Shown here: in pieces, positions 1 to 64,000 of the stretch
How positions within the stretch are numbered: position 1 is the stretch's first letter
How the letters are laid out: the number at the start of each line of letters is the position of its first letter
Source of the DNA: Tropicimonas isoalkanivorans
Lineage (GTDB): Bacteria > Pseudomonadota > Alphaproteobacteria > Rhodobacterales > Rhodobacteraceae
Length of the DNA stretch: 64,000 nt
Direction of reading: 5' to 3'
NCBI RefSeq assembly: GCF_900112335.1
Contig: NZ_FOLG01000005.1
Location: 1-64,000, forward strand
The notes under the pieces: model-generated
Told to the model about the DNA's origin: nothing
Seen by the model: the letters and a program-made list of their open reading frames with translations, nothing else
Database searches by the model: none
Program-made: the position numbers and the translations under genes

Positions 1-266
1 GCGAAGGCCGTCGGCTCATCCGACATCTCGGCGGCGGGCAGGACCAGCTTGCCCTCTTTGGCCAGGCATCGCCACGCCGACAACTGGTTCGGCTTCATCC
101 CGTAACGCGCCGCCACGGCGTTGACCGTCGCGCCCGGCTCAAGTGTCTCCGCGACAGCCTGTGCCTTCACCTTCTCCGGCCACCGGCGGTGCCCGCTCTC
201 GAAGATCTCAACTCCCAGCGATCTGAGAAACGCAGTCTGAGCATCCATTGCGAAACGCACTCCCAT
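1..266 (-). CDS. IS66-family TnpA-like protein, N-terminal part, runs off the window
   Basis: The reverse strand reads as the amino-terminal part of the small TnpA (helix-turn-helix) protein of IS66-type elements: VEIFESGHRRWPEKVKAQAV followed by ETLEPGATVNAVAARYG and LSAWR. This is the usual HTH order of that family. It is open to the window edge, so length and completeness are unknown. In-frame ATG codons lie at 266 and 248; I cannot decide between them. It marks the left side of the restriction cassette as mobile-element territory. The 147 bases between it and hsdS hold only a short frame opening at a GTG that overlaps the hsdS stop, with no recognisable product. Confidence 0.65.
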   Translation of the reverse strand, partial: MGVRFAMDAQTAFLRSLGVEIFESGHRRWPEKVKAQAVAETLEPGATVNAVAARYGMKPNQLSAWRCLAKEGKLVLPAAEMSDEPTAF

Positions 267-413
267 CTTGAGATGGGTATCACCTCGCAGTCCGCGCCGA
301 CGCAGACAACGTGCCGCTCAGACACCGCTTACAGTGGATGTTCGCCACGTCGCTGCGCAACCTGGCCGCGAGCGTCTTCAAACTCTTGTAATGATAGACC
401 TTCGGTGCATTGC

Positions 414-1688
414 TCACGACTTCTCACCTTGGATAGATGGAAAGAGGTTCTGCGAAAGGCCGAGCTTATGAGCTTCTAATTCATTAACTTTTCGTAGTTG
501 CGTTGCCTGTATTTCATCGAGCACCGAGAGGCACGAAGCAATTCGCTTCTGTTCGTCCGGTTTAGGAAAGACCAACTCAAGGTCTTCTAACTCGTCAGTG
601 TTCAACCTGCCGGTTCCGTGGCCAGCGATATCAACCATGATTAGCAAACGCTGCTTATTCGCTTGCAACAGGTAGGCCAAGAAAAGTCTGTGTACTTCAG
701 CGTTTGGAAGGAGAGCTTTGACATCTTGATTGAAACTCATTTCGCGGCGCAATATGCATATAGGTACATCGCTGCGCAGGGTCATCCCACGCGTCAGCAT
801 CAGTACCGTGCCGGCGGGGACTAACTTAGCGCCGCCTTCTACAGCCTCTTGAGTGATGTGATCTTCGGTATCCGCCAAATACATGCGCTTCATGTCCTTG
901 GCGGAAACCCATGGAATCGATCCGTTCCAGAGTGAGGGATTCGATTTTGAGGGTGTCCCTCCAGAACGAAACCGGACCAACTTTCCCAGTCTACTCGGCC
1001 TCCAATCTCCAGCATCCCGAAATTCCGGGTGCCGAAGTGTAGGTAGAGACTCACCAGGAGCGGGGAAAAGAACAGTCATTAGTGCTTGTTTGTAGCGCTG
1101 CAGTGTTTCGAGTTTTGAGCGCTCTGCCGAAAGCAGTTCATCAAGAGAATCAAGACAATCGACGATCCTCTGTTGCTCACTTGCCTTGGGCGTAGGGACT
1201 GGCATCTTCATAAAGTCATCGTTGGAGATGGCCATGCGGTCATGCCGTGCACCGCTATTAGAAACGCGCCGTAGATACTCGTGCCAGTTGGACGCCTGGA
1301 AGTAGTGAGCGAAATAGTCGTTATTTTCACTCCTAAAGCGAAACACCGTATAAAGGGGCGATATGACGCCCCTTCCAATATGATTTTTGGAAATGGGCCC
1401 TACTGGCGCTGTGGCAGAAACACGCGGATTATAGACGTAGTCACCTTTCTCTACGACGAAGTAATTATCCGTTTTGACTGCGATCACTTTGTCGAAGAAA
1501 TCCTTTTGGTCGACAACGCCATGCTCGGCGGAATTGGTTAGAGCCCGCAACTCGGCTCCGTCAGAGTTCCTCGTTGTAACGCGCTTCGCAAGCTTGCCAA
1601 GGGCCGGGCATTCCCAAGGTGGTTCACTAGCGAACTCCGGGAAGCGGAGCTTCGGCAAGGCGCGCACGGGCTTATTTGCTGTCATCAC
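414..1688 (-). CDS. hsdS: Type I restriction-modification specificity subunit HsdS
   Basis: Specificity (S) subunit, which chooses the bipartite DNA target for the type I complex. The 424 residues, a normal length, show the classical two-fold build. There is a first target-recognition domain (about 20-170), a conserved helix (EQQRIVDCLDSLDELLSAER, about 175-205), a second domain starting at LPTLRHPEFRDAG, and a second helix (PDEQKRIASCLSVLDEIQ near 385). The start codon overlaps the hsdR stop by four bases (ATGA), so the two are translationally coupled. No hsdM follows or precedes it, which is unusual because S must sit on two M subunits to work. Family assignment is firm; target sequence cannot be read. 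Confidence 0.93.
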   Translation of the reverse strand: MMTANKPVRALPKLRFPEFASEPPWECPALGKLAKRVTTRNSDGAELRALTNSAEHGVVDQKDFFDKVIAVKTDNYFVVEKGDYVYNPRVSATAPVGPISKNHIGRGVISPLYTVFRFRSENNDYFAHYFQASNWHEYLRRVSNSGARHDRMAISNDDFMKMPVPTPKASEQQRIVDCLDSLDELLSAERSKLETLQRYKQALMTVLFPAPGESLPTLRHPEFRDAGDWRPSRLGKLVRFRSGGTPSKSNPSLWNGSIPWVSAKDMKRMYLADTEDHITQEAVEGGAKLVPAGTVLMLTRGMTLRSDVPICILRREMSFNQDVKALLPNAEVHRLFLAYLLQANKQRLLIMVDIAGHGTGRLNTDELEDLELVFPKPDEQKRIASCLSVLDEIQATQLRKVNELEAHKLGLSQNLFPSIQGEKS

Positions 1689-4600
1689 GCGCCACCGTGC
1701 TCATAAGCGTCGAGCCCTGAGATGTCCCGACCGTGAGCCCGCTTATTCAGAACGGGCACAAGGTCGGCCATCAACGCCAATTCACGCTCGCGGCGTTCAC
1801 GCCAGCCCAGATCGAGCGGCGCCATCAGATCGGTAAGTTGTTCGCCGTCAAAGATCATGCGTTGCAGGATCGTGTGGACGAAGTCAGCGAGGGCCTCGGT
1901 TGTCAGGCCGTGGGTTTGAGCCAGGTCTTTAATCTCGTCGCTTTGCTTTGCCGCTTTGAAACGCTCGTAGCCGTCGCGGATTGCGGCTTCGTCAAGGCCT
2001 TCGCCTTCAGTCAGCGACCGGACGTATTCGGTGATTTCCTCTCTCTCATTGAGGAATTTGGCGTCCGAATGGATTAGACCAATGAGCTGCTCGCGGCTGA
2101 TCTTGAGTTTCTTCGGATCCTGCGCCGAGTACTTGGCGATTAGCTTCATGATGTAATCGTAGTCGATCATGGCTGAGGCAAAGAGGACGAACTCAAAGTC
2201 GAGCTGGTCAACATGGGGGTTGGCAGCCTCGCCATCGCCAACGGGCCTGCCCTGCAGCTCTTTCAGGCGCTGGGCGGTTTCCAGATAAACGCCGCGGAAA
2301 GCACGGAGATCATCTTTGGGTAGGGCCTGCTCAATCTGCTCCCGCTGCTCGTCGGTGAGATCGGTGTACTGATCAAGCTGCGTTTGCAGGCGTTGGACTT
2401 CTTTGAAGCGGTTAATGAATTGGGCCCGAGCTTCGTCACCCATGAGGTTGTTGACCTGGTCGGGCCTGGCCTCCAAGCCGTGCGACTGCATGAACCTGTC
2501 GAGGTCGCCAATAGCCTGTTTGAACTGGTCGATGACAACGGGAGCCTTGTCGACAAGCCAAATCTCGCGAGCCCGGTCTGGCTGTGCCCCGGAAAAGAGG
2601 GTGATCGCGGCGTCAACGTTGTCTTGCTGCTGGCGGAAATCCAGGATGTGCCCGTAGGGCTTTGTTGCGTTGAGAACGCGATTTGTACGGGAGAAGGCCT
2701 GGATCAAGCCGTGGTGCTTGAGATTCTTGTCGACATAGAGCGTGTTGAGGAACTTTGCATCGAAGCCGGTGAGCAGCATGTCTACGACAATGGTGATGTC
2801 GATCTTTTCATCGCCTTTGTGGGGCAGGTCGCGATTGGGGAACTGCTGATCTTTGATGCGCTGCTGGACGTCTTGGTAGTAGAGATCGAACTGGTTGATG
2901 TCGTGGTTCGTATCGTACCGCTTGTTATAGTCGGCGATTATGGCTTTCAGCGCACGCTTTTTGCCCGCGGGGTCGTGCCGATTGTCTTCCCTTTCTTGAG
3001 GAAGATCTTCCTGGATCTGCTGAACGTCCTTGTTGCCCTCCGCTGGCGGCGAGAAGACGGCGGCAATCTTTAACGGGACGAATTGGGAGTCGTCGGCCAG
3101 TCGCTCGGCCTGAAGCTTTGCAAATACATTGTAGTACTCGATGGCATCATTGATCGAGGCAGTCGCTAGAAGAGCGTTGAAGCGCCGGTCTCCCGACGCG
3201 GAGTCATGCTTGTCGAGAATTGCCTGGACCACCGCCTTTTTGGCGAGAGTCTGGCCTGGCTTGAGGGCTGCAGCGTCATTGGGCTTGTAGTAATCGACGT
3301 GGAAGCGCAGAACATTTCGATCCTCGATCGCGTGAGTGATCGTGTAGGCGTGGAGCTCTTTCTGGAAAAGGTCGTTTGTCGTACGAAGGGTGGCAATGTC
3401 TCCCTCGATTTGCTTAACAGTCGCGTTGTCCTCGAAGATCGGGGTGCCAGTAAATCCGAAGAGCTGGGAGTCCGGAAAGAACTCTTTGATAGCCTTGTGG
3501 TTCTCACCGAATTGCGACCGGTGGCATTCGTCGAAAATGAATACCATTCGTTTGCCGCTAAGCTGCTTGAGCCGTTGCTTGAACGTTGTTCGACCCTGGG
3601 CAATTTTCTGTTTGTTGTGCTTGCTGTTCTCGTCGAGCGCGAGTCCAAGCTTTTGAATCGTTGTGACGATGACCTTGTCCGCGTAGTCGTCGGACAGAAG
3701 TCGGCGGACGAGCGCTGCGGTGTTTGTGTTTTCCTCGACGCAGTTCTCTTGGAACCGATTAAACTCCTCACGGGTCTGGCGGTCGAGGTCTTTTCGATCA
3801 ACGACGAAGAGGCATTTATGGATGCTATCGTTGGTCTTCAGGAGCGTCGACGCTTTGAAGGATGTCAGCGTCTTTCCGGAACCGGTCGTGTGCCAGATAT
3901 ACCCATTGCCGCAGTTCTGATCGATGCAATCGACGATCGCTTTTACGGCATAGATTTGGTAGGGTCGCATCATCATAAGCTTCTGCTCGCTCGCGATCAA
4001 AACCATGTACTTGCTGATCATGTGACCGAGCGTGCACTTGGCGAGGAACCGATCAGCGAAATCGTCTAGATGCGTTACTTTTGCGTTGTCGTCATCAGCA
4101 AATTGGTAGATCGGAAGGAACCGCTCGTCGGCATCGAAGGCGAAATGGCGCACATTGTTGTTGGCGAAGTACCAGGTGTCCGAGCGGTTGCTTACGATGA
4201 AAAGCTGGACGAAGCAGAGGAGCGTTTTGGTGTATCCGTTACCTGGGTCGTTCTTGTACTCGACGATTTGCTCCATTGCCCGCCGAGGGCTGATCCCAAG
4301 CGTCTTTAGCTCGATCTGCACAACAGGTACGCCATTAATCAGGAGCATCACATCGTAGCGATGATGGCTATAATCAGTATTTATCCGGAGCTGATTGACC
4401 ACCTCAAAGGTGTTTTTGCACCAGTCCTTGATGTTGACGAGGGTGTAATTGAGTGGGGTGCCGTCGTCTCGGATAAAAGCTTCCCGGTTTCTTAGGGACC
4501 GGGCGGCTTCGTAGACATCCGGGGTAACGATCTCGTCGAGAAGCCGTTGGAACTCGCCGTCGGTGAGTTTGACCCGATTGAGTGCTTCGAATTTCTCCCT

Positions 4601-4717
4601 GAAGTTTGCTTCAAGCGCAGCTCGATCACGGATGTCAGTGCAATACTCGTATTTGAGGTCTTGCAGCTTCGCGAGAAGGGCCTCTTCAAGATCGCGTTCA
4701 GGTTTGTTCATCCCCAT
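1685..4717 (-). CDS. hsdR: Type I restriction endonuclease subunit HsdR
   Basis: ATP-dependent translocase/nuclease subunit of a type I system. Visible parts: an N-terminal PD-(D/E)xK nuclease with YDVMLLINGVPVVQIELKT (Asp and ELK, about residues 120-145); Walker A in WHTTGSGKTLTSF (about 280); DECH box in FIFDECHRSQFG (about 400); motif III-like FGFTGTP; and motif VI-like QAFSRTNRV near 700. The 1010-residue length is normal and the frame is intact. It begins inside the last bases of a 47-residue ORF and ends in a four-base overlap with hsdS. With no methyltransferase in view, the nuclease should be toxic unless hsdM lies elsewhere or the complex is inactive. Confidence 0.95.
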   Translation of the reverse strand: MGMNKPERDLEEALLAKLQDLKYEYCTDIRDRAALEANFREKFEALNRVKLTDGEFQRLLDEIVTPDVYEAARSLRNREAFIRDDGTPLNYTLVNIKDWCKNTFEVVNQLRINTDYSHHRYDVMLLINGVPVVQIELKTLGISPRRAMEQIVEYKNDPGNGYTKTLLCFVQLFIVSNRSDTWYFANNNVRHFAFDADERFLPIYQFADDDNAKVTHLDDFADRFLAKCTLGHMISKYMVLIASEQKLMMMRPYQIYAVKAIVDCIDQNCGNGYIWHTTGSGKTLTSFKASTLLKTNDSIHKCLFVVDRKDLDRQTREEFNRFQENCVEENTNTAALVRRLLSDDYADKVIVTTIQKLGLALDENSKHNKQKIAQGRTTFKQRLKQLSGKRMVFIFDECHRSQFGENHKAIKEFFPDSQLFGFTGTPIFEDNATVKQIEGDIATLRTTNDLFQKELHAYTITHAIEDRNVLRFHVDYYKPNDAAALKPGQTLAKKAVVQAILDKHDSASGDRRFNALLATASINDAIEYYNVFAKLQAERLADDSQFVPLKIAAVFSPPAEGNKDVQQIQEDLPQEREDNRHDPAGKKRALKAIIADYNKRYDTNHDINQFDLYYQDVQQRIKDQQFPNRDLPHKGDEKIDITIVVDMLLTGFDAKFLNTLYVDKNLKHHGLIQAFSRTNRVLNATKPYGHILDFRQQQDNVDAAITLFSGAQPDRAREIWLVDKAPVVIDQFKQAIGDLDRFMQSHGLEARPDQVNNLMGDEARAQFINRFKEVQRLQTQLDQYTDLTDEQREQIEQALPKDDLRAFRGVYLETAQRLKELQGRPVGDGEAANPHVDQLDFEFVLFASAMIDYDYIMKLIAKYSAQDPKKLKISREQLIGLIHSDAKFLNEREEITEYVRSLTEGEGLDEAAIRDGYERFKAAKQSDEIKDLAQTHGLTTEALADFVHTILQRMIFDGEQLTDLMAPLDLGWRERRERELALMADLVPVLNKRAHGRDISGLDAYEHGGA

Positions 4718-4851
4718 CGCGTGGCCTCACATGTTTCGGGTTGTGCTACGCCGGTACAGCCACCCGTCACGAGATGTAATCGCGAGCCGAGGCTGTCTTC
4801 CATGTCGGTGATGCGGGAGACAACGTCCTTTGCAGATGCTTGGTCCATCAT
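4708..4851 (-). CDS. Small coupled ORF (47 aa) between antitoxin and hsdR
   Basis: An ATGATG start overlaps the antitoxin stop (GAATGATGG), and its own TGA lies inside the first codons of hsdR (ATGGGGATGA). The three genes are therefore chained by overlaps at both ends, a pattern typical of translational coupling. The product starts MMDQASAKDVVSRITDMEDS and contains two cysteines (GGCTGVAQPETCEA). I do not recognise it. It could be a real small subunit or toxin-like partner, or simply a re-initiation bridge that lifts hsdR translation. Evidence is positional only. Confidence 0.45.
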   Translation of the reverse strand: MMDQASAKDVVSRITDMEDSLGSRLHLVTGGCTGVAQPETCEATRWG

Positions 4852-5045
4852 TCCTTCTGCCCGCTCCCGCTTGGGCGGCTATCGACCATGCCCATCTCGA
4901 AGTTCTTCAACCGCTCATACTCTTCCACCGCCATCACCACCACAACCGGCCTCCCGTGTTTGGCGACCATGACTGGCTCAGCGCGGGCCAAGTCGATTAG
5001 CCGGCCGAAGCCATACTTTGCGTCTTTTGCGCTCAGGACTTTCAT
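4848..5045 (-). CDS. Phd/YefM-family antitoxin
   Basis: 65 residues beginning MKVLSAKDAKYGFGRLIDLA, then EPVMVAKHGRPVVVVMAVEEY. This is the standard Phd/YefM DNA-binding and dimerisation pattern (start ATG at 5045; an upstream extension to 5213 is not needed). Family role: binds its own operator and neutralises a RelE/Doc/VapC-type toxin. No such toxin is adjacent; the next genes are a 47-residue ORF and hsdR. It may be an orphan that now regulates the restriction genes, which is an inference from the overlap and order. Confidence 0.85.
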   Translation of the reverse strand: MKVLSAKDAKYGFGRLIDLARAEPVMVAKHGRPVVVVMAVEEYERLKNFEMGMVDSRPSGSGQKE

Positions 5046-5136
5046 GGCGTGACCTTCCCTATTCGAACGGCAATGTTGGCCAAATTGGCCCAACATGCAA
5101 TAACTGCCGTTGCGCGAGATCTGCGAAGGAACATCG

Positions 5137-5736
5137 TCACGCTCGCTCGTGCATGGCCTGCCACAGCGGTGTGATCCGCCTGCGAATGGAACGCTCATCG
5201 GGGGCTTCTGCATTCGGCGATCGGTCGATGAACCACTGCTGCATCTCGGCGACCAGATCGCCCTGCGTCTTCGGCACAGCTCGCCGATGGATCTGCAGAG
5301 CTAGATGGGACAGCATGCCCTCCCAATCATACCCCTTTGTACCGGTGCTACTTGAACCGTTCGAGCGACGGAGCACGTCGTATTCTTCCTCGAAACGAGC
5401 AACCTCGGACGAGGTTACGAACAAGTACTGCGCATCTATCAAGATTCCCTCGGGCGGCGCCAAGACGTGTTTCCAGTCGGTCGTGCCGGACGCGGCGATT
5501 TTGCGAACACGACAGGGTGTCGAATACTCCCGGTTCGTCAGAAACATCGGTGTAAGAGAAACCGCGCAGACATCGACTAGCCCGCACAGTATCTCCCCGT
5601 CGCAAGCGGTAGAGCCAACTATTGAGCTGATCTGGATTTGATCTGTGACCGCCCACTGGACGATGTCAGAGCGGAGGCAATCCCAGCGGTTCGCTAGGTC
5701 GTGGAGAGGCCAATAGGGCCGAGGTGGTAATGCCAT
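5137..5736 (-). CDS. Hypothetical protein, possible regulator
   Basis: About 199 residues from ATG 5736 (MALPPRPYWPLHDLANRWDC); a GGA lies just upstream of this start. An upstream start at 5772 is possible. The N-terminal part (LHDLANRWDCLRSDIVQWAV) resembles the MerR-type helix-turn-helix reading of genes that begin by choosing a site. The C-terminal part (about 130-199) is rich in Arg, Glu and Trp. Similar proteins occur beside mobile elements in alphaproteobacteria, but I cannot name a family. It stands alone, leftward, between the phage early genes and the antitoxin, and may belong to either. Confidence 0.6.
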   Translation of the reverse strand: MALPPRPYWPLHDLANRWDCLRSDIVQWAVTDQIQISSIVGSTACDGEILCGLVDVCAVSLTPMFLTNREYSTPCRVRKIAASGTTDWKHVLAPPEGILIDAQYLFVTSSEVARFEEEYDVLRRSNGSSSTGTKGYDWEGMLSHLALQIHRRAVPKTQGDLVAEMQQWFIDRSPNAEAPDERSIRRRITPLWQAMHERA

Positions 5737-5772
5737 TGAGAGTCCATGCCCAACCTGCGCGCCCCAACGCAA

Positions 5773-6068
5773 GTCTTCATTATTATTAACAACTTACCCT
5801 GTGTTGCCACCGTCTACTGGCGGGCTAACTGACCGAAAACCCCTGAGCAAGATCTATCGACATCATCGACACACTTCGCCGCATGAGCCCGGGGTGGCAC
5901 GTCTCGACGGCGCCTTTGCCGGTTGCCGATTCCACCGCTTTTCTCCTCCCCAACGCAATCCATCCCTTTGGATTTTCGAGGTGGCACAGGTTTTCGATCG
6001 GCTTGCCTCCCTGCCACCCGTACCGACCTGCCTTTCTTAGCCCCAGAACTGATTTGGAGGTTAAGGCA
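5773..6068. other. Intergenic region at the left end of the phage block
   Basis: No gene is supported here. The leftmost 40 bases are A/T-rich (ATTATTATTAACAACTTAC) and probably hold divergent promoters. The right end holds a GGTGGCA...TGCCACC hairpin and a GGAGG ribosome site for the HTH gene that starts at 6069. A longer frame starting at 5883 merely extends that gene upstream across the hairpin. Confidence 0.5.
5980..6018 (+). promoter_or_regulatory. Hairpin motif shared with the region before the cytosine methyltransferase
   Basis: GGTGGCA at 5980-5986 and TGCCACC at 6012-6018 form a perfect 7-bp inverted repeat. A related element, GGGTGGCACAG...GCCACCC, lies at 35337-35376 and shares further bases in the loop and the 3' flank (TTGCC, CTGC). 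Function is unknown; each copy sits shortly before a rightward phage gene. Confidence 0.4.
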
Positions 6069-6311
6069 ATGCAGGAAAATGAAACTGGGGCCGATCCCGG
6101 TCCCAGAGACGGAGGGCTCCTAGGCGGCTGGATCACGAGAGCGGAGCTGGCGGAGGAACTCGCCGTCTCGATCGACACGCTGTGCCGCTGGGACACGCGC
6201 CGGATCGGCCCACCCAGCGTGCGGGCCGGGCGCAAGGTTCTCTACCGCGTCGAGTCCGTGAGGGCGTGGTTGCGCGAGCAGGAGAACAAGAAGGCGAAGG
6301 GCCGCAGATGA
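6069..6311 (+). CDS. Helix-turn-helix protein, excisionase/MerR-like
   Basis: 80 residues from ATG 6069, chosen because GGAGG lies about ten bases upstream. Residues 20-75 read WITRAELAEELAVSIDTLCR, then GPPSVRAGRKVLYRVESVRA. This is the winged HTH pattern of the excisionase/AlpA/MerR-like group (DNA-binding helix followed by a wing and an xxYR.e.v.aWL ending). Expected role: directionality factor or early regulator of the phage. No integrase is visible for it to work with, so an early-gene regulator is as likely. Its last four bases overlap the next start (ATGA). Confidence 0.8.
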   Translation: MQENETGADPGPRDGGLLGGWITRAELAEELAVSIDTLCRWDTRRIGPPSVRAGRKVLYRVESVRAWLREQENKKAKGRR

Positions 6312-6505
6312 TCCAGCCCAAGGACGAGTTCACCGGAAGTTGCGGCCGCCAAACGCGCCCATCCAACAAGGAAAACCGAATGAGAGCGGTCTTCGGAACC
6401 GCAGCGGTGGCACTCATGGTCGTGATGCTGGCGCATATGGCGCTGCGGACGAGCATCGCGCTGCCCGACATCATCGAGAGATCGGAGGCGCGCGCAGCAT
6501 GGTGA
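6308..6505 (+). CDS. Small membrane-anchored or secreted protein
   Basis: 65 residues if started at 6308 in a four-base overlap with the HTH gene, or 41 residues from ATG 6380, which has a better Shine-Dalgarno (AAGGA). The shorter form is mostly one hydrophobic helix (AVFGTAAVALMVVMLAHMAL) followed by a short charged tail, suggesting a single-pass inner-membrane peptide. No family is recognised. It is one of a run of overlapping small early phage genes. Confidence 0.55.
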   Translation: MIQPKDEFTGSCGRQTRPSNKENRMRAVFGTAAVALMVVMLAHMALRTSIALPDIIERSEARAAW

Positions 6506-6591
6506 CGTCCAACCCATCGCGACTTTTCACCGGCCGAAACGCCCCACCAAATGCCGCGCCAGACGTGGCCCAGCAGGAGTTTTCCGAATGA
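6499..6591 (+). CDS. Small hypothetical phage ORF (30 aa)
   Basis: A 30-codon frame starting ATGGTGACG, with GGAGG about ten bases upstream. It overlaps the stop of the preceding small gene and ends in an ATGA overlap with the next gene. Composition is proline/asparagine rich (RNAPPNAAPDVAQQEF). The tight packing and ribosome site support translation; nothing indicates a function. Confidence 0.4.
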   Translation: MVTSNPSRLFTGRNAPPNAAPDVAQQEFSE

Positions 6592-6863
6592 ACGGAGTTG
6601 TCGTGCAGGCATGGATCAGGCCGGAGTATCGGACACGCCCGGATCGTGAATATGAACTGGTGGAGACCGATCTGCCGGATTTCGCCGATTTTCTCGAGGC
6701 AATGTCCGACGACGACGTGATCCCCTGCAGCATCCTGATCGCGGGGCGCGGCGTAGAGCCCGGCGAACGGATCATCCACAACAGGATCTCCACCGTGTTG
6801 CGCGGCTCAGCGGTCATGCGGGCGCAGATCCCCACCTGGCGCTTTGTCGAAGCGACGGGGTAA
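6588..6863 (+). CDS. Hypothetical early phage protein
   Basis: 91 residues beginning MNGVVVQAWIRPEYRTRPDR; acidic centre (DFADFLEAMSDDD), then an alternating hydrophobic C-terminal part. No signal peptide, membrane segment or named motif. It lies between overlapping early genes and directly before the VRR-NUC nuclease, so it is probably part of the same early transcript. Confidence 0.6.
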   Translation: MNGVVVQAWIRPEYRTRPDREYELVETDLPDFADFLEAMSDDDVIPCSILIAGRGVEPGERIIHNRISTVLRGSAVMRAQIPTWRFVEATG

Positions 6864-6869
6864 CTGGGG

Positions 6870-7271
6870 ATGGACGCTCCCTCCGCAATCAGCGGACGTC
6901 GCGGAAATCCGGAGGCGGATATCCAGCGCCTCATTGTCCGAACGCTGCGCGCGGTCCTGCCGCGCGGCGCCATCGTCCACCACAGTGCCAACGAGATCCG
7001 GGGCGGGCCGAACGCCCAGCGCGCGCAGGCCATCAATGTCGGCATGGGCGTCCATCCGGGCTTTTCCGATTTGCTCGTGATCTCGGAGGGACAGGTGCTG
7101 TTCCTCGAGGTCAAATCGAAAACCGGTCGGCTGTCGGAACGGCAGGCAGCATTCCGAGACTTGGTGCGGGCGCAGGGCCTTGCCTGGGCGATGGTCCGAT
7201 CCGTTGATGAAGCGCTGGGCGCGCTCGCAGAGCACGGGTTCCGGACCCGCATTGCAGGGGCACGGCGATGA
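6870..7271 (+). CDS. VRR-NUC domain nuclease
   Basis: 133 residues. The segment GFSDLLVISEGQVLFLEVKS with the following K and Q-rich helix (RLSERQAAFRD) is the core of the VRR-NUC branch of PD-(D/E)xK nucleases: Asp of the D motif in GFSD, then ExK in LEVK. N-terminal EADIQRLIVRTLRAVLP is the usual first helix with a Glu. In phages such stand-alone proteins are Holliday-junction or flap-type nucleases used in replication and recombination. Catalytic residues appear intact. Its stop overlaps the next start. Confidence 0.88.
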   Translation: MDAPSAISGRRGNPEADIQRLIVRTLRAVLPRGAIVHHSANEIRGGPNAQRAQAINVGMGVHPGFSDLLVISEGQVLFLEVKSKTGRLSERQAAFRDLVRAQGLAWAMVRSVDEALGALAEHGFRTRIAGARR

Positions 7272-8020
7272 GTGTGCAGGCGATCACCTGGGCCTATGCG
7301 ATCGAGGATCTGGACGATCCGATCGAGGCTTTCATCCTGGTCACGCTGGCGAACCATGCGGATGAATACGGCGTGCTCTGGGTCAAGCAGACGACGCTGG
7401 CGGCGCGCTGCAGGTGCTCCAAGCGCAGCGTCATCCGGCGCCTCCAGTCGCTCGAGCAGCGTGGGCTGATCCGGCAGTTGCGCCGACGCCGCGCGAACGG
7501 TTCGCAGCAGTCGAGCGCCTTCCTGCTCGTGGGCTTCGAGGACCGTCGTCGGCCCAGAACCTCGGACGAACACCCGGTTCTGGAGGAACAATATCTCGCG
7601 GGGCTGCTGGACGCGGCCACTATCGGGGTGACCGCCTGTCACCCTGTTGCAGGGTGCCTGCCAGACACAACCAGGGTGACTGGTGGTCACCACCCTGGTG
7701 ACTGTCAGTCACCCCTTGAACCGTCTTCTTATACGACTCTTGGAACCTACCCCCCTTACCCCCCTTTAGGAGCCGGCAAATCAGAGCAGGGAGATTGCAA
7801 TGAAAATGAAAGAGAACCAGTTCGACGCAAACGATCCGCCCACGGTGGCAAACCCGCTGCCTCGATCTGGGAACGCGCCGGGGATGAGGCTGTTGCGAGA
7901 GTGGATGCGAAAGACGCTGAACGAGCGCGTGCGCGATCCGATCCCGGTAGCAGAGCGAGCCGACATGATGGCGATCGAACGCGCCCTGTCCGCCTCGTTG
8001 TCAGCCGCGACGACGAGTGA
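7268..8020 (+). CDS. Winged-helix replication-type protein with internal repeat cluster
   Basis: Residues 1-85 form a winged helix-turn-helix: a start MSVQAITWAYAIEDL, helix TLAARCRCSKRSVIRRLQSL, and wing RRRRANGSQQSSAFLL, as in phage replication initiators of the O/DnaD type. The middle (110-165) is encoded by a dense inverted-repeat cluster, and the C-terminal third is Arg/Asp-rich, low complexity and overlaps the next gene by 221 bases in another frame. A lambda-O-like role (binding repeats inside its own gene) is an inference. The long overlap suggests that the true C-terminus may be shorter or that the downstream frame starts later. Confidence 0.7.
   Translation: MSVQAITWAYAIEDLDDPIEAFILVTLANHADEYGVLWVKQTTLAARCRCSKRSVIRRLQSLEQRGLIRQLRRRRANGSQQSSAFLLVGFEDRRRPRTSDEHPVLEEQYLAGLLDAATIGVTACHPVAGCLPDTTRVTGGHHPGDCQSPLEPSSYTTLGTYPPYPPLGAGKSEQGDCNENEREPVRRKRSAHGGKPAASIWERAGDEAVARVDAKDAERARARSDPGSRASRHDGDRTRPVRLVVSRDDE
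7627..7714. repeat. Cluster of GGTGAC/GTCACC inverted repeats (iteron-like)
   Basis: Four nested or adjacent perfect inverted repeats in 88 bases: GGTGAC/GTCACC (7627-7643), CACCCTG-ttg-CAGGGTG (7640-7656), CCAGGGTG/CACCCTGG (7671-7698) and GGTGACT-gtc-AGTCACC (7697-7713). They lie within the coding sequence of the winged-helix protein. Candidate replication origin or autoregulatory operator. Confidence 0.6.
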
Positions 8021-8315
8021 GGTGCGACAAGCGGTGACTGCGCTGCTCAACCACTACCCGTCCCGTCCGCTCTCGGAGGAGGCGGCGGCTGCGGTGCTCG
8101 AGGACTGGATCACGGATTTACGGACTTGCCCGGCGGACGTCATCCTGGCGGCATGCCAGCAATGGCGCCGGGAACCCAACACCTTTGCGCCGACACCGGG
8201 TCACATCATCGAGCGGGCGGAGCCGATCATGCGCGTGCGCCAGGTCTATCTACGGATGGCGCGCGACGCGCTGGGCGTCGAGGCGGCGCATGTGCCCGAA
8301 CGCAAAGCCGGCTGA
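7800..8315 (+). CDS. Hypothetical phage protein, possibly replication-associated
   Basis: 171 residues with a GGGAG ribosome site before ATG 7800. Helical throughout. Residues 85-150 (RPLSEEAAAAVLEDWITDL, CPADVILAACQQWRREP, PTPGHII) resemble proteins found next to replication initiators in temperate phages of alphaproteobacteria, whose role is unproven. It overlaps the preceding gene over 221 bases; codon choice and motif content favour this frame in the overlap. Downstream, 11 bases separate it from the next gene. Confidence 0.65.
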   Translation: MKMKENQFDANDPPTVANPLPRSGNAPGMRLLREWMRKTLNERVRDPIPVAERADMMAIERALSASLSAATTSEVRQAVTALLNHYPSRPLSEEAAAAVLEDWITDLRTCPADVILAACQQWRREPNTFAPTPGHIIERAEPIMRVRQVYLRMARDALGVEAAHVPERKAG

Positions 8316-8326
8316 AAGGAACGAAC

Positions 8327-8770
8327 ATGGCGAGCAAGAACCTGACACCGACGGAGATCGAGGAGCGCTTCGAAGAGGCCGCGCTGACGCTGAAGCGGAT
8401 GCCGAACCCGCCGGGCAGCGGACCATCGGGCTACGGATCGAGCTGGCCGGCCTACATCCAAGAGGCCCGGCATGCTTACGGCTACCATGAGGCACGGATG
8501 CGCGTTGTGCCCAATGCGGCGGAGATCCAGCGTATGGAAGAGGCGCTCGACTGGTTGCGCCTCATCGACCATCCCGAGCCGGGCCGGGCAGCCGTCGATC
8601 GGCGGATTGTCTGGATGCGGGCGGACGGGCACCGCTGGCGTACTGTCTGTCACACGGTCGGTCTCGGTCGGTCTCAGGCCTGGCGGCGCTGGTCGGCCGC
8701 GCTCATCCAGCTCTCCCGCGCGCTGGGCAAAGACCAGCGTGGCCGGTCAGGACGTAGGAAAAAACTGTAA
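8327..8770 (+). CDS. DUF6362-like HTH protein
   Basis: 147 residues from ATG 8327 (AAAGGA upstream). The first half carries KRMPNPPGSGPSGYGSSWP and an aromatic helix, the second half a helix-turn-helix-like segment (VWMRADGHRWRTVCHTVG, then LGRSQAWRRWSAAL). This matches what I know of the DUF6362 family of phage proteins, probably DNA-binding and involved in late-gene or packaging control. It is the last gene of the early rightward group before the direction switches. Confidence 0.7.
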   Translation: MASKNLTPTEIEERFEEAALTLKRMPNPPGSGPSGYGSSWPAYIQEARHAYGYHEARMRVVPNAAEIQRMEEALDWLRLIDHPEPGRAAVDRRIVWMRADGHRWRTVCHTVGLGRSQAWRRWSAALIQLSRALGKDQRGRSGRRKKL

Positions 8771-8900
8771 CGCTCTGGCAGCGACCTGGTCGTTTTACCC
8801 TCGCTCAATATCGTAGGAAGCGACCAATCAGTCAAAGCCCCCGACGCGGATTGATCGTCATTTGCGCGTTAACGACCCTCTGTCAGTGGCAGCCCGTTTC

Positions 8901-9164
8901 CTACTTCCGTGTGGCCAGAGATACCATCGGGCCTTTCCCGACACCGGCGTAGCGCGCCATGATGTCGAATTTCCCATGGCCCGAGAGCGGAATGCGACCC
9001 CGGCCTGGGAGGTCTGGCAGCTCCGTGGCGTCTTGTCGAAACCCGATCACGATCGGGCCGAACCCGGGCTCAAAGGCTTCGGCAAGTTCAAGGGCAGGTT
9101 CCCTGAATGCCTTGATGGCCTCGAGGACATCCCCTCTCGATGTCGGTCGTCCTTCCTGCGTCAC
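8901..9164 (-). CDS. Doubtful small ORF in the gap after the early genes
   Basis: An 87-codon reverse frame (GRPTSRGDVLEAIKAFREP, then FEPGFGPIVIGFRQD). It reads like a plausible soluble protein, but a competing forward frame spans the same bases and there is no clear ribosome site. The rest of the 8771-9227 gap shows nothing else. No family is recognised. Confidence 0.3.
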   Translation of the reverse strand: MTQEGRPTSRGDVLEAIKAFREPALELAEAFEPGFGPIVIGFRQDATELPDLPGRGRIPLSGHGKFDIMARYAGVGKGPMVSLATRK

Positions 9165-9227
9165 CGCGCTCCCGCGGCACCGTAAAGCAGTTGCGACATT
9201 GCCCGAATTGCCGCATGCGATGGTGCA

Positions 9228-10202
9228 TTATTGGTAGAAACTGACGAACGTGCGTTTGTCGTCACGGGAGAGGTCCTTGATCCTGGTCTCAACGCTGCAG
9301 CGCTCGACACCGGGGCCGGGACGGAAGAATTCCGCCTTAATTGGATAGGTCATGATAGACGAGAGATCCATGTTCTTTGTCGGTTTCACGCGTCCCGATC
9401 TCTTTCCGAGGCCGCTAATGACTCTCCTGGCTACCTCAACCTGCTCTTCCGGCGTCAGGTCAGATCCGAAGGTGTAGTCGCTCTCTTTGATGAATAGCTC
9501 CGGGAGAAACAGGTCCGGGCAATGGGCCCATTGTTCATGGACCATCTCGTGGTAGAAGCCGAGCGCATGGCCAAACTCGTGCCGGACTGCGGCCATGTCG
9601 ACCTTATCTGACCTGCCGCCCACTGAAAGTACCATCGTCGCACGAGGCCTGCCGGTGCTGTAGGCATCCGCGTAGTCCTTCCAGCCAATCGAGGTGTAGT
9701 TTGCGTAGGCCTGGTTGAACGCTATCAGGACGTGATACTGTCCTCCGTCCTGGCACTCATGGAAGGCACCGGCTTCGTTTCGAAAGTTCAGATCGAGCCG
9801 GTTTCCGATTATCCCACCATCGCTGCGCTTGTATGTGGCGGTTTCCCAGACGGCGGCGTATTTTTCTACATCCTCCGCAGTGGCCTTGAACTTCTTCGGT
9901 GCCTGCGAGAAATCGGCCGGCTTGAACAGGGCCCTTTCCTTGTCAAAGACGGTTTCGGAGGGACTCTGGAAGAAACAGACGTTAAGCACAATTGGGGTGC
10001 CCTTCGGGAATTCCTCGAACTTGTTCCATGTATGATCGGGATCGATGGCGCCGCGATCGGCGTCGAAAGCAAATGCGATCTCACCGGACACATCCTCGGT
10101 CGGGCAAAGGCCGGAGAGAATTGTCTGGAAATCACATGCAAGCGCCTCTTGCGCTAGGAGCCCAAGTCCGGCCGACAAGATGAAAGCTGGCAAACGCCGC
10201 AT
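9228..10202 (-). CDS. Secreted astacin-like zinc metalloprotease
   Basis: 324 residues. A signal peptide (MRRLPAFILSAGLGLLAQEALA) is followed by a cysteine-containing mature region. The zinc signature RHEFGHALGFYHEM (HExxHxxGFxHE, about residue 210) and a Met-turn SSIMTYP (about residue 285) are both present, the pair that defines the metzincin/astacin group. GAAGGGG precedes the start. The gene is leftward inside a rightward phage block and sits 16 bases after a second secreted protease, so the two form a small operon of cargo genes. Substrate unknown; export to periplasm or outside is inferred from the signal peptide. Confidence 0.88.
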   Translation of the reverse strand: MRRLPAFILSAGLGLLAQEALACDFQTILSGLCPTEDVSGEIAFAFDADRGAIDPDHTWNKFEEFPKGTPIVLNVCFFQSPSETVFDKERALFKPADFSQAPKKFKATAEDVEKYAAVWETATYKRSDGGIIGNRLDLNFRNEAGAFHECQDGGQYHVLIAFNQAYANYTSIGWKDYADAYSTGRPRATMVLSVGGRSDKVDMAAVRHEFGHALGFYHEMVHEQWAHCPDLFLPELFIKESDYTFGSDLTPEEQVEVARRVISGLGKRSGRVKPTKNMDLSSIMTYPIKAEFFRPGPGVERCSVETRIKDLSRDDKRTFVSFYQ

Positions 10203-10218
10203 GCTATTCCCCTTCTAT

Positions 10219-11250
10219 CTAACGGATGTTTTGTTTGATCCACGCAAAGACATATTCCTGGACATCTTCCTGGAATTCCTGCCACGGCATGTTAATTTGG
10301 ACGACCGTGTAGATTCCACCTTCGCTACAAGGATCTTCGCCCGATACGTTTACGGCCCGCCGGGTCACACCGACCAAACGGTAATCATACGACAGGATCG
10401 GCCCGCCGCTGTCAGCATAGCATGTGTCGACGCGAGGACTGTCATCGCCGGGATCGGCTGGTACAACAAAATCCACACCGAGTGCACAGTCCATTTCATC
10501 AGAGGGAATGCCGGGCAGGCCATTATCCTGGGCTTCCGACGTGCAGGGGAACCCCTGGCCCGCCGGAGCGAACCGTTTCCTTCCTCCTGCGCTGTTGGAC
10601 TCGCTGGCGCCGAACCCGACGATCACGAGGTTATCAAGTCCGCGGAATGAAGGATCATTGGTTGACTGAATAAAGCGTGGGTGCAACTCCTTGTCATTGG
10701 CGAAGAATAGCAATCCCACATCCGGAGAGAGTCTCCGTTCTTCTTCCGGTTTGTCGCAGAAATCATCATAGGCCAGGCGGTCCTCAACGCGAAACCGCCA
10801 GAGGTCGTAGCGACTGTCATGTTCGTCGGAATTCGGAACGCTTGTGCCGGCGATAATTTCAGCGACTTCGTGTTTATCGTTACAGAGGCAATGTGCGGCC
10901 GTCAGGACAGTATTGGATCCGACCAGTGTTCCGCTGCATTCGACGATTTCGGTGCTGTTGATAAGCGCGACCACCGGACGAAACTGGTTCTCGTCTGGAG
11001 TTTCCGACCCGGAATTGTCACTGCTCGATGCATCGCTCGTGTCCGTTTCATCGGTCCGAGTTTCGGTATTGCAGGCGGAAGGATCCTTGAAGATGCAGCC
11101 GGTTGTCGGGTTGGTAAGTTCGCCATGACAAATAACGTCTGGTGCACACAGAAGGACGGAATTCTCCCCACTCCAAGCTCCCTGGGATTGCGCCAGGCAG
11201 GGAAAGAGGAGGATGAGCGCGACGAAGAAATACATGCCTTGCAAATGCAT
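10219..11250 (-). CDS. Secreted trypsin-like serine protease (S1 family)
   Basis: 343 residues with a signal peptide (FFVALILLFPCLAQSQ), a Thr/Ser/Asp-rich linker (about 60-85) and a chymotrypsin-fold domain. The catalytic triad is visible: His in VLTAAHC, Asp in SPDVGLLFF, Ser in DTCYADSGGPI. Several cysteines suggest disulfides. The start may be ATG 11250 or 11235. It is upstream gene of the leftward pair with the astacin-like protease. Such host-unrelated exported enzymes within a phage are moron-type cargo; whether they affect the host, competitors or phage entry is unknown. Confidence 0.87.
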   Translation of the reverse strand: MHLQGMYFFVALILLFPCLAQSQGAWSGENSVLLCAPDVICHGELTNPTTGCIFKDPSACNTETRTDETDTSDASSSDNSGSETPDENQFRPVVALINSTEIVECSGTLVGSNTVLTAAHCLCNDKHEVAEIIAGTSVPNSDEHDSRYDLWRFRVEDRLAYDDFCDKPEEERRLSPDVGLLFFANDKELHPRFIQSTNDPSFRGLDNLVIVGFGASESNSAGGRKRFAPAGQGFPCTSEAQDNGLPGIPSDEMDCALGVDFVVPADPGDDSPRVDTCYADSGGPILSYDYRLVGVTRRAVNVSGEDPCSEGGIYTVVQINMPWQEFQEDVQEYVFAWIKQNIR

Positions 11251-11471
11251 GAGGTTCAGTTCCCACGGCTGGTCCGGGCGATGATCAATTTCCCCATCCT
11301 ACCCGAAAACACGAAATTATCGAACGTTCAAACCGACATTCCCCAAGTGGCCTGCCGTTTAACGTAAATGTTGCGTGCCGAGGCCACCCAGATCAAGCTA
11401 TTTTCGCTCCAAATGGCGCTTGGCCTATCGCCGCCGTGCGGTCTTGGGTGGCCGCATGCCATGCGGCGGGG

Positions 11472-11783
11472 TCATTCTTGGCCTTTTGAGGCGTTTTTCA
11501 GCGCTCTGGGCGGACCTATCGAGCCATGTTCGTTCAGTTTCGGCGGGGTTGTCGACCACGCGCATGTCGATGGCGCTCGCACTCGGCGGATCGCGGCAAG
11601 GATGGCGCGCACCATCGGGCCGGTGACGGCGACCTCGGCCAGTTGGAACGTGATGGTACGGGCATGGCGCACCACGCGGGCGCCGATCTTGATGAGCTTC
11701 AGTTGAAGGTTGGTCAGCGACCAGTCGGCCATCGCATAGAAGCTGTGGGCGTGAAATAGGTAGCACCGCATTATGTTCGACAA
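11472..11783 (-). pseudogene. Transposase C-terminal remnant (IS1380-like)
   Basis: Only the carboxyl end of a DDE transposase is left: HAHSFYAMADWSLTNLQLKL and LIKIGARVVRHARTITFQLA match the closing segment of IS1380-type transposases (IRLKLLKIGA..VR.I). No catalytic core is present and no start codon with a ribosome site is seen. It lies just upstream of the protease pair, so the cargo may have arrived with this element. Confidence 0.5.
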
Positions 11784-12349
11784 CTCCGTCGATGATGTGT
11801 GGCTGTATGGTTGGCGATTGTCCTCTAGCCTCGTGTGTCATAGCCGGTCTTGGTCGCGCCAGCCGTCATTCACGTCCGAGCCCCCGGATTAGCCCGTGCT
11901 TTCGACGGCTCCAAACGGGTCCGATCCGTCGCCCGGGCGGCGCAACGCGCGTCACAAACGGCGCGACAAACCACCGGTTTTGGGGGGATATTAATGGCAT
12001 GATCGGGAGGGAGGCCGATGCGACGCCCCCGGCGCCCGATCCCCTCCCCGTGCTCGGGTCCTTCGCGGCCGGGCTCGCTATGCGGTGGGCGTTTGCCCGG
12101 AAGTTCTCTAGCGACAGGGATTTTATTTGGGTCCGCACCCAGGGTCCGCACTTTGGGTCCGCGGGTCCGCACCATTCGGCATTGCGCCCTGTTCAGCGGC
12201 TGAGATGTCGAGCGAGACCGGGAACTCGGCGCCCGGTCCTGCATCAATACGTGTCGAGAAGGTCTTCGGAGCGCGGCTGTCCTCGTGATTGCCGCGCTCC
12301 GGTGCGTCTGGGGGATGGTCATGAACAACTGGCGGGAAGGAACACCGGC
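11784..12349. other. Non-coding stretch before the ParB-methyltransferase gene
   Basis: No convincing gene. The forward frame of the methyltransferase stays open leftward to 11792, but that extension has shadow-like composition and no ribosome site. The stretch holds four GGGTCCGC repeats and GC-rich sequence that could carry the promoter of the late genes. Confidence 0.5.
12129..12170. repeat. Four direct copies of GGGTCCGC
   Basis: GGGTCCGC occurs at 12129, 12142, 12155 and 12163, that is with spacings of 13, 13 and 8 bases. Possible protein-binding array (for example terminase or regulator) or simple slippage. Confidence 0.5.
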
Positions 12350-13717
12350 TTGCAGATCGAGATGATGGCGACGGAGCGGCTCGTTCCCTATGCACGCAAT
12401 GCCCGCACGCATCCCGAGTGGCAGATCGCCCAGATCTGTGCCTCCATCGCCGAGTTCGGGTTCACGAACCCAATTCTCGCGGCCGGAAATGGCGAGATCA
12501 TCGCCGGTCACGGACGTCTTCTGGCCGCGCAGCGGATGGAACTGTCCGAGGTCCCGGTCATCGTGCTGGACCATCTGTCGGACGCGCAGCGCCGGGCGCT
12601 GATCATCGCCGACAACAAGATCGCGGAAAACGCGGGCTGGGACGAGGATCTGCTGCGCCGCGAACTGGCCGCGCTGCAGAAGGAGTCCTTCGATCTCGAT
12701 CTCATGGGCTTCTCGGATGCCGAACTGGAGGAGCTTCTGGCCGGTGCGCCGATCGAGGACGAGGACGGTGCATCGGTTTTGCCTGGCGATCCCGACTTCC
12801 TGCCGGAACCGCCCCGGACACCGGTCTCGGTGCGGGGCAACATCTGGCTGCTCGGCGATCATCGTCTGATGTGCGGCGACAGCACGAAACGCGGAGATCT
12901 CGAGGCGCTCTGCCCGGACGGGCCGGTCGACGCCTGCTGGACCGATCCGCCCTACAACGTGAACTACGAGGGCACGGCCGGGTCGATCCGGAACGACAAC
13001 ATGGGCGACACGGAGTTCCGGCGGTTCCTGACGGATGCCTTCTGCTGCGCCTTCGCGGTGATGAAGAAGGGCGGGCCGATCTATGTCGCGCATGCGGACA
13101 CCGAAGGGTTCAACTTCCGAGGCGCGTTCCGGGATGCCGGGTTCAAGCTCTCCGGTTGCCTGGTCTGGGTGAAGCCCTCTCTGGTGCTGGGGCGCTCGGA
13201 CTACCAGTGGCGGCACGAGCCGATCCTATACGGGTGGAAGCCGGGCGCGGCGCATAAATGGTTCGGGGGCCGCGCGAAGACCACGGTGTTCGAGGATGGC
13301 CGCGAGCCGCTGCGCCTCATGGCCGATGGCACCGTGCATGTCGATATCGGCGATCAGGTGGTCACCATCGCGGGCGAGAACCTGACGATGGAGACCCATG
13401 ACGGTTCGGTCCTGCGCTTCGACAAGCCGGCGCGGAATGGCGAGCATCCGACCATGAAGCCGGTCCGGCTGATTTCCGACATGCTCGGCAACAGCACGTC
13501 GCGCGGGCACCGGGTGCTCGATCCCTTCGGCGGATCCGGCTCCACGCTCATCGCCTGTCAGGAATTGGGACGGCGGGCGCGGCTGATGGAACTCGACGAG
13601 AAGTTCTGCGACGTAATCGTCAACCGCTGGCAGCAGTTCACCGGCGGCGAGGCCATTCTCGAGGGTGACGGCCGCAACTTCGAGGACATCGCATTCTCGC
13701 GCGCGAGGGCGGCATGA
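12350..13717 (+). CDS. ParB-domain / DNA methyltransferase fusion protein
   Basis: About 455 residues. The N-terminal 110 are a ParB-like nuclease/CTPase-fold domain (RLVPYARNARTHPEWQIAQI, FTNPIL, EIIAGHGRLLAAQRM). The rest is an N6-adenine/N4-cytosine methyltransferase: motif IV DPPY in CWTDPPYNVNYEGTAG, motif I in LDPFGGSGSTLIACQELGR. The catalytic motif precedes the AdoMet motif, the beta-class order. A TTG start at 12350 with GGAAGG nine bases upstream fits better than the longer frame. Phage methylases of this type protect against host restriction or regulate packaging. Stop overlaps the next start. Confidence 0.88.
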   Translation: MQIEMMATERLVPYARNARTHPEWQIAQICASIAEFGFTNPILAAGNGEIIAGHGRLLAAQRMELSEVPVIVLDHLSDAQRRALIIADNKIAENAGWDEDLLRRELAALQKESFDLDLMGFSDAELEELLAGAPIEDEDGASVLPGDPDFLPEPPRTPVSVRGNIWLLGDHRLMCGDSTKRGDLEALCPDGPVDACWTDPPYNVNYEGTAGSIRNDNMGDTEFRRFLTDAFCCAFAVMKKGGPIYVAHADTEGFNFRGAFRDAGFKLSGCLVWVKPSLVLGRSDYQWRHEPILYGWKPGAAHKWFGGRAKTTVFEDGREPLRLMADGTVHVDIGDQVVTIAGENLTMETHDGSVLRFDKPARNGEHPTMKPVRLISDMLGNSTSRGHRVLDPFGGSGSTLIACQELGRRARLMELDEKFCDVIVNRWQQFTGGEAILEGDGRNFEDIAFSRARAA

Positions 13718-14286
13718 TGGTGTCTTGCCTGCTCGGATCGATCCTGGTGCCGGATATAGCCCATCCCCGGCCGGCGGATGTGGATCCGCGCTTTCTGATC
13801 CTCCGCCTTGCGGAGATGCGCCGCTTCTCGGGCAATCCGGCCGCGCTGACCGTGGCGGAGCACCAGACCTTCTGTGCCCTGCTGGCCGATGACATGGGGA
13901 TGTCCGAGCCGGCGGTGGAATGGGCCGGCCATCACGATGACCACGAGTTCGCGACGGGCGATCTGGTCTCGCCACTGCAGCGCGCCATCGGCGCCGAGCA
14001 ATTGCCGGCGGTCCAGCAGCGCTGGGATGTCGCCATCGCCCGGCGGCTCGGACTTCGGGAACCGACCGAGAGCGTGCGCGCCGAGGTGGCAGAAGTCGAC
14101 CGGATCGCGCTCGGTGTGGAGTGGATGATCTGCCTCGGACGGAAACTCGACGAGCTTGGGATCGCGGTCGACGGCGGGCCACTCGGCCGGGCGTCCCGGA
14201 TCCTTGTCGAGGCGGTGCTGACCGATGATCGCTGGGAGGAAATCGGGGAGGGTCGCGAATTCCTGAAGATGGGGGTTGCGGGATGA
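13714..14286 (+). CDS. HD-domain phosphohydrolase-like phage protein
   Basis: 190 residues. The central motif AGHHDDHEFATGDLVSPLQR follows the HHDDHE...GD pattern of YfbR/YedJ-like HD hydrolases that act on nucleotides. The upstream His (VAEHQTFCALLADDMG) and downstream Asp (VAEVDRIALGVEW) positions of an HD metal site are present. Likely a nucleotidase or phosphohydrolase of phage nucleotide metabolism. Substrate is not predictable. It overlaps its neighbours at both ends. Confidence 0.7.
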   Translation: MMVSCLLGSILVPDIAHPRPADVDPRFLILRLAEMRRFSGNPAALTVAEHQTFCALLADDMGMSEPAVEWAGHHDDHEFATGDLVSPLQRAIGAEQLPAVQQRWDVAIARRLGLREPTESVRAEVAEVDRIALGVEWMICLGRKLDELGIAVDGGPLGRASRILVEAVLTDDRWEEIGEGREFLKMGVAG

Positions 14287-15014
14287 AACAGTCTCGCCCG
14301 CGCGCCCTGCGCTATGCCACCGGCCGGATCCGCCGGGTTGTGCATCGCACCGGCACCGCCGCGCAAGTGATCGGGCCACTCTCCCCCGGCGTGCGGGTGA
14401 CCGGGCTGACGGCTGGCCAGTTCTCGGCCGTCGATGCCATGGAGCATATGGTGGACGAGCTGGGCCCGGCCGCTGTCCGCGTCTCGACCTGGACCACGGG
14501 TGTCTATGATGTGGAACGGACGCGGGCCATCCGGGTGCAGGGCCGGATCACCGATATCCGGATGTTGCTGGACCGGGGCACTTTCGAGAAATCGCCCAAA
14601 TATGCCGGGCCGCTCATCGAGATGCTGGGGGTGGATGCGTTCCGTTGCCTGTCGGTGCATGCGAAGATCATCATCGTGACCGGCGAACGCGGCGCGGCGG
14701 TGATGCGGTCCTCGATGAACCTGAACAAGAACCTGCGGACCGAGCAGTTCGATATCGATTGCGAGGCGCCTGATGGCGAGGTGGTCGGGTTGTATTCCGG
14801 CTGGTTCGATGCGCTCTGGGACGAATCCGGGCGCAGCCAGGACAACCGGGCGATCATCAGGGCGGTCTATGACCGCTATCTCGAGAACCCGGCCGAGGAA
14901 AACGCGAGGCCGCGGCGCAGGAATCCCGCGGCCGGCGGGAAGGACGCTCAGGCGCCGCGGATCGAGGATGCCTCCTTCTCGGTGGATGAACTGATGCGCT
15001 TCATCGGGGACTGA
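14283..15014 (+). CDS. Phospholipase-D-like nuclease domain protein
   Basis: 243 residues. The motif CLSVHAKIIIVTGERGAAVM, then RSSMNLNKNLRTEQFDI, corresponds to the HxK...GS.N...NxE.. half-site of PLD-superfamily nucleases (one HKD motif, so a dimer would be needed). An upstream segment lists beta strands (RVSTWTTGVYD). It is regularly found just before terminase genes in related phages; role is not established. The C-terminal 45 residues are Arg/Ala rich. Confidence 0.68.
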   Translation: MKQSRPRALRYATGRIRRVVHRTGTAAQVIGPLSPGVRVTGLTAGQFSAVDAMEHMVDELGPAAVRVSTWTTGVYDVERTRAIRVQGRITDIRMLLDRGTFEKSPKYAGPLIEMLGVDAFRCLSVHAKIIIVTGERGAAVMRSSMNLNKNLRTEQFDIDCEAPDGEVVGLYSGWFDALWDESGRSQDNRAIIRAVYDRYLENPAEENARPRRRNPAAGGKDAQAPRIEDASFSVDELMRFIGD

Positions 15015-15015
15015 G

Positions 15016-15615
15016 GTGGGACTGTCGCGCCGCGCATATGCCGCGCATCGCAAGGAGCGCGGGCTTCCGGGCGGTTCGGAGAAGGCGGTGCGCAATGCCA
15101 TTGCCTCTGGCCGGATCGAGGTGGGTCCGGACGGCAGCATCGATCCCGATCGCGCCGATGCGCAATGGGCCATGCAGACGGACCCGGCAAAGCAGCGCGC
15201 CGAGGTCGCTCCAACCGGAGAGCCGGAGCCTGCAGCGAAGAAGCCCGTGCCGCAGGCGGCGATCGACGCGGTTCAGGATACGCTGCGGGATGCGGGCGAA
15301 GCTGCACCGGAGGGCGATGGCGGTCAGGTGTCCTACATCCGGGCACGGATGGCGAACGAGGTTCTGAAGGCGCAGACAGCAAAGGTCCGGCTGCAGAAGA
15401 TGAAAGGCGAGCTGGTCGACCGGGTGCGTGCCACGACCATGGTGTTCGATCTGGCGCGGCGCGAGCGGGATGCCTGGATCAACTGGCCGCCGCGTGTCTC
15501 CGCCAACATGGCGGCGGAGCTGGATGTTGAGGCGCATCTGATGGAGCAGGTGCTGGATCGTCATATTCGCGAGCATCTGGCCGAGCTTGCGGAGATACGG
15601 ATTGAGCTCCGGTGA
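15016..15615 (+). CDS. Terminase small subunit
   Basis: 199 residues from GTG 15016. N-terminal MGLSRRAYAAHRKERGLPGG with a second helix (EKAVRNAIASGRIEV) is the DNA-binding unit of Nu1-type small terminases. A long Ala/Pro/Glu linker (55-110) is followed by a helical C-terminal half (YIRARMANEVLKAQTAKVRL, VDRVRATTMVFDLARRERDA), the oligomerisation and large-subunit-binding part. It recognises phage DNA for packaging and hands it to the GpA-type large subunit, whose start lies within its last 14 bases. Confidence 0.85.
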   Translation: MGLSRRAYAAHRKERGLPGGSEKAVRNAIASGRIEVGPDGSIDPDRADAQWAMQTDPAKQRAEVAPTGEPEPAAKKPVPQAAIDAVQDTLRDAGEAAPEGDGGQVSYIRARMANEVLKAQTAKVRLQKMKGELVDRVRATTMVFDLARRERDAWINWPPRVSANMAAELDVEAHLMEQVLDRHIREHLAELAEIRIELR

Positions 15616-17587
15616 GGCATTCGACGGTGCCGAGGATATCCGCCGTGCCTGGCTGGGAGGTCTCGCGCCCGATCCGCCGCTCACGGTCTCCCAATGGGCC
15701 GACCGGCACCGGATCCTGTCTTCGCGCGCGGCCTCCGAGGCCGGGCGCTACCGGACGGCGCGGACGCCTTTCATGCGCGCCATCATGGATGCGCTCTCGC
15801 CGCGCGATCCGGCGCAGAAGGTCATCTTCGCCAAGTCGGCCCAGGTGGGCGCGACCGAGGCGGGCAACAACTGGATCGGGTTCTGCATGCATGCCGCACC
15901 CGGTCCCTTCCTCGCGGTGCAGCCTACCGTCGATCTGGCAAAGCGGCTCTCGCAGCAGCGGATCGATCCGCTGATCGAGGATTCGCCCACGCTGCGCGAG
16001 CTGGTCTCGCCGAACCACGCGCGGGATTCGGGCAACACGGTGCTGGCGAAGCGCTTTCCCGGCGGGCAGCTCATTCTCGCCGGGGCGAACAGCGCCGTCG
16101 GTCTGCGCTCGATGCCGGCGCGCTGGGTGTTTCTCGACGAGGTCGATGCCTATCCGGGCGATCTCGATGGCGAGGGCGATCCGGTGGCGCTGGCGGAGGC
16201 CCGGACCAACTCCTTCGGGCATCGGAGCAAGGTATTCATGGCGTCGACGCCCACCATCGCGGGAATGTCCCGCATCGAGCGGGAATACGAGGCGAGCGAC
16301 CGGCGGCGGTATTTCGTGCCATGCCCGCATTGCCTCGAGCCGCAATGGCTGCAGTTCGAGCGGCTCCGCTGGGAGGCCGGCCGGCCGGGAACGGCGGTCT
16401 ATGTCTGCGAGCATTGCGAGGCTCCCATCCAGGAGCGGCACAAGACCTGGATGATGGACGAGGAGAACGGCGCCGAGTGGCGTCCCACGGCCGAGCGCGA
16501 GCAGATCGAGCGGGCGCGCGAGGCACGGGTCGTGGGCTTTCATATCTCGGGGCTTTATTCCCCGCTCGGCTGGCTTTCCTGGGAGGACATCGCCCGGTCC
16601 TGGGAGGAGGCGCAGGGCAATGACGCGGCGCTGAAGACGGTCAGGAACACCATCCTGGGCGAGACCTGGCAGGAGCGCGGCGAGGCGCCGGACTGGCAGC
16701 GGCTCTACGAACGCCGCGAGGGCTGGCGTCTCGGCATGGTGCCGGAGGGGGCTCTGGTGCTCACGGCCGGCGCGGATGTGCAGCGGAACCGGATCGAGAT
16801 CGATATCTGGGGCTGGGGCCGCGGGATGCAGTCCTGGCTGGTGGATCACATCGTCCTCGACGGCGATCCGGCCCGGCAGGAGCTGTGGGACGATCTGACG
16901 GGGCTTCTGTCGGAGACCTGGCCGCTGGCCTCGGGCGAACGCATGGCGCTGGCGCGGCTGGCGATCGACACCGGCGATGGCGCGACCACCGATGCGGTCT
17001 ATGCCTGGTGCCGGGCAATGGGGCGCGGTCAGGTGATCGCGATCAAGGGTGTCGGCGGCTTCAACCGGTCGATGCCCGTCGACGGGCCAACCTATGTCGA
17101 GACCACGGAAGCGGGGCGCAAGATCCGGCGCGGGGTGCAACTCTGGAAGGTCGCAGGTGCGGTCTTCAAATCGGAGACCTATCGCTGGCTGCGGCTCAAT
17201 GCGCCCACCGACGAGGAGATCGCGGAGGGCGCGGACTGGCCGGCGGGCTTTGTCCATATCCCGCAGGGCACCACGGCCGAATGGCACAAGCAGCTGACCG
17301 CCGAGCAGCTGATGACGCTGAAGACCCGCACCGGCGGGCAGAAGCTCGAATGGCAGCAGATGCGGGAACGCAACGAGGCGCTCGACTGCCGGGTCTATGC
17401 CCGTGCGGCGGCCTGGCTCATGGGCGTCGATCGATGGGACGAGGCGCGCTGGCAGGACATGGAGGCGCAGCTGAATACCGGGCTCGACGAGGCGCCGCCC
17501 GCGGGGCGCCCGAACAGACTGAGGCAACAGACGAGGAAGCGGTCATCCGACTGGATGGGGCCGCGGCAGAGGGGAAAGTGGTTCTGA
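15602..17587 (+). CDS. Terminase large subunit, GpA family
   Basis: DNA-packaging ATPase/nuclease. KVIFAKSAQVGATEAGNNW is the Walker-A-like segment near residue 80, VFLDEVDAYPGDL the Walker B near 180, FMASTPT a motif III-like element. A zinc-binding pair CPHC and CEHC lies at about 250-280, and the nuclease half ends in a Lys/Arg-rich tail. Length about 661 matches the lambda GpA family. TTG 15602 is preferred as start because GGAG stands seven bases before it; TTG 15587 is possible. Followed by gpW and portal genes. Confidence 0.93.
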   Translation: MSSGEAFDGAEDIRRAWLGGLAPDPPLTVSQWADRHRILSSRAASEAGRYRTARTPFMRAIMDALSPRDPAQKVIFAKSAQVGATEAGNNWIGFCMHAAPGPFLAVQPTVDLAKRLSQQRIDPLIEDSPTLRELVSPNHARDSGNTVLAKRFPGGQLILAGANSAVGLRSMPARWVFLDEVDAYPGDLDGEGDPVALAEARTNSFGHRSKVFMASTPTIAGMSRIEREYEASDRRRYFVPCPHCLEPQWLQFERLRWEAGRPGTAVYVCEHCEAPIQERHKTWMMDEENGAEWRPTAEREQIERAREARVVGFHISGLYSPLGWLSWEDIARSWEEAQGNDAALKTVRNTILGETWQERGEAPDWQRLYERREGWRLGMVPEGALVLTAGADVQRNRIEIDIWGWGRGMQSWLVDHIVLDGDPARQELWDDLTGLLSETWPLASGERMALARLAIDTGDGATTDAVYAWCRAMGRGQVIAIKGVGGFNRSMPVDGPTYVETTEAGRKIRRGVQLWKVAGAVFKSETYRWLRLNAPTDEEIAEGADWPAGFVHIPQGTTAEWHKQLTAEQLMTLKTRTGGQKLEWQQMRERNEALDCRVYARAAAWLMGVDRWDEARWQDMEAQLNTGLDEAPPAGRPNRLRQQTRKRSSDWMGPRQRGKWF

Positions 17588-17588
17588 G

Positions 17589-17798
17589 ATGGCATGGACA
17601 GAAGCGGAGCTCGACGCTCTGAAAAAGGCCTACGCGTCGGGCACCACGCGGGTTAGCTATGACGGCAAGACCGTCGAGTATGACAGCCAGGCCGGGTTGC
17701 TGGCGCGGATCCGCACCATCGAGGCGGAGGTGCGGGCTGCCTCGGGCAAGGCGCCGCCTGTCGCGGGCTTCGCGTCCTTCCGGCGGAGCGGCCGATGA
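17589..17798 (+). CDS. Head-tail joining protein, gpW family
   Basis: 69 residues, the expected size. MAWTEAELDALKKAYASGTT plus YDGKTVEYDS and LLARIRTIEAEV match the gpW fold (two helices around a beta-hairpin) that closes the portal channel after packaging. It starts one base after the terminase stop region and overlaps the portal start, as in lambda (W-B). Confidence 0.88.
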   Translation: MAWTEAELDALKKAYASGTTRVSYDGKTVEYDSQAGLLARIRTIEAEVRAASGKAPPVAGFASFRRSGR

Positions 17799-19342
17799 AA
17801 CGCCAGACAGGATCTGCTCCGGAGGTGCGCTGGGGCTGGCTCGATGCCGGGCTTGCCTCTGTCGCACCGAGGATCGCGGCGCGGCGCTATGCGGCGCGGG
17901 TGGCCATCGCCAATCTTCGCCGCGGCTACGAGGCGGCGGCGCGCGGGCGCGGCACGGATGGCTGGCGGGCCTCCGGCACGGCGGCGGATGCGGAGATCGC
18001 CACGGCCGGGCCGGTGCTGCGGGACCGGATGCGGGAGCTGGTTCGGAACAATCCGCTGGCTGCGCAGGCGGTGCAGGTTCTGGTCAACAATATCGTGGGG
18101 CCCGGCATCGAGCCGCGCGCCATGACCGGCGATGAGGAGACCGACAGGCGGATCGATGCCCTCTGGTCCGGATGGGCGAAACGCTGCGATGCGCATGGCC
18201 ACACGGATTTTCAGGGGGTTCTGGGGCTCGCGGTGCGCGAGATGATCGAGGGCGGCGAGGTCTTCGCGGTGAAACGGGCCCGGCGGCGGCGCGGCGGCGA
18301 GGTACCGCTCGAGATCGAGCTGCGCGAGGCCGATCATCTCGACGCGGCGCGGTTCGAGGATCGGCCGGGCGGCGGACGGATCTCCCAGGGGATCGAGTAT
18401 GACCGCAACGGCCGGCGCGCGGCATTCTGGATGTTCCCCGACCATCCAGGCAATCGCTCGCCGGTCTTTCAGCGCAACATCGAGTCGGTGCGCGTGCCGG
18501 CTTCCATGGTGGCCCATCTCTTCGAGCGGCAGCGGGTGCAGTCGCGAGGGGTTCCCTGGGGGGCGCCCGCCATGCTGAGCCTGCGCGACCTGGGCGACTG
18601 GCAGAATGCGGAGCTGGTCCGGAAGAAGACCGAGGCCTGCATGGTCGGCATCGTCTTCGGGGCGGAGGACGAAGGGCAGCAGAGCATCGCGCCGAGCGTC
18701 GAGGATTCGGACGGCAATCGCATCGAGCAGTTCGAGCCGGGCCTCATCGCCTATGCGCGGGGCGGCAAGGACATCAAGTTCAACCAGCCCGCCTCCAGCG
18801 CCGGGATCCGCGAGTGGAACATGGTGCAGATGCACATCATCGCGGCGGGCTTCCGGGTGCCCTATGCGCTGATGACCGGCGATCTGAGCCAGACCAATTT
18901 CTCCAGCAGCCGGGTCGGCATCAACGAGTTCCGGCGGATGATCGAGCAGCAGCAATGGCACACGGTCATTCCGATGTTCTGTGAGCGTGTCTGGGAGTGG
19001 TTCTGCGAGGCTGCCTGGTCGGCGGGCCTCATTGCCTCCCCGGATATCCCGGTCGAATGGGCGCCGCCGCGTTTCGAGAGCGTGAATCCCTGGCAGGACG
19101 CGCAGACAGATCTGCTGGAGACCCGCGCGGGCTTCACCTCGCTGTCGCAGCAGATCGCCAAGCGCGGCTACGATCCGCGTTCGATCCTGCAGGAACAGGC
19201 GAGCGTTCTGGCGCTGGCCGATGAGCTGGACCTGGTGCTCGACAGCGATCCGCGCCGGGTGACGCGGGCCGGTCTCGCGCAGGCCAATGCGCCGGGCGAC
19301 GAGGAGCCGGACCCGCCCGCCGGCGGCAACCAGAAGGACTGA
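17795..19342 (+). CDS. Phage portal protein, lambda family
   Basis: 515 residues. Typical portal features: an N-terminal basic segment with PVLRDRMRELVRNNPLAAQA, then VQVLVNNIVGPGIEPRAMTG, the long helical stem and wing region (EIELREADHLDAARFED, RVPASMVAHLFERQRVQSRG), and the C-terminal crown rich in Pro and Asp (ANAPGDEEPDPPAGG). It builds the dodecameric ring at the capsid vertex. Length agrees with the lambda GpB family. Located between gpW and the protease/capsid fusion, the canonical order. Confidence 0.93.
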   Translation: MKRQTGSAPEVRWGWLDAGLASVAPRIAARRYAARVAIANLRRGYEAAARGRGTDGWRASGTAADAEIATAGPVLRDRMRELVRNNPLAAQAVQVLVNNIVGPGIEPRAMTGDEETDRRIDALWSGWAKRCDAHGHTDFQGVLGLAVREMIEGGEVFAVKRARRRRGGEVPLEIELREADHLDAARFEDRPGGGRISQGIEYDRNGRRAAFWMFPDHPGNRSPVFQRNIESVRVPASMVAHLFERQRVQSRGVPWGAPAMLSLRDLGDWQNAELVRKKTEACMVGIVFGAEDEGQQSIAPSVEDSDGNRIEQFEPGLIAYARGGKDIKFNQPASSAGIREWNMVQMHIIAAGFRVPYALMTGDLSQTNFSSSRVGINEFRRMIEQQQWHTVIPMFCERVWEWFCEAAWSAGLIASPDIPVEWAPPRFESVNPWQDAQTDLLETRAGFTSLSQQIAKRGYDPRSILQEQASVLALADELDLVLDSDPRRVTRAGLAQANAPGDEEPDPPAGGNQKD

Positions 19343-19346
19343 CAGC

Positions 19347-21395
19347 ATGGAACGGCAAACACGGGACCTGCCCCTGATCGGGCGGGCGGCGGAGCTGCGC
19401 CCGGACTCGATCGACCGGGAGGCGCGGACGGTCGAGATCGTCTGGACCACCGGGGCGACGGTGCAGCGTGTCCGCTGGGAGGGCTGGGACGATCGGATCG
19501 AGTTCGACGAGGAACTGCTCGTTTCCCCGGAAGCGGTGCGGCTCGAGCGGATGAATGCGGGTGCACCCTTCCTCAACAGCCACAATGCCTGGCGGCTGGA
19601 GAATGTGCTGGGCTCGGTGGTGCCGGGCTCGGTGCGGATCGAGGGCGGGCATGGCTATGCCACCATCCAGCTGACGGATGCGCCGGATGCGGCCGGGATC
19701 GTGCAGCGCATCCTCGAACGGACCGTTCGCAACGTCTCCGTCGGCTACCGGGTCCATCGCTACGAGATCACCAAACGCGACGGCGAGCGCGAGCACTGGC
19801 GCGCGGTCGACTGGGAACCCTTCGAGGTCTCGGCCGTGGCGATCCCCGCGGACCATGGAGCACAGACCCGCGCCGCGGAGGCGCAAGCGGGATCTCTCAC
19901 ACCCTGCGTGCTGGCTCAGACGCAGGAACATCGGAAAGGACAGAGCATGAGTGAACGGAACCAGGCGGCGGCCGGTGATGAAACCCGCGCCGCGCAAACC
20001 GGGGAACAGACCCAGGCCACCGGTACCGCCCCGGTGGCCACCGCCGAGGAAACGCGTGGGCAAACGCAGGAACTGGTCATCGACGCGGATGCGATCCGTG
20101 CCGAGGAGCGCACACGCGTTGCCACCATCACCGCGCTCTGCCGCCGGCATGGCCTCGAGGGCGCTGTCGCGGACGGGCTGATCTCGCGCGGTGTCTCGCT
20201 CGACGAGGCGCGCACCGCCATTCTCGACGCCATTGCCGATGCCGATCCGCTCGAGGGCCGCGTGCATGAGCCGGCGCCCGCGCAGCCGCACGGCGATGGC
20301 AGTCGCGATGCTGCCTATCGCGATGCGGTCTCGGAGGCGCTGCTGCATCGTCCCGATCCGGGCCGGAACGAGCTGACCGCCTCGGCGCGCGAGTTCCGGG
20401 GCATGACACTGCTGGAGATGTCGCGCCACGCGCTCGAGCGCTCGGGCGTCTCGACGCGCGGCATGTCACGGATGGAGCTCGCGGGCGCGGTGTTCCAGCA
20501 GCGCGCGGCCGGGCTGCATGCCACGGGGGATTTCACGGCGATCCTCGCCAATGTGGCGAACAAGACCCTGCGGGGCGCCTATTCTTCCACCCCGCGCACC
20601 TTCGGCGCCTGGGCGCGGCGTGCGACCATCACCGATTTCAAGCCGGTCCAGCGCACCCAGCTCGGCGGCGCGCCTGATCTGGAGAAGGTGCTGGAGTCGG
20701 GCGAGTTCCAGTACGGGACCATGGGCGAGGCGAAGGAGGTCTATGCGCTGGCGACCTATGGCCGGATCATCGGCATCACCCGCCAGACGCTGATCAACGA
20801 CGATCTCGACGCCTTCACCCGCATTCCTGCCGCCTTCGGGGCATCTGCCGCGGATCTCGAGTCGGATATCGTCTACGCGATCCTGATGCAGAACCCGGCC
20901 ATGGGTGATGGCAAGGCGCTGTTCCACGCCGATCATGGCAATCTCGGCACCGCCTCGGTCATCGACGAGGCAGCACTCTCGGCGGCCTGGCGCGCCTTTG
21001 CCGAACAGACCGGTATCGAGGGGCGCAAGATCTCGATCCTGCCCTCGCAGATCATCGTGCCGCCGGGACGCAGGTCGCTCGAGGCGCGCAAGCAGATCAC
21101 GGCCACCACCCCGGTCAGCACCTCGGACGTCAACACCTTCGCCGGCCGGCTGCAGGTCATCGAGGAGGCGCGTCTCATTCCCGATGCGGGCGAGGATCCG
21201 TGGTTCCTTGCCGCCGATCCGTCGCGGATCGACACGGTCGAATATGCCTATCTCGACGGTCAGGAGGGCGTCTTCACCGAGACCCGCATGGGCTTCGAGG
21301 TCGACGGGATCGAGATCAAGGCCCGGCACGATTTCGCGGCGAAGGCGATCGACTGGCGCGGCCTCTACAAGAACGCCGGCGCAGCACCGGAATGA
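19347..21395 (+). CDS. Prohead protease fused to major capsid protein
   Basis: 682 residues from ATG 19347. Residues 1-180 are a U35/HK97-like prohead protease: His in FLNSHNAWRLENVLGSVV and Ser in RTVRNVSVGYRVH are the visible catalytic positions. Residues 200-330 are a Gln/Thr/Glu-rich scaffold-like linker. Residues 350-682 are the major capsid protein (DFTAILANVANKTLRGAYSS, KVLESGEFQYGTMGEAKEVY, GRIIGITRQTLINDD). Such fusions occur in phages with GpA terminases. An internal ATG at 19947 with AAAGGA upstream could make the scaffold-capsid part separately. Confidence 0.92.
   Translation: MERQTRDLPLIGRAAELRPDSIDREARTVEIVWTTGATVQRVRWEGWDDRIEFDEELLVSPEAVRLERMNAGAPFLNSHNAWRLENVLGSVVPGSVRIEGGHGYATIQLTDAPDAAGIVQRILERTVRNVSVGYRVHRYEITKRDGEREHWRAVDWEPFEVSAVAIPADHGAQTRAAEAQAGSLTPCVLAQTQEHRKGQSMSERNQAAAGDETRAAQTGEQTQATGTAPVATAEETRGQTQELVIDADAIRAEERTRVATITALCRRHGLEGAVADGLISRGVSLDEARTAILDAIADADPLEGRVHEPAPAQPHGDGSRDAAYRDAVSEALLHRPDPGRNELTASAREFRGMTLLEMSRHALERSGVSTRGMSRMELAGAVFQQRAAGLHATGDFTAILANVANKTLRGAYSSTPRTFGAWARRATITDFKPVQRTQLGGAPDLEKVLESGEFQYGTMGEAKEVYALATYGRIIGITRQTLINDDLDAFTRIPAAFGASAADLESDIVYAILMQNPAMGDGKALFHADHGNLGTASVIDEAALSAAWRAFAEQTGIEGRKISILPSQIIVPPGRRSLEARKQITATTPVSTSDVNTFAGRLQVIEEARLIPDAGEDPWFLAADPSRIDTVEYAYLDGQEGVFTETRMGFEVDGIEIKARHDFAAKAIDWRGLYKNAGAAPE
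19935..19949 (+). promoter_or_regulatory. Internal ribosome site inside the protease/capsid fusion
   Basis: AAAGGA followed six bases later by an in-frame ATG (AAAGGACAGAGCATG) opens MSERNQAAAGDETRAAQTG, the start of the scaffold/capsid half. Spacing and match are as good as for the neighbouring genes. It would yield a 482-residue second product, comparable to the nested C/Nu3 arrangement of lambda. Confidence 0.5.
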
Positions 21396-21416
21396 TCCGG
21401 CTCCGGCCGTGATCGG

Positions 21417-21462
21417 CCGGCGCCCGCCTTTTCCTCCCTGTTGGGCGGGCGCCGGTTTCTCT
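21417..21462 (+). terminator. Strong hairpin after the capsid gene
   Basis: Perfect 12-bp stem CCGGCGCCCGCC / GGCGGGCGCCGG (21417-21428 and 21444-21455), followed by TTTCTCTCTT. A rho-independent-type terminator or partial attenuator, placed between the capsid gene and the decoration protein within one gene run. Confidence 0.7.
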
Positions 21463-21484
21463 CTTCTGAAAAGGGGTCTCCCTC

Positions 21485-21823
21485 ATGAAAAACTTCCTCT
21501 CCCATGGTCACACGCTGACCTTCACCAACGGCTCGGGCTCCGATCTGGCTTCCGGCGCGGGCTATCTGCAGGGCGCCATCTTCGGTGTTTGCGCGGATGC
21601 TGTCGCGAATGGCGCCGAGGGCACCCTGAACCTTTCGGGCACCTACGAGCTGCCGAAAACCGCATCCCAGGCCTGGGCGGTTGGCGCGAAGATCTACTGG
21701 GACGGCTCGGAGGCGACCACGGTCGATACCGACAACACCCTGATCGGCGTTGCCGCGGCGGCGGTGGGATCCGGGGCGACCGAAACACTTGGCGCCGTGC
21801 GCCTCAACGGCGCTGCCGCCTGA
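21485..21823 (+). CDS. Capsid decoration protein, DUF2190 family
   Basis: 112 residues. MKNFLSHGHTLTFTNGSGSD, LQGAIFGVCADAVANGAEGT, LSGTYELPKT and WAVGAKIYWD fit DUF2190, small beta-rich capsid cement proteins encoded right after the capsid gene. A GGGG-containing ribosome site precedes the start. The hairpin just upstream may set the ratio between capsid and cement. Its stop overlaps the next start (TGATG). Confidence 0.82.
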   Translation: MKNFLSHGHTLTFTNGSGSDLASGAGYLQGAIFGVCADAVANGAEGTLNLSGTYELPKTASQAWAVGAKIYWDGSEATTVDTDNTLIGVAAAAVGSGATETLGAVRLNGAAA

Positions 21824-22137
21824 TGAGCATCTTCGCCGCGGTCATCGATGCGCTCTTCGCCGATCCGCATATGGCGCAGGATGCGCTGTGGCGACCGGGA
21901 GGCACGGGCGGCGGCATTGCCATCCGGGTCATGCGCCGCGCGGCCGATGACACCGCATCCTTCAATGGCGGGCGGTTCGTGGTCGACACGGTGCTGTTCG
22001 ATCTCCGGCTCTCGGAGGTACCAGACCTGGCGCCAGGCGACACGCTCGAGGTCGCGGGCGAGGTCTTCGAGATCGCGGGCGAGCCGGTGCGGGATCAAGA
22101 ACGGCTCATCTGGCAGGCGGAGGCGCGGGCGGCATGA
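21823..22137 (+). CDS. Head-closure / head-tail joining protein
   Basis: 104 residues: MSIFAAVIDALFADPHMAQD, then IRVMRRAADD and a beta-rich half ending DLAPGDTLEVAGEVFEIAGE and RLIWQAEARAA. This pattern (ALF.D...D..W..GG....IRV... .P......FG) is the FII/HK97-type head-tail connector of lambdoid phages. It is overlapped at both ends, between the decoration protein and a minor tail component. Confidence 0.7.
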   Translation: MSIFAAVIDALFADPHMAQDALWRPGGTGGGIAIRVMRRAADDTASFNGGRFVVDTVLFDLRLSEVPDLAPGDTLEVAGEVFEIAGEPVRDQERLIWQAEARAA

Positions 22138-22793
22138 GATTCGACATCCGCATCGAGGGCGATCTTCGCGAGCGCATGGAGCAGGAAATCCTCACGGCCG
22201 AGCGTGCCGTCACCGGGGGCATCCGCGCGGCTGGGTCCGGTCTGAAGATGGACTGGCGGGCGCAGTTGCGCGGCGGGGGTCTCGGAGACCGGCTCCCGCG
22301 CGCCATCCGGGCGAACAATTATCCCGCTCGAGGCGAGAGCATCAGCGCGGCCGCGCTCGTCCATGTGAAGGGCCGGCACACACCGGAAGTGATCGATGCC
22401 CATGACCGCGGGACGCTCATTCGTTCCCGTGACGGTTTCTGGCTGGCCATCCCGACTGCCGCCACCGCGAAGCTTCGGGGTCCTGGCAACAAGCGCATCA
22501 CGCCGCTGGGCTTCGAGCGCAAGACCGGCCTGCCGCTGCGCTTCGTCTATCGGCGGGGCAAGCCCAGCCTGCTGGTCGTGGATCAGGCACGGATCAACCG
22601 GAAGGGCCGCTTAGCGAAGAAGGGCGGCCGGCGGCGCAGGGACGGCATTCTCACCGGCGAGCAGACGGTCATCGCCTTTCTGCTGGTGCCGCAGGTCAAA
22701 CTGCCGAAGCGGACCGATCTTGGCCGCGATGCCGAGAAATGGGGCAACCGGCTGGCGGGAATGATCGTCGCGCGCTGGAAGGAGCGCGGGTGA
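22134..22793 (+). CDS. Tail-region protein, DUF6441-like
   Basis: 219 residues, basic. Starts MRFDIRIEGDLRERMEQEIL; the middle AALVHVKGRHTPEVIDAHDR with WLAIPTAATAKLR and the end AEKWGNRLAGMIVARW match, from memory, the DUF6441 family which takes the place of the tail-completion gene (Z-like) in these phages. It probably acts at the neck. Position, between the head closure and the tail terminator, is the main support. Confidence 0.65.
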   Translation: MRFDIRIEGDLRERMEQEILTAERAVTGGIRAAGSGLKMDWRAQLRGGGLGDRLPRAIRANNYPARGESISAAALVHVKGRHTPEVIDAHDRGTLIRSRDGFWLAIPTAATAKLRGPGNKRITPLGFERKTGLPLRFVYRRGKPSLLVVDQARINRKGRLAKKGGRRRRDGILTGEQTVIAFLLVPQVKLPKRTDLGRDAEKWGNRLAGMIVARWKERG

Positions 22794-23230
22794 TGGCGAG
22801 CAGATCCGAGATGGTGCTTCAGGCGCTGCATGCGGCGCTCGCGGCCTCCGTGCCTGCAGGCGTTACGCTGGCGCGCAATGCCGGGCTTCCGGCGCGGGTG
22901 CCGGCGGCCGGCATGATGATCCTGCGCGATGGCGATCCCGGCGAGCCCGAGTTCCTGTTCTCGCCGCCGCTCTATGTGTTCGAGCATCGGGCAGAGGTGG
23001 ATCTGATTGTCGAGGCCGGCGCCGATGCAGAACGAGACGCGGCCTTCGATGCACTGAAGCTGGCGCTGGGCGCCACCATCGCCGCCGATCGCACCCTGGG
23101 CGGTCTTTGCGACTACGTGCTGGGCGAGGTGCCGGCACCGCTCGACCTGCCGGTAGAGGGGGCCGAGGGGCTGAAGGCTGCAACGGTCGGCATCCGTCTC
23201 AGCTACGGCGCCAACGATCCGCTGAACTGA
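22793..23230 (+). CDS. Tail terminator-like protein (GpU position)
   Basis: 145 residues from ATG 22793: MASRSEMVLQALHAALAAS, a Gly/Asp-rich turn (MMILRDGDPGEPEFLFS), an alternating strand (EHRAEVDLIVEAG), then a helix (DAAFDALKLALGATIAAD). Length and alpha/beta order fit tail terminators that cap the tube at the end next to the head. Assigned by place between the Z-like and tube genes; sequence motifs alone are weak. Confidence 0.6.
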   Translation: MASRSEMVLQALHAALAASVPAGVTLARNAGLPARVPAAGMMILRDGDPGEPEFLFSPPLYVFEHRAEVDLIVEAGADAERDAAFDALKLALGATIAADRTLGGLCDYVLGEVPAPLDLPVEGAEGLKAATVGIRLSYGANDPLN

Positions 23231-23252
23231 CAAACCGAAAGGACTTTGATAC

Positions 23253-24206
23253 ATGGCACGCGCACAGGGCGCGCGGGCGCAAATGGCGCTCGCCTTTGAA
23301 TCCGTCTACGGCACGCCGCCGGCCGCGGACAGCTACTGGCGGATGCCCTTCGCCAGTTCCAGCCTCGGCAGCGAACAGCCGCTGCTCAATTCCGAGCTTC
23401 TCGGCTATGGCCGCGATCCGCTGCCACCGGTCAGGGATGCGATCACCGCCGATGGCGATGTCTCGGTGCCGATCGATCTACGCTTCCTCGGCATCTGGCT
23501 GAAGGCGCTGTTCGGGGCACCCACCACCACCGGGTCGGTCGCACCCTTCACGCACGAGTTCCAGTCCGGCAGTTGGACGCTACCCTCGATGGCAATCGAG
23601 ATCGGCATGGCGGATGTGCCCCACTATGCGATGAACGTCGGCTGCGTTGCCAATTCGATCAGCTGGACCATGCAGCGCTCCGGACTCGTGACCGCGACGG
23701 TCAATGTGATCGCTCGAGGAGAAATTACCGGCGCGGCATCCTCGGCCGGCACGCTGACCGGGCTCGAGTTGCAGCGCTTCGGCGCCTTCAACGGCTCGGT
23801 GTCCCGCGACGGGTCACAGCTCGGCAGCATCGTCTCGGGCGAGATCACCTATTCGAACAATCTCGACCGGATCGAGACCATTCGCTCGGACGGCATGATC
23901 GACGGGGCCGATCCCTCCGTGGCCGCCCTCACCGGCTCCATCAACGTGCGCTTCGCGGACACGGTGCTGCTCGATCAGGCCATCGCCGGCGATCCCTGCG
24001 AGCTGAGTTTCGCCTACGAGATCGACGCGGATCGGCGCTTCGAGCTCAAGGCGCACGCGGTCTACCTGCCAAAGGCCCGCCTGCCGCTCGAAGGGCCCGG
24101 CGGGGTGCAGGCCACCTTCGAATGGCAGGCCGCGCTCGACACAATCACCGGCCGCATGGCCACCGCAACCCTGATCAATGATCAGGAAACCTACGACAAT
24201 CCGTGA
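23253..24206 (+). CDS. Phage tail tube protein
   Basis: 317 residues. Tube-protein features: an N-terminal beta part (MARAQGARAQMALAFESVYG, PPAADSYWRMPF), the phrase LGSEQPLLNSELLGYGRDP, repeated beta segments (TLPSMAIEIGMADVPHYAMN, VSGEITYSNNLDRIETIRSD). It forms stacked rings of a long non-contractile tail. It is followed by two overlapping chaperone frames and the tape measure, the invariant order of siphovirus tails. Confidence 0.88.
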   Translation: MARAQGARAQMALAFESVYGTPPAADSYWRMPFASSSLGSEQPLLNSELLGYGRDPLPPVRDAITADGDVSVPIDLRFLGIWLKALFGAPTTTGSVAPFTHEFQSGSWTLPSMAIEIGMADVPHYAMNVGCVANSISWTMQRSGLVTATVNVIARGEITGAASSAGTLTGLELQRFGAFNGSVSRDGSQLGSIVSGEITYSNNLDRIETIRSDGMIDGADPSVAALTGSINVRFADTVLLDQAIAGDPCELSFAYEIDADRRFELKAHAVYLPKARLPLEGPGGVQATFEWQAALDTITGRMATATLINDQETYDNP

Positions 24207-24214
24207 GGTCATCC

Positions 24215-24670
24215 ATGATCCGTCTCAATCTCAACAGGGAGCCGCAATGGATCGCACTCCTGCCCGGCGTGCGCGTCCTCGCCGCACCGGCAACCACCGC
24301 CATCATGGGGACCGCGCGGCGCGATCCCATCCTCGAGGGGGTCGACGAGACCACCGATCAGGACGAGGCGGCGCTGCGCTTTGCAAAGGCCGTCGCCTTC
24401 CAGGTGATCTCGGACTGGGAAGGCATCGAGAGCGTGGATGGCGCGCCCGCAGCCGTGACGCGCGAGCACATCGATGCGCTTCTGGACAACTACCGGATCT
24501 TCGAGGGCTGGCAGCTCGAATACATGGCGCGCTGGCTCGGTCTGGAGCAGGAAAAAAACGGCTCCGCGCCCTTGCCGAATGGCACTTCGGCGGGGGCGCC
24601 GAATACTGCGGAGCCTGCCCCACGCGCTGCGAAGCCTGCCCGCAAGACCGGCACCGGCCGGAAAGCATAG
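24215..24670 (+). CDS. Tail assembly chaperone (G-like)
   Basis: 151 residues from ATG 24215 with GAGG upstream. MIRLNLNREPQWIALLPGVR, then a helical part (DQDEAALRFAKAVAFQVISD) and an Ala/Pro/Lys tail after a run of A. It carries the slippery heptamer A AAA AAC at its codons for E-K-N, where a -1 shift leads into the frame of the following Cys-rich domain. The unshifted product is the G-like chaperone that coats the tape measure during tail assembly. Role from family and order. Confidence 0.8.
   Translation: MIRLNLNREPQWIALLPGVRVLAAPATTAIMGTARRDPILEGVDETTDQDEAALRFAKAVAFQVISDWEGIESVDGAPAAVTREHIDALLDNYRIFEGWQLEYMARWLGLEQEKNGSAPLPNGTSAGAPNTAEPAPRAAKPARKTGTGRKA
24553..24559 (+). other. Programmed -1 frameshift site A AAA AAC
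   Basis: In the chaperone frame the bases read GAA AAA AAC, exactly the heptamer X XXY YYZ with X=Y=A and Z=C. A -1 slip gives KKRLRALAEWHFGGG and continues without stop to 24888. The reading frames agree: the chaperone is in phase 2 and the downstream domain in phase 1. Confidence 0.8.
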
Positions 24671-24888
24671 AGGGTGCGCAGGTGTGGGATCTGGCGCTGC
24701 GGATGGGCGGTCAGATCCGCGCGGTGTCGGGGATGAGCGGATATGCGGTGCTCGGCTGGGATCTTGGCGCCGGGCTGCGGCTCGCCGAGGCGCTGGGCTG
24801 TGATCTGCTCGCCGCGGCCGAACTGCTGCCGGAAATCGAGGCGATCGCCTGCCTGAAGGCAAACGAGAGGATGCGGGAGAATGGCTGA
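24557..24888 (+). CDS. Frameshift extension of the tail assembly chaperone (T-like domain)
   Basis: Reached from the chaperone by a -1 shift; it has no ribosome site of its own. It encodes a four-cysteine knuckle (CGACPTRCEACP) followed by GAQVWDLALRMGGQIRAVS and LAEALGCDLLAAAELLPEIE. This resembles DUF7697-type proteins of alphaproteobacterial phages. The G-T fusion made at low frequency binds both tape measure and tube protein. An independent gene starting inside this stretch is possible, but no ATG/GTG with a Shine-Dalgarno stands out. Its stop overlaps the tape measure start. Confidence 0.65.
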
Positions 24889-26899
24889 GAAACGGGTATC
24901 CGTCCGTCTCGCGGCGGTCGGCGGTCAACAAGTCAAGGCGGAGCTGCGATCGCTCGGCGCCGAGGGCCGCGCCGCGCTCGAGGGTATCGGGTCCGGGGCG
25001 GCACCGGCCGGGGCCGGCCTCGATACGGTCGGCAGTGCCACGGCGCGAGCGCGTCTGGAACTGGAACAACTGGCGGCGCGCTCGGCAGAGGCGGCACGCT
25101 CGCTCAACACCACGGCCGCCGCCGCCACGCCCATGGTGGCCCAGATCAACCGACTGACCGGCGTCACGCCTGCCATCGGTCAGACGACGGCCGAGTTCCT
25201 CCGCCAGGGTCAGGCGCTCGACGATCTCCGCGCGAAATACAATCCGGTCTATGGCGAGATCCGGCGCTACCGTTCGGCAGTCTCCGAGCTGAAGGCCGCG
25301 CATCTTCAGGGGGCGATCTCGGCCGACGAGATGTCTGCCGCCATCGCTCGCGAGCGCCGCGCCTCGCTTGACAGCATCGCCGCGCTCAAGGGACGGACCA
25401 CTGCGATCACCCGAATGGCGGGCGCTTCGCGCAGCGCCGCCTTCCGGACGCAGCAGATGTTCTACCAGGTCAATGATATCGGCGTCTCGCTGGCCGGCGG
25501 CATGAACCCGTTTGTCGTCATGGCGCAGCAGGGCACGCAGATCGCGCAGATCTACGGTTTCGGCAATGGCGGGGTCTCCGCCATCTTCCGCGATCTCGGC
25601 AAGCTGATCGGCGGTGTCGTCACTCGCTTCTGGCCGCTGCTCGCGGTCATCGGTGTGGCATCTGCCGCCATCGCGGCGATGAGCCACGAAATCAATCAGG
25701 TCTCTGATGTCACGGTGAGTTTCGGGGATACCGCGCTGGCGGTCTGGCAGGTTGCGGCGGACGGGCTGAAGAGCCTCCTGAAGCCGGTGGTCGACGCCAT
25801 CGCGCCCTGGTTCGCCTCGGCCTGGGAGTTGGTGGTAACCAGCACGGTCGATGCAAGCAATTCGATCATCAAGGGCATCCAACTCGCTGTGCTCGGGATC
25901 CGCACCTCGGTCGCCTCGATCCCCGATCTCTTCCGCGCGGCCTTCAATGGGGCTGTCTCGCATGTGCTGACCAAGTTGCACGACATGGTCTGGTATGTGG
26001 GCAACGCGATCGATGGGATCGCCGAGAAGCTCAACGAGACCTTCGGGACCGATCTCTCGACCGGCACGCTCTCGGGGACGATCGACATGCTCAGCGAAGC
26101 AAGCGGCAGCTATGCCCGCGCAGCCGCGGCGGCGCGCGATCGGCTGAGCGGGCGATGGGAGGACGCCCGAACCAGAGCCGAGGAGATCGATGCGAGCAAT
26201 CCGCTCGGGGAATTCTTCGACGCGCTGAAACAGCGGGCGGTCCAGAACGCGCTGAAGCGCACGGCGGAGGAAGCGGAGAAGACCGGCGGCGCGGGCCGCG
26301 CGGCGGCAGAGCAGATGGTGTCGACCGGCAATATCGGCATCTCGGTGTGGGAGTCGCTGCGCGACAAGCTCGCGGAATATGCGAAGGAGGCGCGAAATAC
26401 CGGTGATGCCATCGCCGATCGGCTGGTAGGCGCCTTCGCGTCGGCCGAGGAGGCAGTCGGTCAGTTCGTGAAGACCGGCAAGGTCAATTTCACCGACCTG
26501 GTGACGTCGATGATCGCGGACCTCGCGAAGCTGGCCGCGCGCCAGTACATCCTCGGGCCCATCGCGGACGGAATTTCCGGCATTCTGGGCAACGCCTTCG
26601 GCAGCGCGGTCACCACCAGCATCCGGCCGCAGGCCCGTCCGACCAGCTTCGCAGGCGGCGGTCATACCGGCTTCGGGGCACGCTCGGGCGGTCTCGACGG
26701 TCGCGGCGGTTTCCTCGCCATGCTCCATCCGCAGGAACGCGTGACAGATGAATACCGGAGCGGCAGCGGGCGGCAGGCGGCGATGGCGCCGGTCACGGTC
26801 AATATCGCCACGCGCGACGCGCCTTCCTTCCGGCAATCGCGGACACAGGTCGCCGCAGACATCCAGCGCGCCGTCGCAATGGGCAGGAGGGTTCTCTGA
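24881..26899 (+). CDS. Tail length tape measure protein
   Basis: 672 residues. Alpha-helical N-terminal coiled part (VRLAAVGGQQVKAELRSLGA, RLELEQLAARSAEAARSLN), the conserved segment FYQVNDIGVSLAGGMNPFVV, and hydrophobic helices at about 240-270 (FWPLLAVIGVASAAIAAMS). The C-terminal end (FADLVTSMIADLAKLAARQ-like, then FAGGGHTGFGARSGG and MLHPQERVTDE) is the lambda-type tape measure signature. It sets tail length and helps DNA entry through the membrane. The modest length predicts a rather short tail. Confidence 0.92.
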   Translation: MAEKRVSVRLAAVGGQQVKAELRSLGAEGRAALEGIGSGAAPAGAGLDTVGSATARARLELEQLAARSAEAARSLNTTAAAATPMVAQINRLTGVTPAIGQTTAEFLRQGQALDDLRAKYNPVYGEIRRYRSAVSELKAAHLQGAISADEMSAAIARERRASLDSIAALKGRTTAITRMAGASRSAAFRTQQMFYQVNDIGVSLAGGMNPFVVMAQQGTQIAQIYGFGNGGVSAIFRDLGKLIGGVVTRFWPLLAVIGVASAAIAAMSHEINQVSDVTVSFGDTALAVWQVAADGLKSLLKPVVDAIAPWFASAWELVVTSTVDASNSIIKGIQLAVLGIRTSVASIPDLFRAAFNGAVSHVLTKLHDMVWYVGNAIDGIAEKLNETFGTDLSTGTLSGTIDMLSEASGSYARAAAAARDRLSGRWEDARTRAEEIDASNPLGEFFDALKQRAVQNALKRTAEEAEKTGGAGRAAAEQMVSTGNIGISVWESLRDKLAEYAKEARNTGDAIADRLVGAFASAEEAVGQFVKTGKVNFTDLVTSMIADLAKLAARQYILGPIADGISGILGNAFGSAVTTSIRPQARPTSFAGGGHTGFGARSGGLDGRGGFLAMLHPQERVTDEYRSGSGRQAAMAPVTVNIATRDAPSFRQSRTQVAADIQRAVAMGRRVL

Positions 26900-27525
26900 T
26901 GGGTTTCCACGAGGTGCGCTTCCCCGACAATATCAGCCGCGGCGCTCGCGGCGGGCCGGAGCGACGGACGCAGATCGTGGAGCTGACCTCCGGCGACGAG
27001 GAGCGCAATGCGAGCTGGGCGAACTCCCGGCGGCGCTACGATGTCGCCTATGGCGTTCGCCGGGCCGATGATCTGGCGACGGTCGTCGCCTTCTTCGAGG
27101 CGCGGAACGGCAGGCTCTACGGCTTCCGCTACAAGGACTGGGCCGACTACAAATCCTGCCTGCCATCGCAGAACCCGAGCGCCACCGATCAGGGCCTCGG
27201 GACCGGCGACGCGACGGCGGTCACATTCCAGCTCGCGAAGACCTACACGTCGGGATCGCAGGCATGGACACGGCCGGTCACGAAACCCGTCTCAGGCTCG
27301 GTGCGGGTGGCGCTCGATGGCGCGGAACAGGCCACGGGCTGGTCGATCGACACCGCTACCGGCCTCGTCACATTCGATGCGGCGCCCGGCGCGGGCGTGC
27401 TTGTCACAGCGGGCTTCGAGTTCGACGTGCCCGTGCGCTTCGACAGCGACACACTCGATGTCTCCCTCGATATCGAACGGCTTGGCTCCATCACCTCCAT
27501 TCCGCTCGTGGAGATCCGGCGATGA
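26899..27525 (+). CDS. Distal tail protein, DUF2460 / GTA gp12-like
   Basis: 208 residues: MGFHEVRFPDNISRGARGGP, ERRTQIVELTSGDEERNASW, and VAFFEARNGRLYGFRYKDWA are the hallmark of DUF2460 (TIGR02217), the distal-tail protein of the Rhodobacter gene transfer agent (ORFg12) and of related phages. It caps the tube and carries the hub. The following GTA-like genes 13, 14 and 15 are present too, but only after an inserted lysis cassette. Confidence 0.9.
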   Translation: MGFHEVRFPDNISRGARGGPERRTQIVELTSGDEERNASWANSRRRYDVAYGVRRADDLATVVAFFEARNGRLYGFRYKDWADYKSCLPSQNPSATDQGLGTGDATAVTFQLAKTYTSGSQAWTRPVTKPVSGSVRVALDGAEQATGWSIDTATGLVTFDAAPGAGVLVTAGFEFDVPVRFDSDTLDVSLDIERLGSITSIPLVEIRR

Positions 27526-27881
27526 ATGAAGAACCGGGATTCATTGCGACCGTCCTTCGCGATCTTGCCACTTCGACCGCGGTCATTCTCGCGGCCTGGG
27601 GCGCGCTGGGCGGGGCGACCAACGCGCTGACGACGAAGATGCACCTGCGGGATGCGGTGCGGCACATCCTGCTTGGCGGCATCATCGCGGCTGGCATGGG
27701 CAGCCTCTCCATGGCCGTCATCACCAGCTGGATGGGTCTGCCGCCGGCGGCGATCCCTTCCGGCGGCGCGGCCGGTTCCGCCGCCTATCTGGTCGGCGTC
27801 TTCGGTCCCGCTTTCATCGAGGTGATGCTGGAGCGCGTCCGGGGCGGAAACGGGTCTGACGATGGCGCCCACGATGCGTGA
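27522..27881 (+). CDS. Putative holin, two to three membrane helices
   Basis: 119 residues with hydrophobic helices: TSTAVILAAWGALGGATNAL (about 18-38), HILLGGIIAAGMGSLSMAVI (about 48-68) and AAGSAAYLVGVFGPAFIEVM (about 84-104), then a charged tail. A four-base overlap with the DUF2460 gene places it on the late transcript, just ahead of the endolysin. Likely a pore-forming holin. Family not certain. Confidence 0.68.
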   Translation: MNEEPGFIATVLRDLATSTAVILAAWGALGGATNALTTKMHLRDAVRHILLGGIIAAGMGSLSMAVITSWMGLPPAAIPSGGAAGSAAYLVGVFGPAFIEVMLERVRGGNGSDDGAHDA

Positions 27882-28005
27882 TCGCCATCCCTTCGTCCGG
27901 CATCTGCGCCGCGCCTCCGGCGCGCCCTTCGATCTCTTTGCGCATCGCATGCGGGTCGGTCTGACCGTGGCCGCATTCATCCTCATCTTCTCACTGCTGG
28001 GATAG
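27862..28005 (+). CDS. Small single-span membrane protein in the lysis cassette
   Basis: 47 codons from ATG 27862, overlapping the holin gene's end. The basic N-terminal half (MRDRHPFVRHLRRASGAP) is followed by one hydrophobic helix (GLTVAAFILIFSLLG) at the very C-terminus. It lies between the holin and the endolysin, six bases before the latter. Could be a second holin/pinholin or spanin-like factor. Too short for most gene finders; evidence is composition and position. Confidence 0.5.
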   Translation: MAPTMRDRHPFVRHLRRASGAPFDLFAHRMRVGLTVAAFILIFSLLG

Positions 28006-28011
28006 CTCACC

Positions 28012-28635
28012 ATGAAAATGACGGATCGGGGGCTTGTCGCCCTCATCCGGCACGAGGGTATCGTGCCGGCTCCTTACCTTGATGTCCGCGACGTCTGGAC
28101 CTTCGGCATCGGTCACACCGGCGCGGCGGGCGACCCGAACCCTTCCAGCATGAAGCGCGGCATGCCGGCCGATCTCGATCAGGGCATCCGGAAGGCATTC
28201 GACACCTTCCGAGCCGATATCGCCCGCTACGAGCGCGATGTCTGCAATGCCATCGCGGTGCCGGTCGAGCCGCACGAGTTCGATGCGTTGGTCTCGTTTC
28301 ACTACAACACCGGCGCGATCCATTCCGCGCGCCTCACCCAGCTGCTGAATGCCGGGCTGCGCGATGCCGCGGCGGAGGCCTTCATGGGATGGCTGAAGCC
28401 GGGTGCGATCCGGCCGCGCCGGGAAGCCGAGCGGGACCTCTTCCGGCATGGGCGCTATCCCGAGGGCACCATTCCCGTCTGGCCGGTCGACGCGAAGGGG
28501 CGGGTCAGCTTTGCCCGCGCCGCGCGCCTTCTCTCCGAGAACGAGGCGCTGGCCCTCCTGCAGCCGGTACCTGAACCGGCCGGGTGGCTCGCCCGGCTCT
28601 GCATCTTTCTTTCATCGCTGATCAAAAGGAGCTGA
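28012..28635 (+). CDS. Endolysin, GH24 lysozyme-type muramidase
   Basis: 207 residues. Catalytic triad E-D-T of T4-type lysozymes can be read: Glu in LVALIRHEGIVPAPYLD, Asp in the same loop, Thr in VWTFGIGHTGA. Further family matches: FDALVSFHYNTGA and RPRREAERDLFRHG. It cleaves peptidoglycan beta-1,4 bonds at lysis. A C-terminal hydrophobic stretch (WLARLCIFLSSLI) could tether it. It is flanked by small membrane proteins. Confidence 0.92.
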   Translation: MKMTDRGLVALIRHEGIVPAPYLDVRDVWTFGIGHTGAAGDPNPSSMKRGMPADLDQGIRKAFDTFRADIARYERDVCNAIAVPVEPHEFDALVSFHYNTGAIHSARLTQLLNAGLRDAAAEAFMGWLKPGAIRPRREAERDLFRHGRYPEGTIPVWPVDAKGRVSFARAARLLSENEALALLQPVPEPAGWLARLCIFLSSLIKRS

Positions 28636-28637
28636 CC

Positions 28638-28862
28638 ATGCGATACTTCCTCCCCAAATCCCTCACCTGGTGGAGCGGCATTCTCGCGGTGCTGACCGGC
28701 GTCGCGGCGGGCGTGCTGCCCGAGGGTGAGACCATGTCCGAACTGGCGGTCCTGGTTTCGCGGCTCGCGGGTGCAGGCGACGCTTCACCGGCCACACTGA
28801 TCTTCGTCGGGATGGGCCTCATCGGTTTGCGCGACAAGTTCGAGCGCGGGCTGGGCGGCTGA
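28638..28862 (+). CDS. Small membrane protein of the lysis cassette
   Basis: 74 residues from ATG 28638 with AAAAGGAGC upstream. Two hydrophobic stretches (WWSGILAVLTGVAAGVLP and SPATLIFVGMGLIGLRD) around an acidic loop. Similar two-helix proteins accompany GH24 endolysins in Rhodobacterales phages and GTAs-like elements and are often called holins. Which of the three small membrane proteins here is the true holin cannot be decided. Confidence 0.6.
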   Translation: MRYFLPKSLTWWSGILAVLTGVAAGVLPEGETMSELAVLVSRLAGAGDASPATLIFVGMGLIGLRDKFERGLGG

Positions 28863-28866
28863 TCCG

Positions 28867-29751
28867 ATGAAGGCGCTCGTCCCTGCGCTCCAGTCCCATC
28901 TCGACGAAGGGACCACGACTCTCGCGTGGTGCTGGCGCATCACGCGGGCGGATGGCGTGGTTCTCGGCTTCACCGACCATGACCGGGTGCTTGCTTTTGC
29001 GGGCACCGACTTCGAGCCGGAGAGCGGGTTCACCGCCTCCGAGGTTCGTTCGGGGTCTGATCTCTCGGTCGATGCGCAGGATGCGGAGGGCGTGCTCACC
29101 TCGGATCGGATCTCTGAGACGGATATCCGCGACGGGCGCTGGGACAACGCGCAGGTCGAGCTCTGGAGGGTGAACTGGGCCGATCCCTCCCAGCGGGCGC
29201 TGATGCGGCGCGGTGCGATCGGCCAGATCCGCCGCGGCCGGCTCGCCTTCGTGGCAGAGATGCGCTCGCTCGCGCATCTGCTGGGACAGAACTCCGGTCG
29301 GAGCTTTCAGGCGACCTGCGACGCGGTTGTCGGCGATGCCCGTTGCGGAGCCGATCTCGAAGCCGCTGCCTTCCGGGGCACCGGCGTGGTGACGGGCCTG
29401 TCGGGCGATCGGTCCTTCACCGCTTCGGGGCTCGACGGCTTCGCGGCGGGCTGGTTCAGCTTCGGCACGATCACCTGGTCTTCCGGTGCAAATGCCGGGC
29501 GGCAGGCAGAGATCTCCGGTCACAGCCTGGATGGCGGAATTGTCACCGTGACGCTGCTCGAGGCGCCGGTTCTGCCGGTGTCGGCAGGCGACGCCTTCAC
29601 TATCCGCGCAGGCTGCGACAAGTGTGCGGAGACCTGTTCTACGAAGTTCGCCAATATCGCCGGTTTCCGCGGCTTCCCGGACATTCCTGGTCAGGACACC
29701 GTGCTGCGCTACGCGAGACGAAGCGGCGCGAATGACGGAGGCGTGCTGTGA
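28867..29751 (+). CDS. Tail hub protein, DUF2163 / GTA gp13-like
   Basis: 294 residues. ALQSHLDEGTTTLAWCWRIT, then GVVLGFTDHDRVLAFAGTDF and RGAIGQIRRGRLAFVAEMRS are DUF2163 features. The C-terminal part holds a cysteine group (CDAVVGDARCGAD, then RAGCDKCAETCSTKF). In the Rhodobacter GTA this protein is a baseplate hub reported to bind a metal cluster; the cysteines here fit. Its stop overlaps the next gene by four bases. Confidence 0.9.
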   Translation: MKALVPALQSHLDEGTTTLAWCWRITRADGVVLGFTDHDRVLAFAGTDFEPESGFTASEVRSGSDLSVDAQDAEGVLTSDRISETDIRDGRWDNAQVELWRVNWADPSQRALMRRGAIGQIRRGRLAFVAEMRSLAHLLGQNSGRSFQATCDAVVGDARCGADLEAAAFRGTGVVTGLSGDRSFTASGLDGFAAGWFSFGTITWSSGANAGRQAEISGHSLDGGIVTVTLLEAPVLPVSAGDAFTIRAGCDKCAETCSTKFANIAGFRGFPDIPGQDTVLRYARRSGANDGGVL

Positions 29752-30248
29752 CTTGCGTCGTTTCCAACGGAAATGACGGGCGGCAGTGCATCGCCGCGCG
29801 ATGCACGAGAGCCACCAGCGCCGATCCCGATCGGGTCATCGCCGTTTCGCGGTCCTGGCTGGGCACTCCGTATCATGATCAGGCGAGCGTGAAGGGTGCG
29901 GGCTGCGATTGCCTCGGGCTCGCGCGCGGTGTCTGGCGCGAGGTCGTCGGGCCGGAGCCCTTCCCGATGCCGCCCTATTCCCGCGACTGGGGCGAGACCG
30001 GCTCGGTCGAGGTGCTCGCCGAGGGGGCGCGGAGCATGATGCCGGAGATCGCCCCCGCCGAGGCCGGTCCCGGTGCGCTGGTCCTGTTTCGCATGCGTCC
30101 ACAGGCGATCTCGAAGCATGTCGGCATCCTCACCGGGTCTTCCACCTTCATCCATTCCTACGAGCGGCTGGGCGTCATCGAGCAGCCGCTCTCACCTTCA
30201 TGGCAGCGGCGCATCGCCTTCGCCTTCCTGTTCCCTCGCATGGACTGA
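29748..30248 (+). CDS. NlpC/P60 cell-wall peptidase, GTA gp14-like
   Basis: 166 residues from GTG 29748. Catalytic Cys in KGAGCDCLGLARGVWRE and His in SKHVGILTGSSTFIHS are in the right order for an NlpC/P60 fold. In GTAs the homologue is a peptidase at the tail tip that opens the peptidoglycan on entry. The N-terminal 25 residues include extra cysteines and may reflect a GTG start that is too early; the domain itself starts near DPDRVIAVSRSWLGTPY. Confidence 0.88.
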   Translation: MTCVVSNGNDGRQCIAARCTRATSADPDRVIAVSRSWLGTPYHDQASVKGAGCDCLGLARGVWREVVGPEPFPMPPYSRDWGETGSVEVLAEGARSMMPEIAPAEAGPGALVLFRMRPQAISKHVGILTGSSTFIHSYERLGVIEQPLSPSWQRRIAFAFLFPRMD

Positions 30249-30254
30249 TTTCGC

Positions 30255-33200
30255 ATGGCCACTCTTGTGCTTGGCGCCGCCGGCGCCGCCATTGGCGGCA
30301 GCATCGGTGGCGCAATCCTCGGCGTCAGCGCCGCCACGATCGGCGGCTTCATCGGTTCCACCATCGGCTCCTATGTCGACAGCTGGATCATTTCCTCGCT
30401 CACGCCGGGCCAGAGCTTCGAGGGGCAGCGCCTCGATACTCTGAATGTGACGTCGGCCACCGAGGGCGCGGTCCTGCCGCGTGTCTGGGGCCGGCTGCGG
30501 ATGGGCACAAACATCATCTGGGCCACGGATTTCCGCGAGAAGAAGGAAACCACCACCCAGGGTGGTGGCGGCAAGGGCGGCGGCGGCGGGGGCAAGGTGA
30601 AGACCACCGAATATTTCTACTTCGCCTCCTTCGCGCTGGCGATCTGCGAGGGGCCGATCACCGGCGTGGGACGCATCTGGGCCGATGGCGCATTGATGGA
30701 TCTCTCCGGCGTCACCTGGCGCTGGTATCCCGGTGACGAAAGCCAGTCGGCCGACCCGTTCATTTCCGCAAAGATGGGCGCGGCCAACACGCCGGCCTAT
30801 CGCGGCACTGCCTATCTGGTGTTTGAGGATCTGGAACTGACGGGGTTCGGCAACCGGATTCCGCAGATCAATGTCGAGGTGTTCCGGCCGCTGGCCGAAG
30901 CCGACACCGCTGAAGGGCTGGTGCGGGCGATCACGCTGATCCCGGCCTCGGGCGAGTTCGTTTACTCCAGCGAGGCCATCCGCAAGAGCAATGGCGCCGA
31001 GAACCTAAATGCATCTTCGGGAACGCCCGACATGGTCGAGGCGCTCGACAGGCTGGAAGCCTCGGCGCCGAATGTCGAAAGCGTGAGCCTGGTTGTCTCG
31101 TGGTTTGGCGATGATCTCCGTTGCGGTTCCTGTCAAATCCGGCCGGGCGTCGAACTCAGCTCGAAATCGACCAAGCCGGAGACCTGGAGCGTCAACGGTG
31201 TAGGGCGCGAGGCCGCGCATCTCGTGAGCCGAGATGACGAGGGCCGTCCGGTCTATGGCGGCACGCCGGCGGATTTCTCTGTGGTGCAGGCGATCCAGGA
31301 ACTGAAGGCCCGGGGCAAGCGCGTCGCCTTCTATCCCTTCCTGATGATGGATGTGCCCGGCGACAATACCCTGCCGGATCCGTATTCCGACAACGCGGCC
31401 GGAACGGGCCAGCCGGCCTTTCCATGGCGGGGCCGGATCACCTGTTCTCCGGCGGTGGGCTATGCCGGCACGGTGGACAAGACCGCCGAGGCAGCGGATC
31501 AGGTTTCCGCCTTCTTCGACGGCATCTGGGGCTTCCGGCGGGTGGTCATGCACTATGCCAGTCTCTGCGAATCGGCGGGCGGGGTCGATGCCTTCATCAT
31601 CGGCTCGGAAATGCGCGGGCTGACCACGATCCGCGACGGTGCGGCCAGCTATCCCGCTGTCACCGCGCTCCGCCAGCTCGCAGAAGATGTGCGTGCCATC
31701 CTCGGAGCCTCGACGCAGATCAGCTACGCCGCGGACTGGTCGGAATACTTCGGTCACCACCCCAACGATGGCTCGGGCGACGTGTTCTTTCACCTCGACC
31801 CGCTCTGGGCCGATCCGGAAATCGACTTTATCGGCATCGACAATTACATGCCGCTCTCCGACTGGCGCGATGGGTTCGAGCATCTGGATGCGCAGGCGGG
31901 CTGGCCGGCCATCTACGATCGCGCCTATCTGCAATCCAACATTGCCGGCGGCGAAGGCTTCGACTGGTTCTATGCCTCCGAGGCCGACCGGGCGGCGCAG
32001 ATCCGAACGCCGATCACCGATGGCGCCGCCGGCAAGCCCTGGGTCTTCCGCTACAAGGATCTCTGGAGCTGGTGGTCGAACGCGCATCACAACCGGCCGG
32101 GCGGTATCGAGTCCGGGACGGCTACCGCCTGGGTGCCGGAGTCGAAACCCATCCGCTTCACAGAACTCGGATGCCCGGCGATCGACCGGGGCACCAACCA
32201 GCCGAACGTGTTCTACGACCCGAAGTCTTCCGAGAGCGAGTTGCCGCATTTCTCGCGGGGCTGGCGCGACGACGCGATCCAGCGGGCCTATCTCGAGGCG
32301 ACATATCTCTTCTGGGGAGAGGCGTGGAACAACCTGGTCTCGTCGGTCTACGGCGGACGGATGGTCGAGGTGGCGGACTGCGCCGCCTGGACCTGGGATG
32401 CGCGTCCCTATCCCTTCTTCCCGGAGCTGACCGATGTCTGGAGCGATGGCGAAAACTGGCGTCTCGGCCATTGGCTCACAGGCCGGCTTGGCTCGGCGTC
32501 GCTTGCCGCGCTGGTGCGCGATCTCTGCCTCCGGGCCGGGCTGACCGCAGATCAGATCGACGTCTCCGGCCTCTGGGGCGCGGTCGAGGGTTATGCAGTC
32601 ACCGGGATCGAGGCACCGCGCAAAGCGCTGACAACTCTGGGACGGCATTTCGGCTTCGATGCTGTCGAGAGCGAGGGTGTCATTCGCTTCTTCATGCGGG
32701 GCCGCGCCGCGGTGGCGACGCTTTCCCTCGATGATCTGGTGGCCGCGGATACCGGCGAGCCGATTGAGCTGACCCGCGCCCAGGAGACGGAGCTGCCGCA
32801 GGCGCTGAAGTGGAGCGTCACGCGGGCCGACGAGGATTACGACGCGGTGGTAGTCGAGACACGGAGGATCACGGTCGAGTCCTCGCGGATCAGCAGCGAG
32901 TCCTTCCCCATGGCTGTGCCGGCCGAGGAAGCAGAGCGGCGCTGCCGCCGCGCGCTGATGGAGGCGTGGGTCGGACGGGAAACCGCGAGTTTTCGGCTTC
33001 CGCCATCCCGGCTCGCGCTCGATCCCACGGATGTGGTCGTGCTCGATCATGACGACCGGCTCACCGAATATCGACTGACCTCCGTAGCGGATGGCGAGGC
33101 GCGGAACATCGAAGTGATCCGCCAGGATCGCGCCACCGGGACGCTGGCGCCGGGCACGCCGCGGAGGTCGACGCCGGAGGTGCCGGTGGTATTCGGCGAG

Positions 33201-34154
33201 CCTGAGGTGGTGCTGCTCGATCTGCCGCAGATCTCCGAAGACGTCGCCGCGCATCGTCCGCTCATCGCCGCATATGCCGCGCCCTGGCCGGGGGAGATCG
33301 CGGTCTGGCGTTCCGCCTCCGAAGATGGTTTCGAATGGCTGACTGGCGTCACGCAGGCTGCGCAGATGGGGCTTCTGGTGTCCGATCTGTGGTCCGGGCC
33401 CATTTCGCGCTTCGATCATGGCAATGAACTGATCGTGGATCTGTCCTCCGGCACGCTCGGGTCTGTTGCGGATCTCGCCCTCTTCGCCGGGGCGAATGCC
33501 TTTGCGGTCGAGAGTGCTCCGGGCGCCTGGGAGATCCTGCAAGCCGGCACGGCCGAGCTTCTGGCGGAGGGGCGCTATCGGCTCACGCGGCTGCTGCGCG
33601 GGCAGCGCGGGACCGAGCATGCCATCGGCAACCCGGCACCGGCCGGGGCGCGGGTGGTGGTGCTGGATGCGAGTCTCGCGGCCTTGCCGGTTTCGGAAGC
33701 GGAGCTGGGCATCGCCTGGAACTGGCGCATCGGACCCGCGAGCCATCCCGTTTCCGGCGATACCTATGTCGCCAAGACCTTCACGCCCTCCGGCGCTGGG
33801 CTTCGGCCGTTCTCTGTCGCGCATGTCGAACAGCCATGGCGCAGGCCGCGTACGCCGGACGATCTGACCATCCGCTGGGTGCAACGGTCGCGGGCGCTCT
33901 CGGCCGATAGCTGGGCCGCGCTCGAGGTGCCGATGACGGAGCAGATGGAGGCCTACGAGGTGGAGATCCTCGATGGTGCAACCGTGCTTCGGACACTGAC
34001 CACCACGACCACCAGCGTCCTCTACACCGCCGCGCAGCAGATCGCCGATTGGGGCGCGCCGCTCGGGCCGGGCGACAGCCTCTCCATCCGCATCTTTCAG
34101 CTCTCCGCCCTCGTAGGCCGGGGAGCGCCCAAGACAGAAACGCTCTATTTCTAG
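30255..34154 (+). CDS. Large tail-tip protein with TIM-barrel-like domain, GTA gp15-like
   Basis: 1299 residues, the size of GTA ORFg15. The N-terminus has a glycine-rich hydrophobic hairpin (LGAAGAAIGGSIGGAILGVS) and a Gly/Lys loop. Residues about 350-750 are a glycoside-hydrolase TIM-barrel-like fold (AFYPFLMMDVPGDNTLPDPY, DAFIIGSEMRGLTTIRD, FIGIDNYMPLSDWRDGFEHL, FTELGCPAIDRGTNQPNVFY). The rest is beta-rich and ends in fibronectin-like strands. It forms the centre of the tail tip and carries the receptor-binding parts; enzymatic activity is unproven. Confidence 0.92.
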   Translation: MATLVLGAAGAAIGGSIGGAILGVSAATIGGFIGSTIGSYVDSWIISSLTPGQSFEGQRLDTLNVTSATEGAVLPRVWGRLRMGTNIIWATDFREKKETTTQGGGGKGGGGGGKVKTTEYFYFASFALAICEGPITGVGRIWADGALMDLSGVTWRWYPGDESQSADPFISAKMGAANTPAYRGTAYLVFEDLELTGFGNRIPQINVEVFRPLAEADTAEGLVRAITLIPASGEFVYSSEAIRKSNGAENLNASSGTPDMVEALDRLEASAPNVESVSLVVSWFGDDLRCGSCQIRPGVELSSKSTKPETWSVNGVGREAAHLVSRDDEGRPVYGGTPADFSVVQAIQELKARGKRVAFYPFLMMDVPGDNTLPDPYSDNAAGTGQPAFPWRGRITCSPAVGYAGTVDKTAEAADQVSAFFDGIWGFRRVVMHYASLCESAGGVDAFIIGSEMRGLTTIRDGAASYPAVTALRQLAEDVRAILGASTQISYAADWSEYFGHHPNDGSGDVFFHLDPLWADPEIDFIGIDNYMPLSDWRDGFEHLDAQAGWPAIYDRAYLQSNIAGGEGFDWFYASEADRAAQIRTPITDGAAGKPWVFRYKDLWSWWSNAHHNRPGGIESGTATAWVPESKPIRFTELGCPAIDRGTNQPNVFYDPKSSESELPHFSRGWRDDAIQRAYLEATYLFWGEAWNNLVSSVYGGRMVEVADCAAWTWDARPYPFFPELTDVWSDGENWRLGHWLTGRLGSASLAALVRDLCLRAGLTADQIDVSGLWGAVEGYAVTGIEAPRKALTTLGRHFGFDAVESEGVIRFFMRGRAAVATLSLDDLVAADTGEPIELTRAQETELPQALKWSVTRADEDYDAVVVETRRITVESSRISSESFPMAVPAEEAERRCRRALMEAWVGRETASFRLPPSRLALDPTDVVVLDHDDRLTEYRLTSVADGEARNIEVIRQDRATGTLAPGTPRRSTPEVPVVFGEPEVVLLDLPQISEDVAAHRPLIAAYAAPWPGEIAVWRSASEDGFEWLTGVTQAAQMGLLVSDLWSGPISRFDHGNELIVDLSSGTLGSVADLALFAGANAFAVESAPGAWEILQAGTAELLAEGRYRLTRLLRGQRGTEHAIGNPAPAGARVVVLDASLAALPVSEAELGIAWNWRIGPASHPVSGDTYVAKTFTPSGAGLRPFSVAHVEQPWRRPRTPDDLTIRWVQRSRALSADSWAALEVPMTEQMEAYEVEILDGATVLRTLTTTTTSVLYTAAQQIADWGAPLGPGDSLSIRIFQLSALVGRGAPKTETLYF

Positions 34155-34166
34155 AAAGCTCCGCCC

Positions 34167-35243
34167 ATGTCCGATGCCACCACGAACCTGCAACTGCCCT
34201 ATCTGCTGGCCTCTCAGGCACAGAAGCACGTCACCATGAATGAGTCTCTCCGGCTGCTGGACGGGCTCGTGCAGATGGCGGTGATCGACCGGGATCTGAC
34301 CGCGCCGCCGGCATCGCCCTCAGACGGGGATCGATACATCGTCGGTGCCGGCGCCACCGGAGACTGGGCGGGCTGGGATCTGAGCGTGACCCTTTACGCC
34401 GATGGCGTCTGGACCCGGCTCGCGCCGCGGCCGGGCTGGCGGGCGTGGATCGAGGACGAGGGTATTCTGCTGGTCTGGGACGGTGCGGCCTGGGTGAGCA
34501 TCCTGCCCACCGTTCTGCAGAACATGGGGCTGCTCGGCATCGGCACCATGGCGGATGCGGCAAACCCGTTTTCGGCCAAGCTGAACGCGGCGCTCTGGAC
34601 GGCGCTGGGCGCGGCCGAGGGCGGGACCGGTGATCTCACCTACACCATGAACAAGGAGGCAGCGGCGGACGATCTCGGGCTCACGCTGCAGACGGGCTAC
34701 GTGACGAAGGCGCTTCTGGGCCTGTTTGGCTCCGATGATTTCCGCCTTGCGGTCTCCGACGATGGCAGCACCTTCTTCGACGCCCTCACCGTGGACCGGC
34801 TGACCGGCATCGTCGAGCAGCCGCGCCTCCCCCGCTTCAAGGGCTACACCAACTACGACAACTATGTCGGCGTCGATTCTTGGACGAAGATTGCGATCAA
34901 CAACACCGACTACAACGACCAGAGCGCCTTCGACGCGGCCAACAATTACTTCGTCGCGCCGGCGGATGGGACGTATCTCTTCGGTGCCACGCTGACCTTC
35001 AAGACCAACGGCAGCACATCCTCCCGGATGCGCGGCCGGCTGGTGCTGAACGGCTCGACCGATATCAGGGGCTCCTTCGGTGAGATCTCCGGTGCGCATG
35101 TTTCCGAGGCCACGGCTCTCTGGCTTCAGACCATGGTGGCGCTGGGCGCCGGAGATACCGTCGAGCTGCAGGGGTATTTCCGGGCCGCGGATGGGTATTT
35201 CGCGGCCGATCGCACATCGTTCTGGGGCGCGAAAGTGGGCTGA
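34167..35243 (+). CDS. Tail fibre with DUF2793 and C1q-like domain
   Basis: 358 residues. Residues 1-120 match DUF2793 (TTNLQLPYLLASQAQKHVTM, PPASPSDGDRYIVGAGATGD, LYADGVWTRLAPRPGWRAW), the adaptor found on Rhodobacterales phage and GTA fibres. Residues 240-358 look like a C1q/TNF-type trimeric beta-sandwich (DSWTKIAINNTDYND, NNYFVAPADGTYLFGATLTF, DTVELQGYFRAADGY). It is likely the receptor-binding fibre. No variable-repeat or reverse transcriptase is nearby. Confidence 0.82.
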   Translation: MSDATTNLQLPYLLASQAQKHVTMNESLRLLDGLVQMAVIDRDLTAPPASPSDGDRYIVGAGATGDWAGWDLSVTLYADGVWTRLAPRPGWRAWIEDEGILLVWDGAAWVSILPTVLQNMGLLGIGTMADAANPFSAKLNAALWTALGAAEGGTGDLTYTMNKEAAADDLGLTLQTGYVTKALLGLFGSDDFRLAVSDDGSTFFDALTVDRLTGIVEQPRLPRFKGYTNYDNYVGVDSWTKIAINNTDYNDQSAFDAANNYFVAPADGTYLFGATLTFKTNGSTSSRMRGRLVLNGSTDIRGSFGEISGAHVSEATALWLQTMVALGAGDTVELQGYFRAADGYFAADRTSFWGAKVG

Positions 35244-35330
35244 CAACCACGGCCGGCGTCGGGGCAGGCAGATTTCAGTTTGCCGGATTCTCAGGATTCA
35301 CTCTGCCGCGCATATGCCAACCCGTTGATT

Positions 35331-35376
35331 TGCCACGGGTGGCACAGATTTCAGAGGCCATTGCCATGCGCCACCC
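35331..35376 (+). promoter_or_regulatory. Inverted-repeat element before the cytosine methyltransferase
   Basis: TGCCACGGGTGGCA (35331-35344) is a near-perfect palindrome with a 2-base centre, and GGGTGGC (35337-35343) also pairs with GCCACCC (35370-35376). Related to the element at 5980-6018. It may be an operator or a transcript structure that controls the methyltransferase. Confidence 0.4.
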
Positions 35377-35400
35377 CTGCCGGATCTGCAGCCTGCGCGC

Positions 35401-36480
35401 ATGTTCGAGCCAGTCAGATTCCTTTCCGTCTGCAGCGGTATCGAGGCGGCGTCCGTCGCCTGGGAGCCGTTCGGGTGGCGCGCAGTCGCGGTGTCGGAGA
35501 TCGACCCGTTTCCCTGCCACGTCCTGTCCCACCGATTGGGCGCGGGACGGCCGCTCCACATGCCATCGCCAACAGCGGCTGGTCTGTCGCTGAAGGACAG
35601 CCGCACCCGTGCGAACGCCATCAAGGGCATGACCACCGTTCCCGAGGCGGGCCGCATTCCGAATTTCGGGGACATGACCGCCTTCAGGGAGTGGCCGGAT
35701 GCAGCAATTGACCTTCTGGTCGGAGGAACCCCCTGTCAGAGCTTCAGCGTCGCCGGACTCCGCAAGGGCCTGGACGATCCGCGCGGCAACCTGGCCCTTG
35801 TCTATCTTGCCATTGCTGCACGCTATCGGCCCGAGTGGCTGGTCTGGGAAAACGTGCCCGGCGTCCTGTCCAGCGGACGCGGACGGGACTTTGGTGCCTT
35901 CCTCGGGGCGCTGGCGAAACTCGGGTATGGGTTCGCCTGGCGAGTGCTGGACGCTCAGTACGTGCGAACATGCGGTCTCCCCTTCGCTGTCCCGCAGCGA
36001 CGCCGTCGTCTGTTCGTTGTCGGATATTCTGGAGACTGGCGACCTGCCGGAGCGGTTCTTTTTGACGGCGCGAGCCTGCGCGGGGATCCTCCGCCGCGCA
36101 GGCTCGCGGGGAAGGAAACTCCCGGTCTTGTGGGCGGAGGCCCTGACAGCGGTCGCATCTCCGGAACCGTAAGCAGCAAATGGGCAAAGGGTTCGGGCGG
36201 CCCTGCCGGCGACGAATGCTACAACATGGTCGCGCTGGCGCCGTCGCACCACGCGGGCGGCGGGACGCGCTGGGCCGTCCGTCGTCTCACACCGCTCGAA
36301 TGCGAACGCCTGCAGGGCTTTTCAGATGGCTGGACGGATGTGCCCTACCGGGGCCGCAACGCGACGCCGGACGGGCCGCGCTACAAGGCGCTGGGCAACT
36401 CCATGGCGGTCAACGCGATGGAGTGGATCGGCGCCCGGATCGACCATGTGCGGCGGGAACTGGCGGAGCTGGGCGCATGA
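35401..36480 (+). CDS. C5-cytosine DNA methyltransferase
   Basis: 359 residues with ordered motifs: I (FLSVCSGIEAASVAWEPFG), IV with catalytic Cys (GGTPCQSFSVAG), VI (WLVWENVPGVL), VIII (FAVPQRRRRLFVVG), and IX-X (RRLTPLECERLQGF and RYKALGNSMAVNAMEWIG). The target recognition region between VIII and IX is short. No restriction enzyme is adjacent, so it is a solitary phage methylase, probably for protection from host restriction. Together with the ParB-methyltransferase, the phage carries two DNA methylases of different chemistry. Confidence 0.94.
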   Translation: MFEPVRFLSVCSGIEAASVAWEPFGWRAVAVSEIDPFPCHVLSHRLGAGRPLHMPSPTAAGLSLKDSRTRANAIKGMTTVPEAGRIPNFGDMTAFREWPDAAIDLLVGGTPCQSFSVAGLRKGLDDPRGNLALVYLAIAARYRPEWLVWENVPGVLSSGRGRDFGAFLGALAKLGYGFAWRVLDAQYVRTCGLPFAVPQRRRRLFVVGYSGDWRPAGAVLFDGASLRGDPPPRRLAGKETPGLVGGGPDSGRISGTVSSKWAKGSGGPAGDECYNMVALAPSHHAGGGTRWAVRRLTPLECERLQGFSDGWTDVPYRGRNATPDGPRYKALGNSMAVNAMEWIGARIDHVRRELAELGA

Positions 36481-36719
36481 CCTTCGCGCGCCTGTCGGCG
36501 GACGGTTCGACCGTGATCCATGAGAGCGACAACTGGCAGGGCCGATTTCCGGTCACCGATCTCCCTCGCTGGATCGCCTTCTACAAGCGCCTGCGTGACC
36601 GCAAGGGCGGCAGATACCGCGCCTCATACGCAGACGATGTCGCCGCGCTCGAGGCAATCCGGCGGCGCCTGTCGGCTGCGCAAAACCGGAACGACCGTGA
36701 AACCGAAAGGACCACCTGA
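36477..36719 (+). CDS. Hypothetical phage protein
   Basis: 80 residues from ATG 36477, overlapping the methyltransferase stop by four bases. MTFARLSADGSTVIHESDNW, then LPRWIAFYKRLRDRKGGRYR and DVAALEAIRRRLSAAQNR. Small, basic, helical C-terminal half. No known motif; it is translationally linked to both neighbours. Confidence 0.6.
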   Translation: MTFARLSADGSTVIHESDNWQGRFPVTDLPRWIAFYKRLRDRKGGRYRASYADDVAALEAIRRRLSAAQNRNDRETERTT

Positions 36720-38305
36720 TGACGATGATCAATTGCACCCCGGAATGGAGTTCCACGACCCTGGTCGCGGCCGAAGGCTGGCAGGTTCGCAGCGGCGCGG
36801 CCTATCTCTCGACCGAGGCCACCGGGGCGGAGGATCGCGGCGTCCGGGTGGAAAAGGGCCAGGCATGGCCGTTCCCGGCCGAGGCAACGGTCTATTATCG
36901 CTCGGGAACCTGTTGCATGAGCGCTGGGGTGTTTCCGTTTCTCCCCTACCAGGCCGGCGGACGGACGCGGGGCAACAGGACGCCTGTCACGGAAGTGTTC
37001 ATCCTGGCGGGGCAGAGCAACATGGTCGGACGCCCGGCTTTCGACGGCGGAGCGGGCTATCCCGAGGGGGTGCTGCAATACGACATGACCGGGGCGCTCA
37101 TCCCAGCCACATCGCCGCTCGATCATCACGACGAGCAGGCCGGCGACATGGGCCTCGCGCTGCAGTTCGCCATCGACTACGCGGCGGCGCATCCCGCGCG
37201 GCAGCTCGTCCTGCTTCCGGCGGCGGATGGCGGAACCGGATTTACGACAGGCCATTGGGGCGTGGGCGAGAGCCTCTACGCCAGTCTCGTCAGCCGGGCC
37301 AACACGCTCTTTGCGGAACATCCGGAGTTCCGGCTTGGCGGTATCCTCTGGCATCAGGGCGAGAGCGACAGCACGTCCGAGACTGCGGCCAATGCCTACG
37401 CCACCGAACTGCTGGCGCTGATCGAAGGGCTGCGCAGTGAGATCTCCGCCGCGAATGAGACCACGCCCTTCATCGTGGGAGACATGGTTCCCGACCTCTC
37501 GCCAACAGGCTACGCTTTCCAGGACACGGTGCGCGGTGTTCTCTCCGGCATTCAGGCACTGGCGCCCCATTCTGCCTTCGTCGCCGCGGCCGATCTGACG
37601 GATGGCGGGGATGATCTGCACTTCGACGCGGCCTCGCTGCGTGTTCTCGGAAGCCGGTATTTCGCGGCCGTCGCGGCGGCGAAGGCGCACACGGAGATCC
37701 CGACGACGGTTTCGATCCTGTCGACCGGCTTCGCCGCCTCCACCGTCGATCTGTCCGAATATACCTTCATGGTCGATGTCGGGGCCGGCGGCACGGTCGC
37801 GGTCGGTGTCGTGGGCCGGTTCGGAAATGGCGGCGAAATTGCCACCAGCGTGACTGTGGGCGGCGTTTCGGCGACCTTGTTCGACTACCTCGACAACAGC
37901 AACTCGCAGGTGCGGTTTGCCATTGCCGAAGGTGTTCCTGCCGGGTCTGTCGAATTCGTCGTGACCTGTTCCGCTGTCGCCTCGCGTCTCGGCATCCACA
38001 CCTGGACGCTCGAGGGGGCCGATACGTCCGGAGCGGTTTCCGTGATCGTCAATGGCACCGCGGCCTCCATCGACGCTCCCGCGGCCGGTGCCGTGCTCGC
38101 CATCGGCGCCTCCGTCAACCCGGCAAGCCAGAACATCGACTGGAGCGGTCTCGCTGAAAGAACCGAGTGGACGAACTACGGGTATACCTTCGGATCGGGT
38201 GCGGCCGATGCCGAGTTCCGGAGCGCAAGCACGGGCCATGCAGTCGGGATGACTACGGATGGCAATTTCCTTCAGATGGCGTTGTTGGCGGTTCCGGCGA
38301 TTTGA
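36719..38305 (+). CDS. SGNH/sialate-O-acetylesterase-type carbohydrate esterase, tail-associated
   Basis: 528 residues. The esterase core (about 95-330) shows block I FILAGQSNMVGRPAF, block III/IV GGILWHQGESDSTS and block V DDLHFDAASLRVLG, with Ser, and Asp/His of the catalytic set. The first 90 residues are a beta-rich attachment part with paired cysteines (GTCC); the last 190 a beta domain of binding type. It probably removes acetyl groups from host surface polysaccharide during adsorption. It closes the late rightward operon. Confidence 0.82.
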   Translation: MTMINCTPEWSSTTLVAAEGWQVRSGAAYLSTEATGAEDRGVRVEKGQAWPFPAEATVYYRSGTCCMSAGVFPFLPYQAGGRTRGNRTPVTEVFILAGQSNMVGRPAFDGGAGYPEGVLQYDMTGALIPATSPLDHHDEQAGDMGLALQFAIDYAAAHPARQLVLLPAADGGTGFTTGHWGVGESLYASLVSRANTLFAEHPEFRLGGILWHQGESDSTSETAANAYATELLALIEGLRSEISAANETTPFIVGDMVPDLSPTGYAFQDTVRGVLSGIQALAPHSAFVAAADLTDGGDDLHFDAASLRVLGSRYFAAVAAAKAHTEIPTTVSILSTGFAASTVDLSEYTFMVDVGAGGTVAVGVVGRFGNGGEIATSVTVGGVSATLFDYLDNSNSQVRFAIAEGVPAGSVEFVVTCSAVASRLGIHTWTLEGADTSGAVSVIVNGTAASIDAPAAGAVLAIGASVNPASQNIDWSGLAERTEWTNYGYTFGSGAADAEFRSASTGHAVGMTTDGNFLQMALLAVPAI

Positions 38306-38308
38306 TTG

Positions 38309-38335
38309 CCCTAGAGTCGCCTGACTCTTGTAGGG
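38309..38335 (+). terminator. Hairpin after the esterase gene
   Basis: CCCTA GAGTC gcct GACTC ttg TAGGG folds into a 10-bp interrupted stem right behind the esterase stop. There is no U-run after it, so if it ends transcription it is not a textbook rho-independent site. The 180 bases that follow, up to the leftward gene at 38515, hold nothing I recognise. Confidence 0.35.
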
Positions 38336-38514
38336 AAATTGCCGAGCTTGATGACAATCTGGCCACGGTCTCTGGCTTTGAAGGCGGGGCACATCCTCGG
38401 GTGCACGACCTTAGACGTGCGGGAAGACGCCCCCCTTCAGAACCCTAACTCAAGCCATAGAGCTCATTGATACGCCTAGTTGTTCGGCGCTTTCACCACT
38501 CGTTGCAGGCTGCA

Positions 38515-39174
38515 TCACTTTGAGAACAAAGAAAGTTGTGCCTCGTCGAGATCAGCTTTATCCAGCCAAGGGTGCAGACGCGGCGGATTTGGATGGTTCG
38601 AAAGGTCGAATTTCAGGAAGTCTTCCGGTACGAAATTGTCGACGACACCAGACTTGGCAACCGTCAGTTCGGGAGGGGCATACACATCCTGAACGTTGCT
38701 CATCTTGCCAATGCACGCACTAATGTGATGCATCTGGGGATCGCCAACCTTCCCTACCACGCGAATCAGATAGTCTGCGTTTCGACCGGGAATATGGTCC
38801 CACTCGATAACACCGGGCACATCCTGCAGAGCTTTCTGGAACGATTTGTATGCTGGCATACCCTTTTCCCTGAGCTTCACCATCAAGAAACTGGTGCCAG
38901 CCCCGAAGGGATATCTTGCGGGTTTGATGTCCACACGAAGCCTGATCACCGAACCCAAAACTTCAGCTAGGTCGGGCGCAGAGAGCTTTTTGGCGTTCGG
39001 GAAGCCTGCCGCTTCCAACGCCGACACTATCTGAGCACGCAGCCCCGATCGCTTCTCGAACGAAAGTGTGTCCATCACAGTCTTGATAGCGACGTAGCCC
39101 CAACCGTCAAACGGTTCGTCCTGCGTCCCTTTTCCCTGAATGTGATCGTTCGTCTGAATGTCCGCCCTCGCCAC
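38515..39174 (-). CDS. Unknown protein with possible Lrp-type ligand-binding domain
   Basis: About 219 residues if started at GTG 39174; the frame is open to 39324, where a start would overlap the operator, and an ATG at 39075 is another choice. The stretch SFLMVKLREKGMPAYKSFQK, DVPGVIEWDHIPGRNADYLI, RVVGKVGDP resembles the beta-alpha-beta RAM domain of Lrp/AsnC proteins (PGV......G..DY.l.v). N-terminal DNA-binding helices of that family are not clear. C-terminal tail is Pro/Asp rich. It is divergent from the RHH gene and shares its operator, suggesting a linked function. Confidence 0.55.
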   Translation of the reverse strand: MARADIQTNDHIQGKGTQDEPFDGWGYVAIKTVMDTLSFEKRSGLRAQIVSALEAAGFPNAKKLSAPDLAEVLGSVIRLRVDIKPARYPFGAGTSFLMVKLREKGMPAYKSFQKALQDVPGVIEWDHIPGRNADYLIRVVGKVGDPQMHHISACIGKMSNVQDVYAPPELTVAKSGVVDNFVPEDFLKFDLSNHPNPPRLHPWLDKADLDEAQLSLFSK

Positions 39175-39310
39175 GCACTCGCCCCCAAATGGCCGCAAAC
39201 ACGGGTGAAACTGACTGATTGAGCGGAAATCCGCAAGGTAGGACCTGCCCTTTCCCGGACGTCTTGCCGAAGAAACAGTGTTTTGACTGGACTGGTCGCC
39301 GACGGAGGGT

Positions 39311-39332
39311 GTAAACAACCACAAGTGTTTAC
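39311..39332. promoter_or_regulatory. Operator-like palindrome GTAAACA-N8-TGTTTAC
   Basis: Perfect 7-bp arms GTAAACA (39311-39317) and TGTTTAC (39326-39332) with eight bases between. It lies between the leftward unknown gene and the RHH gene. The same heptamer recurs three more times after the RHH gene. Confidence 0.65.
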
Positions 39333-39374
39333 GCCAAACGCGCTTTAGATCAACCGAACGGAAAGAACAAGGTC

Positions 39375-39611
39375 ATGGTTGCAATCAAAGATCGCAAGAT
39401 CGCATTCCCCCGCCGCCCAAATGAACTGCCGCGCCCCGACCTCCCGCCACAAGCTGAGGCGAACAAACGCCAGAAGGTACTCGCGGTTCGCGTCGATCCG
39501 ACGATAAAGGAGCAGTTCGACAAGTTCGCGGAGACCACGGACAAGTCCAAGCGGGAAATTATGGAAGACATGGTCAAACGATATATCAGGAGCCAAGCGC
39601 CGGCCGCCTAG
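39375..39611 (+). CDS. Ribbon-helix-helix DNA-binding protein
   Basis: 78 residues. After a Pro/Arg-rich N-terminal arm, residues 34-70 read QKVLAVRVDPTIKEQFDKFA, TTDKSKREIMEDMVKRYI, the compact RHH pattern of the Arc/CopG/MetJ class (strand with alternating V-V, then two helices with R-E-I). Such proteins bind palindromic DNA as dimers, often autoregulating. The palindromes before and after it are natural targets. It has its own terminator, so it is probably made independently of the cyclohydrolase cluster. Confidence 0.8.
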   Translation: MVAIKDRKIAFPRRPNELPRPDLPPQAEANKRQKVLAVRVDPTIKEQFDKFAETTDKSKREIMEDMVKRYIRSQAPAA

Positions 39612-39637
39612 TTGGCTAGGCATGACCCCGAAAATTG

Positions 39638-39670
39638 AGCGCTTCGCGGTGTGCCGGGAAGCGCTTTTTT
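39638..39670 (+). terminator. Rho-independent terminator after the RHH gene
   Basis: AGCGCTTC (39638-39645) pairs with GAAGCGCT (39658-39665), loop of twelve bases, followed by TTTTTT. It isolates the RHH gene from the next operator cluster and the cyclohydrolase cluster. Confidence 0.85.
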
Positions 39671-39681
39671 GTTCCCCGTGA

Positions 39682-39735
39682 GTAAACATTCCTGTGTGTG
39701 CACCCGCAAGAGTGTTTACACTCATGTTTGTTTAC
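39682..39735. promoter_or_regulatory. Operator/promoter cluster with three GTAAACA/TGTTTAC copies
   Basis: GTAAACA at 39682, TGTTTAC at 39713 and at 39729; the last two are 16 bases apart. A promoter-like TTTACA (39715-39720) with a 17-base spacer to TACATG (39738-39743) would overlap the operators, so binding by the RHH protein would block RNA polymerase (inference). Confidence 0.6.
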
Positions 39736-39771
39736 GATACATGTAGCATCGACAACGAGGAGACCTGCCGC

Positions 39772-39912
39772 ATGCTCTGCTGCCAAGACATTGCCGCCAC
39801 ACTCGCACTCCAGCATGGCTACTGCGCACACGCGAAGCCCAGAGCGCATCACCATCGCAGCTTCGATGCGACCACATTTGTGATCGTTCCGTTGGAAGCA
39901 TTGAGAGGATAA
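39772..39912 (+). CDS. Small Cys/His-rich ORF ahead of the cyclohydrolase
   Basis: 46 residues starting MLCCQDIAATLALQHGYCAH, with GAGGAG eight to nine bases before the ATG. It holds three cysteines and several histidines (AKPRAHHHRSFD) and ends four bases before the ATG of the cyclohydrolase frame, in the same phase. It could be a small metal-binding partner, a leader peptide, or the decayed front part of a longer protein. Not recognised. Confidence 0.4.
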   Translation: MLCCQDIAATLALQHGYCAHAKPRAHHHRSFDATTFVIVPLEALRG

Positions 39913-39915
39913 GTC

Positions 39916-40491
39916 ATGATCATCAAACTGGGCTAAACCTCACTGACAGCAAAGCAGGGCAGTTTCCGCTTTTGCGGTTGGTATGATGGCCACTCCGAAG
40001 TCTACTCGATCCATCTTGGAGACATTGAGGGCGCGGAAAACGTTCCTGTTCGTGTTCACTCTTCGTGCATCACCGCCCACTATTTCTCATCGACGGAATG
40101 TGACTGCCGTGATCAATTGGAGATCACACAGGACGAAATCGCGAAACGCGGAATAGGCATCATCATTGTTCTCAATCAGCAAGCGAAAGACAATGGAATC
40201 CTAGCCACTCTTCACTACAAATCCGTTGCTGGCGAAGTTTCCTACTCCGCCACCGCCTATCAGATGATGGGCTATCCCGCCGATTCCCGGTCTTATCTGT
40301 CAGCCGCCTTCATCCTGAAAGAACTTGGCGTCAAGAGCGTCGAGCTCCTGTCCAATAGCCATGACAAGCGAAAGCAGCTTCAAGACGCTGGAATAGCGGT
40401 TGTGGACAGAAAAAGCGTGGTGGTCGAAAACCGGCCTGACCTAGTAGCTCACTACAATGGGAAGAGAGACGTCGAAGGACATGATCTCTGA
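39916..40491 (+). pseudogene. GTP cyclohydrolase II-like gene with in-frame stop at codon 7
   Basis: From ATG 39916 the frame reads MIIKLG, then TAA, then TSLTAKQGSFRF and on without interruption to 40491. The body is a divergent GTP cyclohydrolase II (RibA fold). Zinc ligands are intact (HSSC, ten residues, CDC: VHSSCITAHYFSSTECDC). The D-x-R pair of the active site is kept in MGYPADSRSYLS, with LGVKSVELLSNSHDKRKQ behind. The loop RQEGRxIG of true RibA is changed to NQQAKDNGI. Loss of six residues may be harmless if translation restarts, for instance at TTG 40117 only after losing the zinc site, so the stop matters. Function here is probably not riboflavin synthesis. Confidence 0.75.
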
Positions 40492-40501
40492 GTAATCTAT
40501 T

Positions 40502-41065
40502 ATGCTGCATTTTTTCGTTGGACCAAGTGGTTGTGGAAAAACAACCCTGATGCATAGCCTCAGGGACCGTTTTGGCTGGCGGATTGTGCAGACTTACACC
40601 ACGCGGCCAGCTCGCGAAAACGATGACAAAGTCTCCGTGTCACCGGAAGTGTTTGCTCGAATGGCTTTGGACGAGCGAATGTTCACAGTGAAGCACCTGT
40701 TCGGCGAAATGTATGGTGAAGATCGGAGATCGATCCTAGACGCCATTTCGGCAAGATCGTCCGACAGGTGGTGCCTAGACTTAGCTGTGGGCGAGATTGC
40801 TAAATATAGCGCGTACAATACTCTAAAGTTCATACTCCTGCCAGAGTCCCTCGATCAATTGGTGGCGCAACTGGAAGCAGCAGGGAGAAAGGAACGAGTG
40901 GAGGGGGCCAAGGCCGACCTAGAAAAATACACCCAGCTAAGCAATAGCGTTCAGGGAGAAAACGGGTACGTCACGATTTTCAATCGCCACACAAGGCTGA
41001 ACGACAGCTTGGAACTCATCAGGAAGATCTCATCTTCGTTTTTCAATCCGACGGTGGAGGCATAG
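40502..41065 (+). CDS. Guanylate-kinase-like P-loop protein
   Basis: 187 residues. Walker A GPSGCGKTTLMHS at the very N-terminus and YTTRPARENDDKVSVSPEVF are the GMK pattern (TTRp.R..E.dg...f). In the part that grips GMP the usual Glu/Tyr pattern is altered (MFTVKHLFGEMYG, compared with LEwa.vhGn.YG), so the acceptor may not be GMP. C-terminal half is helical (LVAQLEAAGRKERVEGAKAD), a place often used for the lid. It starts ten bases after the cyclohydrolase stop and ends directly against the next ATG; the three are one operon. AT-rich codon use sets it off from the phage. Confidence 0.75.
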   Translation: MLHFFVGPSGCGKTTLMHSLRDRFGWRIVQTYTTRPARENDDKVSVSPEVFARMALDERMFTVKHLFGEMYGEDRRSILDAISARSSDRWCLDLAVGEIAKYSAYNTLKFILLPESLDQLVAQLEAAGRKERVEGAKADLEKYTQLSNSVQGENGYVTIFNRHTRLNDSLELIRKISSSFFNPTVEA

Positions 41066-41932
41066 ATGTCAGCACTCGGTCAACGCGATCTCTTTGCGCT
41101 ACATGGTCGGCAGTTTGTAATTCATCCTTGCGAACCGAACCTTTTTACGCCGCTTGGCTACGATCTTCGGATTGGACATCAGATCATACTGCCAAACCGG
41201 ACAAAGAGTCCGGACGAAGACCTTAACCCTCCGATCCATGTAAACAATGGAGAAAGTGGGAGCTTCGTTTTCCCTCCACAATCCACCAGCATTATCGTGA
41301 CAAAAGAACGGGTTTGGCTCTCTAGGCATCTGATGGGATCAATTCATGCACGCGGATCTCTTGCCCTTCGCGGTCTGTTTATCAACGCCACAACGGTGGA
41401 TCCCAACTGGGATGGAAAAATGTTCATGAGGGTATTTAACAGTAGCCCCAAGGAGGAACGAATTGCCGCCGACGAGGCGTTCTGCACGATGGCATTGTAC
41501 ACACTGCGTAGCCCATCGCTAGAGCCGCCCCAGACTAATCCTTCGAGAGCAATAGACAATCTCAAGGAAATCTACGGCGAGGCAATCGGATCGTCGCTTT
41601 ATAGTCACGCCAACTCAAAAGAGGCGTCGCAAGAACGAGTTCGTGGCGACGAGCTTGTGCATTTGGGAAAATTGCATTCTGCCAAGCCAATGGTATATCG
41701 CCGGGCTTCCGAAACGGCATATTCCATCAAAAGTATGGCACCCGTGCGCACTCGATATGGGAAATTCGGTTTGGCCACGACCACTGCAATCGCCGCTCCT
41801 TATGTTGGCGACTTGCTCCTTGATGGCGGGCTTCTCAGCCTAACCAGCACAGCGCCTCTTTATGTCGGGCTGTCTCTTGCAGTCTTCGGATTGTTTTATA
41901 TGGGGGACTTTTTTGAGTACAGACCCAAGTAA
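41066..41932 (+). CDS. dCTP deaminase/dUTPase-fold protein with C-terminal membrane anchor
   Basis: 288 residues. N-terminal TPLGYDLRIGHQIILPN and the central HARGSLALRGLFINATTVDPNWDGKMFMRVFN (split: HARGSLALRGLFINAT, TVDPNWDGKMFMRVFN) follow the dCTP deaminase layout (DVRLG; GRSSLARLGL; DPGWSG...LEFYN). By eye the catalytic Glu of LEFYN is Arg here and the Ser/Arg of GRSSLAR are changed, so deamination is doubtful. The Asp of the dUTPase motif (VDPNW) remains. Residues 235-285 form two hydrophobic helices (TTTAIAAPYVGDLLL; LYVGLSLAVFGLFYMG). A membrane-bound nucleotide sensor is a fair guess. Confidence 0.75.
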   Translation: MSALGQRDLFALHGRQFVIHPCEPNLFTPLGYDLRIGHQIILPNRTKSPDEDLNPPIHVNNGESGSFVFPPQSTSIIVTKERVWLSRHLMGSIHARGSLALRGLFINATTVDPNWDGKMFMRVFNSSPKEERIAADEAFCTMALYTLRSPSLEPPQTNPSRAIDNLKEIYGEAIGSSLYSHANSKEASQERVRGDELVHLGKLHSAKPMVYRRASETAYSIKSMAPVRTRYGKFGLATTTAIAAPYVGDLLLDGGLLSLTSTAPLYVGLSLAVFGLFYMGDFFEYRPK

Positions 41933-42017
41933 CTGCTCCAATGGGTTTTTTCTGTACTCCAAAGTCTTTCGTCACCCCGAATACCGGTTGCGCGGGTCAA
42001 GACCTAAGGGGGACGAC

Positions 42018-42347
42018 CTAACCTTCTTGGTCAACGAATGACATGACGGTTCTGCTGGAGCGGCGCTCCTGGTTGCGATAGCCGAGATGCAGGCTCTCGG
42101 TCTTGTAGTGGAGCAGCCACGTGTCGAGATCGGCCTGAAGCGCTTTGACCGTCTCTAGAGGGACTCGTGCATCTTCACCCGAAAGAACTCGTCGACGACG
42201 GTGCCGTCGAAACGTTCGACGAAACCGTTCGTCTTTGGCGTTTTCACCTTCGTCCGACGGTGCTCGACGCCGTTTAGGTCGAGATAGCGTTCGTAGGGGT
42301 GACGGTCGGCGCCGCAAAACACGAGTTCATCGAGAGTCAGCGAACAC
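42018..42347 (-). pseudogene. IS481-family transposase remnant with frameshift
   Basis: Two reverse-strand frames together give the C-terminal catalytic end of an IS481 transposase. One reads LDELVFCGADRHPYERYLDL, NGVEHRRTKV and NGFVERFDGTVVDEFFRVKM before a stop; after a one-base shift the other continues ETVKALQADLDTWLLHYKTE and LHLGYRNQERRSSRTVMSF. The N-terminal two thirds are missing. Dead element debris beside tRNA-fMet. Confidence 0.75.
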
Positions 42348-42410
42348 CGCTATGACCGGCAAATGAGAGCACGTCTGGAGAACAGGCGTTTTGGTGAGCA
42401 AGTGGTGAGC

Positions 42411-42454
42411 AAGAAAAAACAGCTTACGAGCGCCTTTGCGGGCGCCGTCGTAAG
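42411..42454 (-). terminator. Terminator of the tRNA-fMet gene
   Basis: On the reverse strand CTTACGACGGCGCC, loop CGCAAA, GGCGCTCGTAAG with one mismatch, then CTGTTTTTTC. It follows the leftward tRNA gene by about 20 bases and is a textbook rho-independent site. Confidence 0.85.
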
Positions 42455-42476
42455 CGTCTGTTTTTCATTGTATTTT

Positions 42477-42553
<77 letters not shown>

Positions 42554-42636
42554 TTAGGAGATGCTTATCTAGGCTTGGTTCCGGAGGTGCGCAAGCGAAA
42601 AACGGACTCGAACTCAAAAATTCATCCAACTAATTA

Positions 42637-44007
42637 GTGTCCGAGGAGGTGGTGGAATTTCGGCGCCGCTTGTCGGTGAAAGCGGGGTGGCCATCAAGGT
42701 GTACGGTCGGGGTGGAGTTTGCCGACTTCAACCCGTCACCGAAGGAACCCACGATGACCAAGACCACCATGTCCCTTGCCGAGCTGCTTGAGAAGCACGA
42801 TGACGGCGATTTTCTCCGGGCCGTCGCTGAGGCTGTGTTGCAGCTGATCATGGAAGGCCGATGTCGAAGGTCTGATCGGCGCCGGCCGCCATAAACGCGC
42901 CGATGCCCGCACGACCTACCGGAACGGCTATCGTGACCGCAGCCTCGATACCCGCCTCGGCACGCTGAACCTGCGGATCCCGAAGCTGCGGCAGGGGTCC
43001 TACTTCCCGGGTTTTCTGGAGCCGCGCAGAACGTCCGAAAAAGCCTTGGTGGCGGTGATCCAGGAGGCCTGGATCGACGGCGTCTCGACCCGTCGGGTGG
43101 ACGAGCTGGTGCAGGCGATGGGGCTTTCGGGAATTTCCAAAAGCACGGTGTCGAAGCTCTGCAAGGACATCGACGAGCGGGTCGGCGAATTCCTGCACCG
43201 GCCGCTTGCCGGCGATTGGCCCTACCTCTGGCTCGACGCCACCTACCTGAAGGTGCGCCAGGGCGGCCGGATCGTCTCGGTCGCCGCAATAATCGCCGTG
43301 GCGGTCAACACCGACGGCCGGCGCGAGATCATCGGCCTGGGCACCGGCCCTTCGGAGGCCGAGACCTTCTGGACGGAGTTCCTGCGTGGCCTCAAGGCAC
43401 GCGGGCTGGACGGGATCAAGCTGGTGATCTCGGACACCCATACCGGCCTGAAGGCGGCTATCAAGCGCGTGTTCGATGCGATCTGGCAGCGCTGCCGCGT
43501 GCACTGGATGCGCAATGCCCTGGCCGATGTTCAGCGCGGACAGCACACGATGGTGGCCGCGGCGATCCGCCAGGCCTTCAACCAGCCCGACCGCGAAAGT
43601 GCCGGTCAGACCTGGCGCCACGTCGCCGATCAGCTGCGCGCCCGCTGGCCAAAGCTCTCGGCACTCATGGACGAGGCCGAGCACGACGTGCTGGCCTTCA
43701 TGGCGTTCCCGGCGCAGCACCGCGCCAAGTTGCACAGCACCAACCCCATCGAGCGCCTGAACAAGGAGGTGAAGCGCCGCGCTGACGTCGTCGGCATCTT
43801 CCCCAACGAGGAGTCCATCACCCGCCTGATCGGCGCCGTCCTGTTCGAGCAGAACGACGAATGGCAGACACAGCACCGCTACATGCAGGTCGAGGCCTTT
43901 GCGCAGATCGACGCCGCCGACACCGATCCTCTTCTCAGCCTAACAACCTCGGCCGCCTGATCATGACCTCAGGCCATCTCACTATTTCCACCACATTGAC
44001 GGACGTG
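42637..44007 (+). mobile_element. IS256-type insertion sequence
   Basis: An imperfect terminal inverted repeat can be traced: left GTGTCCGAGGAGGTGGTGGA, right end (reversed) ACGTCCGTCAATGTGGTGGA. It encloses one transposase gene that carries a frame break. No target duplication was confirmed. Confidence 0.7.
42754..43960 (+). pseudogene. IS256-family transposase, frameshifted near 42855
   Basis: MTKTTMSLAELLEKHDDGDF to QLIMEG in the first frame, then the second frame carries [20 protein letters not shown] and all the rest ([75 protein letters not shown]). The DDE catalytic residues (DAT, SDTHxGL, NxxE in NPIERLNKE) are intact. An extra G in GAAGGCCGATG, where GAAGCCGATG is expected, explains the break. 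Either a decayed copy, or a sequencing error. Confidence 0.8.
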
Positions 44008-44113
44008 ACCTCCAACTACGAACCGGTGCTTGTTTGGTTGAAGATAGAACAATGTGCCGGACCCGGATGCGGCCCTCGGTTACGGTTTCAGGTTCCTGAT
44101 CCCGGACGCGCCG

Positions 44114-44828
44114 ATGGCGCGTCTGGAGCCTTACTCCCCGAAGTGCCAAGGCAAGCCGCGCGTCGATGACCGACGTGTGCTGAGTGGGATTATCTTTATA
44201 GGTCGCAATGGGTTGCGTTGGCCGTGATGCGCCTTCGAAATATGACCCGCACAAGACACTCTACACCCGTCGGAAGCGGTGGAGCGACAAGGGTTTCTTC
44301 GCGCTGATCATGGCTGGCCTGGCCGCCGAGCACGGCGAGGAGAAGACGGTCCTGAGTGATGCGACCTATCTGAAGGCACACCGGACCGCGACCAGCTTGG
44401 CCGCGAAAAAGGGGGCGCGGCCGTCTGATTGGCTGGACCAAGGGCGGCATGAATACCAATATGCACGCTATCTGCGACAGCCGCTGAACCTCTTTGTCAC
44501 CGCCGGACAGGTCAGCGATTACATCGGCGCGCGGGCTCGGCCGGGCAATCTGCCGGACGTGGACTGGCTGCTTGGAGACCGAGGCTACGACGCCGATTGG
44601 TTCAGAGGCGCATTGAAGGACAAGGGGATACGCGCCTGCATTCCGGGTCGGAACCAGCGCGAGGCCACCGTCAAATACGACAAGCGCCGATATAAGCGAC
44701 GCAAGCGGATCGAGATCATGTTCGGCAGGCTCAAGGACTGGCGGCGCGTCGCAACCCGATATGACAGATGCCCGAAGGTCTTCCTCTCCGCTATCGTGCT
44801 CGCAGCAACCGTCATCTTTTGGCTATGA
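44114..44828 (+). pseudogene. IS5-family (IS427-like) transposase, two frames
   Basis: First frame from 44114: MARLEPYSPKCQGKPRVDDR, VLSGIIFIGRNGLRWP, then a stop; second frame (44208 onward) RDAPSKYDPHKTLYTRRKRW to the end RRYKRRKRIEIMFGRLKDWR and AIVLAATVIFWL. An extra C in TGGCCGTGATGC breaks the frame. IS427-group elements often use two ORFs, so a programmed shift is possible. DDE residues DATYLKAH and GDRGYDAD are present. The right end reads GAGTCCTGACCCTAG; the left end is missing, probably cut by the IS256 insertion. Confidence 0.75.
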
Positions 44829-44937
44829 GTCCTGACCCTAGAGCCTTTGCCCTATTGCCGAAACAAGGGATTTCGAACATTTAATTTAGCCTTACCGTTC
44901 AAGGCATTAGGCTCTTTTCGCAGCAACAACCGTGAGA

Positions 44938-45014
<77 letters not shown>

Positions 45015-45081
45015 GTGCTGCAGGCGTATAGCCGTTCGTGCGAAGGCCTGCAACATCAAGCTTCATTCGGATAGCTTGAAG

Positions 45082-46200
45082 ATGCATCACGCGCTACGCT
45101 TGCACATCGTGGACTGCCTGAGGGCGTGGACCGTGTTTAAATTGAAGCACTTGCTGCTCTGTCTGGCCCTGTCTGCAATGGGCTTGACGGCCATGGCAGA
45201 CGCGACGCTCGCGCAAAATAATGGCTTTCGCCAGCAGTTGATCAACCGGGCGGCTCCAGATGAACCGCTGGATGTGGCGGTGGGCGTTCGCATTACGCAG
45301 ATAACCGGCGTCGATCAGAAGTCGGAGAATTTCGGGGTGGTCGCTCGAATTCGGATGCGGTGGCAGGACGACGCGCTTTCGTTCGATCCACCGGACGGGC
45401 AGAGTCCCTTCCGCACCATGACGGCCGACAGCTTTCTTCGGTACGCCCGGGAGAACGGCATCGGGGTGCCGGCCTTCAGCATCGAGAACCAGCAGACGCG
45501 AAGCTTCGACAAGGCGTTTTACGTCACATGGGCGGCCGACGGATCAGCCCTTCTTGCGCAGGAAGTCATCGTAACGCTGCAAGCGCCCGATTTCGATTTC
45601 AGGCACTTTCCCTTCGATCGCCAAGCCTTTTACCTCAGGATTCTCGCTAATCTACCCAGTGAATTCATACGCTTCGTCCCAATGGCCGATGCCAACGGCG
45701 TGGGCGATACACTCGGCGAGGAGGAGTGGGTCGTCAGTGACACGTGGACCGAAGTCGATGAGGTGGAGGGAATTTCCGGCTTCGACTCGTCCCGTTTTTC
45801 GTTGGGATTCTCGGCCCACCGCCACCTTCTCTACTACTGGGCCCGGATTTTCGTGCCGCTCCTTCTGCTCCTGACGGTCACCTGGGCGAACCTGTTTCTC
45901 GAGGAATACAGGCGCCGAATTGACGTCGCAGCCGGCAACCTGCTGGCCTTCATAGCCTACAACTTCGCGATTTCGGGGGATCTGCCCCGCCTGGGATACC
46001 TGACCTTCCTGGATTCGCTGATGCTTGCGATGTTCGCCGTCTCGGTTGCATCCGTGGCCTACAACGTCGCGTTGCGCCGCCTCGCGGTTGCCGACCGGGA
46101 GAAACGCGCCGCGGCGGTCGATTGGCACGTAACGCTCTGGGGCTTCCCGCTCCTGATCGCGTCCACGATCATCATTCTGTGCCTGGTGTTTTTCCTCTGA
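45082..46200 (+). CDS. Pentameric ligand-gated ion channel homologue
   Basis: About 372 residues. A signal peptide (LKHLLLCLALSAMGLTAMA) precedes an extracellular beta domain with the hallmark FDFRHFPFDRQAFYLRI (Cys-loop region without cysteines, as in prokaryotic channels). Four membrane helices follow: RIFVPLLLLLTVTWANLFL, AAGNLLAFIAYNFAI, LDSLMLAMFAVSVASVAYNV, FPLLIASTIIILCLVFFL. Homologues such as GLIC and ELIC gate cations on protons or amines; the ligand here is unknown. It stands alone, convergent with sufS eight bases away. Confidence 0.85.
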   Translation: MHHALRLHIVDCLRAWTVFKLKHLLLCLALSAMGLTAMADATLAQNNGFRQQLINRAAPDEPLDVAVGVRITQITGVDQKSENFGVVARIRMRWQDDALSFDPPDGQSPFRTMTADSFLRYARENGIGVPAFSIENQQTRSFDKAFYVTWAADGSALLAQEVIVTLQAPDFDFRHFPFDRQAFYLRILANLPSEFIRFVPMADANGVGDTLGEEEWVVSDTWTEVDEVEGISGFDSSRFSLGFSAHRHLLYYWARIFVPLLLLLTVTWANLFLEEYRRRIDVAAGNLLAFIAYNFAISGDLPRLGYLTFLDSLMLAMFAVSVASVAYNVALRRLAVADREKRAAAVDWHVTLWGFPLLIASTIIILCLVFFL

Positions 46201-46208
46201 CCGGACGG

Positions 46209-47429
46209 TCAGGCGAAGAGCTCATGGCACAGTTCCAGCGCATCGACCAGCACGTCGACTTCCTCCGCCGTGTTGTAGAGGCCGAACGAAGCCCGGCAGG
46301 TCGCCGTAAGACCGAGGTGGTCCATGAGAGGACCGGCGCAGTGATGGCCGGCGCGCACGGCCACGCCCTTTTTGTCGAGCACGGTCGAAATGTCGTGCGG
46401 GTGCGCCCCGCCCTCCAGCGTAAAGGAAAAGATTGCCCCCTTGCCCGCTGAGCGACCCTGCAGGTTCAGCCAGTTGATCCCCTCCAGCCGGTCACGTGCA
46501 TAGTCCCGCAGACCACGTTCATAGGCGGCGACGTTCTCCATGCCCAGTTCCATCAGGTACTCCAGCGCCACCCCGAGGCCGATCTGCTGCACGATCGCCG
46601 GAGTTCCGGCCTCGAACTTCATTGGCGGGTCGGCATAGGTCACCTGGTCCTTGTGAACCTCCCGGATCATATCGCCCCCGCCGAAGAAGGGGCGCATCTC
46701 CTCCATGCGCTCCTTGCGGATGTGGAGCGCCCCTGAGCCGGACGGGCCGTAGAGCTTGTGGCCGGTTATCGCGTAGAAGTCCGCCCCGATCGCATCCAGG
46801 TCCGCAGGCGCGTGCACCACCGCCTGGCTGCCGTCCACCAGAACAGGCACGCCCTTGTCGTGCGCGCCCGCAACCACGGTCTTCATGTCCACAACTGTGC
46901 CCAGCACGTTCGACATGTGCGTGAGAGCCACCAGCTTGGTTTTCGGTCCGATGGCGGCGATCACCGCTTCCGGGTCGAGATCTCCGTTGACGTCCACGTC
47001 GACCCATTTCAGCACGACACCCTGCCGCTCCCGCAGGAAATGCCAAGGCACGATATTGGCGTGGTGCTCCATCACCGACAGCACGATCTCGTCCCCCGGC
47101 TCGAAGCGTGGCGCGGCCCAGGCATAGGCGACAAGGTTGATCCCCTCGGTGCTCCCGGACGTCATGACGATCTCACGCTCGTCCGCCACGCCCAGAAAGC
47201 GCGCGATAGTGTTCCGGACGCCCTCGTATTTCTCCGTGGCGATGTTGGACAGCGTGTGCAGGCCACGGTGTACGTTGGCGTATTCCTCCGAATACGCCCG
47301 CGTCACGGCATCGATGACCACTTGCGGTTTCTGCGCGGAGGCGCCGTTGTCGAGGTAGACCAGGGGCTTGCCGTTGATCTCGCGGGAGAGGATCGGGAAA
47401 TCGCGACGGATTGCGTGGACGTCATACAT
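46209..47429 (-). CDS. sufS: Cysteine desulfurase SufS
   Basis: 406 residues. PLP-dependent enzyme that takes sulfur from cysteine for Fe-S cluster assembly. Lys of the Schiff base in FYAITGHKLYGPSGSGALHI, PLP-phosphate loop MTSGSTEGINLVA, catalytic Cys in RAGHHCAGPLMDHLGL. These mark group II (SufS/CsdA) enzymes. Start at ATG 47429 (MYDVHAIRRDFP), overlapping the YIP1 gene's stop. Last gene of the leftward suf operon. Expected to act with SufBCD encoded upstream. Confidence 0.95.
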   Translation of the reverse strand: MYDVHAIRRDFPILSREINGKPLVYLDNGASAQKPQVVIDAVTRAYSEEYANVHRGLHTLSNIATEKYEGVRNTIARFLGVADEREIVMTSGSTEGINLVAYAWAAPRFEPGDEIVLSVMEHHANIVPWHFLRERQGVVLKWVDVDVNGDLDPEAVIAAIGPKTKLVALTHMSNVLGTVVDMKTVVAGAHDKGVPVLVDGSQAVVHAPADLDAIGADFYAITGHKLYGPSGSGALHIRKERMEEMRPFFGGGDMIREVHKDQVTYADPPMKFEAGTPAIVQQIGLGVALEYLMELGMENVAAYERGLRDYARDRLEGINWLNLQGRSAGKGAIFSFTLEGGAHPHDISTVLDKKGVAVRAGHHCAGPLMDHLGLTATCRASFGLYNTAEEVDVLVDALELCHELFA

Positions 47430-48036
47430 TCGGAGGGGCTCCAAGAAAGATCGCAGCCAGCAGCCCGGTCACGACGGATATCAGCAGGTAGATCCCGATC
47501 ATCGTCAGGATAATCATCCCGAACACGGGTACGCCGCTGTCGAACCCATGCAGGGCGCAGACGAACTGCGTCAGCAGGTAGAAATAGAAGCCGATCAAGC
47601 CGATCAGCAGCACCGGCATGACGGCGGGAACGACCGCCCCGATCACAACGGCGCCAATACCCGCGATCAGCATGACCATCTGGTGCCAGGCGACGAGCGC
47701 GATGGCGCCGGCGCGGTCACCCGTACCACCGAAGATCCGGCCCACATGGAAGACGGCGAAAACCATGATGGCGCTATTGATCGCCTGCCCGAGGGTCACA
47801 AGGAACGGCTGACCGTAGACCTCCCCGAGCATCTGGGTCGTCGGGTCCGTTGCATCCTGCGTGGCCATGAGAACCATGCCTTCCAGCAGGATAACCGTCA
47901 GCAGCACACCGAGCGCCAGCCCCTCCCACAAGATGCGCTCGGGCAACTGCAGCGCGAGGATATGGCGTGCCGCCGCGCGCGGGTCGCGCAGCGTGGCCTG
48001 AACGAGGCTGAACAGTGTGGGAAACGTATCGCTCAT
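47422..48036 (-). CDS. YIP1-family integral membrane protein
   Basis: 204 residues from ATG 48036 (MSDTFPTLFSLVQATLRDPR). Five hydrophobic segments, for example LALGVLLTVILLEGMVLMA, QAINSAIMVFAVFHVG, HQMVMLIAGIGAVVIGAVVP, PVLLIGLIGFYFYLLTQF and FGMIILTMIGIYLLISVVTG. Fits the YIP1 domain. It regularly sits inside suf operons of Rhodobacterales, though no role in Fe-S assembly is known. Follows a second YIP1 gene. Confidence 0.8.
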   Translation of the reverse strand: MSDTFPTLFSLVQATLRDPRAAARHILALQLPERILWEGLALGVLLTVILLEGMVLMATQDATDPTTQMLGEVYGQPFLVTLGQAINSAIMVFAVFHVGRIFGGTGDRAGAIALVAWHQMVMLIAGIGAVVIGAVVPAVMPVLLIGLIGFYFYLLTQFVCALHGFDSGVPVFGMIILTMIGIYLLISVVTGLLAAIFLGAPPNV

Positions 48037-48044
48037 CGGTCTTT

Positions 48045-48554
48045 TCACTTGCCTGCGGCCGCTGTTTCGGCCTCCACCAGCGATAGGCCCCACAGCACGC
48101 AGAAGGCAAGGGCAACACCAAGATCCAGAATGAGGGTCGCTCCCCCATGCCCAGCCGCGGCCTGAACCACAGCTCGCACCAGCATCAGGGGCGACACGGC
48201 CAGAACCGTCCAGAACAGTGCGACGCGCGCGTCGGCAAAGGTTCCCTGCCCGCCCAAAGGACGAGCGACCAGGTGGGCGACGGCGGCAAGCAGGTAGAAC
48301 AGGAGCGGCCAGACGAACAGCCAGGCGAAAAACGTGATCCCCACGCGGGCCTCCAGCGGTGGCGCGTCCTCCGCCGGCATGTCGAAGGCCATGATGCCCG
48401 GCACCTGGGACAGGAACACGATGAAGCAGCCCAGAAGCAGAAAGACGAGCGCCCGCGCCTCCGGCCGATCGTCGTTATGCAATCCGGTCAGAAGGCGCCG
48501 CATCACCCGACGCGGCGCCCGATAGGTGCGCAGGATTTCTGACGTGACGGCCAC
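48045..48554 (-). CDS. YIP1-family membrane protein
   Basis: 169 residues. N-terminal basic amphipathic part (MAVTSEILRTYRAPRRVMRR), then four hydrophobic helices (LVFLLLGCFIVFLSQVPGI, FFAWLFVWPLLFYLLAAVAH, ALFWTVLAVSPLMLVRAVVQ, LDLGVALAFCVLWGLSLV). Like its neighbour it belongs to the YIP1 group; the pair probably forms a hetero-oligomer. Between sufD (three bases away) and the other YIP1 gene. Confidence 0.78.
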   Translation of the reverse strand: MAVTSEILRTYRAPRRVMRRLLTGLHNDDRPEARALVFLLLGCFIVFLSQVPGIMAFDMPAEDAPPLEARVGITFFAWLFVWPLLFYLLAAVAHLVARPLGGQGTFADARVALFWTVLAVSPLMLVRAVVQAAAGHGGATLILDLGVALAFCVLWGLSLVEAETAAAGK

Positions 48555-48557
48555 GCC

Positions 48558-49853
48558 TCAGCCCCTGCGCCGCTCCAGCCAGGCCTGCAGCCGGCTCAAG
48601 ACATCGGCGGCAATCGCCTCGTCCTCGATCTCATCAATCGCCTCGGCAACGAAGGCCACGACCATCAGATCGGTTGCAATCTCTCGCGGCACGCCACGCG
48701 AGCGCAGGTAGAACAGTCCCTCCTCGTCAATCGCACCGGACGTGGAGCCGTGCGAACAGGCCACGTCATCGGCGTAGATCTCAAGTTCCGGCTTGGCCAG
48801 GAACTGGCTGTCGTCGTCCAAAAGCAGCGACTGGCTGATCTGATACCCGTCGGTCTTCTGGGCACCGTCCTTCACCAGGATCTTGCCTTGGAAGACGCCT
48901 ACGGCTCCGTTTCGCAGAACCTTCTTGAACACCTGCCGGCTTTCGCAATTCACCGCGTCGTGCGTAATGAAAACCGTGTCGTCGTGGTGGAAATCTCCGC
49001 TTGCGCCGTCTCCAAGCGCGGCGCCCGCCACGTGGGCCACGGCATCGTCTCCAGTCAGTTCGATGACCGCCTCATTGCGAGTCAGCGCGCCGTTGACGGT
49101 CAGCGTGAAGGACTTGAACGTGCTTTCCCGCCCCAGCCGGGCAAAAACATGGGTGGCCGCGCGCCGTTCATGAGCGCGCCCTTGCGTGCGGACGTGATGG
49201 AATGCGCCGCCATCGGCCACGTCGACCTCCATCACCTTGTTCAGTCGCGCCCCTCCAGGACCGTTCTCCAGAAGCGTCAGGTCGCCCCCCTCTTCCACCT
49301 TCACCACATTATGGATGACGACGTCCGCGTCCTCCGTCTGGTGCAGGTACGTCAGGTTGACAGGCCTATCGGCCTTGCCGGTCACGCGGATGAGAACCCC
49401 CGCATTTGCACAGGCCGTGTTCAGAGCCGCCAGGGATCGCTCCACCGGGCTCTGCCCGCGCGCTTCCAGCACGCCGTAGAGGTCCCGCGCCCAGTGAATA
49501 TCCGCAGCGCCAGCCGCGTGCAGCGGCTCGATCTCGACGCCGGAGAGCGTGAGGTCGTCCGACGCCTCGGGATCGAAAACACCATCGACAAAGACCATGC
49601 GAAGCCGCTCGATGTCGTCGAACACCGCCGACTCGTAGGCTTGGAAGACTTTCGCGTGGGGCACTTCGGGCTGAACTAGCGTCTGCGGCCTTGTGTACTT
49701 CCAGTATTCGTCGCGGGCGTGCGGCAGGCCCATCGAGCGCACCCGCCCCAAGGCCGCCTGACGTGCGTCGCTCAACCAGGCACCGCTTTCCGGCACTTGA
49801 ATGGCGGCAAGCCGCTCTTCCGTGGCGTCCAGTTTCTGTTGCGGCAAACCCAT
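48558..49853 (-). CDS. sufD: Fe-S cluster assembly protein SufD
   Basis: 431 residues from ATG 49853 (MGLPQQKLDATEERLAAIQV). The SufB/SufD beta-helix is clear in the second half: DTVFITHDAVNCESRQVFKK, VLRNGAVGVFQGKILVKDGA, KTDGYQISQSLLL, PELEIYADDVACSHGSTSGA with the conserved Cys/His used at the SufB-SufD interface. Partner of SufB and SufC in the scaffold complex. Starts one base after the sufC stop region. Confidence 0.95.
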   Translation of the reverse strand: MGLPQQKLDATEERLAAIQVPESGAWLSDARQAALGRVRSMGLPHARDEYWKYTRPQTLVQPEVPHAKVFQAYESAVFDDIERLRMVFVDGVFDPEASDDLTLSGVEIEPLHAAGAADIHWARDLYGVLEARGQSPVERSLAALNTACANAGVLIRVTGKADRPVNLTYLHQTEDADVVIHNVVKVEEGGDLTLLENGPGGARLNKVMEVDVADGGAFHHVRTQGRAHERRAATHVFARLGRESTFKSFTLTVNGALTRNEAVIELTGDDAVAHVAGAALGDGASGDFHHDDTVFITHDAVNCESRQVFKKVLRNGAVGVFQGKILVKDGAQKTDGYQISQSLLLDDDSQFLAKPELEIYADDVACSHGSTSGAIDEEGLFYLRSRGVPREIATDLMVVAFVAEAIDEIEDEAIAADVLSRLQAWLERRRG

Positions 49854-49854
49854 G

Positions 49855-50610
<756 letters not shown>

Positions 50611-50693
50611 TTCTCATCCTCACATGCAAAGAAGGCCGGCACCCGCGGAGGGGCCGACCAATTTGTTCGAATTGTTGGGTTGGCGGAGCGCCG

Positions 50694-50972
50694 TCAGAGG
50701 TCCGCGACAGTCCTGACCGCCATCACAACGAAGTCTGCCCCGTCCGAGGCCACTTGGTTTGCGAGTTCCGGATCGTGGCTGGAAAAGGCGATCCAGGTGC
50801 CGCTGACCAGCACGAGCGCCAGAAAGAACGACATCCGCCGGCTGCCACGATTGATGTCCGCCTTGCGCCGCTTGCCGCGTTTCGGAACGATCACGCCCTC
50901 GGGCGTCCACTGCTTGCCCGCTTCGATCCGAGCGATGCGTTTGGTGAATCCCTGATCTGCGGCGATAGCCAT
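50694..50972 (-). CDS. Small membrane protein in the suf operon
   Basis: 92 residues from ATG 50972. A basic N-terminal half (PKRGKRRKADINRGSRR) is followed by one hydrophobic helix (MSFFLALVLVSGTWIAFSS) and a short outer domain (DGADFVVMAVRTVADL). Orientation Nin by the positive-inside rule. Conserved position in suf operons of this bacterial group as far as I recall; no function known. A competing frame overlaps but has shadow composition. Confidence 0.65.
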   Translation of the reverse strand: MAIAADQGFTKRIARIEAGKQWTPEGVIVPKRGKRRKADINRGSRRMSFFLALVLVSGTWIAFSSHDPELANQVASDGADFVVMAVRTVADL

Positions 50973-51048
50973 AATCGTTACCCTTACGTCTGAGTGTCTG
51001 GGCACAACTTCGGAGAGAATCCGGGCGATATTTCGACGAAATAAGCAC

Positions 51049-51288
51049 TTATCCGAGCCTGACCGCGGTGCCCGTGGCCAACACATGGCAGGTAGCGTTC
51101 ATAGCGTCATAGTCCACAACGACCGTGTTCGCAGCGCTCTCAAGCACGGCTCGTTTTGCGGCGTGTCGCTCTATGCCGCAGAACCTATAGCGAGGCGCGG
51201 ATTCCATATCGATCGCCTCCCCACGCGAAATGCCGCAGGACACTTCGGTCTGCCGATCTTCGACCGCCAATGTGGTGGTAACAATCAT
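51049..51288 (-). CDS. Shortened YbjQ-family (UPF0145) protein
   Basis: 79 residues. Start MIVTTTLAVEDRQTEVSCGI and SRGEAIDMES match the first strand and GEA turn of YbjQ; the end ANTVVVDYDAMNATCHVLAT, GTAV matches its closing strands. The central helix region (about 30 residues in the family) is missing and several glycines are replaced. YbjQ forms pentameric rings of unknown role. It lies between sufB and a membrane protein gene in the same operon. Confidence 0.65.
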   Translation of the reverse strand: MIVTTTLAVEDRQTEVSCGISRGEAIDMESAPRYRFCGIERHAAKRAVLESAANTVVVDYDAMNATCHVLATGTAVRLG

Positions 51289-51383
51289 TTGGTATCTCCC
51301 CCTGCGGAGCCAAAGGAGCGCGATGTAAGGTCTGACCCGTGCCCTACACTGGGGCCCGGCAAGACGTTTCGGCGGAAAAATCG

Positions 51384-52907
51384 CTACCCCACAGACCCTT
51401 CCAGCGAAATCGCCACGAGCTGCTGCGCTTCCATCGCGAACTCCATCGGCAGCGCCTGTAGCACATCCTTGCAGAACCCGTTCACGACCAGCGCCACTGC
51501 TTCCTCTTCATCCATGCCGCGCTGGCGGCAGTAGAAAAGCTGGTCATCGTCGACCTTGGACGTGGTCGCCTCGTGCTCCACCCGCGAGGAATTGTTCTTC
51601 ACCTCGATATAGGGAACGGTGTGCGCCCCGCAGGTCGAACCGATCAGCAGGCTGTCGCACTGGGTGTAGTTGCGGGCTTCCTTGGCGCGGGGATGCACCG
51701 ACACCAATCCGCGATACGTATTCTGCGCGTGGCCCGCGCTAATTCCTTTCGACACGATCCGGCTGCGGGTGTTCTTGCCAAGGTGGACCATCTTCGTGCC
51801 GGTATCGGCCTGCTGATAGTTATTGGTGATGGCGATGGAATAGAATTCGCCCTGGCTGTCGTCGCCCCGCAGAACGCAGGACGGATACTTCCACGTGATC
51901 GCGGAGCCGGTTTCGACCTGAGTCCACATCACCTTCGAGCGGTCTCCGCGGCAGTCGGCACGCTTCGTCACGAAGTTATAGATGCCACCGTTGCCGTTTT
52001 CATCTCCGGGGTACCAGTTCTGGACGGTGGAGTATTTCACTTCGGCGTCTTCGAGGACCACGATCTCCACCACCGCCGCATGAAGCTGCGCGATGTCGCG
52101 CTGCGGTGCCGTGCACCCCTCAAGGTAGCTGACATAGGAGCCCTTGTCGGCAATGATGAGGGTCCGCTCGAACTGGCCGGTGTTTTCAGCGTTGATCCGG
52201 AAATACGTCGACAGCTCCATCGGGCAGCGCACCCCGGGCGGCACATAAACGAAGGAGCCATCGGAGAAGACCGCCGAATTGAGCGTCGCAAAAAAGTTGT
52301 CGGATTGCGGCACCACAGAGCCGAGGTATTTTTTCACAAGCTCCGGGTGCTCCCGGATTGCCTCCGAGATCGAACAAAAGATCACGCCGGCCTTGGCCAG
52401 CTCCGCCTTGAACGTCGTGCCGACCGACACCGAATCGAACACCGCATCCACGGCGACCTTCCGCCCCTCCTGCGGCGCCTCGCCCGCGCCCTCGACGCCC
52501 GCCAGGATCATCTGCTCCTTGAGCGGGATGCCCAGCTTCTCGTAGGTTTCCAGCAGCTTCGGATCGACATCGTCGAGCGATTTCGGCTTTTCGTGCATGG
52601 AGACCGGGGCGGCATAGTAATACTGCTCCTGGTAATCGATCGCCGGCACATTCAGAAGCGCCCAGTCGGGCTGCTCCATCTGCTGCCAGCGGCGGAACGC
52701 GGCCAGGCGCCAGTCTGTCATCCACTCCGGCTCGCCATTACGCTCCGAGATCAGGCGGACGATGTCCTCGTTGATGCCCTTGGGGGCATATTCCATTTCG
52801 ATGTCGGTCTGCCAACCATACTTGTAGGCGCCCATGTTCCGGACGGTCTCGACGGTTTCGCGGTCAACGCCTTCGCGGACGTCCAGCTTCTCTTCCACTG
52901 AGGTCAT
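51384..52907 (-). CDS. sufB: Fe-S cluster scaffold protein SufB
   Basis: 507 residues from ATG 52907 ([20 protein letters not shown]). Family features: [80 protein letters not shown], and the C-terminal [20 protein letters not shown] with the catalytic Cys that receives sulfur. Core scaffold where the cluster is built. Located 27 bases after the NifS-like desulfurase gene. Confidence 0.96.
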
Positions 52908-52934
52908 GTGCACTCCATTCCGTCGTCCGGCGGT

Positions 52935-53987
52935 TCACCCCGCCCTGGCTATCCGTTTGCGGTACGCGGCCGACCATGCTTCGGCAAACCGCATCACCTC
53001 ATCCTCTGTCGTATCGGGCCCGATCGAGACCCGGATCGCGCACGCCGCCCCGTCGCCGAGTCCCATCGCTCTCAGCACCCGGCTTTCCTTCACCTTGCCG
53101 GAGGAACAGGCCGACCCCGCCGATATCGCAAAGCTCGCGAGGTCCATCTGCATGACTTGGGTCTCGCCCCGCCACCCCGGCACGACAATGCACGAGGTGT
53201 TGGGGAGTCGCCGCGCGCCTTTCCCGACAAAAATAATATCCTTTGCGGAAGATTCCAGCGCTTTCTCTAGAATGTTTCTAAGCTTTTCGACCCGCTCCCA
53301 GGCCCCCGCCTCCAAATCGCGCTGAGAAGCGGTCGCAGCGGCGCCAAAACCGGCGATTCCGATCAGGTTTTCGGTGCCAGAACGTCGCCCCATCTCCTGT
53401 CCGCCGCCGAGGATTCGGGGGTCCACGTCCAGTCCGCGGCGCAAAACGAGCGCGCCCACCCCCTTCGGCCCTCCCAGCTTGTGAGCGGAGACCAGCGCCA
53501 TATCGCAGCCCGACCAGTTGCAGGCGAGGGGAATTTTGCCGAATGCCTGGGTCATATCGCTGACCGCCAAGCCCTCTGGAAGGGTCTGGAGAATGCCGGT
53601 CTCCGAGTTGGCAAGTTGCAAGGTGGAGCGTGCCGGCTCCTCCACGTCCACCAGACCCTCCGGCGTGACCGGGAGCACCGGGTCCACCCAACTTGACACG
53701 GCGTCGTGCTCGATTGGCGCCCCCACGAGGCCCCGCCCCGCGAGCGCCAGCGCCGCCGCTTCGGTCGCGCCCGAGGTGAAGACGATGTCCGCGCCTTCCG
53801 CTCCAAGCGCCGACGCCACCTGGGCGCGTGCCTGCTCCACCAGACGCTTCGCCGCCCGACCCTCGGCGTGCACCGACGACGGATTGCCAACAAGCTCCAT
53901 CGCATCGAGCATCGCCTCGCGCGCCTCGTTCCTCAGCGGCGCCGTCGCGTTCCAGTCCAGGTAGATCCGCTGGGTCGATTTGGTCAA
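52935..53987 (-). CDS. Cysteine desulfurase, NifS/IscS-like
   Basis: 350 residues, slightly shorter than E. coli IscS. Start region IYLDWNATAPLRNEAREAML, VGNPSSVHAEGR; Schiff-base Lys in ALVSAHKLGGPKGVGALVLR; catalytic Cys in SAGSACSSGKVKESRVL. Group I enzymes normally supply IscU; here it heads the suf operon, which also ends with a group II SufS. Two desulfurases in one suf operon is typical of Rhodobacterales. The gene is first in the operon; an iscR regulator is not found upstream. Confidence 0.9.
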   Translation of the reverse strand: MTKSTQRIYLDWNATAPLRNEAREAMLDAMELVGNPSSVHAEGRAAKRLVEQARAQVASALGAEGADIVFTSGATEAAALALAGRGLVGAPIEHDAVSSWVDPVLPVTPEGLVDVEEPARSTLQLANSETGILQTLPEGLAVSDMTQAFGKIPLACNWSGCDMALVSAHKLGGPKGVGALVLRRGLDVDPRILGGGQEMGRRSGTENLIGIAGFGAAATASQRDLEAGAWERVEKLRNILEKALESSAKDIIFVGKGARRLPNTSCIVVPGWRGETQVMQMDLASFAISAGSACSSGKVKESRVLRAMGLGDGAACAIRVSIGPDTTEDEVMRFAEAWSAAYRKRIARAG

Positions 53988-54050
53988 AGTCCCTTTCCTT
54001 CGCCACTCAATGCCGGAGGGTGTCGCCAGAGTAGCCGTCTTCCACGCGCC

Positions 54051-54869
54051 TCATCCCTTTTGAAACACCGCGCATGGGTCTTCACGCTCGGCAGGTTCGG
54101 TCACAAGCCACACATCATGGGGCACGGCCTCCGGCGGGTCCTCGAACGGGGATTCGAACTGACCAAGGCTCACCACGGTCACGTCTGGCGCGGCCGACGC
54201 CAGTGCAACGGGCATCCCGCGGTCTTTCCGGGCATGGCCGTTGCCGGTAATGACGACGACCGGCCCACCGGTTTCGTCCAGCGCCTGAAGCGCCACCTTG
54301 GAGAACCAAGCATCCCTCAGCCGTTGGGCCTCAACCATCCCGCCCAGCATATCCTCCGGCAGCGCGTTGCAGTGGGCCTCCATCTGGAACGCCTTACGCT
54401 CCTCCAACGTGTCCGTCGGCAGTGGTCCCAACGCGAACTGTTCGGCATCGCTCCCGAACACTGCAGCCGCCCCCTCCCGCACCGCGTCGGACAGGTCCTC
54501 CCGAGGGACTGCCGCGCCGTAGATCGGCGCGTTCGGAGCGGCAGTGAAAATTGGGTGATAATAGGTGAAGTCAGGCCAACCGCCGTGAGCCCAATCAAGC
54601 GCCTCCGCCATGTCATTCACATCGGTGCGATCTAGGCCATTCGCGATGTCGGCTTGCTCTGCCGTCAGCATCTCGAACACGAGAGCCGTCGGTGCAATAG
54701 CCGCGACAGCCTCGGCCTGATTCTGATGGTGTGCCGGGTTGTCATGAACCTCGCCCAGCAGGAACACCTGAGCGTCGGTGGCATCCAATTGGTCGATGGA
54801 CTCAATTTGAGCGGCCGGAACCGTTGTGGCACCGACCGCGAAAGCAAGGGTAATCAGCGGCAATCTCAT
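54051..54869 (-). CDS. chaN: ChaN-family (haem-binding, DUF399) protein
   Basis: 272 residues from ATG 54869, overlapping the rpoH stop by four bases. A signal sequence (PLITLAFAVGATTVPAA) precedes the ChaN domain: DAQVFLLGEVHDNPAHHQNQ, ALVFEMLTAEQADI, PIYGAAVPREDL, GPVVVITGNGHARKDRGMP. Campylobacter ChaN binds haem pairs; related EreA/ChaN folds also include proteases. The GEVHDN motif and GNGH are conserved. Coupling to rpoH suggests stress-linked expression (inference). Confidence 0.85.
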   Translation of the reverse strand: MRLPLITLAFAVGATTVPAAQIESIDQLDATDAQVFLLGEVHDNPAHHQNQAEAVAAIAPTALVFEMLTAEQADIANGLDRTDVNDMAEALDWAHGGWPDFTYYHPIFTAAPNAPIYGAAVPREDLSDAVREGAAAVFGSDAEQFALGPLPTDTLEERKAFQMEAHCNALPEDMLGGMVEAQRLRDAWFSKVALQALDETGGPVVVITGNGHARKDRGMPVALASAAPDVTVVSLGQFESPFEDPPEAVPHDVWLVTEPAEREDPCAVFQKG

Positions 54870-55744
54870 GCCAAGAGTTGATACACCTCTGGCGATTGCC
54901 CTTCCAGCGTCTTGCGCATCTTGGTGAAGGCCGCACACTCGAGCTGCCGCACACGCTCTTTGGAGAGCCCAAGTTCGTCACCGAGCGATTCAAGCGTACG
55001 TGGCGCGTCGCGCAGTTTCCGCTCGCGCACAATAAACTGCTCGCGCTCCGGCAGGCGGGTCAACGCGGAGAGCAGCCACCCGCGCAGCGCTTCCTCATCG
55101 TGATCGCGCTGAACAGTAGCTTCACCGTCGGGGCCATCGTCTTCGATGGTCTCCATCCATTCCCGGCCTTCCTCATCCGAAGATTGCGTGGCGTTCAGCG
55201 AGAAGTCGCTCCCCGATAGACGGCCCTGCATCATCTCCACGTCCTGCAAGGGCACGCCAATCTCTGTCGCGATCCGCTGGCGCAGTTGCGCCCCGTCGAG
55301 CGGCATCCCGGCCACTTCCGCCTCCCGTTCGAGGCGAGCCTGCACGCGACGCAGATTGAAGAACAGCGCCTTTTGACTGGAGGTCGACCCCGTCCGAACG
55401 AGCGACCAGTTACGCATCACATGGTCCTGGATCGACGCCTTGATCCACCAGACGGCGTAGGTCGAAAACCGCACGCCACGGTCCGGATCAAACTTCTCCG
55501 CTGCCTTCATGAGCCCGAGGGACGCTTCTTGAATGAGATCGTTCATCGGCGCCCCATAGCGGCGGAACTTCGACGCCATGGAAATCGCGAGACGCATATA
55601 GGCGGTCACAAGACGGTGCATCGCTTTTTCATCACGATCGTCTCGCCAGGCGCGCGCGAGGGCGAGCTCCGTGTCGGCGTCGAGCAATTCGGCAGCCATC
55701 GCGTGTCTGGAAATGTTCAAGTCCTGAGATTCATCTCGAGCCAT
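54866..55744 (-). CDS. rpoH: RNA polymerase sigma-32 factor RpoH
   Basis: 292 residues. Region 2 (YMRLAISMASKFRRYGAPMN, DLIQEASLGLMKAAEKFDPD, RFSTYAVWWIKASIQDHVMR), the RpoH box QKALFFNLRR, and region 4 (LTRLPEREQFIVRERKLRDA, LESLGDELGLSKERVRQLEC). Directs heat-shock and oxidative-stress transcription; many Rhodobacterales have two RpoH copies and this could be either. GGAAGGAT precedes the start. Divergent from cobU, with a shared 104-base promoter region. Confidence 0.93.
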   Translation of the reverse strand: MARDESQDLNISRHAMAAELLDADTELALARAWRDDRDEKAMHRLVTAYMRLAISMASKFRRYGAPMNDLIQEASLGLMKAAEKFDPDRGVRFSTYAVWWIKASIQDHVMRNWSLVRTGSTSSQKALFFNLRRVQARLEREAEVAGMPLDGAQLRQRIATEIGVPLQDVEMMQGRLSGSDFSLNATQSSDEEGREWMETIEDDGPDGEATVQRDHDEEALRGWLLSALTRLPEREQFIVRERKLRDAPRTLESLGDELGLSKERVRQLECAAFTKMRKTLEGQSPEVYQLLA

Positions 55745-55848
55745 CGGCTATCCTTCCGTGGTCGTGCCCTGGGAGAGGGAATTTTGGCGGGTTGCAATTT
55801 TTACGCGCATAGCTGAACACCGGATCACTCAATCGGAGCAGCCTGCAA

Positions 55849-56385
55849 ATGATGCCGAAACTGACCCTGGTGCTGGGAGGCGCAAGTTCCGGCAAATCCG
55901 CATTTGCGGAGGGATTGATGCGCGAGGTTGGCAGCGAAAAGATCTACATCGCTACTGCCCAAGCGTTCGACGCCGAGATGGAGGCAAAAATCGCCGCGCA
56001 TAGGCAGATGCGTGGAACCCAATGGGAAACCATCGAAGCTCCGCAGACGCTTCCCGAGGTCATCGGGAACATCCCGGGGCAGCGCCGCGTTCTGATCGAC
56101 TGTGCAACCATGTGGTTGAGCAACCGACTTCTCGCCGAAGCTGATATGGATTCCGAGATTTCTTGCCTGCTCCAAGCTCTTCACGGCTGTGCCTCTCCTA
56201 TCGTCATAGTCTCAAACGAGATAGGTCAAGGAATTGTTCCGGAAAATTTTCTCGGACGCCGTTTCCGGGACCTTCAGGGACGGCTGAATCGCCTGCTCGC
56301 AGAGCGCGCGGACCTGGTCGTGGCCGTGATGGCGGGCCTTCCGCTTACGTTGAAGGGGGCGTTGCCGGAGATGGTGGAATGGTGA
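55849..56385 (+). CDS. cobU: Adenosylcobinamide kinase/guanylyltransferase (CobU/CobP)
   Basis: 178 residues. P-loop LVLGGASSGKSAFAEGLM, family motif YIATAQAFDAEMEAKIAAHR, RRVLIDCATMWLSNRLL, VIVSNEIGQGIVPENFLGRR FRDLQG (split for length). It phosphorylates adenosylcobinamide and attaches GMP in late cobalamin assembly. Start codons ATG 55849 and 55852 are adjacent. Overlaps the following phosphatase gene by seven bases, consistent with a cobalamin pair. Confidence 0.93.
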   Translation: MMPKLTLVLGGASSGKSAFAEGLMREVGSEKIYIATAQAFDAEMEAKIAAHRQMRGTQWETIEAPQTLPEVIGNIPGQRRVLIDCATMWLSNRLLAEADMDSEISCLLQALHGCASPIVIVSNEIGQGIVPENFLGRRFRDLQGRLNRLLAERADLVVAVMAGLPLTLKGALPEMVEW

Positions 56386-56951
56386 ACTGGTGGTGGGTGC
56401 GCCACGGACCCACGGGGCGACGAGACATGAACGGGTGGACGGACGTCCCCGCGGACCTGTCCGACATCCCGCAACTGGACAGATTGGCGGACTTTCTCCC
56501 AGCGGAGGCAGCCATCGTCTCCTCCGATCTGGTCCGCGCCGTCGCCACGGCCGACGCCCTTCAGCGCGGCAGGGCACGTCTGCCGCACGAACGCGGACTG
56601 CGGGAGATCCACTTTGGCACGTGGGAGGCAAAAACCTTCGACGCTGTCGACGCGCAAGATCCACAGCTTGCCCGCCTCTACTGGGAAAGCCCGGGCGACG
56701 TTCGCCCACCGGGAGGCGAAAGCTGGAACGATCTGTCCCGCCGTGTCGACCGGGTCGTCGACTGGCTGACTGGCGAGGAAGGCGACATCATTGCCGTCTC
56801 CCATTTCGGCCCAATCCTGTCGCAGGTGATGCGGGCGCGCGCCTGCACGCCGGCGGAGGTTCTAGCGGAGACGATTGCCCCCCTTTCCGTCACCCGACTT
56901 GCCTGGGACGGAACGCGCTGGACGGCCGAACTGGTGAACCATTTGCCGTAG
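56379..56951 (+). CDS. cobC: Histidine phosphatase, CobC-like (alpha-ribazole phosphatase)
   Basis: 190 residues from ATG 56379. Histidine phosphatase RHG in NWWWVRHGPTGRRDMNGWTD, second Arg in AIVSSDLVRAVATADAL, Glu in RGLREIHFGTWEAKTFD, and the late His in IIAVSHFGPILSQVMRAR. The phosphatase class is firm; the alpha-ribazole-5'-phosphate substrate is inferred from the overlap with cobU. Confidence 0.85.
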   Translation: MVNWWWVRHGPTGRRDMNGWTDVPADLSDIPQLDRLADFLPAEAAIVSSDLVRAVATADALQRGRARLPHERGLREIHFGTWEAKTFDAVDAQDPQLARLYWESPGDVRPPGGESWNDLSRRVDRVVDWLTGEEGDIIAVSHFGPILSQVMRARACTPAEVLAETIAPLSVTRLAWDGTRWTAELVNHLP

Positions 56952-57027
56952 ACCATCACCCCATCGCAGTAGTTCGGGGTGCAAACGTTTTCTGGTGATA
57001 CACCCCCTCGGCATCTAGTTTCCTGCC

Positions 57028-57921
57028 ATGTCCTACGAGCTTCTCATCGGAGATCCTGCGTACTCCAGCTGGTCGCTTCGCGCGTGGCTGTTGTTCGACC
57101 GTTTCGGGCTGCCGGTGAGAGAAATAATGGTAAGTTTCCTGCAGGATAGCGTCGCGGCACAGGTTGCGCCGCACCGACCTGCGCGCACCGTTCCAACCAT
57201 GCGGACGCCGGACGGGACCGTCGTGTGGGATTCGCTTGCAATTGCCGAAGAACTTTGCAGCCGCCACCCGGATCTTGGCCTCTGGCCCCGCGACGCAACT
57301 GCGCGCGCCATCGCTCGTAGCCTGTCGGCCGAAATGCACTCGGGATTTGCGACGTTGCGCTCGGAATGCCCCATGAACCTCAATCGCGCCTACCGCAACG
57401 TGCCGGTCAGTCCAGAGTTGCGCAACGACCTGCGGCGCATCGAACACATGTGGGACTACGCACAAACGATCTGCCTCTCGGAAGGCCCGTGGCTGTGCGG
57501 CACCTACTCAATCGCGGATGCATTCTATGCACCGGTGGCAGCCCGGATCGCGGGCTACGGATTGTCCGTCTCCGCGACGGCCCGCGCCTACGTGGCGGCA
57601 CATCTTCGCGATCCCGCCTTTCGGCGCTGGCGGGCCATGGCGCTCTCCGGTGGGCATATCCTGCCATGGTACGAACGCGGCTATCCCCGCTCGAACTGGC
57701 CCGGCCCCGTCCCCTCTCCCGCACGTGCCCTGCCAGACGGCCCCTCGGTCAACGCCGCCTGCCCCTTCACCGGCCGGCCGGTCACGGAATTCGCCGAAAT
57801 CGAAGGGATGATAATCGGGTTCTCGGAAATTTCAAACAGGGACAAGGCCGTTGCGGACCCGGACGTCTGGCCGCAAGTCCTCGCGTTAACCAAATCTAAA
57901 CCGCAACCGTCGCAACATTAA
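57028..57921 (+). CDS. Glutathione S-transferase family protein
   Basis: 297 residues. Thioredoxin-fold N-terminal part YELLIGDPAYSSWSLRAWLL with Ser as likely activating residue, PTMRTPDGTVVWDSLAIAEEL (cis-Pro and Asp/Ser contact to glutathione), then an all-helical C-terminal domain (WLCGTYSIADAFYAPVAARI). The last 90 residues extend beyond a normal GST and end in a Pro-rich tail with PFTGRPVTEFAEIEG. Substrate is not predictable. Single gene between cobC and comM. Confidence 0.88.
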   Translation: MSYELLIGDPAYSSWSLRAWLLFDRFGLPVREIMVSFLQDSVAAQVAPHRPARTVPTMRTPDGTVVWDSLAIAEELCSRHPDLGLWPRDATARAIARSLSAEMHSGFATLRSECPMNLNRAYRNVPVSPELRNDLRRIEHMWDYAQTICLSEGPWLCGTYSIADAFYAPVAARIAGYGLSVSATARAYVAAHLRDPAFRRWRAMALSGGHILPWYERGYPRSNWPGPVPSPARALPDGPSVNAACPFTGRPVTEFAEIEGMIIGFSEISNRDKAVADPDVWPQVLALTKSKPQPSQH

Positions 57922-57946
57922 CCATTCTTTTGGTGAGAGGCGGGGA

Positions 57947-59524
57947 ATGGTATCACGCGCCCATACGGTGGCCTTCGAAGGCGTGGAGGCGCGTCCGGTG
58001 GAGGTGCAATGCGCCGTAACGGCCGGATTGCCCGCCTTTTCCATCGTCGGACTGCCCGACAAGGCGGTCAGCGAGGCCAGAGAGCGCGTTCGCGCCGCGC
58101 TCGGCAGCATGGCCATTGCCCTGCCCTCCAAGCGGATCACGATAAACCTGTCGCCGGCGAATCTGCCCAAGGAGGGCTCTCACTTCGACCTGCCCATCGC
58201 CATTGCGCTCCTTGCTGCTCTGGAAATTCTGCCCGATGAGGTCGCGGAAGAAACACTTTCGATTGGCGAATTGTCCCTCGACGGCTCGTTGGTGCCGGTC
58301 ATTGGCGCGCTCCCTGCTGCGATGTCGGCGGCCGAAGAGGGCCGCAGCCTGCTGTGCCCGCACGGGTGTGGGCCGGAGGCCGCATGGGTCGGCGCTGCCA
58401 AGGTGATCGCACCCAAATCCCTCGCCGACGCGGTGCGCCACTTCACGGGCCAATGCCCGCTGGAACCGGCGCAACCCGGTGAGGTTGCCTCCCACGGTGG
58501 CGGACGTGATTTTCGGGACGTCAAAGGTCAGGAGCGCGCGAAGCGGGCGCTGGAGATTGCGGCTGCGGGTCGGCACCACGTGCTGATGGTCGGCGCGCCG
58601 GGGGCGGGGAAGTCAATGCTCGCAGCACGTATGCCAAGCATCCTGCCGCCGCTAACGCCGGCCGAGGCGCTGGAGACATCCATGATCCATTCCCTCGCCG
58701 GATTGCTGGACGAGGGCGGCATCTCCCGCGACCGACCGTTTCGGGAGCCGCATCATACGGCCTCCATGGCCGCCATCGTGGGCGGCGGGCGCGGGGCGAA
58801 ACCCGGGGAGATCTCGCTGGCGCACAACGGCGTGCTGTTCATGGACGAACTTCCGGAATTTCCCCGAACCGTTCTGGAAACCCTTCGCCAACCGATCGAA
58901 AACGGCGAGGTGGTTGTGGCGCGGGCCAATGCCCATGTCCGTTATCCCTGCCGGTTCCTGCTGGTCGCCGCGGCAAACCCCTGCCGCTGTGGCCATCTGG
59001 CGGACCCGTCCCGCGCCTGTGCCCGCGCCCCTGGATGCGGTGACGATTATCTGGGACGCATCTCCGGCCCCCTGATGGATCGGATCGACCTCCGGGTAGA
59101 CGTCCCGCCAGTGGGTCTCATGGACCTGGATCTGCCGGATTCATCCGAGGGCTCCACCGAGATCGCCGCCCGTGTCGCCAAGGCACGCGATCTGCAGACG
59201 CGGCGTTTCGCCAATGCACAGGGATGCCGAGTGAATGCGGATGCCGAAGGCGCCGAACTCGAGGAGGTCGCGACCCCGGACAGCGAAGGCCGCGCGCTCC
59301 TGCTCAAGGTTGCGGAGCGGTTCGGTCTCTCCGCGCGGGGATACCACCGCGTCCTGAGGGTCGCGCGGACCATCGCCGACCTCGACGGCAGCGAGAGCGT
59401 CCGACGGCCCCATATCGCGGAGGCCGTTTCCTTCCGGTTGTCGCTCGGGACCTCCAGCGCGGGTCAGGCGCGGCCGAGAAACCGGGCCACCGAAGCGACG
59501 GTTTCATCGGCCTCTGGCACATAG
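57947..59524 (+). CDS. comM: ComM/YifB, Mg-chelatase-like AAA+ ATPase
   Basis: 525 residues. N-terminal LonC-like part (GLPAFSIVGLPDKAVSEARE, LSPANLPKEGSHFDLPIAIA), AAA+ core (MVGAPGAGKSMLAARMPSIL, HNGVLFMDELPEFPRTVLE), and the four-Cys insert (NPCRCGHL.. CARAPGCGDDYLGRISGPLM). ComM is a helicase that widens heteroduplex in natural transformation. The GGGGA site before ATG 57947 supports the start. Its 3' end overlaps the convergent esterase gene by 61 bases. Confidence 0.93.
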   Translation: MVSRAHTVAFEGVEARPVEVQCAVTAGLPAFSIVGLPDKAVSEARERVRAALGSMAIALPSKRITINLSPANLPKEGSHFDLPIAIALLAALEILPDEVAEETLSIGELSLDGSLVPVIGALPAAMSAAEEGRSLLCPHGCGPEAAWVGAAKVIAPKSLADAVRHFTGQCPLEPAQPGEVASHGGGRDFRDVKGQERAKRALEIAAAGRHHVLMVGAPGAGKSMLAARMPSILPPLTPAEALETSMIHSLAGLLDEGGISRDRPFREPHHTASMAAIVGGGRGAKPGEISLAHNGVLFMDELPEFPRTVLETLRQPIENGEVVVARANAHVRYPCRFLLVAAANPCRCGHLADPSRACARAPGCGDDYLGRISGPLMDRIDLRVDVPPVGLMDLDLPDSSEGSTEIAARVAKARDLQTRRFANAQGCRVNADAEGAELEEVATPDSEGRALLLKVAERFGLSARGYHRVLRVARTIADLDGSESVRRPHIAEAVSFRLSLGTSSAGQARPRNRATEATVSSASGT

Positions 59525-60351
59525 CCGCAAAAGATCGGCCACGCGTGGGGCACCTCGGGCCGTTCATCGAGTTCGACCTGCCCCCCGGCATTCCGCAGAT
59601 GCTCCGCCATGGCCCGGGCGTCGTCCCTGAGGATTTCGGACCTGCCGACATGGATCTGCACCGGCGGAGGGGCCTCGAATGCAGCAAAGAGCGGCGAGAC
59701 TCGGGGATCTTCGGGCGCGAGCGATCCGATCACCAGATCCCTCGCGAGTTCCATTCGGTTCGCCGGCAGATAGGCCTCGGTGTCCGCGTTTTCCCGAAGA
59801 CTCGCGCCGGATAGCGTCATGTCCACCCAGGGAGAGAACGCAAACGCCGCCGCTGGCCGTTCCCCCCTGGCACACAGGTCCGCCAGCAACGAAAGCGCCA
59901 GACCGCCGCCCGCGCTGTCGCCCCCCAGCACGATCCTGTCCGGCGCGCCAACGCGATCGAGCACATTTGCATGGGCGGCGCACGCGTCCTCCAGCGCGGC
60001 GGGCGCCGGGTTCTCGGGCGCCAGGCGATAGTCCGGCAAAACCACTTCGCAACCGCTCGCCCGTGCCAGTGCCCCTGCCAAGGCCGCATGGGTTCGTGGA
60101 CTACCGGCCATGTAGCCGCCACCATGAAAATACATAATGACATGCGAACCTTTGACCGCGCCCGGGCTGAACCTGTGCAGCGGAGGGCGGCCGGGCTCGA
60201 CGGTGTGGGTCACGTCCGAGGCAAGCCGCAGGAAGAATTGCGAAAACAGATCGAAATCGCGCCGCGCCTCCCCCGGCTTCGTGACCGTGGCGAGGCGCGG
60301 CCTGACCGCAAGACGCAGTAATTCGTTCAGGATGACGAGTTGCCCGCTCAC
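59464..60351 (-). CDS. Alpha/beta-hydrolase (hormone-sensitive-lipase type esterase)
   Basis: 295 residues. Oxyanion motif [20 protein letters not shown], nucleophile [14 protein letters not shown], Asp in [20 protein letters not shown], His in [13 protein letters not shown]. These are the bacterial HSL/GDSAG group of esterases. Substrate unknown. Overlaps the gshB gene start by four bases on its upstream side and comM at its end. It may be co-transcribed with gshB. Confidence 0.88.
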
Positions 60352-61292
60352 CCTGCGCGACGGGCCTCGATAGCTTGCCAGATCTTCTCGGCGACATTGA
60401 TGCCGTCGAACCGCTCCAACTCCTGGATGCCTGTCGGCGAGGTCACGTTGATCTCGGTCAGGTAGTCGCCGATCACGTCGATCCCTACAAAGATCTGCCC
60501 GCGCTCCCGCAAGAGCGGCCCGATCGCCGCGCAGATTTCCCGATCTCGCTCCGTCAAAGCGATCTTTTCCGGGCGGCCGCCGACATGCATGTTCGAGCGC
60601 GTTTCCCCTTCGGCGGGCACCCTGTTGATGGCGCCTACGGGCTCTCCGTCCACAAGAATGATGCGTTTGTCGCCATTGGCGACGGCGGGAATGAACTTTT
60701 GCGCGATCAGGGGCTCGCGGCTGAAGGTGATGAAGAGCTCATGCAGCGAGGACAGGTTCCTGTCGTTCGGATCGAGCCGGAACACGCCGGCACCGCCATT
60801 GCCATACAGCGGCTTCAGGATGATGTCCCCATGATGCGCCTTGAACGCCTTCAGGTTTGCCAGGTCCCGCGCGATCATGGTCGGCGGAATCAGGTCCGGG
60901 AACTGCAGAACCAAAAGTTTTTCCGGGCAGTTACGCACCCAGAACGGGTCGTTGGCGACCAGAACATGCGGCTGGAGCCACTCCAGCAAATGCGTTGTGG
61001 TGATGTAGCCCATGTCGAACGGCGGGTCCTGACGCAGCCACACAACGTCCATCTCATTCAGGTCCAGCACGGTTTCCGGCCCGAGGGTTACGTGGTCCCC
61101 GCGTTGCCGTCGCACTGTCATCTTCTGAGCGCGGGCGAACACGCGGCCGTCCTCCCAGGTCAATCGGCCGGGAAGGTAGAAATACATCTCGTGGCCGCGC
61201 GCCTGCGCTTCTTCGGCCAGCCGAAATGTGCTGTCGGCGTCGATGTTGACGTCCGCGATCGGATCCATCTGAAAGGCGATCTTGAGCGGCAT
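60348..61292 (-). CDS. gshB: Glutathione synthetase
   Basis: 314 residues, normal for Gsh[80 protein letters not shown] (ATP-grasp glycine loop), [20 protein letters not shown]. Adds glycine to gamma-glutamylcysteine. Part of a leftward row with yraN and rsmI, though separated from them by 66 bases. Confidence 0.95.
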
Positions 61293-61358
61293 GGCAAAGG
61301 CTCCCGTTAACTTGGCGTCTTCATCGCTTATCGGCGACGGGGAGGCAACGGCCTGTTT

Positions 61359-61715
61359 TCAGCAGCCGAACGCGTTCTCGATGACTTGAAGTTGCCCTTG
61401 GCCGTCGACTAAGGCCACGTCGAAACGCACGTCCGTGAGCTGCCCCCGGGGCATGCGCCCCAGGTAGTCCGACGCGGATGCGAGGATGCGTTCCATCTGC
61501 CGGCGGCTGACGCGCTCAGAGGCCCGGGCGAAATCGCGGGCCTTCTTCACTTCGACAAAGATCAGGCCGTCGCCATCCCTGACGATCAGGTCGATCTCAC
61601 CGCCCTGCCCGCGCCATCGGCGCTCTGCGACCGGCCTGCCAGTCCGGGCATAATGCTTCTCGACAATCCCCTCTGCGGCCAAACCCGCATGATAGGACAC
61701 AGATCCACTCATCAC
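61359..61715 (-). CDS. yraN: YraN-family (UPF0102) endonuclease-fold protein
   Basis: 118 residues. YHAGLAAEGIVEKHYARTGR, GGEIDLIVRDGDGLIFVEVK and KARDFARASERVSRRQMERI give the PD-(D/E)xK core (E, D, ExK) of UPF0102. Often next to rsmI; nuclease activity in most members is unproven. A four-base overlap with the rsmI stop. Confidence 0.9.
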   Translation of the reverse strand: MMSGSVSYHAGLAAEGIVEKHYARTGRPVAERRWRGQGGEIDLIVRDGDGLIFVEVKKARDFARASERVSRRQMERILASASDYLGRMPRGQLTDVRFDVALVDGQGQLQVIENAFGC

Positions 61716-62602
61716 TCCTCCGTTCCGCCTTTTCGCAACTGCAACGCCCTTTGGTAAGCCTCCCGACGGGCGACCCCGAATTGCGCCGCGACCTCCGCCG
61801 CCGCCTCCTTGACCGACAACCTTTCCAGCGCATCCTTTAGCGCCGCGTCCACGTCGGCTGGCTCCGCCGACGTCCGGCGCATCCGGTCGACCACGAGGAC
61901 GATCTCCCCCCGCGGGGCGGTCTCGGCAAGCCGTGCGATCAGGTCATCTATCGTGCCGCGCAGAACCTCCTCGAACCGCTTCGTCATTTCGCGACACAGC
62001 GCTGCTTGCCTGTCGCCTCCGAAGATTGGACTCATTTCCGCTAACAATCGGCTAACGCGCTTGGGGGAATCGAACAGCACGAGCGTCGCATCGGAGGCTG
62101 CCATCCCCTCCAGCCATTTCTTCCGGGCCCCCGCGGCGGCGGGAGGAAACCCCGCGAAGAGGAACCGGTCGCTCGGCAACCCAGACAAAGTCAGCGCCGT
62201 CAGCACAGAGGACGGCCCCGGCGCACATGTCACGAACAGCCCCGCATCGATTGCGGCGCGCCCAAGCTGGTAGCCGGGGTCCGCGACCAGCGGCGTGCCC
62301 GCTTCCGAGGCGTAAGCCACTGACTTGCCCTCCTCTACCATCCGCAGCAATCGGGGGCGTTGGGCCGCGCCATTGTGATCGTGATAGGCGACCAGCGGGC
62401 GGCCACCGATCGGTACGCCGTGGAGCTCCATCAGGTGGCGAACCGTTCTCGTGTCCTCGGCGGCGATCACGTCGGCGGAGGCCAGGATATCGAGCGCCCG
62501 AAGCGTGATGTCCCGCGCCGTTCCGATAGGCGTGGCGACGAAGTGGAACCCGGCGGGCAGGTCCACGATCTTGAACACCGCAGGATGGTCCGTGTCAGAC
62601 AT
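61712..62602 (-). CDS. rsmI: 16S rRNA 2'-O-ribose methyltransferase RsmI
   Basis: 296 residues. FHFVATPIGTARDITLRALD, DVIAAEDTRTVRHLMELHGV, AYHDHNGAAQRPRLLRMVEE, VAYASEAGTPLVADPGYQLG are the SAM-binding, deeply knotted tetrapyrrole-methylase fold. It methylates C1402 of 16S rRNA (E. coli numbering). Divergent from the LppC-like gene with about 94 bases between. Confidence 0.95.
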   Translation of the reverse strand: MSDTDHPAVFKIVDLPAGFHFVATPIGTARDITLRALDILASADVIAAEDTRTVRHLMELHGVPIGGRPLVAYHDHNGAAQRPRLLRMVEEGKSVAYASEAGTPLVADPGYQLGRAAIDAGLFVTCAPGPSSVLTALTLSGLPSDRFLFAGFPPAAAGARKKWLEGMAASDATLVLFDSPKRVSRLLAEMSPIFGGDRQAALCREMTKRFEEVLRGTIDDLIARLAETAPRGEIVLVVDRMRRTSAEPADVDAALKDALERLSVKEAAAEVAAQFGVARREAYQRALQLRKGGTEE

Positions 62603-62696
62603 TTACTTGCCGCCCTCCAAGCCTTACGGTCTGCCGGCAAACTCCGCCCCCGGCTCGAGCCATCGCCGATAGACCATGAAGAGCGAGATTTACACC

Positions 62697-63866
62697 ATGT
62701 TCTCAGCATTTAGAAATCCCCTTGTGACGGCGCGACGGGGGCTCGCTCTCGCTGCGGCCCTGTTCGTGGCCGGGTGCGACACCGTGCCGACGGCGGGCGG
62801 AGGGCCGCGAATCGATGCCGGTCAGCCCGTCACCGTTGCGCTGCTGGTTCCCGGGGGGAGCGGCGGGGACGCGGTCGTCTCCCGCAGCCTCGAAAATGCG
62901 GCGCGCATGGCCATTACGGATCTCAATGGTACCAACATCGACCTGCGCACCTACACCACTGGCGGCAACGCCGATGGTGCCGCCGCCGCCGCCACGCGCG
63001 CGGCAGGGGATGGGGCGAAGATCATTCTCGGGCCACTCTATTCGGAAGCCGCGAACGCCGCAGGCCGCGCCGTGGCCAGCCGCAACGTAAACGTGCTCTC
63101 CTTCTCCAACAACACCGCCATCGCGGGCGGCAACGTTTTCGTCCTCGGGAATACCTTCGACAACACCGCCAATCGCCTGGCCCGCTACGCGGCATCCCAT
63201 GGGCGTGGCGACATCTTTGTCGTGAACGCCCGCAGCACCGCCGAGGAAGTTGGGCGGGACGCCATCCTGCGCGCGATCAACAGCAGCAGCGCCCGTCTGG
63301 CGGGCAACGCGTCCTTCGATTTCTCGCAGCAAGGAATTATCGCCGCAGTCCCGCAGATCGGCCAGCAGGTGGAAGCGAGCGGCGCCAACGCGATCTTCTT
63401 CACCTCGGACAACGACGGCGCGATGAGCTACCTGGCGCAGCTTCTGCCGGAAAACGGCATCGGCGCGCCGAACCAGCAGTTCATCGGCCTCACCCGGCTC
63501 GACATCCCGCCGGCCGCCCTGTCTCAACCGGGACTGCAAGGTGCCTGGCTCGCGCTCCCCGATCCGGGGCTCAACGCCAACTTCCGCAGCCGCTACGCCG
63601 CCGCCTATGGGTCCGAACCGCACCCGCTTGCCGGCCTTTCCTATGACGGGATCGCCGCAATCGGCGCCCTCATCGAACGCGGCCGGTCCGATGCCCTGTC
63701 CCGCTCCGCGCTCACGCAAGGCTCCGGTTTCGTCGGCGTGAATGGCATCTTCCGGCTCAAGTCGGACGGAACCAACGAGCGTGGCCTTGCGGTCGGGCAG
63801 ATCCAGAACAATCAGGTAAGCATCATTGACCCCGCCCCGAGAAGTTTCGGCGGTTTCGGCTTCTGA
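62697..63866 (+). CDS. LppC-like penicillin-binding-protein activator lipoprotein
   Basis: About 389 residues from ATG 62697 (an in-frame ATG lies at 62676). Lipoprotein signal ALAAALFVAGCDT with lipobox cysteine. The mature protein is a periplasmic-binding-type fold: PVTVALLVPGGSGGDAVVSR, MAITDLNGTNIDLRTYTTGG, KIILGPLYSEAANAAGRAVA, FIGLTRLDIPPAALSQPGLQ, HPLAGLSYDGIAAIGAL. Members activate PBP1a in enterobacteria. Adjacent to rsmI, the usual neighbour. The 134 bases after its stop are open in one frame (TPPREVSAVSASEPPPPP and on) but have no start codon in view. Confidence 0.85.
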   Translation: MFSAFRNPLVTARRGLALAAALFVAGCDTVPTAGGGPRIDAGQPVTVALLVPGGSGGDAVVSRSLENAARMAITDLNGTNIDLRTYTTGGNADGAAAAATRAAGDGAKIILGPLYSEAANAAGRAVASRNVNVLSFSNNTAIAGGNVFVLGNTFDNTANRLARYAASHGRGDIFVVNARSTAEEVGRDAILRAINSSSARLAGNASFDFSQQGIIAAVPQIGQQVEASGANAIFFTSDNDGAMSYLAQLLPENGIGAPNQQFIGLTRLDIPPAALSQPGLQGAWLALPDPGLNANFRSRYAAAYGSEPHPLAGLSYDGIAAIGALIERGRSDALSRSALTQGSGFVGVNGIFRLKSDGTNERGLAVGQIQNNQVSIIDPAPRSFGGFGF

Positions 63867-64000
63867 GCCGCCGCCTCCTCCCATCGTTGCGACACCGCCA
63901 GTCGATCTGATCCGGCCGGCGCAGGATATCTTCGACGCAGCCGGTCTCCCTGACCGGCTCGCCGAAGCCGTGAAAGGGCGCGAAGGCACCGGCCGGCGCG

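Follow-up and report, generated by a model that had tools for sequence, protein, structure and literature searches.

Organisation of the locus

The features considered here lie within a window of 64,000 nucleotides (the whole stretch of Tropicimonas isoalkanivorans DNA that was analysed) and are collected in Table 1. Three genes, here called P1, P2 and P3, run head to tail with spacings of 10 bases (P1/P2) and 0 bases (P2/P3), preceded by a gene for a ribbon-helix-helix (RHH) regulator that scores 22.5 bits against Pfam RHH_1, for which the cut-off is 20.5. The sequence TGTTTAC occurs six times in the 64 kb (mean 1.30 and largest value 5 in shuffled sequences), five of the six being found within 39311–39735, while the palindrome GTAAACA-N8-TGTTTAC, allowing 0–3 mismatches, starts at 39311, 39682, 39698 and 39714 (shuffles: mean 0.38, largest 2). 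GC content is 0.51–0.57 over 38–42 kb as against 0.64–0.69 over 12–38 kb. Coordinates, spacing and base composition thus agree with an earlier note on this DNA, made from the sequence alone, which had described an RHH gene, shared operators and three closely packed genes in an AT-richer island. In a type II toxin-antitoxin locus an RHH antitoxin would be paired directly with a toxin; here an RHH gene with shared operators is present, but P1 follows after a gap of 0.3 kb that holds an operator array of its own.

Table 1 Features of the locus, with positions numbered from the first nucleotide of the window.
Feature	Position	Strand	Basis
Uncharacterised divergent gene, 269 aa	38515..39324	-	ORF list; weak profile matches only
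Palindromic operator box before RHH gene, exact GTAAACA-N8-TGTTTAC	39309..39332		Motif scan
RHH (CopG/Arc-like) regulator, 78 aa	39375..39611	+	Pfam RHH_1 1.1e-4, above cut-off
Three overlapping imperfect box copies in 16-base steps, upstream of P1	39682..39735		Motif scan
P1, GTP cyclohydrolase II-like	39916..40491	+	ATG 39916; in-frame TAA 39934-39936; stop 40489-40491
P2, guanylate kinase-like P-loop protein, 187 aa	40502..41065	+	ORF and profile matches
P3, DCD-fold protein lacking the catalytic Glu, hydrophobic C-terminal segment, 288 aa	41066..41932	+	Profiles, alignment, model

The trio is situated directly beyond a prophage tail with methyltransferase and esterase genes, within the provirus as bounded by IMG/VR, and has IS-type genes on its right flank. 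A search for attachment repeats found no direct repeat of at least 15 bases that 38.2–45.2 kb shares with any other part of the window, Rfam gave nothing at a meaningful score over 38–43 kb except a tRNA, and a scan for the sigma-70 consensus found no useful promoter. The divergent gene occupies the left part of the interval delimited by the earlier note; it was not found adjoining the second copy of the operon described next, and its role in the system is that of a candidate.

A second copy and the rarity of the trio

Donghicola tyrosinivorans also has the operon, with P1, P2 and P3 arranged alike, at identities of 52% for P1 (4e-67), 40% for P2 (7e-46) and 50% over residues 1–197 for P3 (3e-61); since this genome carries the same genes in the same order, the trio is not a chance arrangement. 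The Donghicola operon is free of internal stops and adjoins a relaxase-like gene, with no phage genes noted within 16.6 kb, and no RHH gene is seen directly before it. It was found only when a three-row alignment was used as query: single-protein scans of genome contigs and viral contigs gave nothing beyond the same provirus, scans of IMG/VR (one of them using a relative as query) gave no further viral copy, and DNA-level searches found no match either in plasmids with 38400–42480 or in phages with 12000–36500. The trio is very rare, with two genomes known. The operon is conserved, a point for which the earlier note had proposed a search, and the outcomes that would have counted against novelty (homologues occurring mainly as isolated housekeeping genes, or a known biosynthetic operon) did not appear in the searches made. 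Nor are the three the housekeeping genes of the host, which encodes a RibA-type protein (at C33) and a Gmk (at C15) separately.

P1 and P2

P1 matches Pfam GTP_cyclohydro2 over the whole domain (1.4e-33), and scores 100.7 bits against TIGR00505, below the cut-off of 205.85. GTP cyclohydrolase II converts GTP to a pyrimidine nucleotide 5'-phosphate, and its Arg128 is linked to pyrophosphate release, according to published work (PMC10366380). Both copies of P1 share with RibA the three zinc-binding Cys residues and, by alignment, an Asp and an Arg equivalent to E. coli D126 and R128; however, where all 11 RibA-type proteins compared have QEGRGIG...NKMRAY, both copies have QAKDNGI(L/M)ATL instead, bearing out the suggestion that this loop is changed, and the pair forms a branch apart from the 11 with support of 100/100. 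Among plasmids and phages P1 matched RibA-type proteins, at 37% identity in the best place.

The in-frame TAA, which the earlier note had overlooked, is the seventh codon of P1. The frame is open over 39937–40491, the profile match runs across the stop, and the next listed start after it, TTG at 40117, lies 3' of the Cys motif. Because of this stop the copy of P1 in the window may be silent, and it may have disabled the module in the Tropicimonas strain; the IMG/VR copy is identical to the window over 3.4 kb and so provides no independent check.

In the case of P2 the match to guanylate kinase (TIGR03263) is 3.6e-10 and 39.8 bits, well below the cut-off of 160.45. The overall length, the P-loop (GPSGCGKTT) and the arginines of TTRxxR are those of guanylate kinase and PhnN, whereas, relative to the host Gmk, the guanine-side residues are changed in both copies, namely the Tyr of DYHF, the Glu of LEHAHVFG and the Ser following YG. 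These positions we take to be GMP-binding residues, and the GMP grip of the kinase is in that sense altered, as had been noted. The altered contacts in P1 and P2 could mean that activity has been lost. Plasmids yielded only weak matches to P2 (26–43% identity, one of them a 55-residue stretch), and a small gene upstream of the plasmid P3 relatives, considered as a possible P2 homologue, was rejected for lack of similarity.

P3 and its family

P3 is above the cut-off for Pfam DCD (7.8e-15, 55.7 bits, cut-off 27) and below that for the dCTP deaminase family TIGR02274 of NCBIfam (69.9 bits, cut-off 92.8). Where the (I/V)T(L/I)E motif has its catalytic Glu, both P3 and its Donghicola counterpart have Arg, so that the protein does indeed lack the deaminase Glu, as first reported; it also has ARGSLALR where the aligned Dcd sequences read GRSSLAR (a motif that is altered in long-type relatives too), while the Asp of TTVDPNWDG is kept. 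The predicted structure has a mean pLDDT of 63.4 and a pTM of 0.50, with a core at about 80–89, and its best Foldseek matches are dUTPases and dCTP deaminases, headed by the archaeal P45-type dUTPases 8y1w (with dUMP; E 2e-9), 9ln3 and 9ln0. Aligned with P3, these enzymes likewise lack the deaminase Glu, having Met in that column, and since they represent the nearest solved fold, absence of the Glu does not by itself imply that P3 is inactive. Thus P3 shares the DCD domain with archaeal dUTPases and dCTP deaminases, by Pfam and by fold, but differs in the Arg, in the changed GRSSLAR motif and in some 140 extra residues that end in a hydrophobic helix. Of the membrane anchor previously proposed, the hydrophobic C-terminal segment exists but is modest in P3 itself (Kyte-Doolittle peaks of 1.32 and 1.61; 17 of 18 relatives peak higher), and the model shows a single long helix of low confidence at 235–280 with no clear hairpin.

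The P3 family as counted here comprises 19 loci, leaving out L041 and plasmid rows annotated dcd (H3–H5, H10 and others). All 19 have the DCD fold, lack the catalytic Glu and show a C-terminal Kyte-Doolittle peak of at least 1.45; the 17 members other than P3 and the Donghicola protein have Ala, Ser or Thr in the Glu column. In Dcd-like control loci, read on both strands, the Glu is present in 21 of 22, the exception being L007, which has Gly together with a hydrophobic tail (1.59) and may be a member of the P3 family rather than a plain Dcd; it was kept among the controls, having no neighbour match. L025 reads as an ordinary Dcd.

Genes found beside P3 relatives include those for dUTPase, the dCTPase of PADLOC, ThyX, uracil-DNA glycosylase (UDG) and MazG. 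A nucleotide gene lies within 1.5 kb in 18 of the 19 family loci as against none of the 22 controls, a comparison in which the neighbour queries were taken from the same P3-family loci, and in which the controls are chromosomal and alphaproteobacterial while the family is drawn from plasmids, mobile loci and other phyla. Such a neighbour is present at all 10 long-type loci (dut in five, the PADLOC dCTPase in three, one locus having both, ThyX in one and P1 plus P2 in two), and short-type relatives are found near the base-modification genes HMUDK, ThyA and MazG. Occurrence in defence islands, which the earlier note had put forward for checking, is seen in part: the PADLOC dCTPase adjoins P3 relatives in three loci (L046, L047 and L048; 2.8e-79 to 3.6e-108), and one locus each has a PDC-S25 SIR2 gene (3e-159), a CARF6-type gene (8e-82) and, by annotation, Shedu.

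Comparison with known defence systems

Searches with PADLOC 2.0.0 gave no match at E 1 for P1, P3 or the RHH protein and only five weak P-loop matches for P2 (best mad8, 5.3e-4, 17.6 bits); judged by these profiles, the trio is none of the systems in that collection. No description of the trio or of a membrane DCD family was found in searches of the open-licence PMC literature.

With AvcID and other dCTP-deaminase defence the trio would share the targeting of nucleotides, and P3 relatives adjoin the dCTPase as already described, but a cytidine deaminase domain is absent (Pfam) and the other enzymes differ. For AvcID (PMC10511110), protection is unchanged by deletion of Ung or overexpression of Dut, and for this reason a simple dUTP signal is disfavoured. 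In OptE and Cap15, a nucleotide-binding beta-barrel on two transmembrane helices forms a membrane effector (PMC12657218), and the arrangement proposed for the trio, one or more nucleotide-making genes together with a beta-rich domain that sits on a membrane segment and binds nucleotides, would work in the same way as Panoptes (OptSE) and CBASS Cap15; it differs in having neither mCpol nor CD-NTase (Pfam, PADLOC), and a DCD fold in place of S-2TM-beta. The aGPT-Pplase, MazG, MazG-C and dUTPase domains are listed as predicted, unvalidated defence domains by DefensePredictor (PMC13092281).

Interpretation

The reading we favour, with a probability of roughly 0.4, is that the trio is a nucleotide-based conflict module on a tRNA-associated island, with P3 as its membrane sensor-effector. 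The conserved operon, its departure from housekeeping relatives and the position of P3 relatives beside nucleotide genes and, in part, defence genes go some way towards the conflict system originally suggested. As to chemistry, ligand, signalling, trigger, membrane effect and defence role, we infer the following scheme. P1 would open or alter a purine nucleotide, yielding a nucleotide monophosphate of the pyrimidine type that P2 would phosphorylate; P3, offering a DCD-type pocket for pyrimidine nucleotides on a membrane anchor and lacking the deaminase Glu, would bind the resulting nucleotide. Phage infection would shift the nucleotide level, either by a rise (as in CBASS) or by a loss (as in Panoptes), and this would switch P3 so that the inner membrane is disturbed. 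The RHH protein would repress the operon through the TGTTTAC boxes. Weighing against this scheme are the small number of copies (two), the stop in P1, the absence of a fitting PADLOC model for P1 and P3, the altered contacts in P1 and P2, the low-confidence C-terminal helix of the P3 model, the dUTPase-like fold, the AvcID findings on Ung and Dut, and the origin of the neighbour queries in the family's loci.

Since the closest solved fold is that of a dUTPase, an active membrane-bound dUTPase-like hydrolase stays a rival reading of P3, the cluster then being a mobile-element set for nucleotide house-cleaning or pool tuning. The retained Asp and the five long-type relatives that adjoin a dUTPase gene favour this, as do the fold matches that likewise lack the Glu; however, a dUTPase next to a dUTPase would be redundant, the aligned dUTPases keep R-SSLAR where P3 and its long-type relatives are changed, and P1 and P2 are left unexplained, so that we regard this reading as unlikely. 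Somewhat less probable still is a biosynthetic operon that supplies a modified nucleotide, be it for DNA, for a cofactor or for a secreted metabolite, and in which P3 is a membrane-bound enzyme or carrier: three enzyme-like genes in one operon would suit it, and so would the base-modification genes near short-type relatives, but a transporter, ligase or modification gene is absent beside both trios, P3 has lost the deaminase Glu, and the defence genes adjoining P3 relatives are not accounted for.

It is improbable that the trio has decayed to a remnant that no longer functions in the Tropicimonas strain. The stop in P1 and the flanking IS-type genes point that way, while the frames of P2 and P3 are open and the residues that they share with Donghicola are retained; moreover, decay would bear on the copy in the window, not on the system. 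Least probable of all seems a prophage moron that aids the phage itself through counter-defence or nucleotide supply, an idea that draws on the position of the trio just past the prophage genes and inside the IMG/VR provirus, and against which stand the setting of the Donghicola copy, the lack of another viral copy in the IMG/VR scans and the fact that the P3-type plasmid loci were never within an annotated prophage.

The conflict-module reading has a bolder form, itself rather doubtful, that would amount to a new class of nucleotide-signal immunity: a kinase and an enzyme derived from GTP cyclohydrolase II produce a non-canonical pyrimidine nucleotide, and this nucleotide gates a catalytically altered DCD sensor anchored in the membrane. 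The trio would then represent a single branch within a larger and undescribed family of DCD sensors in the membrane, reading disturbances of pyrimidine nucleotides (dUTP, modified dUTP, ring-opened purines) that partner enzymes make or remove. If this were true, the DCD fold, with its pocket for pyrimidine triphosphates, would serve bacteria as a sensor bound to the membrane, alongside enzymes by which its ligand is made or destroyed; nucleotide-based immunity would gain a signal of a new kind, namely a nucleotide that is ring-opened or non-canonical in some other way; and there would be a testable reason why genes for dUTPase, dCTP deaminase, thymidylate synthase, UDG and MazG cluster in mobile defence loci.

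Layout and surroundings of the locus

The 3.4-kb stretch between the prophage end and the IS-type genes has a GC content of 0.51–0.57, as against 0.64–0.69, and in it P1 (GTP cyclohydrolase II-like), P2 (guanylate kinase-like) and P3 (a DCD-fold protein with a hydrophobic C-terminus), here called the trio, follow a ribbon-helix-helix (RHH) regulator gene. Five of the six TGTTTAC words present in the window fall at 39311–39735 (mean in shuffles 1.3 for the whole window).

Features of the trio and of its surroundings
Feature	Position	Strand	Remarks
hsdS and hsdR, type I restriction	414–4717 (0.4–4.7 kb)		left end of window, contig start
ParB-like/methyltransferase fusion, prophage	11792–13717		phage start
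C-5 cytosine DNA methyltransferase, prophage	35401–36480		phage end
Uncharacterised divergent gene, 269 aa	38515–39324	-	weak matches only: AsnC_trans_reg 0.007, phrog_26596 0.0017
RHH regulator	39375–39611	+	left of TGTTTAC box array
P1	stop at 40491	+	first of three head-to-tail genes
P2	40502–41065	+	second of three head-to-tail genes
P3	41066–41932	+	third of three head-to-tail genes

By PHROGs the prophage encodes a terminase, a portal, a tape measure, an endolysin, tail proteins and a pair of DNA methyltransferases, which makes it an ordinary one of its kind. Synteny with five congeners runs rightward from the 3' end of a tRNA-Arg (44937/44938), and to its left the fetched stretches of these congeners gave no match to the window; the DNA to the left of the tRNA-Arg, with the prophage, the trio and hsdS and hsdR on it, is therefore acquired. 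A second attachment site was not found within the window, which begins at the contig end, and searches of eight congeners found P3 in none of them.

A second copy and the rarity of the trio

The earlier note had proposed searching genomes for conserved neighbourhoods of the three proteins, and the gene order does recur: a scan that covered 84,980 species genomes, based on an alignment and missing much because it requires exact matches to short degenerate patterns, returned seven P3 relatives, of which one, in Donghicola tyrosinivorans, belongs to an entire trio in identical order. Identity to the window copy is 52% for P1 (4e-67), 40% for P2 (7e-46) and 50% across the first 197 residues of P3 (3e-61); the P2 and P3 genes overlap there, and a relaxase-like gene adjoins. 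Among evenly drawn genomes the P1 type was found in the window's own genome only, both in 394 of the host's family (E 1e-28) and in 388 relatives (E 1e-36), two draws that overlap; ten other P1-profile matches in the 394 scored 101–109 bits, in frames of 362–472 aa. A long-type P3 profile likewise found only P3's own genome among 398 of the phylum, and each of eight viral scans returned only the same provirus or nothing.

P1 and P2

The P1 frame begins at ATG 39916 and, after six codons, meets an in-frame TAA at 39934, from which it is open to 40491; the Donghicola gene has no internal stop. Since similarity to the Donghicola copy begins 5' of the TAA, the profile match reads through it. The active-site residues are retained in the open frame after the TAA. 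Use of the first downstream start listed, TTG 40117, would drop the first motifs. In this strain P1 is either a broken gene or one with an unusual start in use. A 46-codon frame (39772–39912), in the same frame as P1 and preceded by GAGGAG, ends four bases short of the ATG; it is possibly a leader peptide, or due to chance.

Both P1 copies retain the three Cys, together with the Asp and the Arg that stand in the alignment columns of D126 and R128 in E. coli RibA. Arg128 and the three Cys of GTP cyclohydrolase II are named in a passage of PMC10366380. Where all 11 RibA-type proteins compared have NQEGRGIG(L/H)ANKMRAY, P1 instead has NQQAKDNGILATLHYK and Donghicola P1 DHQAKDNGIMATLAEN, and the two form a single branch apart from those 11 (support 100/100). 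P2 retains the P-loop and TTRxxR; set against the guanylate kinase of the host, it is changed at DYHF, at LEHAHVFGNFYGS and close by, in ways that are only partly alike between the two copies. Since the host carries a RibA-type protein and a Gmk of its own, P1 and P2 are extra genes. Because both proteins are altered on the base-contacting side, a substrate other than GTP or GMP is suggested.

P3 and the proposed membrane DCD family

P3 matches Pfam DCD at 7.8e-15. Its family was assembled from plasmid loci found with P3 in Sulfitobacter, Peribacillus and Priestia, eight further plasmids found with the Sulfitobacter protein, and the seven genomes of the scan, giving 19 loci with the window (ten long-type, nine short-type on plasmids). 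The earlier note's observation that P3 lacks the catalytic Glu extends to the whole family: P3 has Arg at that column, and the Glu is missing at all 19 loci (Arg at two, elsewhere Ala, Ser or Thr) and present in 21 of 22 Dcd-like controls. The exception, the chromosomal homologue L007 (G075:C99), has Gly there and a hydrophobic 70-residue tail, and may itself belong to the family. A C-terminal Kyte-Doolittle peak of at least 1.45 occurs at all 19 loci, with two separate peaks in eight of the ten long-type ones; that of P3, 1.61, is among the weaker.

The structure prediction that had also been proposed supports a DCD fold. The AlphaFold2 model (11 rows) has mean pLDDT 63.4 and pTM 0.50, with a core at about residues 71–150 (pLDDT 79–89) and one long C-terminal helix, 235–280 (pLDDT 41–75). 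Foldseek placed dUTPases on top (Thermococcus dUTPase with dUMP, 8y1w, E 2e-9; dUTPase P45), followed by dCTP deaminases.

Neighbours of P3-type genes

A query gene matched within 1.5 kb at 18 of the 19 family loci and at none of the 22 controls (chromosomal alphaproteobacterial genes), the queries coming from the same loci with some self-matches; at the remaining plasmid locus, L034, UDG and MazG lie at greater distance. Long-type genes adjoin dut at five of ten loci (L024 and L040 by annotation, L044–L046 by Pfam), a PADLOC dCTPase at three (L046–L048; 2.8e-79 to 3.6e-108), P1 and P2 at two and ThyX at one (L043). A PDC-S25 SIR2 gene lies directly upstream in L024, and a CARF6-type gene two genes upstream in L043, a UBP2 MAG locus where an HD-like gene, an ORC-CDC6-like ATPase, the CARF6-type protein, ThyX and the membrane DCD stand in series (2906–8813).

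Near the nine short-type genes UDG is annotated in five, an NTP-pyrophosphohydrolase or MazG in four and thymidylate synthase in one; HMUDK occurs at one locus (Pfam 1e-104) and, by tblastn, at a second, and Shedu is annotated near L033. Across L032–L039, loci on plasmids of rhizobial and other origin, a block recurs near the short-type gene; it consists of genes for an XRE regulator, an ImmA/IrrE peptidase, a C1 peptidase and a hypothetical protein together with UDG and MazG, and acpS adjoins several members. A small, mostly helical protein of 137–195 aa lies directly 5' of the DCD gene in L032 and L035–L039; a Pfam search with those of L032, L036 and L037 gave no match.

Interpretation

The reading we favour, tentatively and at a probability of roughly 0.4, is that P1 and P2 make a nucleotide which P3 senses as a membrane-bound effector. 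A P1 of cyclohydrolase II type would convert a purine triphosphate to a pyrimidine nucleotide monophosphate, P2 would phosphorylate this further, the DCD pocket of P3 would bind the pyrimidine nucleotide, and its membrane segment would turn binding into damage. The same logic could apply to its relatives, with dCTP deaminase as a source of dUTP, dUTPase, MazG and thymidylate synthase consuming or removing it, and UDG acting on its trace in DNA. A passage of PMC12657218 describes OptE and Cap15 as two-TM effectors that carry a beta-barrel domain for a nucleotide, which keeps the one inactive and activates the other; P3 would combine a DCD pocket with a membrane segment. A plain dUTP signal is disfavoured, since AvcID protection is unaffected by Ung and Dut (part of PMC10511110).

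That P3 is instead a membrane dUTPase seems unlikely, at perhaps one chance in five by our estimate. dUTPases head both the Foldseek and the sequence matches, with Met at the Glu column, and absence of the Glu agrees as readily with a dUTPase as with a sensor. Somewhat less probable still is a biosynthetic operon.

Neither P1 nor P3 fits any model in PADLOC, and searches of the open-licence PMC literature turned up no account of the trio or of a membrane DCD family. DefensePredictor (PMC13092281) counts dUTPase, MazG, MazG-C and aGPT-Pplase as predicted domains of defence proteins and cites Burroughs et al. 2015. The trio is filed here with the nucleotide-centred conflict systems.
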